In this document: piece by piece, positions 1-64,000 of the stretch
How the letters are laid out: each line of letters begins with the position of its first letter
Position numbering within the stretch: the stretch's first letter is position 1
Position numbers and translations under genes: made by a program
Notes under the pieces: generated by a model
The model's database searches: none
What the model was told of the DNA's origin: nothing
The model's input: the letters and a program-made list of their open reading frames with translations, nothing else
Source of the DNA: Sulfurospirillum halorespirans DSM 13726
Lineage (GTDB): Bacteria; Campylobacterota; Campylobacteria; Campylobacterales; Sulfurospirillaceae
Assembly: GCF_001723605.1 (NCBI RefSeq)
Contig: NZ_CP017111.1
Span: forward strand, 62,001 to 126,000
DNA: 64,000 bases
Direction of reading: 5' to 3'

Positions 1-2
1 AA

Positions 3-689
3 AGAAACGATGATTTATCTGGAATAAAAGAATATATAAAACTTTGTTCAAAAGAGAATAAATTAAATAAATGGTCGGTGGTTATTAAAGTAACAGGTAG
101 AGGTAAAGTCTTAAAAGGTAATGTATCAGGCTTACCAATTGATATTCATAAAGCAGAAAGGAAAAGTTCAACTTCTAAGAAATGGCACGACATGCTCAAG
201 AATGAACATATATTTGCGGCTGGTGGTGGATCTTCTAACATTTTAGGTGGTGGTCAAGATATGCAGATACGCCTAAATGATACTCAGATAAAGCAAGCTA
301 ACCAAAAATTTAAAGACCAACTTCGAAAAGATTTAAAGGATAAATATCCAAATATTAGTGATATAACATTAGAAGAAAAAGTGAAACAAACGAGTGTCCC
401 TGAAAAAATATTTAGAAGGATGATGAGTGATGAAGAAGGTATTTTACTTATTTATCTAATGGATTTAGAATCAATTTTTTCAGATGAAAATGGTCATATT
501 GCCGAATTGGATGAATTAAAAAAATCAATAGATATGAATATTCCTCTAATAGGATATGCTATTGGGATACCTAAAATTGATAGTAATATTGGTGGAACAT
601 ATTTAGAAAGTTTATTTCATAAAGATATAGATGAAGAATATAACGAAGATGAAGAATATAACGAGTTAAAAGAGGAACTCGAAGGATGA
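3..689 (+). CDS. Z1-domain-type protein, C-terminal part (5' end outside window)
   Basis: The reading frame is open to the left edge of the window, so this is the tail of a longer protein and the GTG at 78 is not needed as a start. The visible 228 residues have a W-S-V-V segment, a glycine-rich stretch (AAGGG, LGGG) and an acidic end with the pattern LLIYLMDL then PLIGYAIGIP. This resembles the C-termini of Z1-domain proteins, which are superfamily II helicase-like proteins found in restriction-modification neighbourhoods with MutL/MORC-like ATPases. The stop overlaps the next gene by ATGA, so the two are translationally coupled. The family call depends mostly on the neighbours (PD-(D/E)XK protein, AIPR, cytosine methyltransferase). 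The helicase domain itself is not in the window. Confidence 0.55.
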   Translation, partial: RNDDLSGIKEYIKLCSKENKLNKWSVVIKVTGRGKVLKGNVSGLPIDIHKAERKSSTSKKWHDMLKNEHIFAAGGGSSNILGGGQDMQIRLNDTQIKQANQKFKDQLRKDLKDKYPNISDITLEEKVKQTSVPEKIFRRMMSDEEGILLIYLMDLESIFSDENGHIAELDELKKSIDMNIPLIGYAIGIPKIDSNIGGTYLESLFHKDIDEEYNEDEEYNELKEELEG

Positions 690-1666
690 TTCAATCTAAC
701 GAATTGCAAAACATATGGAAAAATATTCAATACTCTGGGAAAAGCGAATTTGAATTTAATCGTATAGACAGTGGTATTTCAATTCCTGAAATGAGTATTG
801 GATTAAACTCTTCGTTGAATAAATGTCTTTTATTGGAGATACCTAAGAACTATAATGTAGATTTCCAAAAATCGATAAAACAAAACTTAACACTGTACTT
901 TTTTAAGGATACAAATTTTATTGTTTTGGAATTAACTGATAAAGCATTTGAAGATTTATTTGATGACTTGATTATTTCAATTTATCAGCATATATATCAA
1001 TTATCAGATGTAGATAAGTATTCTAAAATTTTTATAGCAATGTTTTACAAATGGAGTGAATTTTTTGATGATAAAAAAGTAGAAAAACATTCCTTAGATA
1101 TAATAAAAGGGCTTTATGGTGAGCTTTTTATTTTATATTTATTAATAAAAGAATGTAATTCTTCTCATTTAAATGATATATTGATGTCATGGAAAGGACC
1201 GTACGATAGCGGACATGATTTTGTATTAGAAAATAAAAATATTGAAGTAAAAACGAAAGAAACTATAAAAAATTCTGTAAAAATTTCGAGTGAATATCAG
1301 TTGGAGTATGAATTAAAAAAAGGATTAGAGTTACATGTAATATCTGTTGAAACTAATTCCGAAAATGCTAGATCTTTGAGTAGGTTATTGGATCTTGTCA
1401 AAGATATTATAATCAACAAGATGGGAGATTTTTCAATTATTTTAGCTGCTCTATTGCAAAAAAATATTACCACTCAGAATATACGTATTTATGATAACTT
1501 TCAGTTTGAGGTAATGGAAATCGCAATATACGACTGTTTAGATGAATCGTTTCCAAAGCTTACAAAAAGTAATACGCCAAAGGCAGTAGGGAATATTCAA
1601 TATACTTTATATCTAGATTATTTAAATGATTTTTTAGTTTCAAAAAGGAAATTTTTTGATGAATGA
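686..1666 (+). CDS. PD-(D/E)XK motif protein (DUF4420 family)
   Basis: A 326-residue protein that starts inside the stop of the previous gene, with GAAGG just upstream. The core is GLYGELFIL (Glu146), then W-K-G-P and GHDF (Asp178), then IEVKTK (Glu187, Lys189). This E...D...ExK order is the PD-(D/E)XK nuclease signature and matches the DUF4420 pattern. It is probably the DNA-cleaving or nucleic-acid-binding component of the surrounding restriction-like operon. All candidate catalytic residues are present, so it should be active. The rest of the protein has no recognisable domain. It contains one copy of the palindrome TTACATGTAA (1331-1340) that is common in the core chromosome. Confidence 0.75.
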   Translation: MIQSNELQNIWKNIQYSGKSEFEFNRIDSGISIPEMSIGLNSSLNKCLLLEIPKNYNVDFQKSIKQNLTLYFFKDTNFIVLELTDKAFEDLFDDLIISIYQHIYQLSDVDKYSKIFIAMFYKWSEFFDDKKVEKHSLDIIKGLYGELFILYLLIKECNSSHLNDILMSWKGPYDSGHDFVLENKNIEVKTKETIKNSVKISSEYQLEYELKKGLELHVISVETNSENARSLSRLLDLVKDIIINKMGDFSIILAALLQKNITTQNIRIYDNFQFEVMEIAIYDCLDESFPKLTKSNTPKAVGNIQYTLYLDYLNDFLVSKRKFFDE

Positions 1667-3554
1667 TATTGAAGAACGTTTAAATTTTCGATCAGATTTA
1701 CTGGAAGATTCAAAAGACGAAGATGGCTTTATTGTACAAAGCAATTTGTTATCTCAGGTTCTACCTTCAATGCTAGATGCGAAATTAATTGATTCTGAAG
1801 ATTTTAATGACTCTTACTTTCATGATCAATCGAATGGTCAAAAACTAAATGCGTATAATATAAGTAATTCTGGAGAGCGGTTACAATTATTTATTATTGA
1901 TGAAAGTACTATTGATGAAACATCAAATACAGAGGAATTATTGATTTTGCAAAAAGCTGATTATGACAATCAATTCAAACGTGTTGAGAAGCTGATAAAA
2001 AAAGCTTTTAATAGTCAGTTGTTTAATTCCATCCAAGATTCTGATAAAGCAAAAGTATTAGCCTCAAAACTTGAGTCTCTTGAAGGATTTAATGAAATTG
2101 ATGTTATTGAAATTTTTCTTATATCTTTAACTGTGGCTATTTCAAATCAAGGCAAAACTACACAACCAAGAAGTATCTATTTTCAAGAAGAAAAATGTAA
2201 CAGAGCTTTTAAGAGTAAAGAAGAGGCAAAGAAAAAAGAGGTTTTAATACTCAAGAAGCTTATAGACCTCAATTTTTTGTTCAATGTAATGGTTTCAAAA
2301 GGCTACAGAGAAGTATTGACCATTGATTTTGAAAAGACCTTTAACTATGGCCTTGAGGCTATTAAAGCTGCAGAAAACGAAAGTTTTGTTTCATATCTTT
2401 GTGTATTAAAAGCAGATATTATTGCAGATTTATATAGGCAGTATAGTAGTAGGCTTTTAGAAAAGAATGTTAGATCTTTTCTCGATTTTAGGGGAGTTAA
2501 CAAGGGAATAAAAGAAACTATACGAAAAGAGCCTGAAAAATTTATAGCATATAACAATGGTCTGACCATTACAGCAACAGATATAAAAACGTTTGAGAAT
2601 AAACATAAGTTATATATTGCATCGTTAACTGATTTTCAGATTGTAAACGGTGGGCAGACGACAGCAACAATTTATTTTTCAAAAAAAGATGGACTAGATG
2701 TTAGTAAAGTTTATGTTATGGCGAAGATCAATGTCGCAAAACAGACAAATGAAAAAGATCTCGAACAGCTTATTGATAATATCAGTAAATATTCAAATGC
2801 CCAATCAAAAGTATCAAATGTTGATCTAAAATCAAGAAACTCTCAACTTCTTAAAATTAAAAAATTAAGTGAAAGTATATTGACTCCAAAAAGTAGAAAA
2901 TGGTTTTTTGAAAGATCCAAGGGCGAATTTAATACTCTTTTGAGAAAGGAACGAAGCAATAAAAATAAGATTTTAAAAGATTTCCCTAGTGAAAGAAGAT
3001 TTACTAAAGAACAACTTGGAAAATATTATTGCGCATGGGGTGAAGAGCCTTACTTAGTGAAAAAAGGTGGAGAACGAATTTTTAGAAATTTTATAGAGCA
3101 CCTTAGCCCTGATGAAGATAATGGAAAGAAACCACCAACCATAGATAGAGATTATTATGAAGCTTTAATAGCAAAGGTTATTTTATTTAAAGAAATGGAG
3201 CTAATTTATGGAACAAGAAATAGCGCTATTGGTCAAATCAGATCAGCTGTAATTCCATATTCTTTATCGGTTCTTTATATCTATACTGATACGCACAAGA
3301 ATTACTTTAATTTTCAAAAAATATGGAAAGATGAAGGCGTGGATGAAAATCTATCTGTCTTTTTGTGGAATTTAATGAAATTAGTAAATGCTCTAATTAA
3401 GAAGTATTCATTAAGTGACGACTTAGGTGAATATTCAAAAAGAATAGAGTTATGGAATAGTATAAAACATTGTCAAGAGATTGATTTTTTTATGTCAGAA
3501 GATAAGAATAAAATACTTATGTCGAAATATATAATACAAGATAAAAGAGGATAG
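1659..3554 (+). CDS. AIPR family (abortive infection phage resistance) protein
   Basis: A protein of about 631 residues. The ATG at 1659 is preferred over TTG 1656 because AAGGAA ends 8 bases upstream. The AIPR hallmarks are present: N-V-R-S-F-L near residue 271, E-P-E-K-F-x-A-Y-N-N-G-L near 292-303, and IVNGGQTTATIY near 329-340. Family members occur with Z1, PD-(D/E)XK and methyltransferase genes and were first linked to lactococcal abortive infection. The biochemical role is not settled in general. The gene overlaps its upstream neighbour by 8 bases, and the downstream gene begins in its stop codon (TAGTG), so all four plus-strand genes form one operon. Confidence 0.8.
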   Translation: MNDIEERLNFRSDLLEDSKDEDGFIVQSNLLSQVLPSMLDAKLIDSEDFNDSYFHDQSNGQKLNAYNISNSGERLQLFIIDESTIDETSNTEELLILQKADYDNQFKRVEKLIKKAFNSQLFNSIQDSDKAKVLASKLESLEGFNEIDVIEIFLISLTVAISNQGKTTQPRSIYFQEEKCNRAFKSKEEAKKKEVLILKKLIDLNFLFNVMVSKGYREVLTIDFEKTFNYGLEAIKAAENESFVSYLCVLKADIIADLYRQYSSRLLEKNVRSFLDFRGVNKGIKETIRKEPEKFIAYNNGLTITATDIKTFENKHKLYIASLTDFQIVNGGQTTATIYFSKKDGLDVSKVYVMAKINVAKQTNEKDLEQLIDNISKYSNAQSKVSNVDLKSRNSQLLKIKKLSESILTPKSRKWFFERSKGEFNTLLRKERSNKNKILKDFPSERRFTKEQLGKYYCAWGEEPYLVKKGGERIFRNFIEHLSPDEDNGKKPPTIDRDYYEALIAKVILFKEMELIYGTRNSAIGQIRSAVIPYSLSVLYIYTDTHKNYFNFQKIWKDEGVDENLSVFLWNLMKLVNALIKKYSLSDDLGEYSKRIELWNSIKHCQEIDFFMSEDKNKILMSKYIIQDKRG

Positions 3555-4057
3555 TGGATAATTGTATGAATTTAGAAACACTTAGGCATTCGGAAATTAT
3601 TGAGATTTATAGCAAATGCATACAAGAATTAAAAAAGAGAAATATCATTCGAACAAAGAATATCACTGGTGAAATAGGTGAATATATCGCTTTAGATTTT
3701 TATAATAATAATCCTAAACTACCAAACCTTCAATTTGCACCACCCAGTACAGAAAATATTGATGCAATTAGTAGGAAGGGTGAGCGTTATTCTATTAAAA
3801 CAGTGACTAATTATGGCTCAACGGGAGTTTTTTATGGGTTACCATCTCAAGGATCTCTTGAAATACCTATGCAGAAATTCGAATACGTAATTATTGTAAA
3901 ATTAAACGATAATTTTGAATTAGAATGTATTTTGGAATTAACTTGGAATGATTTTTTGGAAAATAAAAAATGGCATAGTCGTATGCAAGCTTGGAATTTA
4001 ACATACTCTAAAAAATTAAAAGAAAAAGCAAAATGTATTTACGAGAAAGTATTATAA
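3554..4057 (+). CDS. DUF6998-like, restriction-endonuclease-like protein
   Basis: A 167-residue protein, either from the GTG overlapping the AIPR stop or from ATG 3566. The middle reads R-T-K-N-I-T-G-E-I-G-E-Y (Glu40/Glu43), then N-I-D-A (Asp70), then R-Y-S-I-K-T (Lys82). This spacing is compatible with a small PD-(D/E)XK fold and resembles DUF6998 proteins, in which a short N-terminal helix pair precedes GEYGEY-like and YxIK motifs. As last gene of the defence operon it would supply a second nuclease-like subunit. The only acidic-x-Lys element is I-K, so the catalytic triad is uncertain. The gene converges on the methyltransferase with 21 bases between. Confidence 0.55.
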   Translation: MDNCMNLETLRHSEIIEIYSKCIQELKKRNIIRTKNITGEIGEYIALDFYNNNPKLPNLQFAPPSTENIDAISRKGERYSIKTVTNYGSTGVFYGLPSQGSLEIPMQKFEYVIIVKLNDNFELECILELTWNDFLENKKWHSRMQAWNLTYSKKLKEKAKCIYEKVL

Positions 4058-4078
4058 GTAATCTTGTATAAATGTATT

Positions 4079-5344
4079 CTATAAATTATCAATTAACTTT
4101 TTTATTGTTTTTGCAATCTGTTCTGCCATTTTAGGCGGTACAGCGTTTCCTATTTGCCTAAAAGCTGATGTTCTAGGCCCTTCAAAATAGAAATCGTCAG
4201 GAAAACTTTGCAACCTAGCTGCTTCTCTTATTGATAAAGAGCGTAATTGTTGAATATCTGGATGAATATAATAGTGTCCATCCATTGCCATATGGGCAAG
4301 AATAGTATGAGATGCTTTTTCATCAGCTTTAATTACGTTGAATCTATTTGTAAATGATTCAGTGTTCTTATGGGTAATAAGTTCAGGCCTTCTACTTGCT
4401 AATTCTTTATAGCAAAGTCTTTTTTTATAGAGATTCCATGCTAATATAGCTTCTTTGTATATTTCTCGATCTCGTTCATTATGAGGTCTTGTTTCATGTT
4501 GCGTTAATATATTAAAATTCTTTTCTCGTATATTCGCTTTTATTAAATAAGCATTCGTATTCTGAATGTATTCATTTTTACCCTCTATTCGTGTTCCTGG
4601 AGTTGTTGATGGTAGATCTTTTAAAAGGTCATTGACTAAATATTTATCAATATTAATTTTTTCAAAATCAGGATATTGATACTGCATATTTTTCTTTTTT
4701 TCCCAGCCCACAATAATGATTCTTCTGCGATTTTGTAATACTCCGAAGTCAGATGCAATGAGTTCTTGGGGTTCTTCAATATGATATCCAGCTTTATCGA
4801 TAGCAGTTTTTAGATCTTTAAAGTACTGCCCATCTCCAGCACTTCTTAAACCAGGAACATTTTCAAAAATAAACATTTTAGGCTTAAAAGTAGTTAGAAA
4901 TTTGACATAATATTTATACAAAAAATTTCTTGGATCAGCACTAACAGATTCCTTCATTCTAGCTCTTCCTATGATAGAATATGCTTGACATGGAGGGCCT
5001 CCAATAATAACATCAACATGTTGCAAATTTTTATTTTTGAGATTTGCTTTAATACGCGAAGTTATTTCAGGAAAAGTTGATTCTGAAATTTCTTTATTTA
5101 TTACATCATCGGAATGTAAAACATTCGCTTTATCCCACAGAGTTTCTGTTGATATTTTTTTTAAAAGGTAATCGTAATAGATATTGAGTTTTCCTTGTTG
5201 TTTTAAATTCCAATATGCAGTTCTAGTTTTTAATGTTTTGCATGCATAAGGATCCAATTCAACATGTCCTACGAAGGTAGCATTAGCTCGAAAAAAGCCT
5301 TCAGATAGGCCTCCAGCACCTGAAAATAAATCTAGAACAACCAC
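4079..5344 (-). CDS. dcm: DNA (cytosine-5-)-methyltransferase
   Basis: A 421-residue C5-cytosine methyltransferase starting at a GTG with AGAGG upstream. Motif I is VVLDLFSGAGGLSEGF at the N-terminus. Motif IV is GGPPCQ, with the catalytic Cys near residue 119 followed by the SIIGRAR loop. Motif VI is F-E-N-V-P-G near 160, motif VIII is QNRRR near 204, and motifs IX-X are ARLQSFPDDF and QIGNAVPP near the C-terminus. The target-recognition region lies around 225-340, and its specificity cannot be read. It faces the Z1/DUF4420/AIPR operon convergently and is presumably the self-marking enzyme for it. All catalytic motifs look intact. Confidence 0.93.
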   Translation of the reverse strand: MVVLDLFSGAGGLSEGFFRANATFVGHVELDPYACKTLKTRTAYWNLKQQGKLNIYYDYLLKKISTETLWDKANVLHSDDVINKEISESTFPEITSRIKANLKNKNLQHVDVIIGGPPCQAYSIIGRARMKESVSADPRNFLYKYYVKFLTTFKPKMFIFENVPGLRSAGDGQYFKDLKTAIDKAGYHIEEPQELIASDFGVLQNRRRIIIVGWEKKKNMQYQYPDFEKINIDKYLVNDLLKDLPSTTPGTRIEGKNEYIQNTNAYLIKANIREKNFNILTQHETRPHNERDREIYKEAILAWNLYKKRLCYKELASRRPELITHKNTESFTNRFNVIKADEKASHTILAHMAMDGHYYIHPDIQQLRSLSIREAARLQSFPDDFYFEGPRTSAFRQIGNAVPPKMAEQIAKTIKKLIDNL

Positions 5345-5440
5345 TTTGACCTCTTATATTTAGTTAGAACTGGATTATAACAGGGCTAATCTTAAGTATC
5401 GCCATGGTAGCATTATTAAAACTACCTTAAGGGTTAATAA

Positions 5441-5680
5441 ATGCTCGATTGCCCAATATGCTCATGGCCGTTAAAAGCCGGTAAAAAAATGGTTTATTGT
5501 TATGATGATAGTTGTGGATTTCATATCAATTACGCTCAAGAAGATCTGCTCAGAGATATAACCAAAAAAGAGGTAGAAGATCTGCTCATGGGTAAAACGA
5601 TCGAGGGATTAATTCACTTGGATATTGATTCTCCCAATTTCATTGCTTCAAAGGTCACTAAACTTGAACCGTACACGTAA
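5441..5680 (+). CDS. small zinc-ribbon protein, topoisomerase C-terminal-repeat-like
   Basis: A 79-residue protein with AAGGG 9 bases before the ATG. It has CPIC then C-Y-D-D-S-C-G-F, four cysteines of a small zinc ribbon, followed by I-T-K-K-E-V-E-D-L-L-M-G-K-T-I-x-G-L. That order resembles the C-terminal repeat of bacterial type IA topoisomerases, but here it is free-standing. Its last codons overlap the decayed start of a fic gene (TTG at 5664). The same overlap is kept at 9041-9106/9084, so zinc ribbon and fic were ancestrally one bicistron. It may therefore be a partner of Fic. Function unknown. Confidence 0.6.
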   Translation: MLDCPICSWPLKAGKKMVYCYDDSCGFHINYAQEDLLRDITKKEVEDLLMGKTIEGLIHLDIDSPNFIASKVTKLEPYT

Positions 5681-5800
5681 AAATGATTGCATTAAAATCC
5701 TCAATGAGTACTAAGATAAATTAATCCCAAATCAGTATCGTAATATTGAAAAAACAATTAGCTCTTGTGGCATAGATGAAATGCATTGTGATTATAAGTT
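5664..5800 (+). pseudogene. decayed 5' fragment of a second fic gene
   Basis: Read from TTG 5664, the sequence aligns codon by codon with the first 40 codons of the intact fic gene at 9084. It keeps NDCIKILNEY, then DKLIPNQYRNIEKTI, where the intact gene has DDCLKLLNKY and GKLISDQYRNIEATI. The codon corresponding to Gln17 is TAA at 5712-5714. The match fades after about 5800, where the convergent STAND gene ends at 5867. The fragment shows that a zinc-ribbon/fic pair once stood here. Nothing else is recognisable between 5800 and 5866. Confidence 0.75.
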
Positions 5801-5866
5801 TGTACTAATATAGTTAATGCTTTTTTATAGCATTTTATAATTTCAAGAAAAAGCATAGATTATAAA

Positions 5867-8449
5867 TTAATTTATCCCACAGCATTTTTTATATTTTTTA
5901 CCACTCCCGCAAGAGCAAGCATCATTCCGCCCTATTTTCTTTATATTGTTTTGTATCATTAATGAATGTGTATAGTGTATATTTTCTTGAGTTTGAATAG
6001 TATAAATATGGTTTGGGCCTAGTGTTGCATTCAAAATATTGAATGATTTAGTTAAATATTCAATTGATTCATTATATTCCCCGATATCGGCATTATATAC
6101 ACCCATTGTATTATAAGACATGGCAGTATCCAATGCATATGCCCCTTGTTGTATTTCTCGTATATTCATTGCTTTTTTAATCAAAGGGTATGCTTTTGAA
6201 TATTTTTTTGTATATCTATATAATTCACCTAAATTATTATACACAGAGGCTGTATCAATATGTTCTTCTCCCAAAGTTATTTCATATCTGTTCATAGCTT
6301 CTATGTAGAAAGGCAATGCTTTTTCTCTTTGATCCATTTTTGCATATATAAAACCTAAATCATTATAACTTTGCGCAATTAGAGGATTATCATCTTTAAA
6401 AAATTTCTTTCTTGAATTTAATGCTTTTTTAAAAAAATCTAATGCTTTATCATATTGTTGTTTTATTTGATAAGCTTCTGCAATGCCTTTATAGACAAAA
6501 CTTTCTTTAGGATTACTTTCGTACAATTCCATAATTTTCAATGCTTTAGAAAAATACTCAAAAGACTTATCGATCTGTCCAAAAGTTTTATATAGATGTC
6601 CTCTATTAGAATATTGTCCTGCTAACGCTAAAGAGTTTTCATCTAAATATTGTTCAGATATTAAAATAGATTCTTCCATATATTTCATTGCATTTGCATA
6701 ATCGCCAAGTCTTCTATATATTTCACCTAGTGAAGAGTAAACTTCTGCTGTATGCATTTTATGCAAATCATTTATCTCATTTGATATTTCTAGAGCTCTA
6801 TGGAAAACTTCTAAGGATAAGTTGATGTTACCTAGATGCAAATATACATTTCCAATTCGTTGAAAAAATATAAACACTTCTTGATTATATATATTTAGTA
6901 CTTTCAAAAACTTATATAATGATTCAAAAAATATTAATCTATTTTTGTGATCTAAACTGACTTCTATCTCTACACTGTGTTGAAGAATTAAATTATAAAA
7001 AGTTAGAGGTATTTTTATGTCTTCAAAGCTTGGTGTATGCGATGAAAACAAATACTCTTTATTAATTTGATGTAATTTATATCCCTTGAAAGATCCGTCA
7101 TTATATTTAATTAACCAACCTTTTTCAGATAAATAATTTAACATATCTTCAAAATCTGTTTCATCTTCTTTCTGCAAAATGAGTTTCAAATCTCGAAAAA
7201 GTATAAATGCTGAAGGGAAAATAGATATTTGTTTTAAAGCTAGGATCTCCTCATTCTCTAAACCATCAATAGTAAACAACTCATCTAAAAGCTTTTTAAA
7301 GCTTTCTTTTCTATTCATTTTAATTTTTGAAAACTCTCCATTTTGAAAATATTCTAGTATTTTTTCTGGAGTCAATGAATCTTTATTGGATAGAGTTTTA
7401 GCAATTTTTTCTATAAAAAAAGTATGATTATCTAAATAATTTAAAATTTGCTCCAACAAAGTATCTTCAATTTTATAAATTGAATTAAATAAATTTTTTG
7501 CATCATCAAGACTCATCACACTTAATTCGAAGCATTCGATTGTATCTATTGTTTCTCTAGATGTAAGCAGTAAAGTAAATCCATAGTCTTTTAATGATAA
7601 TAAAATATTAATACTATTAATATCTAAAATATTATCAATTACAAAAAGCTTTCTACCGTTTAATTTTCTAAGGGCAACTATAGCTTCTTTCAATATATCA
7701 GGCTCAATTTCAGATTTCAAATTCAAAATCAATTTAAGATCGGAGATCATGCTGGATATATCGTCAAATAAACCATAATAATCGTATGAATCTTTATTTT
7801 GAGTTACATAGTGATTTGCAAGTGATGATTTACCTATACCTCCGATACCATTAATTAATAATGTTTTGTTGGTTTTTAATATACTATCAATCTTTTTGAG
7901 TTCATTTTCTCGTCCAATGAATCCCGTTGTTTGACTTGAAGATTTGATACTTAGTTGTTTAGGGATAAAACTATCTAAATTTTTTGCGATCTCCGGATAA
8001 TATTTTGAGAAAAAATCTCTATTATCTTTATTATAGAAATCATTCAAGTATGATTCTATAGTTTCCCAACCCCAATATTCTACAATAATCTTTTCTGATG
8101 ATAATTTTTTTGCTTCATCCTGGATCACTGCTGATTGTTTATGCGTAGAAAAAAATAGATATTTACATTCTCTATTCTGGCAAGATTCTTGCATTTTTGT
8201 CTTGGCTTTATTCAATTCATTATTTATCTCTTCTATAATTATCTGATCTTTGATCGTTTCTTTGCTTTTATGTTTGGATTGAAAATAAATATCACCACTC
8301 GTACTATGCCCATCGATCCCAAATTGTGATTGACCTTTTTTGCCATACAACTGAAAAGTAAAAGCTGGATATAGTAGTTTTACAAAATCTCGAGAAAAAT
8401 TTTCAAATTGAATTTCATCTTTTATTATATTAAATCGATATCTTTCCAT
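5867..8449 (-). CDS. STAND NTPase: nuclease-like N-terminus, NB-ARC, TPR array, SEC-C tail
   Basis: An 860-residue protein. Residues 1-150 look like a Mrr/PD-(D/E)XK-type domain (G-I-D-G with Asp46, then I-Y-F-Q-S-K with Gln57 and Lys59). FIGRENEL at 177-184 opens an NB-ARC NTPase with Walker A GIGGIGKSS (201-209), Walker B KLFVIDNI (267-274) and LLLTSRE (293-299). A winged-helix-like segment follows near 430-480, then about 300 residues of TPRs of the kinesin-light-chain type (repeated YxxLGxxY and Y-x-x-A patterns). The last 21 residues are a SEC-C zinc motif with C-x-C and C-C (Cys845, 847, 856, 857). The layout of effector, NTPase switch and repeat sensor is that of prokaryotic NLR-like antiphage proteins. 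The role is inferred from architecture and island context. Confidence 0.85.
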   Translation of the reverse strand: MERYRFNIIKDEIQFENFSRDFVKLLYPAFTFQLYGKKGQSQFGIDGHSTSGDIYFQSKHKSKETIKDQIIIEEINNELNKAKTKMQESCQNRECKYLFFSTHKQSAVIQDEAKKLSSEKIIVEYWGWETIESYLNDFYNKDNRDFFSKYYPEIAKNLDSFIPKQLSIKSSSQTTGFIGRENELKKIDSILKTNKTLLINGIGGIGKSSLANHYVTQNKDSYDYYGLFDDISSMISDLKLILNLKSEIEPDILKEAIVALRKLNGRKLFVIDNILDINSINILLSLKDYGFTLLLTSRETIDTIECFELSVMSLDDAKNLFNSIYKIEDTLLEQILNYLDNHTFFIEKIAKTLSNKDSLTPEKILEYFQNGEFSKIKMNRKESFKKLLDELFTIDGLENEEILALKQISIFPSAFILFRDLKLILQKEDETDFEDMLNYLSEKGWLIKYNDGSFKGYKLHQINKEYLFSSHTPSFEDIKIPLTFYNLILQHSVEIEVSLDHKNRLIFFESLYKFLKVLNIYNQEVFIFFQRIGNVYLHLGNINLSLEVFHRALEISNEINDLHKMHTAEVYSSLGEIYRRLGDYANAMKYMEESILISEQYLDENSLALAGQYSNRGHLYKTFGQIDKSFEYFSKALKIMELYESNPKESFVYKGIAEAYQIKQQYDKALDFFKKALNSRKKFFKDDNPLIAQSYNDLGFIYAKMDQREKALPFYIEAMNRYEITLGEEHIDTASVYNNLGELYRYTKKYSKAYPLIKKAMNIREIQQGAYALDTAMSYNTMGVYNADIGEYNESIEYLTKSFNILNATLGPNHIYTIQTQENIHYTHSLMIQNNIKKIGRNDACSCGSGKKYKKCCGIN

Positions 8450-8565
8450 TTAATGCTTCCTGCAAATATAAGCTTTTGATGTTTATTGTATTCTTATTTT
8501 TATTATTTTATCAAGTAACTCTCTATAAATCTGCTCATTTATAATGCTCAAATGGAGACTTTTAG

Positions 8566-8682
8566 GGCGTCTTTTTTTGGGATACCCTCAAAACATTAGA
8601 CGCTCTTGAAGAAAATTACTTTAAAAACTTAACAGATAATAATTATGATAAAATTTATTTTGATACTAGTTACATGCAATAA
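8566..8682 (+). other. possible coding remnant between STAND gene and 8714 gene
   Basis: The 264 bases between the divergent STAND gene and the 8714 gene should hold the promoters of both. One frame after a TAG at 8563 reads 38 residues with protein-like composition (W-D-T-L-K-T-L-D-A-L-E-E-N-Y-F) and ends at TAA 8680. It has no start codon or ribosome site. It could be a decayed gene end or chance. Confidence 0.25.
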
Positions 8683-8713
8683 AATATTTTGAAATTATAA
8701 AGAAAGGTTTGAT

Positions 8714-8983
8714 ATGAATATAGTATATACAATTAATATTAAAGATGATAGTAATTATGAAATAATAATGACAGAAAAAAGTATTGAAGAATTTTGCGAT
8801 TTACCTATAAATGGTCAACTCCAATTAGGAAATTATAGAGTAACGAGGAGTGGCGATCAGATATCGTTTAATTATGGTAGCCAAGAGGGAACAATTTTAC
8901 CCTCAGGCACATATGGCGAAATTTGTAAAAAATTGCAAGAAGGTATAAAAAATTATAAACAAAATGAAAAAATTAATATTTAA
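8714..8983 (+). CDS. hypothetical protein, 89 aa
   Basis: A small acidic/polar protein with AGAAAGG 8 bases upstream of its ATG. It starts MNIVYTINIKDD, includes LPINGQLQLGNYRVTRSGDQ and ends lysine-rich. There is no signal peptide, membrane segment or cysteine. The alternating pattern suggests a small beta-rich fold. It stands alone, divergent from the STAND gene and before the fic module, inside the segment bracketed by the two zinc-ribbon/fic copies. I do not recognise a family. Confidence 0.5.
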   Translation: MNIVYTINIKDDSNYEIIMTEKSIEEFCDLPINGQLQLGNYRVTRSGDQISFNYGSQEGTILPSGTYGEICKKLQEGIKNYKQNEKINI

Positions 8984-9040
8984 ATATATTATTTAGTTTA
9001 GGACATAGAATTTTGAATTAGTATATCTAGCGTCTGAGTG

Positions 9041-9106
9041 GATATCTTCGTACCCAATTTCATCACTTCAAAGGTCGCCAGATTTGAATCCTACATGTAC
9101 AGATGA
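9041..9106 (+). pseudogene. 3' remnant of the zinc-ribbon gene upstream of fic
   Basis: In frame this reads D-I-F-V-P-N-F-I-T-S-K-V-A-R-F-E-S-Y and stops at TGA 9104. It matches the last codons of the intact zinc-ribbon gene (D-I-D-S-P-N-F-I-A-S-K-V-T-K-L-E-P-Y at 5622-5680). A TGA sits two codons before the match begins, so only the tail survives. With the fragment at 5664-5800 it forms an imperfect direct repeat, about 5622-5800 and 9041-9200, around the STAND gene. Confidence 0.7.
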
Positions 9107-9935
9107 TTGCCTCAAACTCCTCAATAAATACCAGGGTAAATTAATATCGGATCAATATCGAAATATAGAAGCCACGATAGGTAATCATGCTCTCGAGGGA
9201 ATGTTTGCAGATAAATACGATATTGATAGATTAGTACGTATGGCAAAAAATGATTTATCCTATGAAGAAGCACGCATTGAGGCTATCACAGAGATCAAAA
9301 ACATACGTGCGCAGATCCAAGATAAGAATACCGAACTGCCACTCTTTGATCAAGAACTATTAAGCTCGAATAAAGTCGAGGCCATAAATTTAAAAGATTT
9401 ATTTTTGAAAGAACAAAAGCTAACGCTTATTACAGAATTATCGATAAGAGATAAGCCAGTTACGGGGATCTTCGATTTTAACTACCTCCAGGCCATTCAT
9501 AAACGCCTCTTTGATGATGTCTATACGTTTGCCGGAAAAGATCGTTTTGAGATGGGATATCCTGGTGTATTTGTCAAAGGTGGGACACGCTTCACACCAG
9601 GGATCAAATTACCAGAAGTATCCAAAGCTCTTTTTGATGCGCTTCGAGATGATAATTTTTTTGTGAATTTGGATCACAAAGAATTTGCTCAGGAAATGGC
9701 GATCTTTTTTAATGGGTTAAACTTGCTGCATCCATTCCGTGAGGGAAATGGGCGAACGCAGCGTTTATTTATGGAAAGCCTCGCTCAAAATGCCGGTTAC
9801 ATTTTATCACTCCATCAAGTCTCTCAAGAGGCAATGATCAGAGCGTGTCAAAACGCTGCTAAAGGGTTTATCAATAGCCTCGAGATACTTATGAGGCATC
9901 ATCTTGAGCTGATAGAAACAAGCGATAGAAGCTAA
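9084..9935 (+). CDS. fic: Fic family protein with fused VbhA-like inhibitory segment
   Basis: A 283-residue Fic protein with the complete active loop HPFREGNGRTQR (His216 to Arg227), so AMP-transfer or related nucleotidyl transfer is expected. Before the Fic core, residues 30-75 read NHALEGM followed by a helical segment ending EEARIEAITEI. This resembles VbhA-type antitoxins with their (S/T)xxxE(G/N) helix fused to the toxin. Here Glu38-Gly39 are kept, but the Ser/Thr position is Asn34. The start is TTG 9084, supported by the conserved overlap with the zinc-ribbon tail. An ATG at codon 40 would remove the inhibitory helix. It is likely a self-inhibited toxin or interbacterial/phage-response enzyme. 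Confidence 0.85.
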   Translation: MNPTCTDDCLKLLNKYQGKLISDQYRNIEATIGNHALEGMFADKYDIDRLVRMAKNDLSYEEARIEAITEIKNIRAQIQDKNTELPLFDQELLSSNKVEAINLKDLFLKEQKLTLITELSIRDKPVTGIFDFNYLQAIHKRLFDDVYTFAGKDRFEMGYPGVFVKGGTRFTPGIKLPEVSKALFDALRDDNFFVNLDHKEFAQEMAIFFNGLNLLHPFREGNGRTQRLFMESLAQNAGYILSLHQVSQEAMIRACQNAAKGFINSLEILMRHHLELIETSDRS

Positions 9936-10013
9936 GGAATGAACGCTCTAGAGTGAATAAGTGAAAATACCAAGAGCGTAGCCATAAAGGATCATTGTAA
10001 TAATCGACCACCG

Positions 10014-10091
10014 CACCTCTTAAACCCACCGATGAAAAAACCGTGTCGGTATTTTTCACAGTGTGTGTGTAACCCGGTGCTATCTCCAGAT
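10014..10091. repeat. direct repeat copy A (78 bp) flanking the PLD/zinc-finger pair
   Basis: Begins CACCTCTTAAACCCACCG and ends GGTGCTATCTCCAGAT. It matches 12362-12437 base for base except for one extra GT in a short GT run. It contains a short inverted repeat (ACCGA ... TCGGT, 13-base loop, then ATTTTT) and a second possible pairing (CACCG with CGGTG). It starts 78 bases after fic ends. The rest of 9936-10160 shows no gene. Confidence 0.9.
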
Positions 10092-10160
10092 CAGATTAAT
10101 TAGAAACTGAACATTACTCTAGTTATAAAGTAAGAAACCAAGATATTGGCACATTATATT

Positions 10161-11369
10161 TTAATTAGAAAACAGATTTCCATCATACAAAATAGCATCT
10201 AACATAGCAGCTCGGTTATTCCAAAGAGCTAATTCTTCTGCTTTTTGAGGTTTTCCGCTATCCCACCATTTTGTATTTTTGATTCTTTCGATGATATCAT
10301 CCCAATAGCGTTCATATTCTTTTCTGCCAATTTTTTTAATTCCGAAATCATCATACAAGATTTTTTCATTTGCTCCAGTTAAGCAAAAAAATACATCTGG
10401 TCTTATCATTGACAGGATACGACTTACGGTGGGAACTCCATAACCATATTTATCATGCTCTTGAAAATATTCAATATATTTAAGGTAATCCTCTTTATTA
10501 ATATCACCATCTTTTGGAATGTGTTTCAGGGCTTTAGATATATTTACATGTTCATCAGAAATTCTATTTTTAAACCGTGGTGATGCCATGTGTCCAAAAT
10601 ACATCCAATCTAACTCTGGATTATCTTTATCATATTTTACAATTCCAGCAATTTGTTTTCTGTATTCTTCCGGCATATCTTTATATTCCCATTTTGTAAA
10701 ATATTCATGAGCTTTTTTTAAAAGTTCAAGTCTAATCTCAAAAGAATGGTATTTATCATTTTTTGCACTTTTATAAAATTGTGACCATGTAAGAGTCATA
10801 ATATTTGATAGATATGCAGGTTTTCCTGGCGATTCTTGACTATATTCATCTGCCAAATGTGACCGTATATGTAATTTCTTATCCCATAGGCTCTTATATC
10901 GGTTGTAGTCGTCATCATTAAATATTTGCGCAGATGACCAGTACCTTTCTAGTTCATTACTTAACTGAGTGAATATAATACTTGCTTGAGAATCATTACT
11001 GTTAAAATGGAGAAGCATTTCAGTATTTTTTTTCATTGCAGCAGCCGTAAAATTAGCACTTCCTATCAAACACTCCCATTCATTTTCAGAATTTGAAAAT
11101 AAATATACTTTCGAATGAAATATTCCCTTAGGATCTGTTTTAAATCTCATATGATCACTATTTAGGAAGGCTTTAATAAACTCGGGATGCGTTTGATAAA
11201 AATGAATACCGACACAACTATGATAGATTTTAGAGGTATTTTTCATAAGCATATCAAAAGCCAAAGAGTTATTTGATGCCCATGCACTAGCAAATTGAAT
11301 TTGCTCATATTTTTGAATCAGTTTGCATAATGTGGACTCAATTTGTCTAGGGGTAGTTAGTAAGTGCAT
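10161..11369 (-). CDS. phospholipase D-like (HKD-type) family protein
   Basis: A 402-residue protein whose N-terminal 150 residues contain a PLD-type site: GIFHSKVYLF (His85, Lys87) followed by LIGSANFTAAAMKKNTEM. The Asp of a strict HxKxxxxD is Ser92, so this is one of the variant nuclease-like members found in defence and type III restriction contexts. Residues 200-400 are alpha-helical, rich in W and Y, with IRPDVFFCLTG and KNTKWWDSGKP, and match no domain I know. It is first or second in a reverse-strand pair with the zinc-finger gene (58-base gap), and the pair sits between the two direct repeats. Role inferred as defence. Confidence 0.7.
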   Translation of the reverse strand: MHLLTTPRQIESTLCKLIQKYEQIQFASAWASNNSLAFDMLMKNTSKIYHSCVGIHFYQTHPEFIKAFLNSDHMRFKTDPKGIFHSKVYLFSNSENEWECLIGSANFTAAAMKKNTEMLLHFNSNDSQASIIFTQLSNELERYWSSAQIFNDDDYNRYKSLWDKKLHIRSHLADEYSQESPGKPAYLSNIMTLTWSQFYKSAKNDKYHSFEIRLELLKKAHEYFTKWEYKDMPEEYRKQIAGIVKYDKDNPELDWMYFGHMASPRFKNRISDEHVNISKALKHIPKDGDINKEDYLKYIEYFQEHDKYGYGVPTVSRILSMIRPDVFFCLTGANEKILYDDFGIKKIGRKEYERYWDDIIERIKNTKWWDSGKPQKAEELALWNNRAAMLDAILYDGNLFSN

Positions 11370-11427
11370 ATTGTTACCTTATAATGAATTCAAGATTATT
11401 CATACGTAAGCCCAACTCTAAATCTAC

Positions 11428-12132
11428 CTAAATTATTTTGTTACACCAATCAATTTGTTTAGGAGACAACTTTATGTAAGGCGCACTTAAATAGTCTATG
11501 TTGGTCTCAATGGGACTAGCCGTAATTGGTGTGGTATTGTTATACGAATAGCGATATAAATTTGCATTAAAACCATCGTGTATCCACAGTTGATCAAAAT
11601 TCTCTATCCCTCCGTCATACATAAAAATGAATTTATAGATTCTTTTTTTTTGATAACTACGACTTGGTAGAAAATTTATTAAAGTAACTAAGACATATGG
11701 TAGATATTCTGGCTTTAGATTGGCATATGCATATATATTTAATCTTGATGCTTCTTTTAGTATTTCGATAAATTCTTCTTTGAAAGCTAAGCAAGGTGCG
11801 ATCTTAAGTATTCTTGTATAAATATGCTCTAAATGATTTTTCAAAAATTCTTTATTTGCCCGAACAATTGCTGGATCAGGATGCGTTGGAAACAATATTA
11901 GATAAGGAAGAGCATTTTTTGCTTTAGTTGGACAATATGAATTATGATCAACATGGTAAAAATGCTCATTGTCTTGAGTTTGTCCACCTCTTAACCTCAT
12001 ATCGTGTTTGCATACAGGGCATCTTGCTGGAGAGGCTAACCGATCAGTTACATGGCCGTTGTCGACAATAAACTGTTTATATTCTAGTATAGAAATGACT
12101 TTATCTAAAGTAGGATGCAAGGCTCTATCCAT
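11428..12132 (-). CDS. zinc-finger protein of unknown function (CoiA-like N-terminus)
   Basis: A 234-residue protein with a probable metal site: C-P-V-C at 38-41, then E-H-F-Y-H-V-D-H and a Cys at 67. The spacing recalls the zinc element of CoiA-like competence proteins and some HNH-adjacent fingers. The C-terminal 150 residues are mostly helical, with the segment LKPEYLPYVLVTLINFLPSR, and I recognise no family. It is transcribed before the PLD-like gene and is probably co-expressed with it. The pair is the whole cargo between the two direct repeats. Confidence 0.55.
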   Translation of the reverse strand: MDRALHPTLDKVISILEYKQFIVDNGHVTDRLASPARCPVCKHDMRLRGGQTQDNEHFYHVDHNSYCPTKAKNALPYLILFPTHPDPAIVRANKEFLKNHLEHIYTRILKIAPCLAFKEEFIEILKEASRLNIYAYANLKPEYLPYVLVTLINFLPSRSYQKKRIYKFIFMYDGGIENFDQLWIHDGFNANLYRYSYNNTTPITASPIETNIDYLSAPYIKLSPKQIDWCNKII

Positions 12133-12301
12133 GATAATCCTTTGAATATTGATTGTAAAGAAGTATAAACAATAAATAACGTGATAATAGATTTAATGTA
12201 ACTTTAGCAAAATTTATTGTTGCCTATTATACGTTAAAATAATAACTTGTTATTCAAATATAATTTTGGATATTTTATATAAATAATAGTGTGGCATGAA
12301 A

Positions 12302-12323
12302 AAAATAAGCAAATGCTTATTTT
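12302..12323. other. 10-bp inverted repeat in the 12133-12527 intergenic stretch
   Basis: AAAATAAGCA, two bases, then TGCTTATTTT is a perfect hairpin or dyad. It lies 170 bases upstream of the reverse-strand zinc-finger gene, so it is more likely an operator or a terminator of lost material than its terminator. The rest of 12133-12527 is AT-rich, carries repeat copy B and the TTGGAG ribosome site of the 12528 gene, and shows no other gene. Confidence 0.45.
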
Positions 12324-12361
12324 GATGTGGCAAAAGTCGTTATTAGAGTCAGTCGCTGACA

Positions 12362-12437
12362 CACCTCTTAAACCCACCGATGAAAAAACCGTGTCGGTAT
12401 TTTTCACAGTGTGTGTAACCCGGTGCTATCTCCAGAT
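12362..12437. repeat. direct repeat copy B (76 bp) flanking the PLD/zinc-finger pair
   Basis: Same sequence as 10014-10091 in the same orientation, one GT dinucleotide shorter. The similarity stops sharply at both ends, so this is a true short duplication. It lies 91 bases before the GIY-YIG gene. Together the copies bound a 2.3 kb cassette. Confidence 0.9.
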
Positions 12438-12527
12438 TAGATCGATGATCGATTAAAGATTTTTTTAGAAAAAACTCAAAGTGCCGATATTTTTTTTTAA
12501 TAAAAATTTTCAATTATTGGAGCTACT

Positions 12528-13580
12528 ATGACACAAAAAGAATATGAAAACGACATAGTTAATAAACCATTTATAAAGTCAGTAACATTTCATAGCGAAA
12601 ATGGGCAAATGAAATTAGTTGATGAACCCAATAATTTTTCAAATACCAATCATCCAATTGGATCTATCCCTTTACAATTAATTAATGCATTAAAAAAAAC
12701 ATTAGATAAGCATGAAATAAATCTATTTGAAAATTTTATTAGATCAAAAGAATGCTCAGAAAAAACAATCAAAAATACTACATTGAATAGTTTTGTAAAA
12801 GAATGTATAAATAAGTTTATTAATAGTTTAACTGATACTAAAGAACAAATTTCAGAAGATCACGATAATTTAGAAGTTATTTATCTTCAATCTTTCTATG
12901 GACCCCCAGTAAATATAATGATTAAATTAATAGTCGACAGTAGGCTTATACCTTTTGGGTTTAGCGAATTTAATTTTGATATTAATGAATATATGGAGAC
13001 AACCGAAGGTAAATTTATATTAAAAAGTTATAGCGAAGAAGATGATAAATATTTTGATTCAATTGGGTGCAGTTACAGATTTATCGTTTCTGGCTCAAAA
13101 GGAGATTTATTCCATCAATTTAGTTTTCCAAATGTAAAAAAGGATAAAAATATTGCAAAGGCAATGGATATCTTAATTCCCCCTATGGGAAATAATAAAA
13201 CTAATATATTTTGGCAATGTTTAGATCATTTTATATTATATGAAGTTAAATTGGCACCGTGTAACAGATTGGATTTTAGTAATGGTAAGCTAACTCCACG
13301 GGAGATTTTGGACAATAAAACGCACATTGTCTATATAGCTAGAGATATCGACAATGTTGTGAGATACATTGGTGAAGGTAAGAAAGATAGATATTTACAT
13401 GTAAACTCTGGGGTATCTCATGTTAAAGAGTTAAATAGAGAGTATTTCGAAGGAAGGCAAATGAGCATTGAAATATATAATGATAACCTATCTAAGATAG
13501 AATCTCTATCTATTGAGCGATTTTTACTCAATAAATATAAGAAATGTGGACTATGGAATAGCAAAGATTACGAAAAATAA
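12528..13580 (+). CDS. protein with C-terminal GIY-YIG-like nuclease domain
   Basis: A 350-residue protein with TTGGAG 7 bases before its ATG. Residues 265-350 read H-I-V-Y-I-A-R-D then V-R-Y-I-G-E-G-K-K-D-R, S-H-V-K-E-L-N, IESLSIERFLL and LWN at the end. This fits a GIY-YIG-type nuclease core (VYI ... YIGEG, conserved Arg, Glu and terminal Asn). The first 260 residues are low-complexity, charged and unknown, and may recognise DNA or a partner. It stands alone between repeat copy B and a terminator-like hairpin, which suits a separately acquired defence cargo. Very AT-rich. It has one TTACATGTAA at 13395-13404. Confidence 0.6.
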   Translation: MTQKEYENDIVNKPFIKSVTFHSENGQMKLVDEPNNFSNTNHPIGSIPLQLINALKKTLDKHEINLFENFIRSKECSEKTIKNTTLNSFVKECINKFINSLTDTKEQISEDHDNLEVIYLQSFYGPPVNIMIKLIVDSRLIPFGFSEFNFDINEYMETTEGKFILKSYSEEDDKYFDSIGCSYRFIVSGSKGDLFHQFSFPNVKKDKNIAKAMDILIPPMGNNKTNIFWQCLDHFILYEVKLAPCNRLDFSNGKLTPREILDNKTHIVYIARDIDNVVRYIGEGKKDRYLHVNSGVSHVKELNREYFEGRQMSIEIYNDNLSKIESLSIERFLLNKYKKCGLWNSKDYEK

Positions 13581-13597
13581 ATATTTAAAAGCAACTT

Positions 13598-13628
13598 ATA
13601 CAACTCTGTATATTATGCAGAGTTGTAT
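13598..13628 (+). terminator. hairpin between convergent genes
   Basis: ATACAACTCTG and CAGAGTTGTAT form a perfect 11-bp stem with a 9-base loop just after the GIY-YIG gene and before the end of the reverse-strand 13682 gene. There is no clean T-run, so termination is likely but not certain. It could serve both strands. Confidence 0.6.
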
Positions 13629-13681
13629 AGTAACAAGTTTGTATAAGCCGAATAAGTTATTTTGAGAAAATTCAATAGTAT

Positions 13682-14200
13682 TTATTTAAGTACGAGATCA
13701 ACACCTAAAAGGTTATTAAAACCCGTGTATGCTCTGATCTCTTTACGCCAATTCTTTTCTAAAATTGATCTTTCACTTGCTTTGTTATAGCAATTAGCGT
13801 AATGGGTATCACCCATCGCCACATTAAAAAAAAAGCCACTTGCAATACCACTAAAAAACAGAATTAAGATCATAAAACCTTGTACGACTTGATTTTTTGG
13901 TTTTAAAAGCATTGTTTGCAATTTATGTGAAAGGTAAACACTAATTGCCAACATTACAACGATAAATAAAGCAAAAAGGATTAAAGCTGTAATAATGTTT
14001 GCGTCTGCTGTACCATGTCCTAAAACAGAGTCGGCACTTGCACCACAACGAATATCTCTTGTAAGGTCAAAAAATACTGGATCAGGGTAAAACGCGATAA
14101 AAGGGATAGTAAAAAGACCAAAGGCAAAAATGAGTTTTAATGTTAACGAAATCAATTTTGTTTTACTGTTCGGCATTATAAATTCATTCTGTTTTGTCAT
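13682..14200 (-). CDS. hypothetical membrane protein, 172 aa
   Basis: Three clear hydrophobic segments (about residues 19-40, 68-92, 107-128) with a cytoplasmic lysine-rich N-terminus. A region between the first two carries D-I-R-C-G-A-S, and a cysteine follows the third (A-N-C-Y), which could form a disulphide outside the membrane. It abuts the next upstream gene (14201) and is probably the last gene of the repressor operon. No family recognised. Confidence 0.5.
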   Translation of the reverse strand: MTKQNEFIMPNSKTKLISLTLKLIFAFGLFTIPFIAFYPDPVFFDLTRDIRCGASADSVLGHGTADANIITALILFALFIVVMLAISVYLSHKLQTMLLKPKNQVVQGFMILILFFSGIASGFFFNVAMGDTHYANCYNKASERSILEKNWRKEIRAYTGFNNLLGVDLVLK

Positions 14201-14641
14201 TTATATAAAAAAAATATATATGCATATAGCTGAATAGATGGCAAGAAACAAAATCATTTGTTTGACGGTAAAATCAGTTTTCCATTTTCTATAAGCTTTC
14301 TCGAGCATATAAATACAAATAAACACTACGAGCGTTGTGAGCATTAAAAAATACCACCTATACTCAAATGTCGTAATGACCCATTTCGGCTTAAAAAGCT
14401 CAACTAAAAAAAGTGTAAAAACAAGCGCTATCCATCCCCATAGAATTATTTTCGCATGCAAGGATAGGAAGAAAGATGAAAGATACTTATGGCTATCGTC
14501 ATCTGCAAGACAAGATATTTTTGGGATAGTATAATTATTTACTGTGTCAACATTTGCATTGAATGCTACACCAGTAGTGTGATCGTGTAGGGTTGCGCTA
14601 CTAAAGTTATTATTGACTACTTGATTAGGAAGATCAGACAT
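14201..14641 (-). CDS. membrane protein with N-terminal motif shared with the adjacent repressor
   Basis: A 146-residue protein with a soluble N-terminal 55 residues followed by three hydrophobic segments (about 63-82, 93-112, 124-146). Residues 8-25 read VVNNNFSSATLHDHTTGV. The repressor encoded 2 bases upstream has INNFQNSTLSGNATGV at 68-83. Two unrelated proteins in one operon that share a short Asn/Gly/Thr-rich motif outside their domains recall homotypic (amyloid-like) signalling motifs, here linking a DNA-binding protein to a membrane effector. Function is inferred; no family recognised. Confidence 0.55.
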   Translation of the reverse strand: MSDLPNQVVNNNFSSATLHDHTTGVAFNANVDTVNNYTIPKISCLADDDSHKYLSSFFLSLHAKIILWGWIALVFTLFLVELFKPKWVITTFEYRWYFLMLTTLVVFICIYMLEKAYRKWKTDFTVKQMILFLAIYSAICIYIFFI

Positions 14642-14643
14642 TT

Positions 14644-15060
14644 TTATTCCTTTGATTGAATCATTTGAAACAATAAAGCATGTAGTTTGTTTTGATCATC
14701 TTGATATTTTTTGCATAGTTCTTTGAAAAGAGTTTTTGCAAAATCATCACATGGCAAGAAATCACCTTCTTGATTCGCAGATAATGATATTTTATTGGTT
14801 GATCCAATTTCAACACCAGTCGCATTCCCTGATAAAGTTGAATTTTGAAAATTATTTATTTGAGAATGATCATTTTTGAATAGTATTGATAAAATTTCTG
14901 GATTTTCTTCTGCTACTTTTTCTACTAATGCACCAATAGCATTTCGACTGCGCCATCCACTAATAGTTGATTGTGTTGTTGATAATTTTTCAGCAAGTTC
15001 AGTGATAGTCTTAATATTGTAATGTTTAATAAGCTTTTGAATTAATATCTCAATATTCAA
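14644..15060 (-). CDS. CI-like helix-turn-helix repressor
   Basis: A 138-residue protein with an N-terminal HTH at about 15-45 (I-T-E-L-A-E-K-L, S-T-T-Q-S-T-I-S-G-W-R-S-R) of the phage CI repressor type. There is no peptidase or oligomerisation domain of the usual length. Instead a linker holds the motif INNFQNSTLSGNATGV, and a helical tail of about 40 residues ends the protein. It is divergent from the replication/transfer operon, whose promoter lies 41 bases from its start, so it probably represses that operon. It heads an operon with two membrane proteins. Confidence 0.75.
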   Translation of the reverse strand: MNIEILIQKLIKHYNIKTITELAEKLSTTQSTISGWRSRNAIGALVEKVAEENPEILSILFKNDHSQINNFQNSTLSGNATGVEIGSTNKISLSANQEGDFLPCDDFAKTLFKELCKKYQDDQNKLHALLFQMIQSKE

Positions 15061-15100
15061 TATATATCCTTTTATTTAATTGCATATTTCAATATTATTC

Positions 15101-15129
15101 TTGACAAGTATTTAATTATGAGATAAAAT
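15101..15129 (+). promoter_or_regulatory. sigma-70-type promoter of the replication/transfer operon
   Basis: A consensus -35 TTGACA (15101-15106), a 17-base spacer and -10 TAAAAT (15124-15129) point toward the replisome-organizer gene. The site lies immediately upstream of the divergent CI-like repressor, where its operator would be expected. The transcript would have a leader of about 240 bases containing the hairpins at 15241-15323. Confidence 0.75.
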
Positions 15130-15240
15130 ACAATTTAAAATATTGATAATTTATTAAAATATTCGTTATTTTATCAAAAAGCCGTTTAAAATACAAAAAT
15201 ATGGAGGAAAAATAAAACTAGGAGTAAATTATTGATAAAA

Positions 15241-15323
15241 CATTTTCCCTATCAACGACCAAGCAGTTAGGGAAAATGCTAACACCGTTCTGAGTTGAGG
15301 GTGTGGTCTGCAATTCTACCACA
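15241..15323 (+). other. structured leader or origin-like region with three hairpins
   Basis: Three inverted repeats follow each other: CATTTTCCCTA / TAGGGAAAATG (11 bp, 15241-15251 with 15268-15278), ACACC / GGTGT (15282-15286 with 15300-15304), and TGTGGT / ACCACA (15302-15307 with 15318-15323). The last two overlap and exclude each other. The stretch lies 54 bases before the replisome-organizer ATG. It may be a regulatory RNA leader, an antisense target or the replication origin. No known riboswitch fold is recognised. Confidence 0.55.
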
Positions 15324-15376
15324 AATCCCTCTGATTGTTAAAAATTCAAAATTTGAAAAATACACAAAGGGATACT

Positions 15377-16159
15377 ATGGCCAAAAAATACTACTGGTTA
15401 AAGCTACCAAACAACTTTTTTGTTGACCCAAAGATCAAAAAACTTCGCCGTATCGCTGGCGGTGACACCTACGTCATTATCTTTCTAAAAATGATGTTGT
15501 TAGTCATTAATACTAACGGCATTCTTGAATTTGAAGGCATCGAAAAAACGTTGGAAGATGAGTTGTCTTTAAAGCTTGATGAGGATGAGAATAACGTGAA
15601 AGTTGTCCTAGCCTTTTTAAGTTCTAATGGAGAGCTAGAGGAAGTTTCAGATGAAGCCTTTTTATTGCAACGTGTTCCTGATCTTATCGGTAAGGAAGGC
15701 GATAGCGCCGAGAGAATGCGAAAGTTAAGAGAGCGTCAAAACGTAGGTGAAATACCATTAACGTCACATTGTGACGGCTATGTGACAAGAAGTGACACAG
15801 AGAAAGAGAAAGATATAGAGAAAGAGATAAAACCCTCTCTCTTTCTCTCTCCCACTCCAGAAAGAAAAGAGAGATTTGATTTAAAGTATCTCAATAAGTT
15901 CAGGGAAGAACTTATCACTACATGCCCTACTTTCGCGTTCAGCCTTCAAGGGAAGATGGGTTATTCGAGTAATCATCTTGGCTTTTGTATCAAGGGCGGT
16001 TACATCTTTGATCTCCACACCAATAAAATCGTTAAAAGCACTGAGAGCTTTGAGATTTGGCAATACCTCTACCACGTAAAAACTCATGTTCTTGATCTCG
16101 CACAAATACAAGCACAAAACCAACATAAGGAAGAAAACTATGCAAACAACAATCAGTGA
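15377..16159 (+). CDS. phage-type replisome organizer protein
   Basis: The ATG at 15377 is chosen for its AAAGGGA site and because the protein then begins MAKKYYWLKLPNNFF. The first 120 residues match replisome-organizer N-terminal domains: KYYWLKLP, F-x-D-P-K-I-K-K-L-R-R-I-A-G-G-D-T-Y, then hydrophobic I-F-L-K-M-M-L-L and N-G-I-L-E-F-E-G-I. The C-terminal half is charged and low-complexity (an EKEKDIEKEIK run) and then a DNA-binding-like segment. Such proteins bind origin DNA and load the host helicase. Its presence suggests the element replicates autonomously after excision. First gene of a ten-gene operon. Confidence 0.8.
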   Translation: MAKKYYWLKLPNNFFVDPKIKKLRRIAGGDTYVIIFLKMMLLVINTNGILEFEGIEKTLEDELSLKLDEDENNVKVVLAFLSSNGELEEVSDEAFLLQRVPDLIGKEGDSAERMRKLRERQNVGEIPLTSHCDGYVTRSDTEKEKDIEKEIKPSLFLSPTPERKERFDLKYLNKFREELITTCPTFAFSLQGKMGYSSNHLGFCIKGGYIFDLHTNKIVKSTESFEIWQYLYHVKTHVLDLAQIQAQNQHKEENYANNNQ

Positions 16160-16403
16160 AAACGCAGCCAAAATCCTAGCGGAACTTAACTCAAACCCTG
16201 TTTTTAAAAAGCTCATTTGTCTAAATCAAAAGCAAGCGGCCGAAGCAATCGGCGTTAGCTCAACGACTTTGAGTTTGTTACGCCGAGATGGTTTAGGTCC
16301 ACAATTTATCAAGGTGACACAGAGAGGTAAGAGAGCTAGAGTCCTTTATACAAAGTTAGAACTAGCCGAGTGGCTTTCTCGCAGCACCATTAAAACCATG
16401 TAA
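16140..16403 (+). CDS. helix-turn-helix (excisionase/AlpA-like) protein
   Basis: An 87-residue protein. The ATG at 16140 follows AAGGAAG and overlaps the end of the previous gene by 20 bases. L-N-Q-K-Q-A-A-E-A-I-G-V-S-S-T-T-L-S-L-L-R-R-D-G is a winged-helix/AlpA-type HTH. The following G-P-Q-F-I-K and R-V-L-Y-T-K-L-E-L-A-E-W-L are the usual continuation of excisionase-like regulators. It may regulate the operon or act in excision. Confidence 0.7.
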   Translation: MQTTISENAAKILAELNSNPVFKKLICLNQKQAAEAIGVSSTTLSLLRRDGLGPQFIKVTQRGKRARVLYTKLELAEWLSRSTIKTM

Positions 16404-16413
16404 GAGGTGTGTG

Positions 16414-16845
16414 ATGAAACATGAAAACACAGATATTTTATTAAGACGATTAGAAGAGCTTGAAAATAAGGTTGACAGGCTTACGCAATCAGAGATGTCA
16501 TCAGATCTTTTTCTTGAGTTTCGCTTCCTTTTTCAAGGTGAGCAGATCCTAACCGGCATTTGTGATACTACGGCTTGCAATGGAATTATCAAAAAGAAAT
16601 TTAGTGTTCTAAAGGCTCAATATGCACTTACGCGCAAAGGTCGTGCTGAGTTTGTCGTGTGCTTAGTAAGTAAAAATGATCGAGCTTCTACAATCAGCGA
16701 GTTTTATATCTCGGGTGAAAGCTTCATGAAAATCACTGGATTTATACCGAATGTGGAAGAATTCTTCGAGTTTGATAACTCGTTTAAAGCGTATTGCGCC
16801 TCGCTGGATCAAAGTGAAAAAAGGAGTGAGCAATGCGCTTCTTAG
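16414..16845 (+). CDS. hypothetical protein, 143 aa
   Basis: The ATG at 16414 is 6 bases after AAGAGG; a GTG at 16411 is possible. An N-terminal coiled coil (LLRRLEELENKVDRL) is followed by a compact globular region with no known motif. The end overlaps the next gene, whose ribosome site lies inside this one. Conserved position in a transfer operon is the only clue to its role. Confidence 0.5.
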   Translation: MKHENTDILLRRLEELENKVDRLTQSEMSSDLFLEFRFLFQGEQILTGICDTTACNGIIKKKFSVLKAQYALTRKGRAEFVVCLVSKNDRASTISEFYISGESFMKITGFIPNVEEFFEFDNSFKAYCASLDQSEKRSEQCAS

Positions 16846-19046
16846 TATTGTTTTTATTCCCGTTATTTCTTTTTGCTGATGTTGCAAGTGAGAAAGATAC
16901 GTTAGCGGATTCGCTCTTTACGGCTAATGATGCTATCGTCACACCTGGTACATGTTCATTTTCATGCCGAGCTGTTGCTGATGGTTATGTAACGCAGATC
17001 ATCGATTTTGATGCGAAAAGCGGTACAACACATTGTGAGGTGTATAGTCGCAATAATACAAGTAAAGCTTTGGGTGTAAACGCCAATCAACAAAACCTTA
17101 CATGTAAAGCGCAAGCAAATAAAAATCCTAGTGATTACTCAGGGCAACTCAAATCTAGCTCCAATACAAATTACCAATTGACGGGCGCGAAATATGAAAC
17201 GGACTCGATGACGTTTTCACGCTTTCTCACCGGTATGGCAACATTAGATCCGTCCATCATTGATTTTAGTGCGACAAACTCAACCGGCATATTGCAAATT
17301 AAAAACTCAAATGTGTTTTACGGAACAAATATCTCAACCACAAGGCAAGAGACGTTTCTATCGTTTTTTGGCGTGGAAGATGCGACGACAAACTCAGAGA
17401 TTGTTTCGAGTGTTGATAGCCTCAACAAAACGAATCTAGCTTACTTCTCGAACTTATTTTCTAACATGTCGAGTATTTATGCTTACTTGCAAAATCTACT
17501 TTTTGCCTTTGTATCAGCATTCTTTATTGTGATCCTTGGATCTAAAAAGCTGCAAGCCTACTTAGCCAAAGAAAATGACAATACGAATTACCTTAGCAAA
17601 TTGTATATCCCTCTTATTGCGGTCACGTTGTTTTATATTCCAATACCACAAGAGAATAATATGCAAAGCTCATTAATGCAAACGGTGATTCGCAATTTCA
17701 TGGCGACGAGTACAAAGATTGCCGATAAAGCGGCTGTAATAGGTGTTAATACCTATCTCCAAAAACTTTACTCTAGCGTTGGCGCAAATACAATGCAAGG
17801 TGAAGCGACGATCTATTCGTTACGAGATAGTGCAAAGGCTCAACGTGATCTTTACGCTAATGTAATGCAACAATGCAAGAGCCGTTTTCCGGATGCAATG
17901 ACGTTTCAAGTAAGTGATGCGGATTTAGCACAGAAGAGCATTTTTAATTTAAACCAAGTAAAAGAAGGAGTCACCGCTAAAGCGTGCAGATCTATTGAAC
18001 GCAAATGGTTAATTGCTTCAAAGACTTTCGCGCAACAAAGCAAATACGCGGATCAAATAGCGCAAAGCTTTGGCAATAACGCATTGCAAAGCAAGCTCAA
18101 TAGCATCAATACATTCCTCAATAATCGTCAAACAGAGCTCGGATGGATCAATGCGGCATTTATCCCCTCGGCCGCAATACTTATTGAGATGACGCCACTT
18201 ATCGAAGTCGGCAAAAGTGGCATTACGCAAGACCAAGAAAGCAATCAAGAGAAAATTCGTAATGCGTATGCCTCTGGTGATGAAGAAAAAAGTTTACTTG
18301 AGAAGATCAAAACCGAGGGTGGTAGTTTATTTGGCGCAGTTATGGCAAAGATGACCTATATGATCTTACCTGGGGTGAATACAATTTTTCAAGTGTTTAA
18401 TTCTGTAATCTCTGGTGGCGTTGAGATGCTCACATTCATCGCAACATTTTTTAGTCCAATTGGTGGTAAAGCATTTTCGTTTATCTCCAAAGGTGGGGGT
18501 GCTGCAACGATACAGTTAGCAAGTCTCGTTTTGGCGGCCATGTTTGTTGGATTGATCCTCAAATATATTCCATTGATCACGTCGATGATCGCCGGGATTC
18601 TTGCGGTGGTTGGATGGTTATTTGAGCTAACCCAGTATTTCTTCATCACACCGTTTGTTGTTGCGTACGCCGTGACAATGCGCAAGACGGACAAAATTAG
18701 CGAGTATCTTGTCACTGGTATCGTGATCTTTTTTAAGCCGGTACTCCTCGTTATTTTCATTTATCTTGGACTCTTTTTGTACTACCTCTGCATGGACGTT
18801 TTCGTCATGTTCGCGGAAGAACAATTCTATCTTTTGGATGCTATCAATCAGAGCTTTTTTGTGGCGATGGTGTTGCAACTTTCACTAGGACTAATCAAAA
18901 TAACTTCGTCTTTTGCGGCCGTGTATCTCATGTGGAAAGTGATCTTATCTGCACCTGGTCACGTGATCAAAATGATCGGATTGCACAATGTCGGTGACTT
19001 CCTCGAGCCAATTTCCAATAAGCTCGAAAGACAATCTCTCGTATAA
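16833..19046 (+). CDS. conjugative polytopic membrane protein (VirB6/TrbL/DotA-like)
   Basis: A 737-residue protein with a signal peptide (MRFLVLFLFPLFLFA), a periplasmic region of about 190 residues with paired cysteines (T-C-S-F-S-C, H-C, T-C), two membrane segments near 215-275, a coiled central region with further cysteines (300-440), and a block of five or more hydrophobic segments from about 500 to 715. This layout is that of large inner-membrane channel components of conjugation or type IVB systems. I cannot choose between the VirB6, TrbL and DotA/TraY families. Its ribosome site AAGGAGTGAGCA is identical to that of the next gene. Confidence 0.6.
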   Translation: MRFLVLFLFPLFLFADVASEKDTLADSLFTANDAIVTPGTCSFSCRAVADGYVTQIIDFDAKSGTTHCEVYSRNNTSKALGVNANQQNLTCKAQANKNPSDYSGQLKSSSNTNYQLTGAKYETDSMTFSRFLTGMATLDPSIIDFSATNSTGILQIKNSNVFYGTNISTTRQETFLSFFGVEDATTNSEIVSSVDSLNKTNLAYFSNLFSNMSSIYAYLQNLLFAFVSAFFIVILGSKKLQAYLAKENDNTNYLSKLYIPLIAVTLFYIPIPQENNMQSSLMQTVIRNFMATSTKIADKAAVIGVNTYLQKLYSSVGANTMQGEATIYSLRDSAKAQRDLYANVMQQCKSRFPDAMTFQVSDADLAQKSIFNLNQVKEGVTAKACRSIERKWLIASKTFAQQSKYADQIAQSFGNNALQSKLNSINTFLNNRQTELGWINAAFIPSAAILIEMTPLIEVGKSGITQDQESNQEKIRNAYASGDEEKSLLEKIKTEGGSLFGAVMAKMTYMILPGVNTIFQVFNSVISGGVEMLTFIATFFSPIGGKAFSFISKGGGAATIQLASLVLAAMFVGLILKYIPLITSMIAGILAVVGWLFELTQYFFITPFVVAYAVTMRKTDKISEYLVTGIVIFFKPVLLVIFIYLGLFLYYLCMDVFVMFAEEQFYLLDAINQSFFVAMVLQLSLGLIKITSSFAAVYLMWKVILSAPGHVIKMIGLHNVGDFLEPISNKLERQSLV

Positions 19047-19063
19047 AAAATAAGGAGTGAGCA

Positions 19064-19408
19064 ATGAAAAAACAACAAGGCAATAGAGTGATTGAAACCT
19101 TTTTAAAATCGGCCACCTGGGCGATACCCGTCTTTGCTTTTCTAGCATGGTATCCCAAAAAGCTTATTGACGTACCTCATTTAATCGTACCGAATGATGT
19201 AGGCGCATTACTTTTGATGTACGGCTATTGGATCATACTAGGATTTACCGTAATTATCCTTTCGGATTTTTTTGATTTTGGTATTAAAGATTTTGATGAG
19301 ATCAAAGGATACATGGTTACCAAACATTGGTTTTGGTTATTGAGTGGTATCGGTCATATTTTAGGGTTTTTCGCATGGAAGATCTTTTGGCCTGGCGGCT
19401 TGTACTAA
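19064..19408 (+). CDS. small membrane protein of the transfer operon
   Basis: A 114-residue protein with three hydrophobic segments (about 15-30, 44-66, 88-108), aromatic-rich at the C-terminus. It begins after AAGGAGTGAGCAATG, the same 15 bases as at the previous gene, and follows it by 17 bases. Probably a subunit or partner of the large membrane protein. No family recognised. Confidence 0.55.
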   Translation: MKKQQGNRVIETFLKSATWAIPVFAFLAWYPKKLIDVPHLIVPNDVGALLLMYGYWIILGFTVIILSDFFDFGIKDFDEIKGYMVTKHWFWLLSGIGHILGFFAWKIFWPGGLY

Positions 19409-19418
19409 GGAGTAAACA

Positions 19419-19820
19419 ATGAAACCAGAAACAGCGGAACAAACATATCAATTTTTCGAGGAAGCGCAGATCGTGTTATCTACGCTCGAGGATCATATAG
19501 CGGCATTTAACCGTGCCTCTAAAGTTTTTGAAAAGACGACGAGTGATTTTGCAAAAGTCGAAAAGAGCATCGATGAAATCGGTGCAAAAATCGCAGAAAA
19601 AATTCAAGTGAAAACTATTCAAGCCTATTTATTAGGCTCGGTGGCAGAGCTTGAGAGTGTCACAAAAGACCTAAAAAGGCGTAAGCATGAAGAACGTTCT
19701 ACGTTGAAGATCGTTTTTGCTTCAACGTGCCTTTCTGTGCTTGTAACAAGCCTTGTTTTTATAGCGTTTGAAGCGGCCAATAAACCACTTCTCAATCTTG
19801 TCTATCAACTTGTTCATTAA
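19419..19820 (+). CDS. coiled-coil protein with C-terminal membrane anchor
   Basis: A 133-residue protein: about 95 residues of helical, heptad-like sequence (F-E-E-A-Q-I-V-L-S-T-L-E-D-H, KVEKSIDEIGAKIAEKI) and then one membrane segment (about 96-118). It sits 10 bases after the previous gene and has an AAGGAGTAAACA site. The architecture suits a tether between the membrane complex and a cytoplasmic partner such as the ParA encoded next. Function unknown. Confidence 0.55.
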   Translation: MKPETAEQTYQFFEEAQIVLSTLEDHIAAFNRASKVFEKTTSDFAKVEKSIDEIGAKIAEKIQVKTIQAYLLGSVAELESVTKDLKRRKHEERSTLKIVFASTCLSVLVTSLVFIAFEAANKPLLNLVYQLVH

Positions 19821-19830
19821 GGAGAACACC

Positions 19831-20610
19831 ATGAAAAATATCGCGATCATTAATACCAAAGGTGGCGTAGGAAAAAGTACCCTCGCCTTTCACGTTTTAC
19901 CGGCTATTTTAGCGGATAGAAATTTCGAGATTATCGAGATCGATAATAACAATAAAACAACGACGGCGTTTATGAATACAAAAATTTTAAAAGACAAGAT
20001 AACCTCGTTAAATATCGCAGAGGGAACGCAAAAGCTTGAGGAACTCGTTGTTACTAATATGCTCGATGAAGATAAAATCAGCGTTATTGATGCCGGCGGC
20101 GGTGATGATTCATTGAAAGTGATCCATTCGTTTATCGATCAAGATTTGATCGCCGATACGCTTTTTATCATCCCTTTTATGCCTGACTTTGTGCAGCTTA
20201 AAAATTTGGTCGATACGTATAACGTTTTACCATCCGAAGCAAAGATCCTCGTTGTGTTAAATAATGCGGATCTCAGTGATCCTGATCATCTTATGTTCGT
20301 CAAGGGTAACGAGGACTTTGAGATACCGGATATCTCATCTACCTTTACGCACTTTGCTGTTTGCCCTAAAAGCCCACTTTTTTCTTATGCCGCTTCACGC
20401 AATAAAGAGACGATCAAAGATCTTGCCCTACTCGCAAGCCAATTCACCCAAACAGAGATCCTGGACTACGCAAAGGTGAAAACCAAAGCAAATAGAGACT
20501 CCATGACGAAAATTTACCGCAATTGGAAAATCTCACGTAACGCAAAAGCGTATCTTGAGAGTGAAGCAATCGTGCAGCTAAAAAGCATCATTTTGGGAGA
20601 GCAAGCATGA
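19831..20610 (+). CDS. parA: ParA-family partition ATPase
   Basis: The ATG at 19831 follows AAGGAG by 6 bases. The 259-residue protein opens IAIINTKGGVGKST, the deviant Walker A with its signature lysine, and has I-E-I-D-N-N-N-K and V-I-D-A-G-G-G in place of the usual D-x-D-P and D-x-P motifs. There is no N-terminal HTH, so it is of the small (type Ib-like) class. It overlaps the next small gene by ATGA. It may segregate or position the excised element, or act in transfer as ParA-like proteins in some conjugation operons do. Confidence 0.85.
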   Translation: MKNIAIINTKGGVGKSTLAFHVLPAILADRNFEIIEIDNNNKTTTAFMNTKILKDKITSLNIAEGTQKLEELVVTNMLDEDKISVIDAGGGDDSLKVIHSFIDQDLIADTLFIIPFMPDFVQLKNLVDTYNVLPSEAKILVVLNNADLSDPDHLMFVKGNEDFEIPDISSTFTHFAVCPKSPLFSYAASRNKETIKDLALLASQFTQTEILDYAKVKTKANRDSMTKIYRNWKISRNAKAYLESEAIVQLKSIILGEQA

Positions 20611-20879
20611 AGTTTCAAGATTGGATTGCAAAGAACACGCCCTTAAAGCGTGTCTCTTCCCTGAAGCCTTATCGAGACGAAATTCAAAAGCTTGTGAGTT
20701 TGAATTACACACTAACGCAGATCACAGAGTATTTACGAGACGTAAGAGATATTGAGATATCAAGGCAAAGCGTGAAAAAGTTTTTGGCAAGCAAAACAGC
20801 TCAAGATAAACCGGTTAAAGCGGAAAAAAGTGAAACGTCGAAAGTGAGTTTGGAAGATAAGTTCAAGGGCTTTTTATAA
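20607..20879 (+). CDS. small DNA-binding partner of ParA (ParB-like candidate)
   Basis: A 90-residue basic protein overlapping parA by 4 bases (ATGA). I-Q-K-L-V-S-L-N-Y-T-L-T-Q-I-T-E-Y-L-R and I-S-R-Q-S-V-K-K-F-L form an HTH-like pair of helices, followed by a lysine-rich linker and a short amphipathic tail. Its size and place, between parA and an iterated DNA array that begins 5 bases after its stop, fit a centromere-binding protein of a type Ib partition system. Confidence 0.6.
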   Translation: MKFQDWIAKNTPLKRVSSLKPYRDEIQKLVSLNYTLTQITEYLRDVRDIEISRQSVKKFLASKTAQDKPVKAEKSETSKVSLEDKFKGFL

Positions 20880-20883
20880 GCCC

Positions 20884-21010
20884 GATGCAACCACATGTAA
20901 CCGTGAGGCAACCAATAGTAACCGAATGTAATCAAATGCAACTCAGCGTAACCGAGATGTAAGTCAAAGGTAACCTCGTGCTACCAAGAAGTAACCAAGA
21001 GGAAACCGAG
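20884..21010 (+). repeat. 12 helically phased repeats (GTAACC-type), candidate parS/oriT
   Basis: Twelve consecutive units of 9-11 bases with consensus close to A-x-GTAACC-x-AG fill exactly 127 bases (mean 10.6 per unit). Good units are ATGTAACCGTG, AGTAACCGA, CGTAACCGAG, AGGTAACCTCG and AAGTAACCAAG. Spacing of one helical turn puts every unit on one DNA face, as in iterated partition sites. The array lies between the ParA/small-protein pair and the relaxase. The following 65 bases up to 21075 hold GCCA-CGTTAA-TGGC, a small inverted repeat, and the relaxase ribosome site. Confidence 0.8.
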
Positions 21011-21075
21011 AAAACATTCACACCCAACGCCACGTTAATGGCACGAGGTGAAAAAAAGACGAAAAAGAGGCAAAA

Positions 21076-23931
21076 ATGCTTTCAATTGCAAATATGAATA
21101 GCGCACAAGCGGCTCATTATCATGCAAAAGATCAAAACTATTATCAGCAAGACAAAGAGACAAGCGTGTGGACTGGCAAAGGTGCTGAACGCTTAGGTTT
21201 GAGCGGAGAGATTGATATTAAACAGTTTGAGCGATTGTGTTACGGTATTCATCCGAGTGAAGAACGCACTCTTGTTGATATCAGTGAAAGAGCGGGAACG
21301 GATCTAACCTTTTCCGCTCCAAAATCCGCATCGATCTTATGTGAATTAGGTGATGAACGTACCAATCAACTCATACGTACAGCGCATGATCAAGCGGTGC
21401 AAACCACACTATCATTTGTAGAAGATCATTATGCTCAAACGAGAGAACAAAAGGACGGGCATAGAGAAGCAATTTCTACTGGTAATCTCATCATCGCTAA
21501 ATTTCAGCACGATACCAGCAGAGAGAATGACCCATCATTGCATACGCATTGCTTTATCGTCAATGCAACGCAAAAAGAGAACGGTGAATGGCGAGCGTTG
21601 CACAATGATCAACTCTTCACTCACAAAATGTTTTTAGGTCAGACGTATCGCAATGAATTGGCCAAAAATCTTAGAGAGCAAGGATTCGCTATTGAGATTA
21701 CGAATGCCAAAGAGGGATTCTTTGAAATTAAAGGTGTTTCCAAAGAGTTGATCAGTGAATTTTCACAACGTCGTGAGCAAGTCCTCAAGAAATACCAAGA
21801 GTTGAAAAAGCAATATCCTGGTCTCGAGGAAGAAAAGCTCAAAGAGATGGCAACAACCGGCAGCCGAAACGTGAAAGATAAAAACGCTGATCGCAGCGTT
21901 ATTAAATCTAACAATATCGAAAGAGCCAAAACTATTCTCGCCGGTAAAGATTTGATATATTTGAATCAGCTCAATAGCTCACATGCCAATCATGAACAGC
22001 AAAAATTAACGGCTAAAGATGCGGTGGATCTTTCGATTCGTATTCAAAGCGAAAAGACGAGTGTATTTAATCGTGAAGATGTGATGAAAAACGCAATGAA
22101 GCTTTCGTTAGGCGAGCATTCACTTAGTGCGATGCAGAGTGCTTTTGATGATCATGTCAATGAGCGATCGATTGTGCAACTGGATCAAAATGCTTACTCT
22201 ACACCAGAGCTCTTGCAAAAGGAGTTTGAGATTGTTGCAATGGCAAAAAACCGCACAGATCCTTTAATCTCTGCTCAACACGTGGAGCAATATCTAAGCC
22301 ATACGCCTTATAACCTCACAAAAGGACAACAAGAAGCGTATGCGCAGATTCTCACAAGCAATGAGTCTATTTCAGTGATTCAGGGCGATGCAGGTACGGG
22401 TAAAACGTTTATGCTTAAGGCCGTCAGGGAAACGCTTGAGAGTCAAAAGCAAAGTAGCAATCTCAGAGGAGTTGCATTTACCGGGAAAGCTAGTGAAGAG
22501 CTTGAGCGTGAAAGTGGTATTCCCTCTACGACACTGCACGCTTTTTTTGTGAATCCACCGGCAGAAAAGAATATGGTTTATGTTGTCGATGAGGCTTCAA
22601 TGGTCAGTTCGTTACAGATGCACCACTTATGTGAAGTTGCTAGAGAAAACCATTCAAAAATTGTGTTTATCGGTGATCAAAAGCAATTTCAATCTCTAGG
22701 TGCTGGCAATATGTTCTCGCAGCTTCAAAAGCAAAGTGATATTCGTATCGTTGAGATGACAGAAAATAAACGCGCGCAAACAGAATTGATGCGATCGCTT
22801 TATTCATCTATCAAGAGCAAAGATTTGGAAGAGGCGTTTGGCATTTTGGAAAAGCATCAACGACTTCATGAAACGACAGATCTCGAGAAGATAAAAAACG
22901 AATACCTCAAAGATCGTCATGATACGTTACTTCTCGTTGATACGAACGCGAATCGTAGAGCTTTAAACGAGTTAATCAGAGCAGATCTCGTCGCTCAGAA
23001 TGAAGTAACACAATCTCAACCGTTATCTATCAAAGAGGCAATAAATCTAAATGAGATTGAAAAGCACTACTCGAGCAATTACCAAGTAGGCCAAATTGTT
23101 GTCGCACAAAATGCGTTTCAAGGATTTAGCGCTGGGCAAGAAGCGATGATCACCACGATTGATCATCAAGCCAATACGATTACCGTTATGAAAGATGAGC
23201 AAAGGATCAAAATAGATCTAAGTAAAGCTCATGCTCAAGCAATTCAAACCTTTGCTATCAAAGAAAAAGCGTTTGGTATCGGCGACAAAATCGTTTTTAC
23301 AAAAAACAATCGAAACCTCAAGTTTAGAAATGGTGAGGCTGCTGTGATCCAAGCAATTCATGGGAATATCATCAAAGTGCAAAAGGGAAATAAAGAGTTG
23401 GCGTTTGATGCTTCCAAGTATCCTTATATCGATCATGGATACGTGATTACAGCGCATAAAAGCCAAGGTCAAACTACTAGTAGGGTTATCGCTTTCACGA
23501 ATGCACAAATGGCCAATTTAAACCGCTTCTACGTGCAAATTACCAGGGCAAAATGTGATGCCTTGATCTATACCAACAGCATAGCAACACTCAAGGAGAA
23601 TACACAAAAAACACAAATTAAAACAAGTACCCTAGATTATTTTAGGTCGGCAATGCAGCATGAGGCACATACAAATCATAACTACGAAAGGACATTCAAT
23701 GAGCAAAAAGAACGAAGAATATCAAGAGGATCAACTCTTTCAATACTGGGAGACTATTGCACAAAGTGCAAAATTGCACTCGCAGATCTTAGCCGACATC
23801 TTGGCTTATTTAAAAGAGATCGATCAGAGGCTTCAAGCACTCGAGGCAAAGATCAAATGAAAAATATCTTACTTAAAAATGAGCGCGAAAAAGCAGCTCA
23901 ATCCAGAACACAATCACGAGAAAGGAGATAG
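21076..23931 (+). CDS. traI: MobF-family conjugative relaxase/helicase
   Basis: A 951-residue protein. The relaxase domain (1-300) has neighbouring tyrosines (Tyr22, Tyr23), DLTFSAPKSASI and the three-histidine metal site HDTSRENDPSLHTHCF (His145, 156, 158). The helicase half has Walker A G-D-A-G-T-G-K-T-F near residue 440, V-V-D-E-A-S-M-V near 505, and RecD2-like motifs to Y-V-I-T-A-H-K-S-Q-G-Q-T. It would nick oriT and unwind the transferred strand. It is the decisive evidence that the island is conjugative or mobilizable. The last 75 residues are basic and also encode another ORF in a second frame. Confidence 0.93.
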   Translation: MLSIANMNSAQAAHYHAKDQNYYQQDKETSVWTGKGAERLGLSGEIDIKQFERLCYGIHPSEERTLVDISERAGTDLTFSAPKSASILCELGDERTNQLIRTAHDQAVQTTLSFVEDHYAQTREQKDGHREAISTGNLIIAKFQHDTSRENDPSLHTHCFIVNATQKENGEWRALHNDQLFTHKMFLGQTYRNELAKNLREQGFAIEITNAKEGFFEIKGVSKELISEFSQRREQVLKKYQELKKQYPGLEEEKLKEMATTGSRNVKDKNADRSVIKSNNIERAKTILAGKDLIYLNQLNSSHANHEQQKLTAKDAVDLSIRIQSEKTSVFNREDVMKNAMKLSLGEHSLSAMQSAFDDHVNERSIVQLDQNAYSTPELLQKEFEIVAMAKNRTDPLISAQHVEQYLSHTPYNLTKGQQEAYAQILTSNESISVIQGDAGTGKTFMLKAVRETLESQKQSSNLRGVAFTGKASEELERESGIPSTTLHAFFVNPPAEKNMVYVVDEASMVSSLQMHHLCEVARENHSKIVFIGDQKQFQSLGAGNMFSQLQKQSDIRIVEMTENKRAQTELMRSLYSSIKSKDLEEAFGILEKHQRLHETTDLEKIKNEYLKDRHDTLLLVDTNANRRALNELIRADLVAQNEVTQSQPLSIKEAINLNEIEKHYSSNYQVGQIVVAQNAFQGFSAGQEAMITTIDHQANTITVMKDEQRIKIDLSKAHAQAIQTFAIKEKAFGIGDKIVFTKNNRNLKFRNGEAAVIQAIHGNIIKVQKGNKELAFDASKYPYIDHGYVITAHKSQGQTTSRVIAFTNAQMANLNRFYVQITRAKCDALIYTNSIATLKENTQKTQIKTSTLDYFRSAMQHEAHTNHNYERTFNEQKERRISRGSTLSILGDYCTKCKIALADLSRHLGLFKRDRSEASSTRGKDQMKNILLKNEREKAAQSRTQSRERR
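23699..23860 (+). CDS. small coiled-coil protein overlapping the 3' end of the relaxase gene
   Basis: In the +2 frame relative to the relaxase, an ATG 8 bases after AAAGGA opens 53 codons: MSKKNEEYQEDQLFQYWE then helical heptads (LHSQILADILAYLKEIDQRLQALEAKIK). The composition is protein-like, unlike the basic, low-complexity relaxase tail in the same bases. It lies wholly within traI. Partner unknown; perhaps an accessory factor for relaxase or coupling protein. Confidence 0.5.
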   Translation: MSKKNEEYQEDQLFQYWETIAQSAKLHSQILADILAYLKEIDQRLQALEAKIK

Positions 23932-23933
23932 TA

Positions 23934-25505
23934 ATGTCAACGATTTTATTATGTTTATTGTTTAATGCCGGTGCTTTATGGGTGTTCCAAAAAAATCTTC
24001 CAATACCAGGCGGCGCAGTCTTTATTCTACTTTGTATTGCGGAGTATCTAGCTTGGGCATTTATCTTTAAAATGCAAGAGTCGATCAATGGACGTATTTT
24101 TGATGATAAGGCGTGGGTAATGGGAAGTTATCCCAATTACTATGAGCAAACGGAAGGCAATCGATGGACGGCTTCCCAACGAGTTAAAGAAATTATGTCA
24201 AAAGGTGAATTGTTTCTGGATCAGTTTCGATTTGATGATAGCGTTTTATATCGTTTATCAACGGTTTATGGGTTTGAAAAACGATTTAGTAATTTTGAGT
24301 GTTATACAGATCCGACAGACTTTACTCAGTCGGGGATTATATTTGGAGGTATGGGATCAGGAAAAACAGAATTTTACCACTCTACTATCGCTCAAGATAA
24401 GTTCGATCGTGTCATTGCCTATGATACAAAAGGTGATCTTGTTCAAAAGCATTATAGCTCGTTGAAAGATATCATCCTCAACCCGTATGATCAACGAAGT
24501 CATATTTGGAATCCTTTTGAGGAAGCTAAAACGAGTCCTTTTGTGACAGAGATCTTTTTAACCAATCTTTTCAATGCGTTAAGCGGCACGCAAAAAGACT
24601 TTTTTAGCGCAAGTTCCAAACAACGCTATATGAAGCTTTTTAACGATATTCTTTACAACAATAGTGAACTTTCATCGAATGAGCAGTTTGATCTTTTCAT
24701 TCAGCAGCTTAAAGAGTATTTCGAAGAAAATAAAAATCATGAAAGACGTAGTGAAGCAGATGTTGCCAGTACGATGCATTTGACGTTTGAATTTTTTGAT
24801 TATATGAACTTTTGTATTCAAAATGGCAGCCCTACTTTTACGATTAAAGAATATCTCTCTCGTAAGAGCTGCAAGCTCTTCTTACTCTCGAGGGATGATC
24901 AGCGCTCAAAACTTACCCCGTTTTTTACCGGCTTTTTGGCCGCTTTAACGGCTGTCATGTTAAGCCAAGAAGATCAAAAAACCTCTCTCACTCTCTTTGC
25001 TCTTGATGAGTACCTCTCTTTTGCTCAAAACCTCGATAGTGAAACGATCGAGGGGTTACATACCAGGATCAGAAGTAAAGGCGGTTGTTTGCTCCCTGGT
25101 GTACAATATTTCCCAGAGCAAAGCAACAAAGCGGACAGTGCTCAAGGGATTACGCAAAAGATGTTAAACTCAGCTGCATATTGGTTTTTATTTCAAGGTG
25201 TGGATGAATATACACTTAAAAAAATCAATAATACAATCGGTAAAGTACGTTATAGAAAAGAGCAGATTAGAGAGCAACTTACTGCTGATCCGTTGAATCG
25301 TAAAAATTACCAAATCGAAGAAGCGGATCTGCTAAATACCAGTTTGTTTCAATCGTTAGGCCAAAATTATGAGCATATCACGTTTGTGCCGTCGAAACGT
25401 ATTTTGTATAAAGGGTATACGCCAAGAGCGGAGTTGCCAAGTAAAAAAGCGAACTATGTTCAAAGTGAGAATATCGAAAAATATTATCGGGAGGGACGGG
25501 TATAG
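23934..25505 (+). CDS. traD: type IV coupling protein (TraD/TrwB-like)
   Basis: A 523-residue protein with two N-terminal membrane segments (about 4-20 and 27-46), Walker A GGMGSGKT (138-145) preceded by SGIIF, A-Y-D-T-K-G-D-L-V, and Walker B L-T-L-F-A-L-D-E-Y near 355. Later comes R-S-K-G-G-C-L-L-P-G-V-Q-Y-F, typical of VirD4/TrwB ATPases. It would deliver the relaxase-DNA complex to a transfer channel. It begins 2 bases after the relaxase stop (AAAGGAGAT site), so the two are co-translated. Last gene of the operon. Confidence 0.9.
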   Translation: MSTILLCLLFNAGALWVFQKNLPIPGGAVFILLCIAEYLAWAFIFKMQESINGRIFDDKAWVMGSYPNYYEQTEGNRWTASQRVKEIMSKGELFLDQFRFDDSVLYRLSTVYGFEKRFSNFECYTDPTDFTQSGIIFGGMGSGKTEFYHSTIAQDKFDRVIAYDTKGDLVQKHYSSLKDIILNPYDQRSHIWNPFEEAKTSPFVTEIFLTNLFNALSGTQKDFFSASSKQRYMKLFNDILYNNSELSSNEQFDLFIQQLKEYFEENKNHERRSEADVASTMHLTFEFFDYMNFCIQNGSPTFTIKEYLSRKSCKLFLLSRDDQRSKLTPFFTGFLAALTAVMLSQEDQKTSLTLFALDEYLSFAQNLDSETIEGLHTRIRSKGGCLLPGVQYFPEQSNKADSAQGITQKMLNSAAYWFLFQGVDEYTLKKINNTIGKVRYRKEQIREQLTADPLNRKNYQIEEADLLNTSLFQSLGQNYEHITFVPSKRILYKGYTPRAELPSKKANYVQSENIEKYYREGRV

Positions 25506-25509
25506 CTTC

Positions 25510-25535
25510 AAGATAGGGGAATTCCCCTATCTTTT
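25510..25535. terminator. bidirectional terminator, transfer operon versus toxin-antitoxin operon
   Basis: AAGATAGGGG and CCCCTATCTT around AATT form a perfect 24-base palindrome (25510-25533) followed by T residues. It lies 4 bases after the coupling-protein stop and touches the end of the convergent antitoxin gene, so it can stop transcription from both sides. Confidence 0.85.
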
Positions 25536-25818
25536 AAACAAGAGCAATCGTTAGTTTTTTGCCTAGAGCTTGGCTAGCTGAAATTAATGTTGTAAGTGTT
25601 AATGATTCGTTTGAGGGGCTTAATAATCGATCAACCGCAGCCCTGCTTGTGTGCATCATTTGTGCCAGTTTTGTTTTAGAAATTTTTTGAACTTTCATTT
25701 CTTGTTCTAATTGATAAGCAATGATTCTTTTAATAGCAGCATCATTCACTTCCTCATAGATACCTTCTTCTCTCAAAAATTCATCAAAATCACTTTTCAT
25801 ATTTGGTTGTAGTTTCAT
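25534..25818 (-). CDS. higA: HTH antitoxin (HigA/XRE family)
   Basis: A 94-residue protein with a central XRE HTH: K-I-S-K-T-K-L-A-Q-M-M-H-T-S-R-A-A-V-D-R-L-L, preceded by an N-terminal helical region (EEVNDAAIKRIIAYQLEQEM). It overlaps the toxin gene by 4 bases. Toxin-first order is characteristic of HigBA. It would neutralise the toxin and repress the pair through the operator near 26159-26176. Confidence 0.85.
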   Translation of the reverse strand: MKLQPNMKSDFDEFLREEGIYEEVNDAAIKRIIAYQLEQEMKVQKISKTKLAQMMHTSRAAVDRLLSPSNESLTLTTLISASQALGKKLTIALV

Positions 25819-26150
25819 TTTATATCCTTTAATCTACTTAAAGCTAAATCAAGATCGCTTTTTTCTGTCTTTTGCGTTTTTTTAATAAATGCATGCAGCA
25901 GTACCATGTATTCGTCGATAACAGCGAATATAACTCTTGCAATTCTTTTGTCTGATATATTGCTTCTCACTTCAAAAAGCTTTTTACCGAGACCCTTACA
26001 TGTAGGCATACCTATTGGCCATCCATACTCTACCGTTTTAATATCCTCACCAATGATTTTTCGATCATCTTTGGCAAGAGATAATAGCCATTCTCTAACG
26101 GGTTTATTTCCGTTACTTGTTTCATAAAATATAGAAGAGATCTTTTTCAT
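25815..26150 (-). CDS. higB: RelE/HigB-family toxin (phage Gp49-like)
   Basis: The start at 26150 is chosen because MKKISSIFYETSNGNKPVREWLLSL is the family's usual N-terminus. The 111-residue protein continues with F-E-V-R-S-N-I-S-D-K-R-I-A-R-V-I-F-A and L-L-H-A-F-I-K-K-T-Q-K-T, the common Gp49-like/HigB pattern, including the basic active-site surface of ribosome-dependent mRNases. It lies at the right edge of the island beside the tRNA cluster, where an addiction pair would stabilise the element. The promoter position implies a leaderless mRNA. Confidence 0.88.
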   Translation of the reverse strand: MKKISSIFYETSNGNKPVREWLLSLAKDDRKIIGEDIKTVEYGWPIGMPTCKGLGKKLFEVRSNISDKRIARVIFAVIDEYMVLLHAFIKKTQKTEKSDLDLALSRLKDIK

Positions 26151-26156
26151 AACGAA

Positions 26157-26186
26157 ATTGTACCAAAAATGATACATAAAGGTCAA
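26157..26186 (-). promoter_or_regulatory. promoter and operator of the toxin-antitoxin operon
   Basis: On the reverse strand: -35 TTGACC (26186-26181), 18-base spacer, -10 TACAAT (26162-26157). The start point would fall at about 26150, on the first base of the toxin ATG. A dyad TGTATCA-TTTT-TGGTACA (26176-26159; six of seven bases pair) covers the -10 and is the likely HigA operator. The remaining 26187-26351 shows no gene. Confidence 0.75.
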
Positions 26187-26351
26187 TAGTTTAATTAGCT
26201 ATTGGATGGATTGCAATAGATTTTTTAAGAGAAATATTGAATTGCCAAATTGGCTTTGTTGGAAATAGGTTGGAAAGAAGCTTTTTCGATTTTTCTTAAA
26301 TTGCTTTAGAATATCGATAAAATGGGAGTTTTGAAGGAATTTAAGGATTGG

Positions 26352-26439
26352 TGGCCGGGAGAGAGGGATTTGAACCCCCGGAGGTATAACCCTCAACGGT
26401 TTTCAAGACCGCCGCATTAAGCCGCTCTGCCATCTCCCG
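26352..26439 (-). tRNA. tRNA-Ser (anticodon TGA)
   Basis: Acceptor CGGGAGA pairs with TCTCCCG. The anticodon loop CTTGAAA gives TGA. There is a long variable arm, as expected for serine, the TTCAAAT T-loop and an encoded CCA. It is the last tRNA of the cluster and lies next to the island, so its 3' end is the natural integration-site candidate. Confidence 0.95.
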
Positions 26440-26473
26440 ACAGAAAATTTGTAGATGATACATAATACAAAGG

Positions 26474-26547
26474 TGGAGGCGACACCCGGATTTGAACCGG
26501 GGATCAAGGCTTTGCAGGCCCATGCCTTACCGCTTGGCTATATCGCC
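26474..26547 (-). tRNA. tRNA-Cys (anticodon GCA)
   Basis: GGCGATA pairs with TGTCGCC (one G-T pair). The anticodon loop CTGCAAA gives GCA. The discriminator base is T, as usual for cysteine tRNAs, followed by an encoded CCA. Length 74 bases. Confidence 0.95.
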
Positions 26548-26568
26548 ACCGTATTCTCTATATCGAGG

Positions 26569-26655
26569 TGGTGCCCGGAGCCGGATTTGAACCGGCACAC
26601 CCAAACGGGCGAGGGATTTTAAGTCCCTTGCGTCTACCAGTTTCGCCATCCGGGC
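26569..26655 (-). tRNA. tRNA-Leu (anticodon TAA)
   Basis: The acceptor arm begins GCCCGGA and pairs with TCCGGGC. The anticodon loop CTTAAAA gives TAA. There is a long variable arm, discriminator A and an encoded CCA. Confidence 0.95.
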
Positions 26656-26684
26656 AACGCGTTTCTTTTTAAGATTAAACTAAA

Positions 26685-26759
<75 letters not shown>

Positions 26760-26777
26760 ATCTAAAAAAGAGATGAG

Positions 26778-26806
26778 AGTATAGCAGTTTTTTTTCGCAA
26801 TGTAAA
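26778..26806 (-). promoter_or_regulatory. promoter of the tRNA operon
   Basis: Reverse strand -35 TTTACA (26806-26801), 17-base spacer, -10 TATACT (26783-26778), ending 19 bases before tRNA-Gly. Position and quality fit a strong stable-RNA promoter. Confidence 0.8.
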
Positions 26807-26853
26807 GTGCTATAGGCTAAATTCTTTACATGTAAGCTTTTTTAGAGCGGTTT

Positions 26854-26862
26854 TGCTATAAT
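26854..26862 (+). promoter_or_regulatory. extended -10 promoter of ilvD
   Basis: TGC-TATAAT is an extended -10 element (TATAAT at 26857-26862) 27 bases upstream of the ilvD start. No good -35 is seen; a TTACATGTAA palindrome occupies 26826-26835, where activators or the -35 would lie. Confidence 0.6.
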
Positions 26863-26888
26863 CTAATAAAATTTTTAAGGAATAATTG

Positions 26889-28568
26889 ATGCGTAGTGAT
26901 CAAGTCAAAAAAGGGTACAACAGAGCACCACACCGAAGTTTGTTTCGAGCAACAGGTCTAAAAGATGAAGATTTTAACAAACCATTCATTGGAGTCGCAA
27001 ACTCGTATATTGATATTATTCCTGGTCACTTTTTCTTACACGAATACGGACAAATCATCAAAGATGAGATTCGCAAGAACGGCTGTGTGCCATTTGAGTT
27101 CAATACCATTGGTGTCGATGATGGTATTGCCATGGGGCATGATGGTATGCTCTACTCGCTTCCAAGTCGTGAGTTGATCGCTAACTCTATCGAAACAATG
27201 ATGAACGCACATATGTTGGACGCGATGATTTGTATTCCTAACTGCGACAAGATAGTACCAGGTATGATTATGGGTGCGCTTCGTGTCAATGTTCCAACAG
27301 TATTTGTGAGCGGTGGACCAATGAAAAAAGGGTACACCAAAGAGGGAACACCGATTGACTTAACGACGGCTTTTGAAGCTGTTGGTAAGTTTGAGAAAGG
27401 CGATATGAGTGAAGCAGAGCTCACTGATATTGAGTGCAATGCGTGTCCAAGCGGAGGTTCATGTTCGGGTATGTTTACCGCCAATAGTATGAATACCTTG
27501 ATGGAAGCAATGGGAATTGCCCTTCCTGGTAACGGTACGATCCCAGCTTTAACACCTGAGCGTGAAGTGCTTTTACGCGCTGCTGCGAAACGTATTTGTG
27601 AGATTGCTATCGATGATCGCTTTAAACTTCGTAATATTTTGAATGAAAAAGCGGTTCGCAATGCCTTTGCTGTCGATATGGCAATGGGTGGAAGTTCTAA
27701 TACCGTACTTCATATGTTAGCCATTGCCAAAGAAGCAGGTGTTAATTTTGCGATCAAAGACATTAATGAGATCAGCAAGAATGTTTCGCATATCGCAAAA
27801 ATTGCTCCTTCGCTTTCAACGGTTCACATGGAAGACATCAATCGTGCGGGTGGTGTGAGCGCGGTTATGAAAGAGGTGAGTCGTCGTGATAATGGCATTT
27901 TACATTTGGATAATTTAACTGTAACGGGTGAAACGATTGGTGAGCGCATTGCCAATGCTGAGATCAAAGATACTACGATTATTCACACACTTGAAAATCC
28001 TTATTCAAAAGTGGGTGGGCTTGCGATCTTATTTGGCAATTTAGCCGAAGAAGGGTGTGTTATTAAAACGGCTGGTATTGTGGGTGGACGTCAATTCATT
28101 GGTAAAGCGGTCTGTTTCGACTCACAACAAGAAGCGCTTGCGGGCATCATGGGTGGAAAAGTAAACAAAGGAGATGTTGTTGTTATTCGCTATGAAGGCC
28201 CTCGTGGAGGGCCGGGTATGCAAGAGATGCTTGCTCCTACGAGTTTAATCATGGGAATGGGACTCGGTGCTGATGTGGCACTGATCACTGATGGGCGCTT
28301 TTCTGGAGCAACCAGAGGGCTTAGCATTGGTCACGTAAGCCCAGAGGCGGCTGAGGGGGGGCTTATCGGTCTTATTCAAGATGGCGATACCATACAGATC
28401 GATGTGGATGCCTATACGATTGAAGCGTTGATCGATGAAGATGAACTTGCACGTCGCAAAGCAGCCTTTAAACCCAAAGTAAAAACGATTCAAGGAAGTT
28501 GGTTGAAACAGTACCGACAACTCGTCACCAATGCAAGCAGCGGCGCTGTTTTAAAGACTGATGCGTAA
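26889..28568 (+). CDS. ilvD: dihydroxy-acid dehydratase
   Basis: A 559-residue enzyme of the IlvD/Edd family, third step of branched-chain amino-acid synthesis (2,3-dihydroxy acids to 2-keto acids). The cluster ligands are visible in [12 protein letters not shown] and [19 protein letters not shown]. The end carries the G-R-F-S-G-A-T-R-G and G-H-V-S-P-E-A motifs. ATG 26889 is preferred to TTG 26886, with AAGGA 7 bases upstream. The stop overlaps marC (TAATG), so both are co-expressed. Confidence 0.97.
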
Positions 28569-29206
28569 TGACTGAATTTTTTAATTTATTGCTCCAACAT
28601 ACCATCACGATGATGGCGATTGTGGATCCTTTAGGAGTGAGTGCGATTATGCTCTCACTTTTGCCTCAAAGTACAACCAAAGAGCATATCAATAAAATTG
28701 CAGCGAAAGCGACGATGACGATTATCGTGGCTTTCTTTGTGGTTTTACTTACAGGTAATTTCTTGCTCAATCTGTTTGGTATTGAAATCGATTCACTCAA
28801 AGTCATGGGTGGCATTATCTTACTTTTAACAGCGATCAAAATGGTGCAAGGCTCGATGGAGTCGAAAAATCAAACCGAAGAAGAGCGCGAAGAAGCGATT
28901 AAAAATGATGAATTTTCGGTGATTCCTTTGGGGGTTCCTATTACGTTTGGACCTGGTATTTTTGCAACGATCATCATTTTACGAGGGCATAGCGAAGGCG
29001 TTGCTTCGATTGTGGCACTTATTATTGCTTATCTGATTGTCGCGCTGAGTGTTTATCTTGCCTTTAAAAACAGCATTTACATTCGCCACTATCTTGGTAT
29101 TACGGGGCAAAAGATCGTGAGTCGTTTGATGGGACTCATTGTTGGAGCGATTGCAGTGCAGTTTATTGTGGGTGGTGTGAGTGTGCTAGCGAAACATTAC
29201 ATGTAA
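28568..29206 (+). CDS. marC: MarC family integral membrane protein
   Basis: A 212-residue protein of six hydrophobic segments with the MarC signatures VDPLG near the N-terminus, GGIILLLTAIKM in the middle and PLGVPITFGPG before the fourth segment. The family is widespread and its transport role is unclear; the old link with multiple antibiotic resistance was withdrawn. It starts within the ilvD stop. The gene ends inside a TTACATGTAA palindrome, whose last three bases are the stop codon. Confidence 0.92.
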   Translation: MTEFFNLLLQHTITMMAIVDPLGVSAIMLSLLPQSTTKEHINKIAAKATMTIIVAFFVVLLTGNFLLNLFGIEIDSLKVMGGIILLLTAIKMVQGSMESKNQTEEEREEAIKNDEFSVIPLGVPITFGPGIFATIIILRGHSEGVASIVALIIAYLIVALSVYLAFKNSIYIRHYLGITGQKIVSRLMGLIVGAIAVQFIVGGVSVLAKHYM

Positions 29207-29215
29207 GGATTTTTC

Positions 29216-29419
29216 ATGAACCAAGGTGGCTGGAGCTGTCCGCATGATGTGGAAGGGATGTGTGACATTATTCACAAAGAGTGTGATCCTGGAGATCGCG
29301 GGTGTGTTTTGTATGGAAAAGCAAAATTTTCCTGTGAAGATTCACCTTCTAATGAAGCCTTTGAAAAGCGCATGGAGCGCAAAATGCGTGAAATGTTAGG
29401 CGATGACACGAAAGCATAA
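29216..29419 (+). CDS. small cysteine-rich protein
   Basis: A 67-residue protein with six cysteines in the first 42 residues (S-C-P-H, M-C-D-I, E-C-D-P, G-C-V-L, F-S-C-E) and a charged helical C-terminus. The spacing suggests a metal-binding or iron-sulphur small protein. It lies 10 bases after marC, with AAGGA upstream, and is probably in the ilvD operon. It looks like a conserved protein of this bacterial class, but I cannot name a function. Confidence 0.7.
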   Translation: MNQGGWSCPHDVEGMCDIIHKECDPGDRGCVLYGKAKFSCEDSPSNEAFEKRMERKMREMLGDDTKA

Positions 29420-29504
29420 TAGATTTGGATTATTGTCAATAAAGAAGTGATTGTGGAGTCATTAGGCTCCACAATGTCGAGTTATATCTTTAAAATAGTG
29501 TTTA

Positions 29505-29609
29505 TTAAAATGATTGAGATTGTGCCAAATATACAAAACCTAGAGCAAATAAAACAGCGTTAAGAAGCGTCATAGCCAATCCAACTTTTGCAACGTTTAA
29601 CTTTTTCAT
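29505..29609 (-). CDS. single-membrane-span small protein, 34 aa
   Basis: A perfect AAGGAG site precedes ATG 29609. The product is MKKLNVAKVGLAMTLLNAVL then FALGFVYLAQSQSF: two lysines, one hydrophobic helix and a polar tail. A positive-inside anchor with a strong ribosome site is typical of real membrane microproteins. It stands in the 368-base gap 29420-29787, which is otherwise AT-rich with no other gene seen. Confidence 0.6.
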   Translation of the reverse strand: MKKLNVAKVGLAMTLLNAVLFALGFVYLAQSQSF

Positions 29610-29787
29610 CGTTGTAACTCCTTTTTTGTATTTTCGGAATTATATGTATATTAAACTTAAAACTAAGTAAATAAAATAAAAATAATTTCATGTATTGAAA
29701 ATTGGTAACCTTTCTACACTTCAGTTTGAATGAAAATAGCTTAATTAATCATATAAATTAAGCTATTTATAAGTATAATAGACGTAG

Positions 29788-31458
29788 TTACGCTTTGGGT
29801 TTGTAGCCTATTCTAAAGCCACCCCAATGGCGCCCTTTAATGTAGATGGGGATTGAAATATCGTGCATCACATCACCATTTTCCCGACGGTACGTTTGAA
29901 GTAGCACGCGCTTTTCATGGTTCGCACCTCTGACACCACTGTCGGTGAAGATGCGTTTGGAGCGGTTGCCAAAGAGATCTTTTTCATAATTGCCTGTAAG
30001 TGGAGCACGCGCGTTATGCGTGGAGATGTAGCCTGATGTGTGCATGGCGACCGCATAAAAAAGCGTTTGCGCATTCTCTTTCATTAACGTATCCACAATA
30101 TCGGGGAAGGTTTGGTCGGTAAACGCATCGTATGCGGTGGTGTATTTTTGAGGATTGGTATTGGGGATTGGCTTAAAACGGGTATCAAAAATGGCTTCAA
30201 GGGTGAGTTTTCCACTCTCAATGGCCTTTTCAAAAAGCGCTTCAACGCGCGTTTTGGCATTTAAACAACGCTGATACATTTTTTCATGGTATTCATCCAT
30301 CGCAAACGCACTGAGGTTTTCATGCGCTTCTTCAGATCCTAGGATGATCGCTTGCGTCTGCCCCGAGATAGCTTTCATCTCTTGCGTGCCCGATTCGAGC
30401 TGTTCACGCATTTTTAAGATCATCTCTTTAATGCCCAGCAACTGCTCGCTGTTATAATCTGAACTCTGTGCGATAGTTCCAATTTGGTGCTCAATCTTTT
30501 CTGCATTCCCAATAAAATGTTTAATCTCATCGCCCACATGTTGCACGGTATTGGCTGCACGTTCTATCTCGTGGCGCAGGGCTTCGATACTAGTGTAAAC
30601 TTCATTGGTATCGTGTTGAATCTGCTTTATAATGAGGGTGACTTCGCTGGTTGATTGGGAGGTGCGCTCTGCTAGATTGCGCACTTCATCGGCAACCACA
30701 GCAAAACCACGTCCATGCTCACCTGCACGTGCTGCTTCGATGGCGGCATTGAGCGCAAGCAGGTTGGTTTGATCGGCAATATCATCAATGACAGTCGTGA
30801 CATTTTGAATGGTGATGGATTTTTCTTTTAGATGATTTACTTTTAAAGAGGCATCGGCTGTTTGGGTATTAATAGTATTCATGCGAACAATAATATCGTT
30901 GAGCTCCGCAATGCTTTGTTGGCTCTCTTTCATGGAAAGTTTGGCAAACGAAGAGGCTTCTTGGGCGTTAGAACTGACTAAATGAACGTGTTCAAAAATG
31001 TTTTGAGTTGAGTTTGAAATTTCTGCGATGGAGTGTGCTTTTTCTTCAAGCTTCTTCGACATCGCATCAATCGAATACATCAGTTGCGCCGTCGCTATGG
31101 AGTTCTTGCCCGCACTTTGGGAGTAGTTCTCACTCAAATAGGTTAAGAGTGTCACAAGTGTATAGATTCTAGGAAAAAGTGTACTCAATAACGTGTTCTG
31201 TTCGGTTACATGTAAAAACTTTTTTTGGTAGCCCTCGCGCACGGTTTTATCTCTCGCATCAAATTGAGACAGGAGTTCTAGAGCATTGGAAAGAGGTTGA
31301 ATGATGATTTTAAAGAAGATACCTAGAAGAGCCCCCAAAGAGATCACTGCAAAGAGTGCAACCCAAAAAGGCTCTGCCACACGCCACGCCACAAGAAAAA
31401 GTGCGATGCCTAAGAGAATTATAACAGCGCTGATTTTAAGAAAGTAACGTTGAAGCAT
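29788..31458 (-). CDS. methyl-accepting chemotaxis protein with C-terminal cytoplasmic sensor
   Basis: A 556-residue receptor from ATG 31458 (AAGGGA upstream). Two membrane helices at about 8-26 and 31-50 are separated by only a few residues, so there is no periplasmic sensor. The signalling hairpin tip [19 protein letters not shown] is intact near 240, followed by [11 protein letters not shown]. The last 150 residues form a separate domain ([46 protein letters not shown]) known as a cytoplasmic sensory module at the end of some receptors. It would sense an intracellular signal. Confidence 0.9.
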
Positions 31459-31631
31459 AGTGTCCCTTGAAATAAAATGAAGATGTATGAGCGTAACATA
31501 TTTAAATGACAAAAGTATAAAAACACGTAAGCGTTGAAAAAAAATGGGTTTAAGTGTTTAGATTTGCTACTCATGAAAAAAAGAGCAAAATTAGGATAAA
31601 ATTGCACATTTAAAACCTCAGGAGCGATACA

Positions 31632-32501
31632 GTGTCGAGTATCTCAAAATATAGCAAAATTAATAGTTTAAAATCCGTCAAAAAATGCCTTTTCCCCGCC
31701 GCAGGTTATGGAACACGCTTTTTACCAGCCACCAAAGCGATGCCTAAAGAGATGTTACCGGTTCTTACCAAGCCTTTGATTCAGTACGGTGTTGAAGAAG
31801 CTGTGAGTGCAGGCATCGATACAATGGCGATTGTTACAGGTCGTGGTAAACGAGCGATTGAAGATCACTTTGATGTCAGTTATGAGTTGGAACACCAAAT
31901 CAAAGGCACCTCAAAAGAGAGTTACCTGACTGAAATTAGAAATTTGATTGATAATTGTACCTTTAGTTACACCAGACAAGTCGAGATGAAAGGTTTGGGT
32001 CATGCGATTCTCACTGGTAAAACACTTATTGGTGATGAGCCGTTTGCGGTTATTTTAGCCGATGACTTATGTGACAATAACGATGAAGACCCTGTGCTTA
32101 AACAGATGGTCGAAGTCTATGAAAAGTATCGCTGTTGTGTGGTTGCAATCGAAGAAGTACCAAAAGAAGAGACCAATAAATACGGTGTGATTGATGGCAA
32201 AATTGTTGATGGCAATGAGTCTGTGCTTCGTGTTTCAAACATGGTTGAAAAACCAGACCCAAAAGACGCGCCAACCAATTTAGCGATCATCGGTCGCTAC
32301 ATTTTAACCCCCGATATTTTTGATGTGATTGAAAATACCAAACCGGGAAAAGGTGGCGAAATTCAGATCACCGATGCACTTTTGGAACTGGCAAAACAAG
32401 GTAAAGTGATCGCGTATAAATTCCAAGGAAAACGATTTGACTGTGGCTCTATCGAGGGCTTTGTTGAAGCGACCAATTACTTCCACGATAAAGCAAAATA
32501 A
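31632..32501 (+). CDS. galU: UTP--glucose-1-phosphate uridylyltransferase
   Basis: A 289-residue enzyme making UDP-glucose for envelope polysaccharides. It starts at GTG 31632 after CAGGAG and has a 16-residue lead before the nucleotide site L-F-P-A-A-G-Y-G-T-R-F-L-P-A-T-K. A-M-P-K-E-M-L-P-V, G-L-G-H-A-I-L-T-G and the sugar site V-E-K-P follow. Full length. It has its own terminator downstream. Confidence 0.95.
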   Translation: MSSISKYSKINSLKSVKKCLFPAAGYGTRFLPATKAMPKEMLPVLTKPLIQYGVEEAVSAGIDTMAIVTGRGKRAIEDHFDVSYELEHQIKGTSKESYLTEIRNLIDNCTFSYTRQVEMKGLGHAILTGKTLIGDEPFAVILADDLCDNNDEDPVLKQMVEVYEKYRCCVVAIEEVPKEETNKYGVIDGKIVDGNESVLRVSNMVEKPDPKDAPTNLAIIGRYILTPDIFDVIENTKPGKGGEIQITDALLELAKQGKVIAYKFQGKRFDCGSIEGFVEATNYFHDKAK

Positions 32502-32523
32502 CGCTTTTTAATCTTTACATGTA

Positions 32524-32550
32524 AGCCTCTTGACCCCATAACAAGAGGCT
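32524..32550 (+). terminator. terminator after galU
   Basis: AGCCTCTTG and CAAGAGGCT form a perfect 9-bp stem with a 9-base loop, 22 bases after galU, followed by TT. A TTACATGTAA palindrome (32515-32524) abuts its left arm. Confidence 0.75.
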
Positions 32551-32629
32551 TTCCGCGCATAGTCACTTTTCTTCACCGCTTGGGAATAAACCCTTTATTA
32601 GCTTACATTCGTTATAATCAAGGCATTAA

Positions 32630-35867
<3,238 letters not shown>

Positions 35868-35876
35868 AAAAATGTA

Positions 35877-36536
35877 CTAAAACTCTCTTCCATCTTTAAC
35901 AGGTACAAAGAGGCAATCCCCGATTGTCTCTTTGCGTATGCCCTCTTCTGTTTTGATAAAACGGGTAATGATCTGTTTAGTACCTTTTTCAATGGGCGCA
36001 ACCAAAATCCCCCCTACTTTTAACTGTTCAAAGAGTCTTGGCGGCACTTCTGGCGTCGAAGCAGAAAAGAGGATACGATCGTAGGGAGCAAACTCTCTCC
36101 ACCCATTTTGCCCGTCGTCAAAACGCGTGTGAATGTTAGAAATTCCCAAGAGTTTAAAACGCTCACGCGCCTCTTTTAGTAGGCGTTCGATGCGTTCAAT
36201 CGTAAAAACTCTGCGGATAATTTTACTGAGAATAAGCGCTTGATAGCCACTGCCACAGCCGATCTCCAAAACACTGTCCGCACCTTTACATGTAAGCGCT
36301 TCGGTCATTTTAGCAACCGTCAGAGGCGAGCTGATCCATTGGTTCGCAGCCAAGGGCAGAGCGTCGAGTTTGTAAGCGTGCATGCTCATGCCTTGTGGCA
36401 CAAAAAGCTCACGCTCACTCTGGCAGAACGCGTCATACACGTTGGGGCTGATGGGACATATTTTGGCGATTTCATCTACCATTTTCTTGTGTTTTTGAAA
36501 ACTGATTTTCTCTTTAAAGTGAGCCGTTTGCGGCAT
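35877..36536 (-). CDS. pcm: protein-L-isoaspartate O-methyltransferase
   Basis: A 219-residue repair methyltransferase acting on damaged aspartyl residues. The S-adenosylmethionine site V-L-E-I-G-C-G-S-G-Y-Q-A is near residue 90, preceded by Q-W-I-S-S-P-L-T-V-A. It converges on recJ with 9 bases between, and overlaps the end of the nitrilase-family gene by 23 bases. Confidence 0.95.
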   Translation of the reverse strand: MPQTAHFKEKISFQKHKKMVDEIAKICPISPNVYDAFCQSERELFVPQGMSMHAYKLDALPLAANQWISSPLTVAKMTEALTCKGADSVLEIGCGSGYQALILSKIIRRVFTIERIERLLKEARERFKLLGISNIHTRFDDGQNGWREFAPYDRILFSASTPEVPPRLFEQLKVGGILVAPIEKGTKQIITRFIKTEEGIRKETIGDCLFVPVKDGREF

Positions 36537-37269
36537 TATGGTTTAATCCTATATCAAGGTATCGTCGCATTTTTTTGATCTCGTTCGTATCAAAAGAGTG
36601 CAGTATTACAGTAGCGCTATCATCGCTCGTTACCTCGCCAAATGGGGAGATAATCGCACTGCCTTTTGCCATACTCTCATCCGCTCCATTAGCACACAGC
36701 ACATAGGCTTGATTGGCAATGGCGAGTGCGGTCGTGAGTATCTCAAAGTGCTTTTTGCGAAGCGTGCCCCAGTAAGCAGGGACTAAAATAAGATCCGCCC
36801 CTTTGATCTGCTCCCAAAGCTTTGGGAAGCGAAGTTCAAAGCAGATAAGTACAGCAATTTTTATTCCATCCACGTCGATGATGCCAATCTCTTCAGGGTT
36901 TCCTGCTTGAAAATAGTGCTCTTCTTCGCCTAAGGGGAACAATGTTGCCTTTGCGCGCGAGAAAATAAGCGCTCCATGGTGAAACAGTTTGAAGTTATTT
37001 ACATAGTCAGTCTCTGTTTTTTCAATTAAAGTGAGCCCAAATGTTTTACATGTAGAAAGTTTTTCAAGTTTTGGAATAACCGAAGCCGAAAAGACTGCGG
37101 CTTCTTCCATCGCGTCGTAACTGTAAGCGCTTAAGCAGAGCTCCGGCGCTAACGCGATGCAATTATCAGGTGTTTGCTCAAGAAGTGTTTGCAACGTCGC
37201 AAAATTTTCCCCAAAGCTTCGTCCTTCATAGGCAAATTGTAAAGCGCAGAGCATCGGTTTAGAAGTCAT
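36514..37269 (-). CDS. carbon-nitrogen hydrolase (nitrilase superfamily)
   Basis: A 251-residue amidohydrolase with the Glu-Lys-Cys triad: A-P-E-L-C-L-S, K-A-T-L-F-P and A-V-L-I-C-F-E-L-R-F-P. The substrate is not evident; omega-amidase or deaminated-glutathione amidase activities are common in this branch. It overlaps nrdB (11 bases) and pcm (23 bases), so the three are one operon. Confidence 0.9.
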   Translation of the reverse strand: MTSKPMLCALQFAYEGRSFGENFATLQTLLEQTPDNCIALAPELCLSAYSYDAMEEAAVFSASVIPKLEKLSTCKTFGLTLIEKTETDYVNNFKLFHHGALIFSRAKATLFPLGEEEHYFQAGNPEEIGIIDVDGIKIAVLICFELRFPKLWEQIKGADLILVPAYWGTLRKKHFEILTTALAIANQAYVLCANGADESMAKGSAIISPFGEVTSDDSATVILHSFDTNEIKKMRRYLDIGLNHNAANGSL

Positions 37270-38281
37270 CGAACGTTAGACTTCCTTTGCTGTAGTTGGA
37301 GACATTGCCTTCAAAAAAGTTGGTTTTTTGGTCGTTAAATTTCGAAAAGTCATCGACCCATTTGATCGGATGTTTCGCGTTGTAAAGCTTCTCAAAACCC
37401 ACAGCGGTTAAACGGTCATCAATGAGGTAGTGAATGTACGTCTCGATGATGTCATCGGTAAAGCCCATAATTTGATTTTGGGTGATGTATTTGCCCCACT
37501 CGATCTCAAGATCGCCTGCTTTTTGGAACATATCGTAGACTTTGGCTTTGAGTTCCGTGGTGAAAAGATCAGGTCGCTCTTTTTGAACGGAATTAATCAT
37601 GTTTTGAAAGATCAGAAGATGCGTAATTTCATCGCGTTGAATAAAGCGAATCATCTGCGCACTGCCAAGCATTCTTCCTGCGCGTGCAAGCGCGTAAATC
37701 GCGGTAAAACCAGAATAAAAATAAATGCCCTCTAAGATTTGGTTGGCAAACATCGCTAAGACGAGTTTTTCATCGGTCACATCGCCTGCGAGCTCTTCAT
37801 ACACGCTGGAGATATAGTCATTTTTGCGACGCAAAACCTCATCGTGTTTTTCCATCTCGTAAATCAAATCGGTGTTGTCGCAAATCGCTTCGACCATAAC
37901 GGCATACGATTTTGAGTGGTTCGCCTCTTCGTAGGATTGACGTGAAAGACACGCATTGATCTCGGGTGCGGTGATGTAAGGATTGATGTTATCGGTGAGG
38001 TTATTGGTCTGGAAACTGTCCATGCTGATCAGTTGTGACCACACCAGATCGTACATCCGTTTTTCGGCATCGGTGAGGTTGCGGTTGTAGTCGATGACAT
38101 CTTTAGTCGTGTCGACCTCTTTGGGAAACCAAGTATTGGCCTCCATCATGTCCCAAAGTTTGAGTGCCCATGTGTATTTTGCTTTGGTAAAATTTAAAAT
38201 TCCGTGTGGATTTCCGCCAAAGACTCTGCGATCATTGATGCTCTCATCTGAGTTTGGGTTGTAGATTTTCTTGCGCTCCAT
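37259..38281 (-). CDS. nrdB: ribonucleoside-diphosphate reductase, beta subunit (class I)
   Basis: A 340-residue di-iron subunit. ATG 38281 is chosen because AGGA lies 6-7 bases upstream; the upstream in-frame ATG leaves almost no spacing. Iron ligands are in Y-E-E-A-N-H-S and Q-R-D-E-I-T-H-L, with E-L-A-G-D-V between. The tyrosine in H-S-K-S-Y matches the radical position. The alpha subunit is encoded separately at 43678. Needs oxygen. Confidence 0.95.
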   Translation of the reverse strand: MERKKIYNPNSDESINDRRVFGGNPHGILNFTKAKYTWALKLWDMMEANTWFPKEVDTTKDVIDYNRNLTDAEKRMYDLVWSQLISMDSFQTNNLTDNINPYITAPEINACLSRQSYEEANHSKSYAVMVEAICDNTDLIYEMEKHDEVLRRKNDYISSVYEELAGDVTDEKLVLAMFANQILEGIYFYSGFTAIYALARAGRMLGSAQMIRFIQRDEITHLLIFQNMINSVQKERPDLFTTELKAKVYDMFQKAGDLEIEWGKYITQNQIMGFTDDIIETYIHYLIDDRLTAVGFEKLYNAKHPIKWVDDFSKFNDQKTNFFEGNVSNYSKGSLTFDDF

Positions 38282-38478
38282 TGCCATTCCTAATACGTTA
38301 ATCTAGGAACTATTTTATCGAAAATTTCTTAATTCTATGGGCAGTAAAGGGTTTAGTTGGCTCACATCAAACTGATTTTGTTGCTCTTTTGTTGCTTTTA
38401 CATGTAAATCATTTTAAAGATGCTAAACTCCCGTGCAGACAGTTTTTTAACGCACTTTTGAGGAGAACATCAAGCACG

Positions 38479-39828
38479 ATGAAACAGCACCCAAAGCCAC
38501 ATAACGATGAAATCGACGCTTTATGGGAACAAGCGCTAAACCTTCATAAGCGTTCACACGACGATGAAGCTCAAAAACTGTATGAGAAACTTTTAACCAT
38601 TCAGCCGCATGCACACGCTTACTACAATTTAGGCACGATTTTTCAAAAACAAGAGAAGCTTGAAGAAGCCATCGAAATGTATGAAGAAGCCATCGCATTG
38701 CAGCTGAATCATCCAAATGTTTATTACAATTTAGGCGTTATTTTTAAAACACAAAATAGATTTGAAGACGCTGCTACACTCTACGAAAAAGTCATCGCAC
38801 TGAGTCCAGATCATGCCAATGCCTACACCAATTTAGGCAATATTCGCAAAGAGCAAAACAGACTTGAAGACGCGATGGCATTCTATGAAAAAGCGATTGC
38901 TTTAAATCCAAACAATACCAATGCTCACCTTAACAAATCGCTCATTCTTTTGGCAAAGGGCGATCTTTTAGAGGGGTTTGCGCTGTATGAAAAACGAAGA
39001 CCCGCAAGAGCGTTTTTAAAGCCTACTTGGAACGGGGTAGATTCGTTAGTGGGTAAAACTCTTTTGATCTATTCTGAGCAAGGATTTGGCGATACCATTC
39101 AGTTTTGCAGGTATATCGAAATGGTTGCAAAACTTGGCTGCATGGTCATCTTTGAAGTCGCAAAGCCGCTTTTACCGCTTATGCGTCAATTACGTGGCGT
39201 TTCTTGTTTTGTGGAAAAAGGTGAAGCTTTGCCACCGTTTGATGTCCATTGCTCACTTTTAAGCCTTCCTTTTGCGTTTCAAACCACGTTAGAGAGTATT
39301 CCTTCAAAAGAAAACTATTTGACTGCTGATCCTCAAAAAGTTGCTGATTGGCAGAAGTTATTAAGTGGGACAAAACCCAAAGTCGGGTTGGTTTGGAGCG
39401 GTAGCGAGACCAATAAGGGTGATGCGTATCGAAGTATTTTTTTAGAAACATTGCTTGCATCTCTTCCCAAAGGTTTTGAGTATATTTGCTTGCAAAAAGA
39501 GGTGCGACAGAGTGATCACACTGCTTTAGAAAATTCTCCGATCCGTTTTTTTGGGGAAGCACTGCATGATTTTAGCGATACCGCAGCGGTCTGTTCTCTT
39601 ATGGATTTGGTGGTAAGTGTCGATACAAGTGTTGCACATTTATCTGCGGCTTTGGGTAAAAAAACTTTGGTGCTTCTGCCGTTTGCTCCTGATTGGAGGT
39701 GGCTGCTTGAGCGAAACGATAGCCCTTGGTATCCTACGATTCAGCTTTTAAGGCAAGATACAATGGATGATTGGCAGAGTGTGTTACACCAACTTAACCA
39801 AATATTTCTTAATTTCGAAAGGCAATAG
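38479..39828 (+). CDS. TPR protein with glycosyltransferase-like C-terminal domain
   Basis: A 449-residue protein from ATG 38479 (GAGGAG lies 13 bases upstream, a long gap). About four TPR units span residues 12-150 (A-Y-Y-N-L-G-T-I-F, V-Y-Y-N-L-G-V-I-F, A-Y-T-N-L-G-N-I). The C-terminal 280 residues have L-L-I-Y-S-E-Q-G-F-G-D-T-I-Q-F-C-R-Y, V-G-L-V-W-S-G and V-D-T-S-V-A-H-L-S-A-A-L-G-K, a pattern of O-GlcNAc-transferase/heptosyltransferase-like proteins. Substrate unknown; glycosylation of a surface or flagellar protein is possible. Confidence 0.8.
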   Translation: MKQHPKPHNDEIDALWEQALNLHKRSHDDEAQKLYEKLLTIQPHAHAYYNLGTIFQKQEKLEEAIEMYEEAIALQLNHPNVYYNLGVIFKTQNRFEDAATLYEKVIALSPDHANAYTNLGNIRKEQNRLEDAMAFYEKAIALNPNNTNAHLNKSLILLAKGDLLEGFALYEKRRPARAFLKPTWNGVDSLVGKTLLIYSEQGFGDTIQFCRYIEMVAKLGCMVIFEVAKPLLPLMRQLRGVSCFVEKGEALPPFDVHCSLLSLPFAFQTTLESIPSKENYLTADPQKVADWQKLLSGTKPKVGLVWSGSETNKGDAYRSIFLETLLASLPKGFEYICLQKEVRQSDHTALENSPIRFFGEALHDFSDTAAVCSLMDLVVSVDTSVAHLSAALGKKTLVLLPFAPDWRWLLERNDSPWYPTIQLLRQDTMDDWQSVLHQLNQIFLNFERQ

Positions 39829-40540
39829 GAAGTAAGCTCAAAAGCTCCGTTTGATCAAAAGCACGTATTTGTGGAGCAGTATGACCCATCGTTTCGGTTA
39901 CATGTAAATAATTTTGCAGGTAATAAACACCTTGATAACCTTTTACATGTAAATCTTCAATGATCGCATTGATGTCAGCAGTTGTGAGCAGATCACGGTG
40001 CAGTGTGGTACGCACTTCAAAAGGGAATTGGCTTTGAATAAGCAGGGTTAAACTCTGCTCAAAGCGCTCAAAATGGCGATGATGCGTTAGGGTTTCATAC
40101 TGCTGTTTTGGGGCTTTATAATCAAGCGCTATGTAGTCCACAAGCTTTTGATCGATTAAACGCTCTAGTAGCTCTGGATTGGTGCCGTTGGTATCAATTT
40201 TAATCTTATAGCCTAAGGCTTTAATCGCTTCGCAAAAGAGCTCAAGATGTGGGTAAAGGGTACATTCGCCGCCACTTAAAACGACACCATCCAGACGGCC
40301 TTGGCGACTGCGTAAAAATTGAAGGGCACATTCGAGGTCAATCGTTCCAGTTTCGCGTACGATTTGAGGATTGTAGCAATATGGACACGCCATATTGCAC
40401 TTGGCAAACCAAAAAATAGACGCTAGATGATCGGGATAATCCAGCGTCGTAAATTTGGTAATGCTGTGGATTGCCTTATCGGCAAGAGCATTTTTCAACA
40501 AATTGAATGCGCTCTCTGTGTTCGCCTGTTTTACCAACAT
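39809..40540 (-). CDS. nrdG: anaerobic ribonucleotide reductase-activating radical SAM protein
   Basis: A 243-residue protein with the iron-sulphur site C-N-M-A-C-P-Y-C (CxxxCxxC), then V-L-S-G-G-E-C-T and I-D-T-N-G. It would cut S-adenosylmethionine to install the glycyl radical on the class III reductase. It overlaps the 54-codon gene that carries the glycyl-radical motif; a TTG at 40498 is a second possible start. Two TTACATGTAA copies (39898, 39943) lie 35 bases apart near its end, both encoding L-H-V. Confidence 0.92.
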   Translation of the reverse strand: MLVKQANTESAFNLLKNALADKAIHSITKFTTLDYPDHLASIFWFAKCNMACPYCYNPQIVRETGTIDLECALQFLRSRQGRLDGVVLSGGECTLYPHLELFCEAIKALGYKIKIDTNGTNPELLERLIDQKLVDYIALDYKAPKQQYETLTHHRHFERFEQSLTLLIQSQFPFEVRTTLHRDLLTTADINAIIEDLHVKGYQGVYYLQNYLHVTETMGHTAPQIRAFDQTELLSLLPIAFRN

Positions 40541-40640
40541 TAAAACTCTCTACGGGTCTGTGGTAGCCCATAACACGGGTGTAGACGATACATTTGGTAC
40601 GTTTTTCTTTTAACTTCTCTAAAATTTCGGTTTGACTCAC
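40476..40640 (-). CDS. nrdD: separate glycyl-radical segment of class III ribonucleotide reductase
   Basis: A GTG at 40640, 7-8 bases after AAGGAG, opens 54 codons. The product contains Y-T-R-V-M-G-Y-H-R-P-V-E-S-F-N-V-G-K-T-G-E-H, which is the R-V-x-G-Y glycyl-radical motif and flank that normally end NrdD; Gly25 would carry the radical. The GTG overlaps the TGA of the large nrdD gene (GTGA), and the end overlaps nrdG by 65 bases. The enzyme is therefore made as two polypeptides. The last residues, C-S-C-R, are a second cysteine pair. Confidence 0.85.
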   Translation of the reverse strand: MSQTEILEKLKEKRTKCIVYTRVMGYHRPVESFNVGKTGEHRERIQFVEKCSCR

Positions 40641-42742
40641 GATACTTCTCCTTTTTTGAATTGTTCGACTAATTCTTCATCGCATTTCGGGCAAAATTCA
40701 TGCTCACCACTGATGTAGCCATGCTTCTCACACACCGAAAAGACGGGTGTGATCGTAAGGTATGGCATACGGTAGTTCGTAATGACATTTTTAACCAACT
40801 TTTTGCACGCTTCACTTGAACTAATGCGCTCTTTCATATAAAGATGCAGAACGGTTCCGCCTGTATAGGAGCATTGAAGGTCATCTTGGAGATCCAATGC
40901 TTCAAAAGGATCATCGGTAAAATTCGCAGGAAGTTGAGAGGAGTTGGTGTAATAGACATTTTTTCCCGATCCTGCTTGGATGATCTCAGGGTAGCGTTTT
41001 TTATCTTCTTTGGCAAAACGGTATGTCGTTCCCTCTGCGGGAGTTGCTTCAAGGTTGTAGAGATTTCCACTCTCTTCTTGATACGCGACCATTTTGTTGC
41101 GCACAAATTCTAAGATTTCGTGAGCAAATTCCATTCCATACTCATCGGCAATTGTGTGTTTGTCATCTGTAAAGTTACGGATCATTTCATTGATTCCGTT
41201 TACGCCAATGGTCGAAAAGTGACTGTTAAATCCTGGTAAATAACGTGCCGTATAAGGGTAAAGTCCACGGTTGTACATCTCTTGAACGAACACACGTTTT
41301 TTCTCGAGTGTCGATTTTGCCAAATCCATCAGGTATTCAAAGCGCTCCATCAACTCCGCTTTATTGCCTTTGTAAAGATAGCCAAGACGTGCCATATTAA
41401 GGGTTACGACACCGATGCTTCCTGTCATCTCCGCACTTCCGAAAAGTCCACCACCGCGCTTTAAAAGCTCTCTAAGATCGAGTTGCAAACGACAACACAT
41501 GGAACGTACGTGACCAGGTTTATAGGCTTTGGGGTTTTCGATGAGTTTTCCATCCACATCTCTAACGTATTGGCTTCCGATGAAGTTTTGAAAGTACGAA
41601 GAGCCTATTTTGGCAGTATTTTCAAAAAGGAGTTCGGTGTTCTCACCATCCCAATCAAAATCTTCGGTAATATTCACGGTCGGAATCGGAAAGGTAAAGG
41701 GTTGACCTGTTTTATCACCCTCGGTCATCACTTCATAGTAGGCTTTATTGATCTGATTCATCTCTTTTTGGAAATGTTTATAGGTCATCGCCTCCAGTGA
41801 GTTCACACCGCGTTTTTTTGCCTCTTCAATCAGCTCTGCATCGTTAATCTCTTTGAAAAGATGGCGTTGGTTTGACGTTGGGATTTGATCTGCCAAATCG
41901 GTTGGCACGGTCCAGTCAATCGTAATGTTGGTAAACGGACTTTGTCCCCAACGTGCAGGAACATTGAGATTGTAAATAAAGCTACGAATCGCTTTTTTAA
42001 TCTCTTTGAATGAGATTTTATCTTTAAACGCGTACGGCGCTAAGTAGGTATCAAATGAGCTAAATGCTTGTGCCCCTGCCCATTCGCTTTGTAAAATGCC
42101 TAAAAAGTTTGCCATCTGCCCGAGTGCTTCACGAAAGTGCATCGGAGGGCGACTCTCCACGCGACCTCTCACGCCGTTAAAGCCTTCATCCAAAAGTACG
42201 CGAAGGCTCCAACCTGCACAATACGCGGTTAAACAATCCAGATCATGGATGTGGTAGTCGCCATTACGGTGGGCTAAACCCTCTTCTTTGGAGTAAATTT
42301 TATCGAGCCAGTAGTTAGCGATGACTTTGCCTGCGGTATTGTTCACAAGTCCCGCATTGGAGTAGCCGGTGTTGGAGTTTGCTTTAATTCTCCAGTCGCT
42401 TTTGCCAATGTACTCTTCAATCGTTTGACTGGAATTGACATAGGTTGTATCTTCACTCAGCCCGTAAATATGCTCGCGTTGCATTTTGTGGGTATGGCGG
42501 TAGAGAATGAAAGAGCGCATCACATCAAAATAGCGTGATTTGTAAAGCTCTTGTTCGATCATATCTTGGAAGTCTTCGACCGCTGCTACCCGTTTCTTCT
42601 CGATCCGCTTTTGAATCTCTTTGAAAATGCTTTCATCGTAAGTGACACCTTCACTTTTAAAGGCCTTTTTGATGGCGTCTTCGATCTTGTAGGGTTGAAA
42701 TTCTTCGGTTGTACCGTCGCGTTTGAGAACTTTGGTGAGCAT
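40637..42742 (-). CDS. nrdD: anaerobic ribonucleoside-triphosphate reductase, large part without the glycyl-radical tail
   Basis: A 701-residue protein with an N-terminal ATP-cone (V-L-K-R-D-G-T-T-E-E-F), the ten-stranded barrel (D-L-D-C-L-T-A-Y-C-A-G-W-S-L, G-S-I-G-V-V-T-L-N-M-A-R-L-G-Y, C-S-Y-T-G-G-T-V) and the C-terminal zinc site C-E-K-H-G then C-P-K-C. It stops 14 residues after that site, where other NrdD proteins continue to R-V-x-G-Y. That piece is encoded by the overlapping next gene. Oxygen-independent dNTP synthesis. The 206-base upstream gap (42743-42948) has no gene. Confidence 0.95.
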   Translation of the reverse strand: MLTKVLKRDGTTEEFQPYKIEDAIKKAFKSEGVTYDESIFKEIQKRIEKKRVAAVEDFQDMIEQELYKSRYFDVMRSFILYRHTHKMQREHIYGLSEDTTYVNSSQTIEEYIGKSDWRIKANSNTGYSNAGLVNNTAGKVIANYWLDKIYSKEEGLAHRNGDYHIHDLDCLTAYCAGWSLRVLLDEGFNGVRGRVESRPPMHFREALGQMANFLGILQSEWAGAQAFSSFDTYLAPYAFKDKISFKEIKKAIRSFIYNLNVPARWGQSPFTNITIDWTVPTDLADQIPTSNQRHLFKEINDAELIEEAKKRGVNSLEAMTYKHFQKEMNQINKAYYEVMTEGDKTGQPFTFPIPTVNITEDFDWDGENTELLFENTAKIGSSYFQNFIGSQYVRDVDGKLIENPKAYKPGHVRSMCCRLQLDLRELLKRGGGLFGSAEMTGSIGVVTLNMARLGYLYKGNKAELMERFEYLMDLAKSTLEKKRVFVQEMYNRGLYPYTARYLPGFNSHFSTIGVNGINEMIRNFTDDKHTIADEYGMEFAHEILEFVRNKMVAYQEESGNLYNLEATPAEGTTYRFAKEDKKRYPEIIQAGSGKNVYYTNSSQLPANFTDDPFEALDLQDDLQCSYTGGTVLHLYMKERISSSEACKKLVKNVITNYRMPYLTITPVFSVCEKHGYISGEHEFCPKCDEELVEQFKKGEVS

Positions 42743-42948
42743 GGTTATCCTAGATTTAAAAGTAGAGAAGATTATAGTAAGTATAAAATTTAAAGAAACT
42801 TAATAATTAACCTGAAACACTTATGTCACAGTTTGTAAATATAGCTTTTTTGGCTGCTTTTCTTAATGCGGTAAGTGTCTTAAATATGGGATTATAGTCA
42901 ATTTTATGCTTTTAAATATTAAAATTTAGAATTAATTTTTATTTCAAG

Positions 42949-43650
42949 TTATACTGTGTCAAGCGCGCGCTTGAGCGCTGCGTTTACATGTAAAACGGTT
43001 GTGTCAAACAGCGGTAAATGGCAGCTTCTTTGATCCAGTAAAAGACCAATTTCAGTGCAGCCCAAAATAACCGCATCAATCGTTTGATCATGACGTTTAA
43101 GCGCATCGATGATGTTTAGAAAAATCGCTTTGGAGGCTGTTTCAATTTTACCAACACACAGCTCATCAAAGATAATGCGATTGATTTTTTCGATAGACGC
43201 AGCATCAGGAATAATCACCTCAATCTGATGGGCATTTAAAACCTCTGTGTAAAACGTCTCTTGCATCGTAAACTTGGTTCCAAGCAAAATAGCTTTACGC
43301 GCACCTTGCGCATTGAGAGCGTTTGCCGTCGCTTCGGCAATGTGCAAAAAAGGTGTTTTAATATGTGGCGTGATGAGCGGAAGAATTTTGTGCATCGTAT
43401 TGGTGCACAGGAGTATAAAATCAACCCCTGCGCGCTCTAATGAAAGTGCTGCTTCTTGAATGAGCACAGCTGCCTCTTCCCATTTGCCTTCGCTTTGAAA
43501 GCGTGCAATCGGTGCAAAATCAACGGAATAAAGGATGATCTTAGCGCTATGAAGCCCACCGCATTGTGCTTTGACTCCCTCGTTTAAAAGTGAGTAATAA
43601 CTCTGCGTGGACTCCCAACTCATGCCACCGATCAATCCTATTGTTTTCAT
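42949..43650 (-). CDS. aspartate/glutamate racemase family protein
   Basis: A 233-residue protein beginning M-K-T-I-G-L-I-G-G-M-S-W-E-S-T. Both catalytic cysteines are present: L-L-C-T-N-T-M-H and I-L-G-C-T-E-I. It matches the RacX/YgeA-type broad-specificity branch. ATG 43650 follows AAAGG by 6 bases; a GTG lies 2 codons upstream. It may make D-amino acids for the wall. It follows nrdA on the same strand with 27 bases between, and a TTACATGTAA palindrome (43659) lies in the gap. Confidence 0.9.
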   Translation of the reverse strand: MKTIGLIGGMSWESTQSYYSLLNEGVKAQCGGLHSAKIILYSVDFAPIARFQSEGKWEEAAVLIQEAALSLERAGVDFILLCTNTMHKILPLITPHIKTPFLHIAEATANALNAQGARKAILLGTKFTMQETFYTEVLNAHQIEVIIPDAASIEKINRIIFDELCVGKIETASKAIFLNIIDALKRHDQTIDAVILGCTEIGLLLDQRSCHLPLFDTTVLHVNAALKRALDTV

Positions 43651-43677
43651 TTGCACCTTTACATGTAAAGCATTTTT

Positions 43678-46044
43678 TTATTGACAACCCTCGCACTCAA
43701 TGCTACGATCGGCCACTTCAAGCTTGTTTTCAGGCGATTGAGAGCGTAGGTAATAGGTCGATTTAATGCCGAGTTTCCATCCGAGCATATAGATGTCATT
43801 GAGGTACTTTCCGCTAGCTTTATCAAGGGTGATGAAAATGTTAAGGCTTTGCCCTTGATCGATCCATTTTTGACGAATTGCACCTGCTTTGATAAGCACT
43901 CTTTGATCCAGTTCGTAAGCGGGCGTGTAAAAATTCCAGGTATCAGGACTCAGGTTTGGAACGACCACTGGGATCATGCCTGAGAGATTCTCTTCAAACC
44001 ATTTGCGTTTATACACAGGCTCTATCGTTTGCGTTGTACCCACGAGAATAGAGATGGAACTTGTTGGTGCCACTGCCATCAAATAGCCATTGCGCATACC
44101 ATTCTTTTTCACTTTTTCTCTCAAACTGTCCCAGTCGTACATGTAACCAAACAGTCCACCACGATCGACCAATTTTTTCGCCTCTTCATTGGCAGTGTCG
44201 ATTGGGAAAATGCCTCGGCTCCATTTTGAGCCATCAAATTCGGGGTACATCCCTTTTTCAATCGCAAGGTTGGAAGAGGCAAGAATAGCGTTGTAACTCA
44301 CGGCTTCCATCACTTCGTCGATTTTGCTAAAGTGCTCGTAGCTCCCCCATGCGATGTGTTGTTCTGCCAGCATTTGGGCTTCGCCCATCACCCCTAAGCC
44401 AATAGCGCGTGATTTAAGGTTGGTGTGTTTGACTTTGGCATGCGGATAGAAGTTCAGATCAATCACGTTATCGAGCATGCGAATTGCAATTGGAACGGTT
44501 CTTTCAATATCTTCTTTGGTATGAATCAGTGAGAGATTGACACTGGCAAGGTTACACACGGCAGTTTTTCCCTCAACCATCTCTTTCTCAACAATGAAAA
44601 TATCTTTGCCATTGATGCTATCCAGCGCCGTTACTTTTTTGGCCTCTTTGGTTACGCCACTATCGACTTTGACCAAGTCGCTCTCTTCATAGGTATCAAT
44701 GCTCTGGTCGTTGTAAACAATCTTGATTTTATAATGATTCGGTGCCGTATTTTGAAAGATCTCGGTGCAAAGATTGGAGCTTCGAATGATACCCGTATGA
44801 TCATTAGGATTAGCACGATTGGCATTGTCTTTAAAACAAAGGAATGGGCTTCCGCTTTCAAAATAGCTGGTTAAGATTTTTTTCCACAACTCTTTTGCAG
44901 GTACATACTCTTTAGAAATAGCATCGTTTTGCTCATACGCTATGTAACGACGCTCAAACTCTTCGCCGTACACTTCAGCAAGATCGCCCGCTTCAGCAGG
45001 ATCAAACAGTGTCCACATCGCATTGGCTTCAACACGTTTCATAAACAGATCATTGATCCAGAGTGCTGGGAAAAGATCGTGTGCACGACGTCTCTCTTCA
45101 CCCGAATTTTTCTTAAGGTCTAAGAAATCTGAGATGTCCATGTGCCATGGCTCTAAATAAACCGCAATGGCACCTTTACGCGTTCCGAGTTGATCAACGG
45201 CAATGGCGATGTCATTGGTGATTTTAAGAAAGGGAATAACGCCACCTGCGGCGTTTTTATGTCCATCAATCATTCCACCCATCGAACGAACTAAGTTCCA
45301 ATCCCAACCAATGCCACCACCAAATTTACTCAGCAGTGACATCTCTTTGTAAGAGTCAAAAATACCTTCGATATTATCAGGTGTACTTCCGATGTAGCAT
45401 GAGCTGAGTTGATGACGTGTGGTTCTCGCGTTGGAAAGTGTTGGGGTTGCGAGCATCACTTCAAATTTACTAATCACATCGTAAAACTTTTTCGCCCAAT
45501 CTTGTGAGTTCAGCTCATTTTGCGCTAAAAACATTGCAATCGCCATAAACATATGTTGTGGCAATTCAATCGGTCTTCCTTGTCGATTTTTGATCAAATA
45601 ACGATCGTGAAGGGTTTTAATGCCAAGATAGGTAAATTGAAGATCCCTCTCAGGTTTGAGATGCGCTTCAAGATCATTAAGATCGTATTTGGCTTTCATA
45701 CCAAGCGCGATACGTCCCTCTTTTTCACCACGATCGAGATACTCAGCAAAACTTCCATACCCCGTAAAGCCATTAACTTTATGGTAAAGATCATACAGAA
45801 ACAGACGTGCTGCAACAAAAGTCCAGTTGGGACGATCAATATCGATCTTATCCACCGCCGTTTTAATCAATGTTTTTTGAATCTCTTCCGTGGTGATTTG
45901 ATCGCGAAACTGAATCTTTGCATCAACCTCAAGTTCACTCTGAGAGACATTGTCCAAACCTTTGATGGCAGAGCTGGTATATTTTTGAATTTTTGAGATG
46001 TCTAGTGGCTCAATGCGACCATTACGCTTTTGGACGGTTAACAT
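43678..46044 (-). CDS. nrdA: ribonucleoside-diphosphate reductase, alpha subunit (class I)
   Basis: A 788-residue catalytic subunit: ATP-cone at the N-terminus (V-Q-K-R-N-G-R-I-E-P), redox cysteine in L-S-S-C-Y-I-G-S, active N-x-C-x-E in S-S-N-L-C-T-E-I-F, second redox cysteine in A-V-C-N-L-A-S-V-N, radical-path tyrosine pair in K-S-T-Y-Y-L-R, and C-terminal C-E-G-C. Complete. Its start shares one base with the stop of purB. It is not adjacent to nrdB, which is 5.4 kb downstream beyond the class III genes. Confidence 0.97.
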   Translation of the reverse strand: MLTVQKRNGRIEPLDISKIQKYTSSAIKGLDNVSQSELEVDAKIQFRDQITTEEIQKTLIKTAVDKIDIDRPNWTFVAARLFLYDLYHKVNGFTGYGSFAEYLDRGEKEGRIALGMKAKYDLNDLEAHLKPERDLQFTYLGIKTLHDRYLIKNRQGRPIELPQHMFMAIAMFLAQNELNSQDWAKKFYDVISKFEVMLATPTLSNARTTRHQLSSCYIGSTPDNIEGIFDSYKEMSLLSKFGGGIGWDWNLVRSMGGMIDGHKNAAGGVIPFLKITNDIAIAVDQLGTRKGAIAVYLEPWHMDISDFLDLKKNSGEERRRAHDLFPALWINDLFMKRVEANAMWTLFDPAEAGDLAEVYGEEFERRYIAYEQNDAISKEYVPAKELWKKILTSYFESGSPFLCFKDNANRANPNDHTGIIRSSNLCTEIFQNTAPNHYKIKIVYNDQSIDTYEESDLVKVDSGVTKEAKKVTALDSINGKDIFIVEKEMVEGKTAVCNLASVNLSLIHTKEDIERTVPIAIRMLDNVIDLNFYPHAKVKHTNLKSRAIGLGVMGEAQMLAEQHIAWGSYEHFSKIDEVMEAVSYNAILASSNLAIEKGMYPEFDGSKWSRGIFPIDTANEEAKKLVDRGGLFGYMYDWDSLREKVKKNGMRNGYLMAVAPTSSISILVGTTQTIEPVYKRKWFEENLSGMIPVVVPNLSPDTWNFYTPAYELDQRVLIKAGAIRQKWIDQGQSLNIFITLDKASGKYLNDIYMLGWKLGIKSTYYLRSQSPENKLEVADRSIECEGCQ

Positions 46045-47372
46045 TATTTGAACACCCTTTGAAAGATTTTATCGACATTCTTTGTATAGTAGCTATAGTC
46101 AAAACACTCTCTGATTTCTGTTTCACTCAGTTTCGCTCTTAAATCTTCATCGCCTAGCAAGTTTTGAAGGTACAAACTTTCTCCTTCGCTGTTAAGAGCT
46201 GGTTTTCCATGCTGAAGATCTTCCCAGACTTTCATCGCATTGCGTTGAACGATTTTGTACGCATCTTCACGCGATACATTTTTAAGGGGAAGTTCGAGCA
46301 AAATGCGTTGAGAGAAAACAAGACCGCCTGTGAGGTTAAGATTGCGCATCATATTGTCTGGATAAACCACCAGTTTTGAGATAACACTATTAAGGCGATT
46401 GAGCATGAAATCGGTCGTGATAAATCCATCTGGTAAAATAAAACGTTCAACCGAGCTGTGACTGATGTCGCGCTCATGCCATAATGCGACGTTTTCCATA
46501 GCTGGAATCGCGTAGGATCGAATCATGCGGCAAAGTCCTGTAATGTTCTCACTGAGGACTGGATTGCGTTTGTGAGGCATTGCAGAGCTTCCTTTTTGTC
46601 CTTTTTCAAAGAACTCTTCACATTCATACACTTCGGTGCGTTGATAGTGGCGAATAGCAACCGCAATTTTCTCACAACTTGAAGCTAAAAGAGCAAGTGC
46701 ATTTATCAGTGCAGCATAACGATCGCGTTGAATGACTTGGTTTGAAACAGGAGCTGGTGTTAGCCCAAGGTCTTCACACACATACTCTTCAAGTTCAATG
46801 GGGGAATGTGCCATATTTCCCATTGCTCCACTGATTTGTCCTACAGAAATGACTTCCATCACATTTTCAAGATTTTTGAGGCTGCGTTTGATCTCTTCAT
46901 ACCAAATAGCAAGCACCAAACCAAAAGTAATAGGCTCACCATGAATGCCATGGCTTCGTCCGACCATTAAGGTCATCTTGTGTTCCATCGCTCTGGTTTT
47001 TAATGATTCCATCAATGTTTTGACGTCTTCTATAATTACATGTAAAGAGTCGCGCATCTGAAGTGCAACAGCCGTATCGATACAATCCGAACTGGTCATG
47101 CCATAATGCACCCACCTACTCTCTTCACCAAGGCTGTCTGCAACACTGGTTAAAAAAGCGATAACATCGTGACGGGTTACTTTTTCAATCTCATCAATAC
47201 GGTCAATATTAAATTTGGCATTCTTAACGATTTTTTCACAATCGACATCTGGAATGAGCCCTAATTTATTCCATGCTTTGGTTGCGGCTTTTTCGACCCT
47301 AAGCCATGCGTCGTATTTTGCCTCAATTGTCCAATGCTTTTTCATCTCTTCTCGTGCGTAGCGCTCTACCAT
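46044..47372 (-). CDS. purB: adenylosuccinate lyase
   Basis: A 442-residue enzyme of the fumarase/aspartase superfamily, acting twice in purine synthesis. The signature G-S-S-A-M-P-H-K-R-N-P is present, as are M-T-S-S-D and G-R-S-H-G-I-H. ATG 47372 has AAGGA 7 bases upstream; an ATG two codons earlier leaves too little spacing. First gene of an operon with nrdA. Confidence 0.97.
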   Translation of the reverse strand: MVERYAREEMKKHWTIEAKYDAWLRVEKAATKAWNKLGLIPDVDCEKIVKNAKFNIDRIDEIEKVTRHDVIAFLTSVADSLGEESRWVHYGMTSSDCIDTAVALQMRDSLHVIIEDVKTLMESLKTRAMEHKMTLMVGRSHGIHGEPITFGLVLAIWYEEIKRSLKNLENVMEVISVGQISGAMGNMAHSPIELEEYVCEDLGLTPAPVSNQVIQRDRYAALINALALLASSCEKIAVAIRHYQRTEVYECEEFFEKGQKGSSAMPHKRNPVLSENITGLCRMIRSYAIPAMENVALWHERDISHSSVERFILPDGFITTDFMLNRLNSVISKLVVYPDNMMRNLNLTGGLVFSQRILLELPLKNVSREDAYKIVQRNAMKVWEDLQHGKPALNSEGESLYLQNLLGDEDLRAKLSETEIRECFDYSYYTKNVDKIFQRVFK

Positions 47373-47489
47373 TCTCATTCCTTGTCTGTTTGTGATTTTT
47401 CTGTGATAAAATACGGTGAATTTATCTATTATTGCGTGTTTTATGTAATGATTTATTTTAACAATATCGGACTAAAAAAGGGTTGAATT

Positions 47490-48398
47490 TTGGCGTATAC
47501 TTTGAAAAAGTTTGTTCTTGAAAAACCAACACTTGCCTTTCGTTTCTTGATGGATACCTTTGAGATTCGTATGGGTGAAGCACAAAAAATGATTGACAAG
47601 CGACGTGTTTTTGTTGAAGGTGAACAGCTTCTGAAAAAATCAACAGTGATCGTAGGAAATATTAGTGTGGTCGTTTTTGAAGGTGAATCCAGAGGATTGG
47701 TTCCTGTTTTTGAGACAGAAGATTTTGCTGTATTTGAAAAGCCCAGTGGTGTGATGATGCACCCACGAAAGCGCAGTGATGGTTATACGCTGAACGATGA
47801 AATAAAATCATTGTACGGAAATGATGCTAATGCGGCACACCGGATTGATAAAAGTACGAGTGGGTTGGTTTTGGTTGGCAAACATAAACAAGCCGAAATT
47901 GAGCTCAAACGTCTTTTTGCAACGAGACAGGTTCAAAAAAGTTATTTGGCGTTGGTTCATGGGAAAATGGATGATGTGCTGATGATCGATGAAAAACTCA
48001 AACGCGATGTTGAGACCAGTCAAATTCGCCTCAAAGTCCATGTGGATGAGAGGGGCAAATTCTCTCAAACAAAAATAACCCCACTCCACTATTTTGAAGA
48101 CAAAAATGCCACATTGGTTGAGGCGATTCCGTATACAGGTCGTCAACATCAAATCAGGGTGCATTTGTTCCACGTGAAACATCATATCGTTGGTGATCCC
48201 ATTTATGGTGTTGAAGAAGAAGATGCTGAACGTTTTTTAGATGGTACAATGAGCCTAGAAGAACAAATCAACCTAACCCACAGTTCACGTCTTCTTTTGC
48301 ATGCACAAACCTTAGCATTTGAATATAAAGGGATTTCTTATAAGATAGCATCACAGTTTGATGCTAAAATTGAATTTTACACATTGATGAAAGGTTAG
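47490..48398 (+). CDS. RluA-family 23S rRNA/tRNA pseudouridine synthase
   Basis: A 302-residue enzyme from TTG 47490 (AAGGG upstream). An N-terminal S4-like segment is followed by the catalytic A-H-R-I-D-K-S-T-S-G-L (Asp is the nucleophile), K-S-Y-L-A-L-V-H-G and the R-Q-H-Q-I-R-V-H-L motif. RluD-like by length. The target uridine cannot be read. A perfect parS site lies inside the gene. Confidence 0.92.
   Translation: MAYTLKKFVLEKPTLAFRFLMDTFEIRMGEAQKMIDKRRVFVEGEQLLKKSTVIVGNISVVVFEGESRGLVPVFETEDFAVFEKPSGVMMHPRKRSDGYTLNDEIKSLYGNDANAAHRIDKSTSGLVLVGKHKQAEIELKRLFATRQVQKSYLALVHGKMDDVLMIDEKLKRDVETSQIRLKVHVDERGKFSQTKITPLHYFEDKNATLVEAIPYTGRQHQIRVHLFHVKHHIVGDPIYGVEEEDAERFLDGTMSLEEQINLTHSSRLLLHAQTLAFEYKGISYKIASQFDAKIEFYTLMKG
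48166..48181. promoter_or_regulatory. parS chromosomal partition site 1
   Basis: TGTTCCACGTGAAACA matches the bacterial parS consensus TGTTNCACGTGAAACA at every position. It lies in the pseudouridine synthase gene, encoding L-F-H-V-K-H. ParB would load here. A second identical site is at 50478. Confidence 0.9.
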
Positions 48399-48400
48399 AG

Positions 48401-49015
48401 ATGAAAACAGTTGTTATTGATGGTATACGCGTTGCTCCAAGTAAGGTTGTTTGTATTGGACGAAATTATGTTGAACATATCAAAGAGTTAAACAATGAGG
48501 TTCCAACCTCGATGGTTCTTTTTATGAAACCTAACGCAGCACTCAGCAGTGAGTTAATAACAGGTGCGCAAACACCGCTGCATTATGAAGGTGAAATCTC
48601 TTTTTTAATCAAGCAAGGAAAAATCTGTGCGGTTGCTTTTGGACTCGATTTGACTAACCGTGAATTACAGAGTGAGCTTAAGGCAAAAGGGTTGCCATGG
48701 GAGCGTGCAAAGGCTTTTAATGGTGCTGCTGTTATGAGTCCGTTTGTCAGTATTGATGAATCTGACGTTAACAAACTCTCGATGCAATTATGTATTAACG
48801 GTGTGTTAGTACAAGAAGGAAATATTGATCTGATGATTCACAAACCTTTGTCTGTTATTACTGAGATTAACTCCTTTTCAACACTGATTGATAATGATAT
48901 TGTGATGAGTGGTACGCCAAAAGGAGTAGGGAGTTATGTCAAAGGAGATCTGTTTATTGGTAAGATTTTTATTGCTGATAGAGAAATTGTTTCTCAGGAG
49001 TGGATCGCAAAATAA
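48401..49015 (+). CDS. fumarylacetoacetate hydrolase family protein
   Basis: A 204-residue protein of the FAH fold: C-I-G-R-N-Y-V-E-H-I-K-E-L, F-M-K-P-N, the metal site in H-Y-E-G-E-I-S-F with F-G-L-D-L-T-N-R, and S-G-T-P-K-G-V-G near the end. Members are oxaloacetate decarboxylases, acylpyruvases or isomerases; the substrate is open. It follows the pseudouridine synthase by 2 bases, so one operon. Confidence 0.9.
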   Translation: MKTVVIDGIRVAPSKVVCIGRNYVEHIKELNNEVPTSMVLFMKPNAALSSELITGAQTPLHYEGEISFLIKQGKICAVAFGLDLTNRELQSELKAKGLPWERAKAFNGAAVMSPFVSIDESDVNKLSMQLCINGVLVQEGNIDLMIHKPLSVITEINSFSTLIDNDIVMSGTPKGVGSYVKGDLFIGKIFIADREIVSQEWIAK

Positions 49016-49021
49016 AAGAAT

Positions 49022-49043
49022 AGCGCTTTACATGTAAAGCGCT
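49022..49043. repeat. 22-bp perfect palindrome with TTTACATGTAAA core
   Basis: AGCGCTTTACA and its exact complement TGTAAAGCGCT form a palindrome between the FAH gene and the convergent 30-codon gene. It is the longest-armed member of the TTACATGTAA family in the window. As RNA it would form an 11-bp hairpin with little loop, so it may help terminate both transcripts. Confidence 0.8.
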
Positions 49044-49135
49044 TATTTCTCTTTTTTAAAGAGGACGGTTACCAATCCCCCTACTCCTACAATCACAACG
49101 ATAATTAAAAATCCAAGTTGAAAAAGATCAAGCAT
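49043..49135 (-). CDS. single-membrane-span small protein, 30 aa
   Basis: ATG 49135 overlaps the 3' end of rlmN and has AAGGAG 13 bases upstream. The product is M-L-D-L-F-Q, a hydrophobic helix ([20 protein letters not shown]) and K-K-E-K. It is a typical membrane microprotein translationally coupled to rlmN. Role unknown. Confidence 0.5.
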
Positions 49136-50204
49136 TGTCATTTTTTTGCTCCTTATCTTTAAGTTGACCACAAGCGGCGCTAATGTCTAAGCCTTTGGAT
49201 TGACGAATAGTACAAAGCACTCCGTGATCCACAAGATACTGTTGAAATGCAACCATATCTTTCTCTAGAGGTCGCCCAAATTCACTTCCTGGATGTGGGT
49301 TAAAATAGATGAGATTAACTTTCGATTTTATGCCGTGTAGGAGCTTCACCAGCTTCTTTGCGCTCTTTTGGTCATCGTTTACCCCTTTCATCACCAAATA
49401 TTCAAACATGACGCGTTTACGTGCGTCTATGGGGAATGCTTTGACGGCGTTGATAATGGACTCAATATTATAGGCTTTATTAATGGGCATCAGTTTTTGT
49501 CTAAGATCATCATCAACTGCATGCAGTGAAATAGCTAACAAAACACCCAAATCCATCAGCCCAAGTTTTTCGATTTGCGCACTCAGTCCACTGGTAGAAA
49601 TGGTTTGTCTACGAGGTGAGATGGAAAGACCATCAAGATCGTTAAAAATGCGCACCGCTTTACTCACGTTAGCAAGATTGTCCAGTGGTTCACCCATACC
49701 CATATAAACGATATTAACACGTCGGTTCTCGGCAATAGCATTGTCTCTTTTGATCATGAGAATCTGGGTTGTTATCTCTCCCGCAGTTAGGTTTCGCTTA
49801 AAGCCACTTTTCCCTGTAAGACAAAAGGCACAGCCAATCTTACAGCCAACTTGAGAGGAAATACAGATCGTGTAGCGTGTATGGTGAAGTAACTTTCCTT
49901 CTTCATCGGTTTGTTCCAGCTTCATCGGAAGAAGGACAGATTCTACGGTGTTGCCATCTTTGAGTACAAAGAGATACTTCTTGGTACCATCCCTACTCTC
50001 TTCAATTTTATCGATCGAAAGTGGATCAAGATAATAATGTGTATTGAGCTGCTCTTTGAGCTCTTTGGGTAAATTTTTCATCTCATCAAAAGAAGTAACA
50101 TATTTTTGATACAACCATTGGTAAATTTGCTTTGCTCTAAAGGCAGGTTTAATGACTTCCGATAACTCTTCTTTAGAGAGATCAAATATATTTTGTTTTT
50201 CCAT
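49128..50204 (-). CDS. rlmN: dual-specificity 23S rRNA/tRNA adenine-C2 methyltransferase
   Basis: A 358-residue radical SAM enzyme. The cluster motif is G-C-K-I-G-C-A-F-C, and the methyl-carrying cysteine is in D-I-S-A-A-C-G-Q-L near the end. M-G-M-G-E-P and R-Q-T-I-S-T-S-G are present. It modifies A2503 of 23S rRNA and A37 of some tRNAs, affecting decoding and drug binding. Confidence 0.96.
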
Positions 50205-50210
50205 AATTCC

Positions 50211-50759
50211 TCAAATTTTCATATTTTTTTCTACATGTAAAGTGATTAGCGCTTTTGCTTGAGCATGATTTTTTATAAAATCACTATGTGCATTTTCATC
50301 GCAATAGTTGGTGACAACAAAAAGTCCAGAACAGGGTATTTTAAATTGGTTAGCAACGCTCACAATGGAAAAGAACTCCATATTCTCTAGTTCAATACTT
50401 TTTGTAAGCATTTCATTTGCCAACGTTGCGTTGGTAGTAATGTAATTACTTGAATTAACACAAGGAGATGAATGATTTGTTCCACGTGAAACATAGATTG
50501 TGTTTGCTTCAATTTGGTTTTGTAAAGGGGAATAACATTGATTTTGTAAGTGTCCAAGTTCAATATTGGCGGCACGATGACTGTAAATGAGATCAAGCGG
50601 CTGATGGTTCCCATAACTTCCAGCAGTACCTACAAAAAATAAAAAGGCAGGTTTTTCCTCAAGGACAAGTTTTGTGAGGTTGATGGCACTTTCTATCAGC
50701 CCAACGCCAATAGGTTTGGCAAAATCAAATGTTTCATTTCGCCCTGCGCAGAGAATCAT
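50211..50759 (-). CDS. nucleoside phosphorylase/nucleosidase superfamily protein
   Basis: A 182-residue protein with [17 protein letters not shown], an E-L-E-N-M-E-F-F motif (purine/ribose site of the family) and [11 protein letters not shown] (catalytic Asp region). It is shorter than typical purine nucleoside phosphorylases and could be a methylthioadenosine/futalosine-type nucleosidase. It overlaps hisF by 4 bases and precedes rlmN by 6. Contains parS site 2. Confidence 0.8.
50478..50493. promoter_or_regulatory. parS chromosomal partition site 2
   Basis: A second exact TGTTCCACGTGAAACA, identical to the site at 48166 and 2.3 kb away. It lies within the nucleosidase gene. Paired close parS sites usually sit near the replication origin. 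Confidence 0.9.
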
Positions 50760-51514
50760 AACCGTACTGCAATCCCCTCATTTCTGAGGTAACGTTTGAG
50801 ATCCATAATATCAATCTCTTTGAAGTGAAAGATAGAAGCAGCCAAAGCTGCATCGGCACCATTTAAAAACGCATCTTTGATATGCTCCATCGTTCCTGCT
50901 CCACCACTGGCAATCACAGGAATATCAAGCATGCTACTCATTTGTGACGTAAGTGGAATGTCATAGCCATTTTTTGCACCATCGCAATCCATCGACGTTA
51001 AAAGGATTTCACCTGCTCCACGTTCCTGAGCCTCTTTTGCCCAAGCAAGTGCGTCGATTCCTGTATCAATTCTTCCGCCATTGATGAAGACATGCCATGA
51101 ATCACCCGTGCGTTTAGCATCGATTGCCACAACAATACATTGTGACCCAAATCGTTTGGATGATTCGTCAATAAAATGAGGATTGGCAATTGCCGGAGAG
51201 TTAATGCTTACCTTATCACATCCTACATGTAAAAGACGGTAAATATCATCCAGTGTTCGAATCCCTCCCCCAACGGTTAGAGGTATAAAAACTTCACGTG
51301 CGACTTTTTCAACAATATCAACAATTGTCCCACGACCTTCATGACTCGCTGTAATATCCAAAAATGTGAGCTCATCTGCGCCTTCTTCGTTGTATCGTTT
51401 TGCTATTTCAACAGGATCGCCTGCATCTTTAAGTCCAACAAAATTAACACCCTTAACAACGCGTCCATTTTTGACATCAAGGCAAGGGATAATACGCTTA
51501 GCAAAATGCTCCAT
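50756..51514 (-). CDS. hisF: imidazole glycerol phosphate synthase, cyclase subunit
   Basis: A 252-residue half-barrel protein starting at ATG 51514 ([15 protein letters not shown]). The catalytic aspartates are in C-L-D-V and V-A-I-D-A-K-R, with the phosphate sites V-G-G-G-I-R-T and A-S-G-G-A-G-T. Histidine and purine precursor synthesis. Other his genes are not in the window. Confidence 0.96.
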
Positions 51515-51662
51515 AAGGCTCTCTTTTTTAGGTAAATATAGGCACAAATGATAGCGAAAGAATTAAAAAAAACTTCTGAATACTAAGATTAATTAAGACT
51601 ATAACTCTTTTATAAGTAAAGGTTAGCTACAATCGGTTAAATTTTAGAAAACAGGGTACAAA

Positions 51663-52508
51663 TTGATAGAGGCAAAAAAGAAATTTGGCCAAAATTTTTT
51701 AAAAGATAGTACTGTTTTAAGTAAAATCATCCAAGCGATGCCCCGAAACGATCGAAAACTCGTTGAAATAGGGCCTGGCTTAGGTGATTTGACGCAAGAA
51801 CTACTGAAGGTTAAGCCTTTAGTAGCATACGAGGTCGATGAAGACTTGTGCGTTTATTTGAGAAAGAAATTCTCAAAAGAGATAGAACAGGGGAGCCTGA
51901 CATTGGTCCACGCCAATGTTTTAAACCAATTTGAAAAAGGGTCATTGCTCAACGAGCCCTATGATTTGGTGGCGAATTTACCCTATTATATTGCGACAAC
52001 CATTATTTTGGAAGCTTTAGAAGATCCTTATTGTAAATCAATGGAGGTGATGGTTCAAAAAGAGGTTGCAGAGAAATTTGCAGCAGCTCCGAAAACCAAA
52101 GAGTTTACTTCTTTAGCGATTTTAACCCAAAGTATTGGTACTGCAAAGTTGCTTTTTGATGTCGATCCAACATCGTTTGATCCACAGCCTAAAGTAGTCT
52201 CTTCTATTCTCAAAATTGATAAACACAAAGAGTTTGTTGAAGGATCCTTTTCGGGTATCTTTGAAACCAAAGAGCAATTGCAAAAATTTAAAAAGTATTT
52301 GCGCTGTTCCTTTCAAAGTCCGCGAAAGACTTGGTTGAAAAATATTTCTTCTGAGTTTGATAAGCAGTCTGTTCAAGATTTGATGCAGATGCATGATCTT
52401 CCAATAACGATTCGTCCTCATGAAATAAGCGTCTTGTCTCATCATCTACTATTTAAACATTTAAGGTTGAATGATGCAAGAAAACGAAGTAACGCAACAA
52501 CAGAATAA
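51663..52508 (+). CDS. ksgA: 16S rRNA dimethyladenosine transferase
   Basis: A 281-residue RsmA/KsgA enzyme from TTG 51663 (ribosome site weak). K-K-F-G-Q-N-F-L-K-D, E-I-G-P-G-L-G-D-L-T and the catalytic N-L-P-Y-Y-I are intact. It dimethylates two adenines near the 16S 3' end. The 3' end overlaps rnj; ksgA-rnj-kpsF order is also that of Helicobacter pylori. Confidence 0.95.
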   Translation: MIEAKKKFGQNFLKDSTVLSKIIQAMPRNDRKLVEIGPGLGDLTQELLKVKPLVAYEVDEDLCVYLRKKFSKEIEQGSLTLVHANVLNQFEKGSLLNEPYDLVANLPYYIATTIILEALEDPYCKSMEVMVQKEVAEKFAAAPKTKEFTSLAILTQSIGTAKLLFDVDPTSFDPQPKVVSSILKIDKHKEFVEGSFSGIFETKEQLQKFKKYLRCSFQSPRKTWLKNISSEFDKQSVQDLMQMHDLPITIRPHEISVLSHHLLFKHLRLNDARKRSNATTE

Positions 52509-54474
52509 CAGTAACGAGAAGCCTAGAGAAAACCCTCCAAAACCCTCAGGTCAATCTAAACAAACTCCCCACCCGAATAACAGAACTCAGGTGAACCCTA
52601 ACCCAAATCCAAACACAAATGCACCCAAAGATGCTTCTGGTGAGCCAAGTGAGAAAAAGCCACGCAATAATAGAAGACGCAAAAGCAATAAATCTCCTAC
52701 CGCAACCATTGAGGGGAATGAGCCTTGGCAACGTGATATGAAAAAGGCGATTGAAGCCAATCAAAAAATGCACAAAGATAGGTTAAATCGCTCAAATTTG
52801 CTTGACCAAACATCCAAAGGAAAGATCAAAATCACACCTCTTGGCGGATTGGGTGAAATCGGCGGAAACATCTGTGTTTTCGAGACCGAGACATCAGCCA
52901 TTGTTCTTGATGTTGGTATGAGCTTTCCAAGTGAAGATATGCACGGTGTGGATATCTTAATACCTGATTTTAGCTATTTGCGCCAAATTAAGAAAAAAAT
53001 TGCCGGAATTATTATTTCACATGCCCATGAAGATCATATTGGCGCACTGGCTTATTTATTTAAAGAGATGCAGTTTCCACTCTATGCGACGCCATTGCCT
53101 CTTGGTATGATCGCAAATAAATTTGACGAACACGGTCTTAAAGGTCACAAAAAATATTTTAGACCTGTTGAAAAACGCAAAATCTATAAAATTGGTGAGT
53201 TTGAAGTAGAGTGGATCCATATTACGCACTCCATTATTGACGCTTCTTCTATTGCAATTACCACAGAAGCTGGAACCATCATTCATACGGGTGACTTTAA
53301 GATTGATCATACGCCAATTGATGGTTATGTAACGGATCTTAACCGCTTTGCCTCTTACGGTGAAAAAGGGGTTCTTTGTTTGATGAGTGATAGTACCAAC
53401 TCTTATAAAGAAGGCATTACGCGTAGCGAAAGTACCGTTGGAAAAACATTTGATTCTATTTTTTCCAAGGCAAAGGGTCGTGTTATTATGTCTACTTTTT
53501 CGTCAAATATTCATAGGGTTTATCAAGCGATTGATTACGGTTTAAAATACGGCAGAAAAGTCTCAGTTATTGGTCGTTCAATGGAGCGAAATCTCTTTAC
53601 GGCGATTGATCTTGGGTATATAGAGCTGGATAAAAGTATCTTTATTGATCCACATGAGGTCAATAAATACCCTGATAAAGATGTTTTGATTGTGACCACA
53701 GGAAGCCAAGGTGAGACGATGAGTGCACTGTACCGAATGGCTACGGATGAACACCGTCATGTTAAAATTAAGCCAACCGATCAGATCATCATCTCTGCAA
53801 AAGCGATCCCTGGAAATGAAGGGAGTGTCTCTAAGGTACTCAACTTTTTACTTAAAAGCGGTGCTAATGTAGCGTATCAAGATTTTAGTGAAATTCACGT
53901 GAGTGGCCATGCCGCACAAGAAGAGCAAAAGCTCATTTTACGGTTGGTTAAGCCACGCTTTTTTCTCCCCGTTCACGGTGAATATAATCACATCACCAAA
54001 CACAAAGAGACTGCAATGCAATGTGGTATTTCTGAGCGAAATATCGTGTTAATGAGCGATGGTGATCAAGTCGAAGTCTGTGCAAAATACATCAAAAAGA
54101 TTAAAACCGTCAAAACAGGCAAAGTGTTTATTGATAACCAAATCAATGAGCAGATTGCGGATGACGTTGTGATTGATCGTCAAAAATTAGCTGATTCTGG
54201 TTTGGTTATGTTAGTGATTCAGCTCGATAAGAGTGATCATAAACTTATTTCTAAGCCAAAAATCATTAGTTATGGTTTGGTGCCTGATCGTGACGATAAA
54301 GCATTCTCCGTTGAGATGGAAGGTGTTATTGATCAATTTATTGCGAATGCCAAAAAAGAGCTTCTTGAGAATGCACGAGCCCTTGAAAATGAAGTACGCC
54401 AAGTGGTGCGTAAACATATTTACAGACAGATGAAAAAATATCCAACGATCGTTCCAACGATCTTTATGATGTAG
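52474..54474 (+). CDS. rnj: ribonuclease J
   Basis: About 666 residues. A disordered N-terminal extension of about 115 residues rich in N, Q, P and K precedes the metallo-beta-lactamase core (L-G-G-L-G-E-I-G-G-N, then the metal motif S-H-A-H-E-D-H-I-G-A). G-S-Q-G-E-T and V-S-G-H-A-A-Q-E-E follow. It is the main mRNA-degrading exo/endonuclease in this class, and the extension is typical of Helicobacter homologues. It starts 35 bases inside ksgA. Confidence 0.96.
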   Translation: MQENEVTQQQNNSNEKPRENPPKPSGQSKQTPHPNNRTQVNPNPNPNTNAPKDASGEPSEKKPRNNRRRKSNKSPTATIEGNEPWQRDMKKAIEANQKMHKDRLNRSNLLDQTSKGKIKITPLGGLGEIGGNICVFETETSAIVLDVGMSFPSEDMHGVDILIPDFSYLRQIKKKIAGIIISHAHEDHIGALAYLFKEMQFPLYATPLPLGMIANKFDEHGLKGHKKYFRPVEKRKIYKIGEFEVEWIHITHSIIDASSIAITTEAGTIIHTGDFKIDHTPIDGYVTDLNRFASYGEKGVLCLMSDSTNSYKEGITRSESTVGKTFDSIFSKAKGRVIMSTFSSNIHRVYQAIDYGLKYGRKVSVIGRSMERNLFTAIDLGYIELDKSIFIDPHEVNKYPDKDVLIVTTGSQGETMSALYRMATDEHRHVKIKPTDQIIISAKAIPGNEGSVSKVLNFLLKSGANVAYQDFSEIHVSGHAAQEEQKLILRLVKPRFFLPVHGEYNHITKHKETAMQCGISERNIVLMSDGDQVEVCAKYIKKIKTVKTGKVFIDNQINEQIADDVVIDRQKLADSGLVMLVIQLDKSDHKLISKPKIISYGLVPDRDDKAFSVEMEGVIDQFIANAKKELLENARALENEVRQVVRKHIYRQMKKYPTIVPTIFMM

Positions 54475-54482
54475 GAACGTGT

Positions 54483-55448
54483 ATGCAAGATTTTAAAGCA
54501 ATAGCGAAAGAAGTATTAGAACTTGAAGCCAAAGAGCTTCTCAGTGCCGCTCAAATGATTGGCACTGAGATGAGTGAAGCAACAAATTTAATTGCTAACA
54601 TCAAAGGCAAACTGATTGTCACAGGTGTGGGTAAAAGTGGACTTATTGGGGCAAAAATTGCCGCAACGCTTGCCAGTACAGGAACCAGTAGCTTTTTCCT
54701 TCATCCTACCGAAGCCATGCACGGTGATCTTGGCATGGTTGGTAAAGACGATGCGGTGCTTGCTATTAGTTACAGTGGTGAGAGTGAAGAGCTGATCAAG
54801 ATATTGCCTCACATTAAGCGCTTTGAGATTCCTCTCATTGGAATGGCACGTTCATGTGACTCTTCTCTTGGGCGTTACAGCGACATTTTTATCCCGTTAC
54901 ATATAGAAAAAGAGGCATGTCCATTGGATGCGGCACCAACGTGTTCAACGACACTCACCCTCGCACTGGGTGACGCGTTAGCAGTTTGCTTGATGAAGAA
55001 GAAAAACTTTCAAAAAGAGGATTTTGCATCCTTTCATCCAGGTGGAAGTTTAGGTAAGCGCCTGTTTGTTAAAGTAAAAGACTTGATGCTAAGCGACGAA
55101 CTTCCGATCGCACATGAGACAACAAGGCTTAAAGATGCCATCATCACGATGAGTGAAGGCAGACTTGGCAATGTTCTTATAACCGATAAAGATAACAAAT
55201 TGTTAGCCATTTTAAGCGACGGGGATTTACGTAGAGCACTGATGCGAGATGATTTTAGTATGGACGCAACCGCCTACGAGTATGCTTCTAAAAATCCAAA
55301 AAAACTAGACGACGAGACGCTTTTAGCCAGTGACGCATTAGCTTTCATCGAAAAACATAAAATACAACTTTTAGCCATTACCGATAAAATTGGAACGCTT
55401 AGAGGTGTTTTACATATCCACCATTTAGTGGAAGCAGGAATAAAATAA
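54483..55448 (+). CDS. kdsD: D-arabinose 5-phosphate isomerase (KpsF/GutQ family)
   Basis: A 321-residue protein: SIS sugar-isomerase domain (V-T-G-V-G-K-S-G-L-I-G, H-G-D-L-G-M, S-Y-S-G-E-S-E-E) and two CBS domains from about residue 205. It feeds Kdo synthesis for lipopolysaccharide. It begins 8 bases after rnj. Confidence 0.94.
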   Translation: MQDFKAIAKEVLELEAKELLSAAQMIGTEMSEATNLIANIKGKLIVTGVGKSGLIGAKIAATLASTGTSSFFLHPTEAMHGDLGMVGKDDAVLAISYSGESEELIKILPHIKRFEIPLIGMARSCDSSLGRYSDIFIPLHIEKEACPLDAAPTCSTTLTLALGDALAVCLMKKKNFQKEDFASFHPGGSLGKRLFVKVKDLMLSDELPIAHETTRLKDAIITMSEGRLGNVLITDKDNKLLAILSDGDLRRALMRDDFSMDATAYEYASKNPKKLDDETLLASDALAFIEKHKIQLLAITDKIGTLRGVLHIHHLVEAGIK

Positions 55449-55449
55449 T

Positions 55450-56259
55450 ATGGAATTAATGAGACTCAATAAAATGATTTCGCACAACACGCACTTTTCT
55501 AGGCGTGAGGCAGATGAACTCATCAAAGCAGGGCAGGTCAAAGTCGATGGTGCCGTTGTGCAAGACCTCTCAACGCAGGTGAGTTTTAAAAATAAGATCG
55601 AACTCAATGGTAGAGCCCTTTTTGAAAAACACGGTTATTCTGTAATTGCGTATCACAAACAAAAAGGCGAGTTAGTGAGTAAAAAAGATGATCGTGGTCG
55701 AAAGACCATATACGACACGCTTCCTGCTCAATTTGGACATTATCTCAGTGTAGGAAGACTCGATTTTGCGAGTGAAGGGTTGCTCCTTTTGTGCGATTCT
55801 CCCTCCGTTGTTTCGGCGTTGATGCATGGCGATTTAGAGCGTGTCTATTATGTGAAAATCAATGGTATGATTACACCTGCAATGGAAAAAGCGATGCAAG
55901 AAGGGCTTTACCTCGAAGATGCCCGCAAAGGTGGTCATTCGCACAGTGAAATTCATTCTATGGATTTTGCACCGTTTCTCTCGTACCGCATTATTAAAAA
56001 CAGCCCAAAATTCTCAACGATTAAAGTGATGATTAACGAAGGTAAGAACAGAGAGCTTAGACGCTTTTTTGGCTATTTTGATGTTGATGTCGTGGATCTC
56101 AAACGCGTGAGTTATGGCAAAATCGATTTAGGCATGCTCAAACCTGGGAAACATCGCTATTTCACGGGTAGTGAATACTCAGCGCTGAGAGACTATCTTG
56201 AGTATATGAAAAAAGGTAAAGATAAGGTTAACGAGATTGAAGAGGATGATGATCAATAA
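55450..56259 (+). CDS. rluB: RsuA/RluB/RluE-family pseudouridine synthase
   Basis: A 269-residue enzyme with an S4 domain at the start (M-R-L-N-K-M-I-S-H-N-T-H-F-S-R-R-E-A-D) and the catalytic G-R-L-D-F-A-S-E-G-L-L-L-L. E-G-K-N-R-E-L-R-R-F-F is the family's RNA-contact motif. RluB-like; exact target not readable. Starts 1 base after kdsD; overlaps rarA. Confidence 0.88.
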   Translation: MELMRLNKMISHNTHFSRREADELIKAGQVKVDGAVVQDLSTQVSFKNKIELNGRALFEKHGYSVIAYHKQKGELVSKKDDRGRKTIYDTLPAQFGHYLSVGRLDFASEGLLLLCDSPSVVSALMHGDLERVYYVKINGMITPAMEKAMQEGLYLEDARKGGHSHSEIHSMDFAPFLSYRIIKNSPKFSTIKVMINEGKNRELRRFFGYFDVDVVDLKRVSYGKIDLGMLKPGKHRYFTGSEYSALRDYLEYMKKGKDKVNEIEEDDDQ

Positions 56260-57445
56260 CTTCGCCCTCTTCTTTCGTCCTCAAGCGATTGAAGATTTAG
56301 CTGGGCAAAAACATCTTAGTGGTGAGCGTAGCCCTTTTCGTAAACTTCTGAAGTCTGGCTCAATGAGCCATTCGCTTTTCTTTGGTCCTGCCGGTGTTGG
56401 GAAAACAACGTTAGCCCGTATTGTGGCTAACGAGTTAGGACTTCCTTTTTACGAATTAGATGCGACGAGTGTTAAAGTCGAAGAGATTCGCAAGATTCTT
56501 TCACAACACCGTGGCGCTCTTCAAAAACCGCTGATTTTTATCGATGAGATTCACCGTCTCTCTAAAACTCAACAAGAAGTACTTTTGCTTCCCATGGAAA
56601 ATCATGAAGCGATTGTCATTGGTGCTTCAACCGAAAACCCCTACTTCGTTCTTAGTTCTGGCATACGTTCACGTATGATGCTCTTTGAATTTTATCCTCT
56701 CGAAGAGGATGATCTCAAAGCCATTATTGAACATGTTCGCGAGAAAGTTACGTTTGAGATTGATGATGACGCTATTGCCTATTTGATCAGTTCAAGTGCA
56801 GGAGACAGCAGGGCACTTTTGAATTTACTTGAATTTGCGCTCAAAGTGGATTTACATGTAACGCTGGGTACCCTTAAAATGTTGCGACCTAGTGCGCTCA
56901 AAGATGGCGTGAGTTCCGATAACACACACTATAACTTGATTAGCGCGATGATTAAAAGCGTGAGAGGCTCTGACGTGGATGCGGCGCTGTATTATCTTGC
57001 GCGTCTCATTGATGGTGGAGAAAGCCCTGATTTCATCGCTAGACGGCTTGTAATCCTCTCGAGCGAAGATATTGGCAATGCAAACCCTAACGCGCTTAAT
57101 TTGGCTTCTAGCACGCTTGCAAGCGTGAGTAAGATTGGTTATCCTGAAGCGCGTATCATTTTAGCGCAATGTCTGATCTATTTGGCGTGCAGTCCCAAGT
57201 CTAACAGTGCTTATATGGCAATCAACAATGCGTTAGCTTACGTTAAAAACGAAAAAGCACTGAAAGTTCCAGCTCATCTTAAAAGCCCTTCGCCTAAAGG
57301 GTATCTCTATCCACATGATTTCGGCGGTTGGGTGGAGCAAAACTATTTGGAAAAGCCCCTTCATTTTTACGATAATTTGCCGATAGGGTATGAGAAAACA
57401 CTCTCGGAGTGGCTTGTGAAAATTAAGACAAAAGATACTAAATAA
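56246..57445 (+). CDS. rarA: replication-associated recombination protein A (MgsA/RarA)
   Basis: An AAA+ ATPase of about 399 residues. Walker A is F-G-P-A-G-V-G-K-T-T-L-A-R, Walker B I-F-I-D-E-I-H-R, sensor G-A-S-T-E-N-P-Y-F. The C-terminal clamp-loader-like part has S-S-E-D-I-G-N-A-N-P. It acts at stalled forks. Start is ATG 56246 or 56249, inside the rluB end. Confidence 0.94.
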   Translation: MMINNFALFFRPQAIEDLAGQKHLSGERSPFRKLLKSGSMSHSLFFGPAGVGKTTLARIVANELGLPFYELDATSVKVEEIRKILSQHRGALQKPLIFIDEIHRLSKTQQEVLLLPMENHEAIVIGASTENPYFVLSSGIRSRMMLFEFYPLEEDDLKAIIEHVREKVTFEIDDDAIAYLISSSAGDSRALLNLLEFALKVDLHVTLGTLKMLRPSALKDGVSSDNTHYNLISAMIKSVRGSDVDAALYYLARLIDGGESPDFIARRLVILSSEDIGNANPNALNLASSTLASVSKIGYPEARIILAQCLIYLACSPKSNSAYMAINNALAYVKNEKALKVPAHLKSPSPKGYLYPHDFGGWVEQNYLEKPLHFYDNLPIGYEKTLSEWLVKIKTKDTK

Positions 57446-57493
57446 TCGTAAAAAGGCACGGACTATGATAGTGTGTGGCACAAAGGTTTTTTA

Positions 57494-59227
57494 ATGGATA
57501 TTTCAACGACATCACTGCTTGCAAATCAGCTCCAAACGCTTGATCCAAAAGCGACAGCCAAAGAGAATGCCACAAAGATTATCCAAAACAGTGCCGATAT
57601 TCCGTTATCGCTTACCGCTCAAAAAAGCACAACAACCCCCAATAATGCCCAAGAGGTCATTGGTCAACTGCTGGGATCTGCTGTGAGTGAAGCCAAATCG
57701 AAAAGTACCATTTTTGAGATTTTACAAAACAATCAACTTTTTAAGAATATGGGAAATTTTGCCGAAGATATTAAAAATCTAAGCTCTATCGTTAAGACGG
57801 ATTCAACCATTGCGCAGCCTTTAGCCCTTTTGCAGATTTTTTCCAAGAGCATTGATCAGATTGATACGAAGATGCTCCAAACACAAGTGCAAAACTCGGG
57901 TGTTTTTTTTGAATCAAAGTTAGCGAATATTGTGACGCAAAAAGGGGTGCAGGAGAGTATTCAAACACTCCTGTCCGAGCTTCAAACTCATCTTGAGGGA
58001 ACCAACAAAGCCATTGCGCCCCTTGCAAAAGAGATAACGGCGATTATGGATCGTCTGAATGAGTCGCAAGATCTCTCCTCTAAAGAAGCGCAAACAAGCC
58101 TAAAAAGTCTGTTAGATCTTTTCCGACAAAGTGTGAAACAAGAGATCGCAAGTGAGGGAGTGGCTGATTTTAAAGGTGTTTATCAAAACGTTCAAAAACT
58201 TAATTATGCGATTGCTCAGATGGATTTGATCCATTCTAAAGTAGAGAATTATGCTACCAATATGAAAGTGGAAGAGCATTTTACAACACAAGTGAAAGTT
58301 CTTTTAGAGATGCTAAAAGAGAACCTCAGTGCATTGCAACTGGATGAGTTGCAACCTCAAATCGATCAGCTACTCAAAAAAGAGACCCTCTTAAAAGAGC
58401 CTTCCACTGTGGCAGCCACTTTACCTTTAACTGAAGGATTAGAAGAGGTCGTTTTAGCCACGAAAACAGTGCAAGAGAGCTCTTTAGCAACTGCAATGAG
58501 TAAAAGCGCTTCAATGCCCCCTGAAACAGTAGAAGAAGCCCTTCAGATGGTGGTGAACCGTATTAAACAACAGATTGAAATTTTAGACAGTAAAACGATT
58601 CAGCAAGCAGACTTCCTTGATAAGAGTAGTACGTTAGAGCAAAAGATTCACAGCCTGATTAAACCTGAACTTTTTGTGGGCAAAGCCATTGCGCAAAAAC
58701 TCTCACTTGACCCTACGGATGTGGAGTTGCTCAGCGATATGAAAGGCGTTTTAACCAAACTGAGTGATCATCTTCAAGCATCGGGGCAAAACAAAGAAGC
58801 TTTAGAAATTACGAATCGTCTGCTAACACAAATCGAGTACCATCAGTTAGTCTCCTATGTGAGTAGTTCGACACATCTGTATGTTCCTTTTAGTTGGGAT
58901 GGACTCAAAGGCGGTTCCATGATGATGAAGCAAAGTAGCGATGATAAATTCCATTGCCAAATAGACCTTGATCTTGAAGCCTATGGAAAGCTTAATATGA
59001 TGCTGGTGTTATCGGGCGAGAAGTATATTGACATTACGATTGCATCGCAGAAAAAAGAGTTGGGAGAGAAGATTACGCAGCAACTTGCAAAACTCAAACG
59101 TGCTCTCAACGAGGTGGGTCTTATTACAGGAACGGTGAAAATGTTGGAGTATAAAGATGTCAGTGTTGTCAAAAATGACTATTTTAGCGGTGAAAAACTT
59201 CAATTTGGGATTAATATAACAATATGA
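57494..59227 (+). CDS. fliK: flagellar hook-length control protein, FliK-like
   Basis: A 577-residue protein from ATG 57494 (AAAGG 7 bases upstream). A long low-complexity, glutamine/serine-rich helical N-terminal 440 residues serve as the ruler. The C-terminal 130 residues fit the FliK switch domain: VPFSWDGLKGGSMMMK, then D-L-D-L-E-A-Y-G-K-L-N-M-M-L-V-L and a final E-V-G-L-I-T-G-T-V. It sets hook length by talking to FlhB. It overlaps the flhB-like gene by ATGA. Confidence 0.8.
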   Translation: MDISTTSLLANQLQTLDPKATAKENATKIIQNSADIPLSLTAQKSTTTPNNAQEVIGQLLGSAVSEAKSKSTIFEILQNNQLFKNMGNFAEDIKNLSSIVKTDSTIAQPLALLQIFSKSIDQIDTKMLQTQVQNSGVFFESKLANIVTQKGVQESIQTLLSELQTHLEGTNKAIAPLAKEITAIMDRLNESQDLSSKEAQTSLKSLLDLFRQSVKQEIASEGVADFKGVYQNVQKLNYAIAQMDLIHSKVENYATNMKVEEHFTTQVKVLLEMLKENLSALQLDELQPQIDQLLKKETLLKEPSTVAATLPLTEGLEEVVLATKTVQESSLATAMSKSASMPPETVEEALQMVVNRIKQQIEILDSKTIQQADFLDKSSTLEQKIHSLIKPELFVGKAIAQKLSLDPTDVELLSDMKGVLTKLSDHLQASGQNKEALEITNRLLTQIEYHQLVSYVSSSTHLYVPFSWDGLKGGSMMMKQSSDDKFHCQIDLDLEAYGKLNMMLVLSGEKYIDITIASQKKELGEKITQQLAKLKRALNEVGLITGTVKMLEYKDVSVVKNDYFSGEKLQFGINITI

Positions 59228-59502
59228 ATACACCCTCCCCTAAACCTCAAAAAGCGGTTGCGCTCAAATATGACCGAGAGAAAAAAGGCGCCCCTCGGGT
59301 TGTTGCTTCGGGTAAAGGCGAAGTGGCAAATAACATCATTAAACTAGCGCAAGAGCATGACATCTTTATCAAAAAAGATGCCGATTTGGTCGAGCTGCTC
59401 TCAAAAATTGAACTCAATAAAGAGATCCCGCCTATGCTGTATAAAGCCGTGGCAGAAGTTTTTAGCTTTGTCTATAAAATTACGGGGGATAAACGCAAAT
59501 AA
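59224..59502 (+). CDS. FlhB cytoplasmic-domain homologue (FlhX/FlhB2 type)
   Basis: A 92-residue protein that equals the C-terminal cytoplasmic part of FlhB after its cleavage site: A-V-A-L-K-Y-D, A-P-R-V-V-A-S-G-K-G, I-P-P-M-L-Y-K-A-V-A-E-V. There is no N-P-T-H and no membrane domain. Free-standing homologues such as FlhX of Helicobacter can replace the FlhB C-terminal domain. Coupled to fliK by a 4-base overlap, which supports a role in export switching. Confidence 0.88.
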   Translation: MNTPSPKPQKAVALKYDREKKGAPRVVASGKGEVANNIIKLAQEHDIFIKKDADLVELLSKIELNKEIPPMLYKAVAEVFSFVYKITGDKRK

Positions 59503-59517
59503 TCTTTACATGTAAGC

Positions 59518-60303
59518 CTAAATCCCTCGAAGTTTTAAACTCAACAACCCAACATACTCATGCAATGCAATGTAGCTTTTGTAAAACGAGTGCGCATTAG
59601 GTAGGTAATCCCAGGTATCTTTGACCCTGTGGTTGATTTTAAAGTTCGTCGCAGCAGGAATGACGTTGAAGCCAAAGTGCTCATAAAGACGGATGGATCG
59701 TCGCATGTGATACGCAGAGGTTACAAGATAAATGGTAGGCGTAGCCAGTCCTGCTTTTTCAAACGCAACTTTGCAAAACTGTGCATTTTGGTAGGTATCA
59801 AGACTTTTATCTTCTACATGTAAAGAGAACTCTTTGGATCCTAAGCTTTTAGACGTGGGTGTTGGGATTTCGAGGTAGAGTTTTAACTCTTTAAGGCTAT
59901 CCAAAAAGGCATCGCTTTCCAAATACTCTTTTTGCATACCGCCACCGCTAAATAAAAGTGGCACATTGTTCGATTTCGCAACCATCAATCCCCACATCAT
60001 ACGCTTATACGCATCGCTGCTCAGTGGTAAATTGGCAACCCCTTGCGTATGCCCTCCTCCAAGGACGATCACCGCATCAACAGGTGCTTTTGTGATGCTT
60101 TGGTTAAAAGGCTCTTCAAGAGGTTTTAAAAGCCAATCAGCGACGTAAGCGTTGCTCAAAAGATAAAAAATGACAGCATTAGCTAAAAAGAAAAGACGAA
60201 AACGTTTGGCATAGAATGAGGCAACTAAAAAGAGGATAATAAAAATACCTGGTGGTAAAACCAGGTATGTAAAAAGCTTTGAGAAGAGGTAAACGTTACT
60301 CAT
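59518..60303 (-). CDS. YdcF/ElyC family (DUF218) membrane protein
   Basis: A 261-residue protein with two N-terminal membrane helices (about 8-28, 33-52) and a DUF218 domain starting D-A-V-I-V-L-G-G-G-H and containing P-L-L-F-S-G-G-G, T-Y-Q-N-A-Q-F and V-T-S-A-Y-H-M-R-R-S. ElyC-type proteins act in envelope polysaccharide homeostasis. It starts 1 base into purM's stop. Confidence 0.85.
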   Translation of the reverse strand: MSNVYLFSKLFTYLVLPPGIFIILFLVASFYAKRFRLFFLANAVIFYLLSNAYVADWLLKPLEEPFNQSITKAPVDAVIVLGGGHTQGVANLPLSSDAYKRMMWGLMVAKSNNVPLLFSGGGMQKEYLESDAFLDSLKELKLYLEIPTPTSKSLGSKEFSLHVEDKSLDTYQNAQFCKVAFEKAGLATPTIYLVTSAYHMRRSIRLYEHFGFNVIPAATNFKINHRVKDTWDYLPNAHSFYKSYIALHEYVGLLSLKLRGI

Positions 60304-61298
60304 TAGAGCATAATGGCACTACGTTCGCCAGTTTTAAGCTCCCCGATGACATAGCCATCACTGTGTGCAAGGACATCATCGACATTCTCAGGACTGACCA
60401 CGAGGATCATTCCTACGCCCATATTGAACGTGCGGTGCATTTCGCTCTCTTCGACGTATTGGCTCATAAAGTCAAAAACGGGGAGGGTTTTGATTTTTGA
60501 TTTATACACCTGTGCTTGTAAGCCTTCAGGAAGAACACGCGGAAGGTTCTCAACGATGCCTCCACCTGTGATATGCGCTAAAGCGTTGATCTTGGGTTTA
60601 AGCGCTTTAAAGAGTTTCACGTAGATGCGTGTGGGGGTTAAAAGCGTCTCGATAAGTGGTTTGCCATCAAACTCTGTCTCAAAGGTGTAGCCTAGTTTGT
60701 CAAAGAAGAGTTTGCGAACGAGTGAAAAACCATTAGAGTGAACACCTGAACTTGGAAGTGCTATAAGAACATCACCAGCTTTAACGTGTGGAAGACGGTT
60801 CATTTCATCTTTTTCAGCGATTCCAACTGCAAAACCTGCAAGATCAAAATCTTTACCGTGATACATGCCTGGCATTTCAGCCGTTTCGCCACCAATAAGA
60901 GAACATTCGGCTTGAATACACCCCTCTGCAATACCTTTGACAATGTTCACAGCAGCATCGATCTCAAGTTTGCTCATTGCATAGTAATCCAAAAAGAAAA
61001 GTGGCGTTCCAAAGTTACAGATAAGATCGTTCGCACACATGGCAACTAAGTCGATACCAACGGTGTCATAAATCCCTGAATCGATTGCCAGTTTGAGTTT
61101 GGTTCCAACGCCATCGGTTGCACCTAAAATAACAGGTTTTTGATACCCTGAAGGTAGTTCATAAGCACCTGCAAAAGAGCCAATGCCTCCGATAACATTT
61201 TTATCAAAAGTGGACTTGACCAGGGGTTTAATATTTTCGACAAATTGGTTTCCCGCGTCTATATCGACACCAGCGTCTTTGTAGCTGACAGTGCTCAT
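60303..61298 (-). CDS. purM: phosphoribosylformylglycinamidine cyclo-ligase
   Basis: A 331-residue enzyme of the PurM/ThiL superfamily, fifth step of purine synthesis. S-Y-K-D-A-G-V-D-I-D-A-G-N starts the protein; G-A-T-D-G-V-G-T-K, L-I-G-G-E-T-A-E-M-P-G and H-I-T-G-G-G-I-V-E-N are present. Divergent from coaE (94-base gap with the promoters). Confidence 0.97.
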   Translation of the reverse strand: MSTVSYKDAGVDIDAGNQFVENIKPLVKSTFDKNVIGGIGSFAGAYELPSGYQKPVILGATDGVGTKLKLAIDSGIYDTVGIDLVAMCANDLICNFGTPLFFLDYYAMSKLEIDAAVNIVKGIAEGCIQAECSLIGGETAEMPGMYHGKDFDLAGFAVGIAEKDEMNRLPHVKAGDVLIALPSSGVHSNGFSLVRKLFFDKLGYTFETEFDGKPLIETLLTPTRIYVKLFKALKPKINALAHITGGGIVENLPRVLPEGLQAQVYKSKIKTLPVFDFMSQYVEESEMHRTFNMGVGMILVVSPENVDDVLAHSDGYVIGELKTGERSAIML

Positions 61299-61392
61299 GG
61301 ATATGCCTTTAGTGAGGTTATTTATTGTTTAATAGATTTTAACAAAAGTATGTTAAAATCGTTATAAAAATAGCAAAAGGTGTTAGGATTCT

Positions 61393-61998
61393 ATGGCGTA
61401 TGAACATGCAATTGTTTTAACGGGTGGGATTGCCACTGGCAAAAGTACGGTCTCGTCAATGCTAAAATCACATGGTTTTGATGTGATTGACGCGGACGTC
61501 ATCGCAAAAGAGGTTTTGCCTTTACATGTAAAAGAGGTGGAAGCACTTTTTGGAGATCGTGTCATTAAAGAGGGTACGATTGATCGTAAAGCACTTGGCG
61601 CATTGATTTTTAATGATAAAAAAGAGCGCGAAAAGCTCAATGCCTTTTTACATCCGTTGATTCGGCAAGAGATTTTCAGACGTTGTGACTTGTTAGAAGC
61701 GAAGCAAAAGCCCTATATCATCGATATTCCACTCTATTTTGAGAGTGATGGCTACGCGTGTAAGCTCGTTGCGGTTGTCTATGCACCTGTAGAGGTGCAG
61801 CGCAAACGGTTAATGGTGCGGGAAAACTTTACCAAAGAAGAGGCGCAAAAGCGCATTGATGCGCAAATTAGCATTGAAGAGAAGAAAATCTTAGCCGATT
61901 TTCTGATTAACAACTCCTTTGATATGAAATTCTTAGAGAGTGAAATCGAAAAATTTATCAAATTTGTACGAGGTATCTATGCACATTGCAAAATATAA
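61393..61998 (+). CDS. coaE: dephospho-CoA kinase
   Basis: A 201-residue kinase with the P-loop L-T-G-G-I-A-T-G-K-S-T-V, V-I-D-A-D-V-I-A-K-E and the C-terminal R-I-D-A-Q motif. Last step of coenzyme A synthesis. One TTACATGTAA in the gene (61522) encodes L-H-V. Overlaps dapF by 20 bases. Confidence 0.96.
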   Translation: MAYEHAIVLTGGIATGKSTVSSMLKSHGFDVIDADVIAKEVLPLHVKEVEALFGDRVIKEGTIDRKALGALIFNDKKEREKLNAFLHPLIRQEIFRRCDLLEAKQKPYIIDIPLYFESDGYACKLVAVVYAPVEVQRKRLMVRENFTKEEAQKRIDAQISIEEKKILADFLINNSFDMKFLESEIEKFIKFVRGIYAHCKI

Positions 61999-62722
61999 TG
62001 CGAATGGAAATGATTTTATTATTTTTCATACCTTTGTTGAAGTGGATCGAAGCACACTCGCCCAACAGCTCTGCGATCGACAAAAAGGTGTGGGGGCTGA
62101 TGGGTTGATTGTGTTGCTACCGCATGCAGAATATGACTTTAAATGGCAATTTTACAATAACGATGGAAGCATCGCTTCGATGTGTGGCAATGGTACGCGT
62201 GCGTGTGCACATTATGCGTTTACGAACCAGCTTGCAAACGCTTCGATGCGCTTTTTAACAGGAGCGGGTGTCATCACTTCCGTGGTCGAGAATGATCTGG
62301 TTGAAACAGAGTTGACAACACCTAAAGTGCTCAGTGAATCTTTTGAAGAAAATGGCTTAACGTGGCATTTTTGCGATACAGGAGTGCCTCATTTGGTGAC
62401 ATTTGTTGAAGATATTGGCTGTTTTGACAAAGTTATTGCACGCCAAATGCGCTACAAATACAATGCCAATGTTAATTACGCGAGACTTGAAAAAAATGCT
62501 TTACATGTAAGAACGTATGAGCGTGGGGTCGAAGATGAGACTTTGGCGTGTGGTACGGGAATGGCGGCATGTTTTTACAGTGCGTACCGTCAAAAACTCG
62601 TAGGGACGAGCGCAACGATTTACCCTATCAGTGGTGATGAGTTAAGTTTGCGTATTGTGGATCAAAAACTTTTTTTCAAAGGTAGCGTTCAAAAAGTCTT
62701 TGAAACGGTGTTGGACCTCTAA
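61979..62722 (+). CDS. dapF: diaminopimelate epimerase
   Basis: A 247-residue enzyme from ATG 61979 (M-H-I-A-K-Y-N-A-N-G-N-D-F). Both catalytic cysteines are present: M-C-G-N-G-T-R-A and A-C-G-T-G-M-A-A. Converts LL- to meso-diaminopimelate for lysine and peptidoglycan. It overlaps coaE and is followed within 4 bases by the glucosaminidase gene. Confidence 0.96.
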   Translation: MHIAKYNANGNDFIIFHTFVEVDRSTLAQQLCDRQKGVGADGLIVLLPHAEYDFKWQFYNNDGSIASMCGNGTRACAHYAFTNQLANASMRFLTGAGVITSVVENDLVETELTTPKVLSESFEENGLTWHFCDTGVPHLVTFVEDIGCFDKVIARQMRYKYNANVNYARLEKNALHVRTYERGVEDETLACGTGMAACFYSAYRQKLVGTSATIYPISGDELSLRIVDQKLFFKGSVQKVFETVLDL

Positions 62723-62726
62723 TTTC

Positions 62727-63446
62727 GTGAAAGTATTTTCTACTTTTTTGATCGCCTCGTGTCTGCTTTTGCAAAGCGTACTTCATGCAGGAGGCTTATC
62801 TTCAGAGTATTATCAGATTGAAGACAATGCTAAACAAAAAGAGGAATTTATTCGCCAGATGAAAATTCTTGTGGATAAAAGCAACGAAGAGATTCGTAAA
62901 GATCGCGAGTTTATTACCAATTTTTTTGCCAAAGCAATGCCCGATGCGTTTCGGGGGCTTAATCAGCAAAATGTAGGTTATTTGATCTCATTACGCAATA
63001 AATATGGCATAGAATCGCTCTTTGACAGGGATGAATACTTCAAACGTATTGACGTTATTCCAACTTCATTAGCCCTCGCACAAGCCTCTCTTGAGAGTGG
63101 ATGGGGAAAGAGTCGTTTTGCCAGAGAAGCGAACAACCTTTTTGGTCACTGGACTTACTCTGGTGTTGGTTTGATGCCTCAAAATCGAATGATTGGTAAA
63201 ACGCATATGATTCGTATTTTTGGTTCGCTTCAAAAATCCGTTAACGCCTATATGCTCAATCTCAATACCAATGACGCGTACAGCCTTTTTCGTGAAAGAA
63301 GACTCATCGCACGTAACAGTGGGAAAGCATATACGGGAATGGATGCGGCTAAGACGATGGTCAATTATTCAGAACTAAAAGAAGAGTATAACAAAATGAT
63401 TAAGGAGATGATTGAGCAAAACAATCTCCTGATCTACGATAAATAG
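62727..63446 (+). CDS. exported glucosaminidase (Bax/FlgJ-like)
   Basis: A 239-residue protein. GTG 62727 is chosen because it gives a signal peptide M-K-V-F-S-T-F-L-I-A-S-C-L-L-L-Q-S; longer versions lie inside dapF. A helical region precedes the glucosaminidase domain with the catalytic Glu in Q-A-S-L-E-S-G-W-G-K-S-R-F and N-N-L-F-G-H-W. It resembles Bax and would trim peptidoglycan in the periplasm. Confidence 0.85.
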   Translation: MKVFSTFLIASCLLLQSVLHAGGLSSEYYQIEDNAKQKEEFIRQMKILVDKSNEEIRKDREFITNFFAKAMPDAFRGLNQQNVGYLISLRNKYGIESLFDRDEYFKRIDVIPTSLALAQASLESGWGKSRFAREANNLFGHWTYSGVGLMPQNRMIGKTHMIRIFGSLQKSVNAYMLNLNTNDAYSLFRERRLIARNSGKAYTGMDAAKTMVNYSELKEEYNKMIKEMIEQNNLLIYDK

Positions 63447-63449
63447 ACG

Positions 63450-64000
63450 TTAGAGATTTGCTTCTTTCATAAGCTCAGTTTGATAGTGTGTGATAATCGG
63501 GTCAATAATCTCATCGTACAAGCCACCTTCCATAATCGCATCCAAACGGTACAACGTTAGCCCTACTCTGTGGTCCGTAATGCGGTTTTGTGGATAGTTA
63601 TAGGTGCGAATTCTGGCACTTCTATCGCCTGAACCGACTTGAGTTTTTCGCGCTTCACTCTCTTTGGCATTGCGTTCTTGCATCTGCATGTCGTAAAGCT
63701 TTGCCTTAAGAACTTTCATTGCAGCATCTTTGTTTTTATGCTGAGATTTACCATCTTGATTGACAACAACAAGTCCTGTGGGTAAGTGAGTGATTCTTAC
63801 GGCACTATCGGTCGTATTAACCGATTGACCGCCATTTCCAGAAGATCTCATAACATCAATTTTGAGGTCTTTTTCCAATATCTCAATTTCAACATCATCC
63901 ACTTCGGGCATAACCGCAACCGTAACTGCTGAAGTATGCACCCTACCCTGAGATTCCGTTAATGGAACCCTTTGGACCCTGTGAACACCGCCTTCGTATT
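63450..64000 (-). CDS. prfA: peptide chain release factor 1 (5' end outside window)
   Basis: The frame is open to the right edge; upstream of the first internal Met it reads [12 protein letters not shown]. The peptidyl-tRNA hydrolysis motif G-G-Q is in [20 protein letters not shown], followed by the usual D-G-K-S-Q-H-K-N-K. Reads UAA and UAG. The codon-recognition domain lies partly outside. Confidence 0.96.

What the first reader, a model, noticed from the sequence alone, without database searches (positions are those of the whole stretch)
10014..12437. A two-gene cassette exactly bracketed by 76-78 bp direct repeats
The repeats at 10014-10091 and 12362-12437 are identical except for one GT. 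Between them lie only the PLD-like gene and a zinc-finger gene on the opposite strand to the neighbours. There is no transposase or integrase. The arrangement looks like a swappable defence cassette that inserts by or can be lost through recombination between the repeats.
Basis: seen in the sequence. Interest (0 to 1): 0.62.

Follow-up and report, generated by a model that had tools for sequence, protein, structure and literature searches.

The report
Cargo slot bracketed by phage-type hairpins
A small mobile element in a Sulfurospirillum genome carries swappable, probably defensive, genes between two copies of a short DNA hairpin whose only known relatives are hairpins in filamentous phages of the same bacterial family, which suggests that the element borrowed a phage signal.

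Summary
In detail: two direct repeats (78 and 76 bp, one GT difference, no substitutions) bracket a PLD-nuclease gene and a zinc-ribbon gene, with no recombinase between them. The site lies in the cargo region of a 31.7-kb integrative mobilizable element in tRNA-Ser. The same locus in three other Sulfurospirillum genomes has two repeats with other cargo (twice) or a single repeat. The single-repeat site has the flanks expected of the empty site. So the 'swappable cassette' reading is largely supported, with two corrections. Exchange breakpoints do not all coincide with the repeats: an identical 49-bp promoter-like block serves different cargo in two genomes. The two genes are also not a conserved pair. 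The unexpected part is what the repeat is. Covariance-model and pattern searches find its relatives only in intergenic regions of filamentous phages (inoviruses) of the same bacterial family. There it is a hairpin with compensatory changes that follows the virion-assembly (Zot/pI) type, not the replication initiator, as a packaging signal would. It is the only sequence these elements share with those phages. Most likely the repeat is a captured inovirus packaging-type hairpin that now acts as homology for cargo exchange. Packaging by a helper phage is possible but unproven.

The parts
10014..10091 (-). left copy of the repeat (78 bp); the strand that resembles the phage hairpin is the minus strand
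12362..12437 (-). right copy of the repeat (76 bp; homology to other genomes continues to about 12457)
10092..12361 (.). cargo segment between the repeats (2270 bp, GC 0.31), absent from the homologous site in G017, G011 and G004
10161..11369 (-). 402-aa PLD-type nuclease (NgoFVII/BfiI-like HKD domain, long C-terminal part)
   Evidence: Pfam RE_NgoFVII 2.1e-9, PLDc_2 2.8e-7; full-length 27-30% homologues on plasmids
11428..12132 (-). 234-aa protein with an N-terminal zinc ribbon (CPVC...HFYHVD..C), weakly DUF7830/CoiA_N
   Evidence: below curated cut-offs; homologues on plasmids without the PLD gene
12224..12272 (-). 49-bp promoter-like block, 100% identical upstream of different cargo in G011 (L012 10775-10823); contains ATAACA-16-TATAAT on the minus strand and an AATAAC-TT-GTTATT palindrome
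9084..9935 (+). Fic-domain gene; ancestral left neighbour of the repeat
   Evidence: Pfam Fic 2.3e-13; adjacent to the repeat in G000, G017a, G004
5633..5750 (+). first copy of a second, older direct repeat (end of 79-aa ORF plus start of Fic; truncated Fic stub)
9053..9170 (+). second copy of that direct repeat (78% identical), start of the intact Fic gene
5867..8449 (-). 860-aa STAND NTPase with TPR and SEC-C: cargo bracketed by the second repeat pair
12528..13580 (+). 350-aa cargo gene (weak Prok-E2_E match) in the next slot; G017a has a SIR2-STAND gene there, G004 and G011 nothing
13594..13647 (.). conserved palindromic block (ACTTATACAA...TTGTATAAG) marking the right border of the cargo region in all six elements compared
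21076..23931 (+). TrwC-type relaxase of the host element
   Evidence: Pfam TrwC 1.3e-86
23934..25505 (+). TrwB-type coupling protein of the host element
   Evidence: Pfam TrwB_AAD_bind 2.5e-33
26351..26371 (-). right end of the host element: 21-bp att repeat in the 3' end of tRNA-Ser(tga); the left copy is outside the window at G000:56690, next to the tyrosine integrase G000:56857-57954

Best explanation
The cassette is one slot in the cargo region of an integrative mobilizable element (tyrosine integrase, TrwC relaxase, coupling protein; inserted in tRNA-Ser). The ancestral arrangement was Fic gene - one repeat - palindrome. Cargo was gained next to this repeat, in three of six elements with duplication of the repeat, and is swapped or lost through homologous recombination between repeats and other shared blocks when related elements meet in one cell. 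The repeat itself is a captured or shared cis-acting hairpin of Sulfurospirillum-type filamentous phages, most likely their packaging signal. Shown here: the repeats, the different cargo, the single-repeat empty-like site, the homology of the repeat to hairpins in inovirus intergenic regions, the compensatory changes, and the lack of link with the initiator type. Inferred: that recombination is RecA-type, that the hairpin is a packaging signal, and that the cargo is defensive.
For: Same backbone locus in G017, G011 and G004 with one or two repeats and other cargo; empty-site flank match. The two window copies share a private CCAGAT variant, as expected after recent duplication or conversion. 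A half-deleted repeat between the Fic stub and the palindrome in G017b places a single repeat there ancestrally. A second, diverged repeat pair brackets the adjacent cargo, so accretion is not specific to one repeat sequence. Hairpin homology: the covariance model hits inovirus intergenic regions in G011 (58 bits), G034, G008 and G006; a pattern scan of 2.9 million viral contigs finds only three contigs, all inoviruses; PHROGs confirm Zot/pIV and, for L108, a nicking initiator. Two stem pairs change on both sides (6 cells against 1.9 in shuffles, 0/500). The hairpin is the only sequence found shared by elements and phages. It follows the Zot class (4/4 against 0/5, plus G011 where it sits in an insert) and not the Rep type (Rep 84% identical without the hairpin in G001).
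Against: No circular, deleted or packaged form has been seen; only assembled genomes were compared. Six elements are few, and none differs from the window by exactly this cassette. The phage hairpin's function is not established: a regulatory or terminator role inside the structural operon is not excluded, although the consensus scan found no terminator at the repeats. The covariation alignment was fitted to the structure, and a two-column slide gave a similar count of double changes (7 cells), though only 61% of its cells paired. Three of the four genomes with complete repeats have no detectable hairpin-bearing inovirus.
Confidence: 0.52

Rival explanations
1. The repeat is only a bidirectional transcription terminator or insulator used between cargo genes and, independently, between phage genes. 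Its similarity in phages reflects that role, and cargo turnover uses it merely as incidental homology.
For: It lies between convergent genes at the left copy (Fic + and PLD -). A-tract/T-tract stem. In three inoviruses it lies between coat and pIII-like genes, where M13 has a terminator (own knowledge).
Against: The terminator scan finds none here: the GC stem is 3-4 bp and the T-run is inside the stem. The right copy lies between divergent genes. Similarity extends beyond the hairpin (CACCTC..TAAACCC, ACAC.CTGTG). In G034 and G011 the position in the phage operon differs. Hairpins at the same place in related phages often lack a T-run after the stem.
Confidence: 0.28
2. Natural phagemid: the element or the 2.35-kb segment between two hairpins is replicated and/or packaged as single-stranded DNA by a helper inovirus, like the RS1 satellite, and re-enters recipients by recombination at a single-repeat site.
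For: Homology to the phage hairpin with nothing else shared; same orientation in all seven copies; direct repeats; single-repeat site; an inovirus (G011) that itself carries the hairpin in an apparently acquired 710-bp insert; G011 holds both kinds of element.
Against: No virion DNA evidence. The hairpin does not follow the initiator type, so it is probably not the replication origin, and excision between copies would need another nick site. The loop sequence differs from the phage loop.
Confidence: 0.17
3. The repeat is a small non-autonomous mobile element (MITE-like) inserted independently at two places; the genes between are ordinary cargo and not a cassette.
For: Sharp left edge at CACCTC in all copies, also in the phage copy of G011; left flank unrelated in G004_right.
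Against: Only two full copies per genome, always in the same cargo region and orientation; right flanks shared among copies; no terminal inverted repeats or target duplication seen.
Confidence: 0.08
4. Site-specific gene-cassette system (integron attC or dif module).
For: Gene-plus-repeat architecture; hairpin; no recombinase in the cassette.
Against: No RYYYAAC/GTTRRRY site in either strand; no difH core (consensus from PMC2731167 and PMC3325230); spacing between the TGAAAA/TTTTCA arms is 14 rather than 6 bp.
Confidence: 0.02

Closest known systems
Cargo/defence hotspots of mobile elements, e.g. P2/P4 (PMC9122126)
   Same: One locus of a conserved backbone holds different, probably defensive genes in relatives.
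   Different: Here the border is a short duplicated hairpin related to another kind of phage, and cargo accretes in tandem.
RS1/CTXphi-type filamentous phage satellites (PMC4439123, PMC11389934) and the reported plasmid satellite of an inovirus (Schmid et al. 2024, seen only as a reference in PMC11389934)
   Same: An element carrying an inovirus cis signal; direct tandem copies of an inovirus sequence.
   Different: No phage gene found, an integrase of its own, a relaxase for conjugation; packaging not shown.
dif modules of Acinetobacter plasmids (PMC13141974)
   Same: Small gene modules, often toxin-antitoxin (a HigBA-like pair also in G004), bordered by short shared sites, no recombinase of their own.
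   Different: Sites are not dif or difH.
Ff packaging signal / phagemid (PMC4823517)
   Same: A cis-acting phage signal that lets another replicon be packaged by a helper filamentous phage.
   Different: No sequence similarity tested; function here inferred.

Membership tests
Swappable cassette by recombination between repeats | homologous site with one repeat and no cassette | tested here: met
   G017a; flanks as predicted, though a different gene lies further right
Swappable cassette by recombination between repeats | different cargo between the repeats in relatives | tested here: met
   G011 and G004
Swappable cassette by recombination between repeats | excised or circular form in cells | not testable with these tools
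   needs reads or PCR
Integrative mobilizable element (host element) | integrase, att repeat in tRNA, relaxase, no full conjugation apparatus | tested here: met
   no VirB4-type ATPase was named, but only selected genes were searched
Inovirus packaging-type hairpin | homology to an intergenic hairpin of inoviruses | tested here: met
Inovirus packaging-type hairpin | structure kept by compensatory change | tested here: met
   2 pairs, 6 cells, 0/500 shuffles; alignment fitted to the structure, and a -2 slide gave 7 cells
Inovirus packaging-type hairpin | follows the assembly protein type, not the initiator type | tested here: met
   ten phages only; three class-B viral contigs also lack it, two of them identical to phages already counted
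Inovirus packaging-type hairpin | causes packaging of the DNA that carries it | not testable with these tools
   experiment needed
Filamentous phage satellite | phage replication origin and/or phage-like genes | tested here: not met
   no protein shared with eleven inovirus loci at E 1e-5; the hairpin is not initiator-linked
Integron gene cassette | attC core sites and an integron integrase | tested here: not met
   core sites absent; no IntI seen in the element
dif/difH module | TGAAAAC-N5-TTTTCA core | tested here: not met
   PMC2731167

The most novel reading that the evidence does not exclude
A conjugative-type mobilizable element has acquired the packaging hairpin of a filamentous phage, so that the element or its hairpin-bracketed defence cassettes are exported in phage particles of a helper inovirus: a natural phagemid that spreads swappable genes by two routes, conjugation and filamentous virions.
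Probability: 0.18. Interest if true: 0.85.

Novelty: new variant of a known kind. Interest (0 to 1): 0.56.

Why it matters
It links two kinds of mobile DNA that are usually treated apart: integrative mobilizable elements and filamentous phages. If the hairpin is a packaging signal, it gives a directly testable route by which small gene cassettes without a recombinase move between cells. It would also identify the packaging signal of a group of inoviruses for which, to my knowledge, none has been described. Even if not, the locus shows in a few genomes how cargo accumulates stepwise by duplication of border sequences.

Tried and rejected
Exact 35-bp core in GTDB contigs and viral contigs: none. 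Plasmids: no repeat. First loose pattern in viral contigs gave one chance match inside a gut contig. Weak class-level model hits in G285, G206 and G282 lie in housekeeping genes; the family-level hit in G030 also lies among ordinary genes. Rfam has no match at the repeats. Solved structures: none for either protein. Phage collection: no hairpin match. PLD homologues in viral contigs: none. Integron attC, difH and intrinsic terminator were tested and rejected as described. Hairpin as replication origin: rejected as most likely role because it does not follow the initiator type. The conserved-pair idea for PLD plus zinc ribbon was dropped after inspecting neighbours.

Full report
WHAT IS IN THE WINDOW. 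The two repeats are real: 78 bp at 10014-10091 and 76 bp at 12362-12437, direct, identical apart from one GT. They are the only full copies in the 3.03-Mb genome. The segment between them is 2270 bp with GC 0.31. It holds a 402-aa PLD-type nuclease gene and a 234-aa zinc-ribbon gene, both on the minus strand, between a Fic gene and a 350-aa gene on the plus strand.

HOST ELEMENT. The genus is Sulfurospirillum: G004 has the contig length of S. diekertiae JPD-1. The window lies at G000:62001-126000. The site belongs to an element at G000:56690-88371, bordered by a 21-bp exact repeat in tRNA-Ser(tga). It has a tyrosine integrase at its left end and a TrwC relaxase and TrwB-type coupling protein at its right. 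It looks like an integrative mobilizable element of about 31.7 kb.

COMPARISON. The repeat occurs in 4 of 24 genomes of the genus and, in full length, always at this locus. G011 and G004 have two copies with other cargo between them: in G011 an unassigned 331-aa gene, and in G004 a HigBA-like pair with further small genes. G017 has a single copy followed by a SIR2-STAND gene. In G017 the left flank equals the left flank of the window's left repeat, and the right flank resembles that of the window's right repeat (score 14, reached by 0.05% of random 30-mers) and not that of the left repeat (score 6, reached by half of them): the pattern expected of an empty site. A fifth element (G017b) retains only the left part of the repeat between a Fic stub and a conserved palindrome, so a single repeat at this position is ancestral. 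A sixth (G022) ends at a contig edge and is uninformative.

EXCHANGE IS NOT CONFINED TO THE REPEATS. A 49-bp block upstream of the zinc-ribbon gene is 100% identical to a block upstream of unrelated cargo in G011, and its core was found nowhere else in the genus with up to three mismatches. It contains a promoter-like pair of hexamers. Next door, a second direct-repeat pair (5633-5750 / 9053-9170, 78%) made of the end of a 79-aa ORF and the start of Fic brackets a STAND NTPase gene. Its two copies are each about 89% identical to G004 over the aligned stretch and only 78% to each other, so they come from different lineages. The simplest account is stepwise accretion by homologous recombination between related elements.

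THE GENES. Homologues of the PLD protein (27-30%, mostly full length) and of the zinc-ribbon protein (24-37%) occur on plasmids of many bacteria. In the records inspected they are not next to each other, and only one distant zinc-ribbon relative was found in 397 class genomes. A defence role is plausible from the domains and from neighbours such as McrC and UvrD-type genes, but untested.

WHAT THE REPEAT IS. A BLAST match in G011 (E 8.5e-6) lies in an inovirus prophage just upstream of a coat-like gene. A covariance model then found weaker matches in G006, G008 and G034, all between inovirus genes. A degenerate pattern over 2.9 million viral contigs gave exactly three contigs, all inoviruses (two of them match the G006 and G008 phages). 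PHROGs confirm Zot and protein IV, and a nicking initiator in L108. Elements and inoviruses share no protein at E 1e-5 and no other DNA at E 1e-4. The hairpin contains the only 13-mer common to the five phages. The stem is CNN-TGTGAAAAA/TTTTTTCA-NNG, with exchanges of A-T, C-G and G-C pairs at two positions (6 double changes against 1.9 in shuffles, 0 of 500; 97% of cells paired). Caveats: the alignment was fitted to the structure, and sliding the partner by two columns gave 7 double changes with 61% of cells paired.

WHICH FUNCTION. Rep proteins of hairpin-bearing phages are of three kinds (25-30% alike), while G001 has a Rep 84% identical to that of G011 and no hairpin: so it is probably not the initiator's origin. 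The Zot/pI type separates better: 4 of 4 class A phages have the hairpin, 0 of 5 class B phages have it, and G011 (class B) has it inside a 710-bp insert absent from its relatives. Three class-B viral contigs also lack it, but two of these are identical to the G002 and G001 phages. In more distant class A phages the same intergenic place holds a long hairpin of different sequence in 6 of 8 loci, several without a T-run after the stem (best-of-many-windows, not a controlled test). This fits a packaging signal better than a terminator or origin, but it is inference.

MECHANISM, AND WHAT IS NOT KNOWN. Shown: locus, alternative contents, empty-like site, homology of the repeat to phage hairpins. 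Inferred: RecA-type exchange, packaging signal. Open: whether the element or the cassette is packaged by a helper. Filamentous virions package DNA bearing the signal, as phagemids show (PMC4823517), and RS1 is a satellite of a filamentous phage (PMC11389934, PMC4439123), so the idea is not far-fetched. However, there is no direct evidence, and three of the four genomes with complete repeats lack a detectable hairpin-bearing inovirus.

VERDICT. I rate it a new variant of a known kind.

Noticed in passing
window 5633-9170: A second direct-repeat-bracketed cargo slot (STAND-TPR-SEC-C NTPase plus an 89-aa gene) directly upstream, with a truncated Fic stub on its left.
   Followed up: partly
window 78-5344 and L015 6211-10690: Gene set with a Z1-domain ATPase, a gene resembling AIPR (own knowledge, not searched), a DUF6998-like protein and a C5 cytosine methyltransferase: looks like a known type of restriction/defence operon; also present in G004.
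   Followed up: no
window 13594-13647: Conserved palindromic block with repeated TTGTATA units bordering the cargo region in all six elements; possibly an operator or a transfer/recombination site.
   Followed up: partly
window 12224-12272 and L012 10775-10823: Identical 49-bp promoter-like block in front of unrelated cargo genes; a shared repressor could control them.
   Followed up: partly
L111 4412-5095 (also L107 1824-2507): The G006 inovirus carries, in its own minus-strand variable region, a protein that looks PLD-like by eye (not searched against families).
   Followed up: no
L014 4072-4781: 710-bp insert in the G011 inovirus (coat-like 136-aa gene plus hairpin), absent from five related inoviruses: an apparent acquisition of the hairpin by another phage class.
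   Followed up: partly
L149-L156: Related inoviruses of other Campylobacterota have long hairpins of different sequence in the same intergenic place between coat and pIII-like genes (6 of 8).
   Followed up: partly
L011 9381-12269: 962-aa protein with a SIR2-type N-terminus (ThsA-like, 5e-28) and probable STAND part as single-gene cargo, flanked by about 10-bp direct repeats compared with the empty site in G011 and G004.
   Followed up: partly

Follow-up and report, generated by a model that had tools for sequence, protein, structure and literature searches.

What is the role of a run of short, helically phased repeats located between a small ParA operon and the gene of a conjugative relaxase? 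The question arises in the window, a 64,000-nucleotide stretch of DNA (G000:C1:62001-126000) from a 3.03 Mb genome in a single contig. The features that bear on it are as follows.

19419-19820, plus strand: StbC-like protein of 133 residues with one C-terminal hydrophobic segment and a coiled coil seen by eye (likeness of topology only).
19831-20610, plus strand: StbB-like ATPase of the ParA/MinD type, 259 residues, Walker A motif KGGVGKS (profile alignment).
20607-20879, plus strand: StbA-like protein of 90 residues with a predicted tri-helical HTH (profile alignment and two-sequence AF2 model).
20884-21010, plus strand: twelve phased GTAACC-type units at steps of 10-11 bp, the proposed stbDR-like sites of the 90-residue protein.
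21019-21042, minus strand: predicted nic (motif and layout), with cleavage expected between 21020 and 21019 and the hairpin GCCATTAACGTGGC on its 5' side.
21076-23931, plus strand: MobF/TraI-type relaxase-helicase, 951 residues (NF041492 MobF above its cut-off; PF08751 TrwC).
23934-25505, plus strand: type IV coupling protein of the TrwB/TraD type (PF10412, E 2.5e-33).
26351-26371, plus strand: right end of the element, a 21-bp direct repeat at the 3' end of tRNA-Ser (repeat match).

Twelve hexamers within two mismatches of GTAACC start on the plus strand at 20887, 20897, 20908, 20918, 20928, 20938, 20948, 20959, 20970, 20980, 20991, and 21001/21002, separated by 10 or 11 bp with a mean of 10.4. 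Nine matches with at most one mismatch fall within the 127 bp of the array, compared with at most three such matches in any 127-bp stretch of the minus strand of the window. Pairs of 4-mers at helical lags number 47 in the array, whereas 500 dinucleotide shuffles averaged 7.7 and never exceeded 21; this is the top score of the 64-kb window when scanned in 140-nt windows with 20-nt steps, the runner-up elsewhere reaching 40. Furthermore, the phase coherence (R = 0.965 at a 10.4-bp repeat) was attained by none of 20000 random sets of 8-13 bp spacings, and the three pairs of G[TC]AACC separated by 4-5 bases all lie in the array, with none elsewhere in the 31.7-kb element. The array is real and helically phased. 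The hexamer starts, the shuffles, and the coherence confirm the 12 GTAACC-type phased repeats described at 20884-21010 by the first-pass annotation; its phasing holds, but its unit size of 9-11 bases with a mean of 10.6, obtained by dividing 127 bases by 12, gives way to the spacing listed above. DNA that is intrinsically bent, or of low complexity by chance, and lacks a cognate protein would be an extremely improbable source of such a structure. Helical phasing is a feature of bent DNA as well, but the units are not A-tracts, none of the 500 shuffles reached the array score, and the unit sequence shifts together with the adjacent gene. Two terminator-like stems are also visible inside the array on the minus strand.

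The array begins 5 bases 3' of the end of the 90-residue gene (20879), and the ATG of this gene overlaps the ParA stop codon (20607-20610); these coordinates agree with the earlier description of an array 5 bases past a small HTH-like gene coupled to ParA. On the other side, the array ends approximately 70 bp ahead of the relaxase start codon. The relaxase matches TIGR02760 TraI with an E-value of 3.7e-119, yet it scores under the cut-off of that family. A second copy of the 21-bp repeat is situated 31.7 kb off at G000:C1:56690, beside a tyrosine integrase, and the copies at both ends thereby define a 31.7-kb integrated element. Because no VirB4/TraC-kind ATPase was found in the genome with two profiles, the element looks mobilizable rather than self-transmissible, and its transfer would need a helper. 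A replisome-organiser-like gene is present in the element (family match). The left part of the element (window 78-9935) has a defence-like content, with MzaD/MzaE-like proteins, a methyl-directed restriction enzyme, a DNA cytosine methylase, a TPR protein, and a Fic-type protein. At the right end (25534-26186, minus strand), a small XRE-like and HigB/RelE-like pair, named by eye, is probably a toxin-antitoxin system.

The nature of the two coupled proteins was approached by profile comparison. Type Ib ParBs adopt the ribbon-helix-helix fold, and VirC2 is a ribbon-helix-helix protein too; for the 90-residue protein, no ribbon-helix-helix family match was obtained. In the comparison of the small family (19 rows) with StbA (6 rows: R388, NAH7 TraD, and four others), hhalign gave a probability of 87.8, which is below the customary 95, with an E-value of 3.3e-6 over 67 columns, and 200 column shuffles of the same comparison gave probabilities of at most 1.3. 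The alignment points to a relationship between the 90-residue protein and the DNA-binding (HTH) domain of StbA. Against the PDB, the sequence had no match and the small-family profile had 13 weak matches, StbA not among them. The two-sequence AF2 model contains the helices 20-31, 36-46, and 53-66 with a mean pLDDT of 70.6, and is read with moderate confidence as an HTH, in which residues 53-66 or so are plausibly the recognition helix; a single-sequence model, which consisted of one long helix, was discarded. Foldseek and VIA searches with the two-sequence model returned generic HTH domains, the best of which (Z 6.7) was a small terminase, and the StbA structure 7pc1 was absent from both the fold and the profile matches. 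The C-terminal tail of the protein is conserved in near relatives.

In the case of the ATPase, the ParA profile (8 rows) aligned with StbB (5 rows) at a probability of 98.6 and an E-value of 6.8e-16 over 226 columns. The ParA profile gave 101 bits for the ParA of pHCD, 41 for R388 StbB, 35 for R46 StbB, 34 for NAH7 StbB, 31 for the Soj-like ParA of the same genome, 30 for a Pseudomonas StbB, 26 for a Morganella StbB-like protein, 26 for NAH7 ParA, and 6 for SopA. The alignments cover 172-221 columns in the StbB-type proteins, 54 in the Soj-like ParA, 47 in NAH7 ParA, and 140 in another ParA-family protein of the same genome. Kinship with StbB over partition ParA is slightly favoured by these profiles; the Soj-like ParA (31 bits, hhalign probability 96.5) ranks above two of the five StbB-type proteins and below the other three; against the NCBIfam StbB model, the ATPase scored 27.7 bits and did not reach the cut-off of 200. 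The 133-residue protein resembles StbC in size and membrane topology only: its hydrophobic peak starts at residue 98, compared with residue 98 of 128 in R388 StbC and residue 103 of 122 in R46 StbC.

These comparisons bear on the type Ib partition locus that was originally proposed. A ParA, a small DNA-binding protein, and an iterated site beside the relaxase are indeed present, but the 90-residue protein matches the HTH domain of StbA by profile and has no ribbon-helix-helix family match, so that its identity as a type Ib ParB was rejected on the missing match, the helical HTH model, and the StbA-like profile. The broader reading, a classical type I partition locus (ParA, small ParB, and iterated centromere) that lies beside oriT and serves only the segregation of the excised element, is quite unlikely. 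It would account for the ParA-type ATPase, the coupled small DNA-binding protein, and the adjoining iterated sites, the replisome-organiser-like gene would permit replication of an excised circle, and the ATPase profile scores the Soj-like ParA too. However, the HTH protein is of the StbA type, the StbB alignments are the long ones whereas those of the Soj-like and NAH7 ParAs are short, and in one relative (G065) the nic-like site keeps with the array, approximately 16 kb from the relaxase gene.

The predicted nic site lies on the minus strand past the array, where the hairpin GCCATTAACGTGGC is followed by GTTGGGTGT^G, and the bases after GTTGGGTGT are GA. The corresponding layout in the F oriT is GCAAAAACTTGTTTTTGC-GTGGGGTGT-GG, and the predicted cut was placed by analogy with the cut position in F. 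A feature of MOBF oriTs is thus present, namely a hairpin immediately 5' of a sequence resembling GGGTGT^G of F. The nic-like site is outside the array, on its relaxase side; the alternative suggestion of the first-pass annotation, that the array might itself be oriT, therefore holds insofar as a predicted oriT adjoins it, but the nic-like site (21019/21020, minus strand) is just beyond its end. With nic predicted on this side, the locus resembles an oriT-leading-region module of the Stb or TraK-TraL kind more than a type Ib locus.

Scanning for GGTGT preceded by a hairpin gave a site within approximately 150 bp of the array in 12 loci with differing stems (the window, L015-L019, L020, L021, L022, L023, L062, and L080), and none beside the array in L024, L060, L066, L070, L074, L076, L077, and L079; in L077, GTGGGGTGT was spotted by eye and had been missed by the scan. 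The hairpin folded better than shuffles in three of six loci (L022, z -3.65; L023, -2.84; L021, -2.09) and no better in the other three (the window, z -1.15; L062, -0.89; L020, 0.09). In G065 (L021), the array, the nic-like site, and the operon stay together, and the relaxase gene is approximately 16 kb away. A ParA-like ATPase with a DNA-binding partner and a site next to the nick also calls to mind the VirC1/VirC2-overdrive system, VirC1 being so described in excerpts of PMC4949242. An enhancer of this type, acting only in relaxosome assembly and docking to the coupling protein, is an unlikely but not negligible reading, as the partner in the window is StbA-like and VirC2 is a ribbon-helix-helix protein.

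With the own genome counted each time, 12 of 150 genomes contain a match to the 90-residue protein, 45 of 397 across the phylum a match to its profile, and 27 of 398 across the order a match to the relaxase. Sulfurospirillum diekertiae JPD-1 was the only named match among GTDB contigs. At E<=0.01, 72,556 plasmids yielded no relative of the protein, and viral contigs gave no match with the window protein, the L074 protein, or the ParA as query. Along these relatives the array unit changes from GTAACC in the window to GCNACC (L017), GTGAAC (L020), TCAAGAA (L021), GCTCAC (L070), TTGAGAA (L080), TTGTCAA (L077), and GTCAAA (L079). The units were traced with the array core supplied and steps restricted to 9-12 or 19-23, so the mean spacings from this tracing are partly built in; the helical-lag scores are not. 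Phase kept while sequence changes, which had been put forward as a check, was observed in most near relatives (GCNACC, GTGAAC, TCAAGAA, and TTGAGAA).

A phased array at z>=3.8, a cut picked after the scores were seen, occurs in the 1 kb ahead of the relaxase in 15 of the 18 loci that have the small gene and in 3 of 12 loci where none was called; L021, L024, and L025 (not entered) and L075 (no upstream sequence) were left out of this table. Of the three loci with an array in the latter group, L022 has an interrupted gene, L067 shows a fragment of it, and in L071 the gene falls past the end of the contig. Three of the 18 have no such array within that distance: L020, whose array (z 11.3) is located further upstream than 1 kb; L060, where the operon genes are present with longer inverted repeats (9392-9531, by eye) in place of the phased array; and L073, in which a weak homologue is situated 5 kb downstream of the relaxase without a phased array. 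The arrays of L022 and L023 are weak. More distant held-out homologues show a clear array (z>=5) in 4 of 14 cases, among them two of the three that have a ParA-like Walker motif nearby. In L115 and L119 (approximately 1300-1500), phased repeats (z 6.6 and 5.6) lie just 5' of a distant homologue of the small protein, and no ParA motif was seen within 1.5 kb. Meanwhile, the Caminibacter pacificus plasmid (L027, 5500-6000) carries a ParA whose CopG-like partner was recognised by eye; its dense ATATAATTT array, in steps of approximately 20 bp, is either a relative with another spacing or a genuine partition site.

The L115 and L119 arrays would suit an operator array, through which the 90-residue protein would chiefly repress the relaxase operon, the ATPase being incidental, as would the short distance between the array end and the relaxase start codon; according to excerpts of PMC12421886, the StbA homologue of NAH7 covers a promoter. 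This reading is distinctly unlikely, since 12 phased units exceed the usual operator, the L021 array is at the small-ParA operon and distant from the relaxase, and no sigma-70-like promoter was seen in 20850-21100, the latter being a weak test in this phylum.

Natural variation among six Sulfurospirillum elements bears on the relationship between protein and array. Two types exist, type A in the window and L015 and type B in L016-L019 (L014 and L018 are one genome). With gaps counted as differences, the arrays are 95-100% identical inside types and 61-64% across types, and codons 45-68 of the small gene are 92-99% identical inside types and 65-72% across. No such split appears over all 15 pairs in ParA (81-89%), nic with its hairpin (91-100%), or the relaxase (90-93%), nor in codons 1-44 of the small gene (76-90%), and the StbC-like ORF has a deviant allele in L017 alone (57-60%). 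When gap columns are omitted, sites fixed for the A/B split make up 62 of the 89 variable sites in codons 45-90 plus the array (33 of 40 in the array and 29 of 49 in the codons), compared with 13 of 735 elsewhere. A Fisher p value on such counts takes the sites as independent and is purely descriptive. Among the 15 possible two-versus-four splits, A/B is the only one with fixed array sites, and the others have at most one in codons 45-90. In the first 76 residues of the protein, 15 positions differ cleanly between types (36, 37, 40, 45, 48, 49, 55, 57, 61, 62, 65, 66, 67, 69, and 71), and six of these are inside helix 53-66, the predicted recognition helix. The type B array is shorter by exactly one 11-bp unit, whereby the phase is preserved. 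In L015 (G015), a frameshift in the small gene (7931-8185) replaces the C-terminal tail SLEDKFKGFL, and the array is identical to that of the window. The two-type pattern is a single event among six genomes. Since the two types are shared by the array and the latter half of the small gene but not by ParA, nic, and the relaxase, the co-segregation is strong natural evidence, at the level of sequence, that the 90-residue protein reads the array; such co-variation is the outcome that direct recognition would predict.

Among known systems, the closest likeness is with StbABC of R388 (IncW, MOBF11), which combines a StbA-type HTH protein, a ParA-like ATPase, and a third protein with a C-terminal membrane segment, as well as direct repeats that recur approximately every 11 bp 3' of nic, on the leading side, and a MobF relaxase. 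The order from nic is repeats, A, B, and C in both. In R388, the hairpin and nic occupy 16149-16173, and the repeats 16300-16333 and 16385-16429 run in 11-bp steps with one unfilled. In contrast, the window operon runs toward oriT (C-B-A) with the repeats downstream of it. The array is consequently outside its own promoter, unlike in R388, and a location at the promoter of its own operon was ruled out; repeats at the stb promoter were treated as a non-defining feature of R388. Compared with R388, the window further has a classical KGGVGKS Walker A, a TraI-like relaxase, an F-like nic motif, a unit unlike TTGCATCAT, and a spacing that mixes 10 and 11, and it belongs to an integrated element of Campylobacterota. 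According to excerpts of PMC3098194, StbA of R388 binds the stbDRs adjoining oriT, is required for stability, and restrains transfer, and StbB is required for transfer if StbA is present.

RP4 TraK/TraL and pTF-FC2 MobC/MobD (MOBP), known here by description, are accompanied by a P-type relaxase. The same excerpts of PMC3098194 treat these pairs as relatives of StbA/StbB, with the classical KGGxxK[TS] in TraL and MobD, and place the binding of RP4 TraK between nic and the traK gene. In NAH7 TraDEF, the StbA homologue TraD likewise binds the oriT region, where it leaves footprints and covers a promoter (excerpts of PMC12421886), but the stb-type operon is divergent from the MOB genes, and the host is a conjugative plasmid with a separate ParAB. 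Helicobacter cetorum pHCD has the top outside ATPase of those compared and consecutive genes for a small protein, ParA, and a membrane protein, divergent from mobC/relaxase; its relaxase, however, is MOBP, its small protein was not matched by the small-family HMM, and no phased array was seen by eye in the intergenic stretch. In the literature, mainly the freely accessible part, no account of the present system and no paper on a conjugative relaxase of Sulfurospirillum was found, and none of the papers listed on StbB, partition, or relaxase joins StbB with Campylobacter.

Because of the functions of StbA and StbB in R388 and the binding of the NAH7 StbA homologue at oriT, the locus is best explained, and with good probability, as a StbABC-type positioning and relaxosome-accessory system whose repeats lie in the oriT leading region of an integrated mobile element. 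We infer that the 90-residue HTH protein would occupy neighbouring phased repeats along a single face of the DNA, forming a nucleoprotein patch over the first 130 bp or so of the leading region, directly 3' of the predicted nic. The StbB-like ATPase may act on this patch, perhaps together with the membrane-anchored StbC-like protein, so that the excised circle or the relaxosome would be positioned, and even distribution in the cell would be balanced against delivery to a transfer apparatus. A segregation role, as in R388, is possible by analogy. How StbB and StbA of R388 balance inheritance against transfer was called unresolved in 2016 (excerpts of PMC4949242).

Compared with the known Stb systems, the TraI-type relaxase, the operon directed toward oriT, and the apparently swappable specificity cassette are new. 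Together, the array and the half of the 90-residue protein that reads DNA would constitute an exchangeable specificity module. As a tentative generalization, somewhat less probable than its converse, the oriT-proximal phased sites and the recognition half of the StbA-like reader may recombine as one cassette in Campylobacterota elements, with the motor, nic, and relaxase held in common. Many natural pairs of protein and array, together with two allelic types in otherwise similar elements, make both specificity and function testable by swapping. With this assignment, the Stb type would reach TraI-like relaxases and Campylobacterota, for which a testable oriT prediction would follow. If the label is truly swappable, a recognition code would emerge from the many natural pairs of protein and array, and differently labelled elements could be handled independently within one cell.
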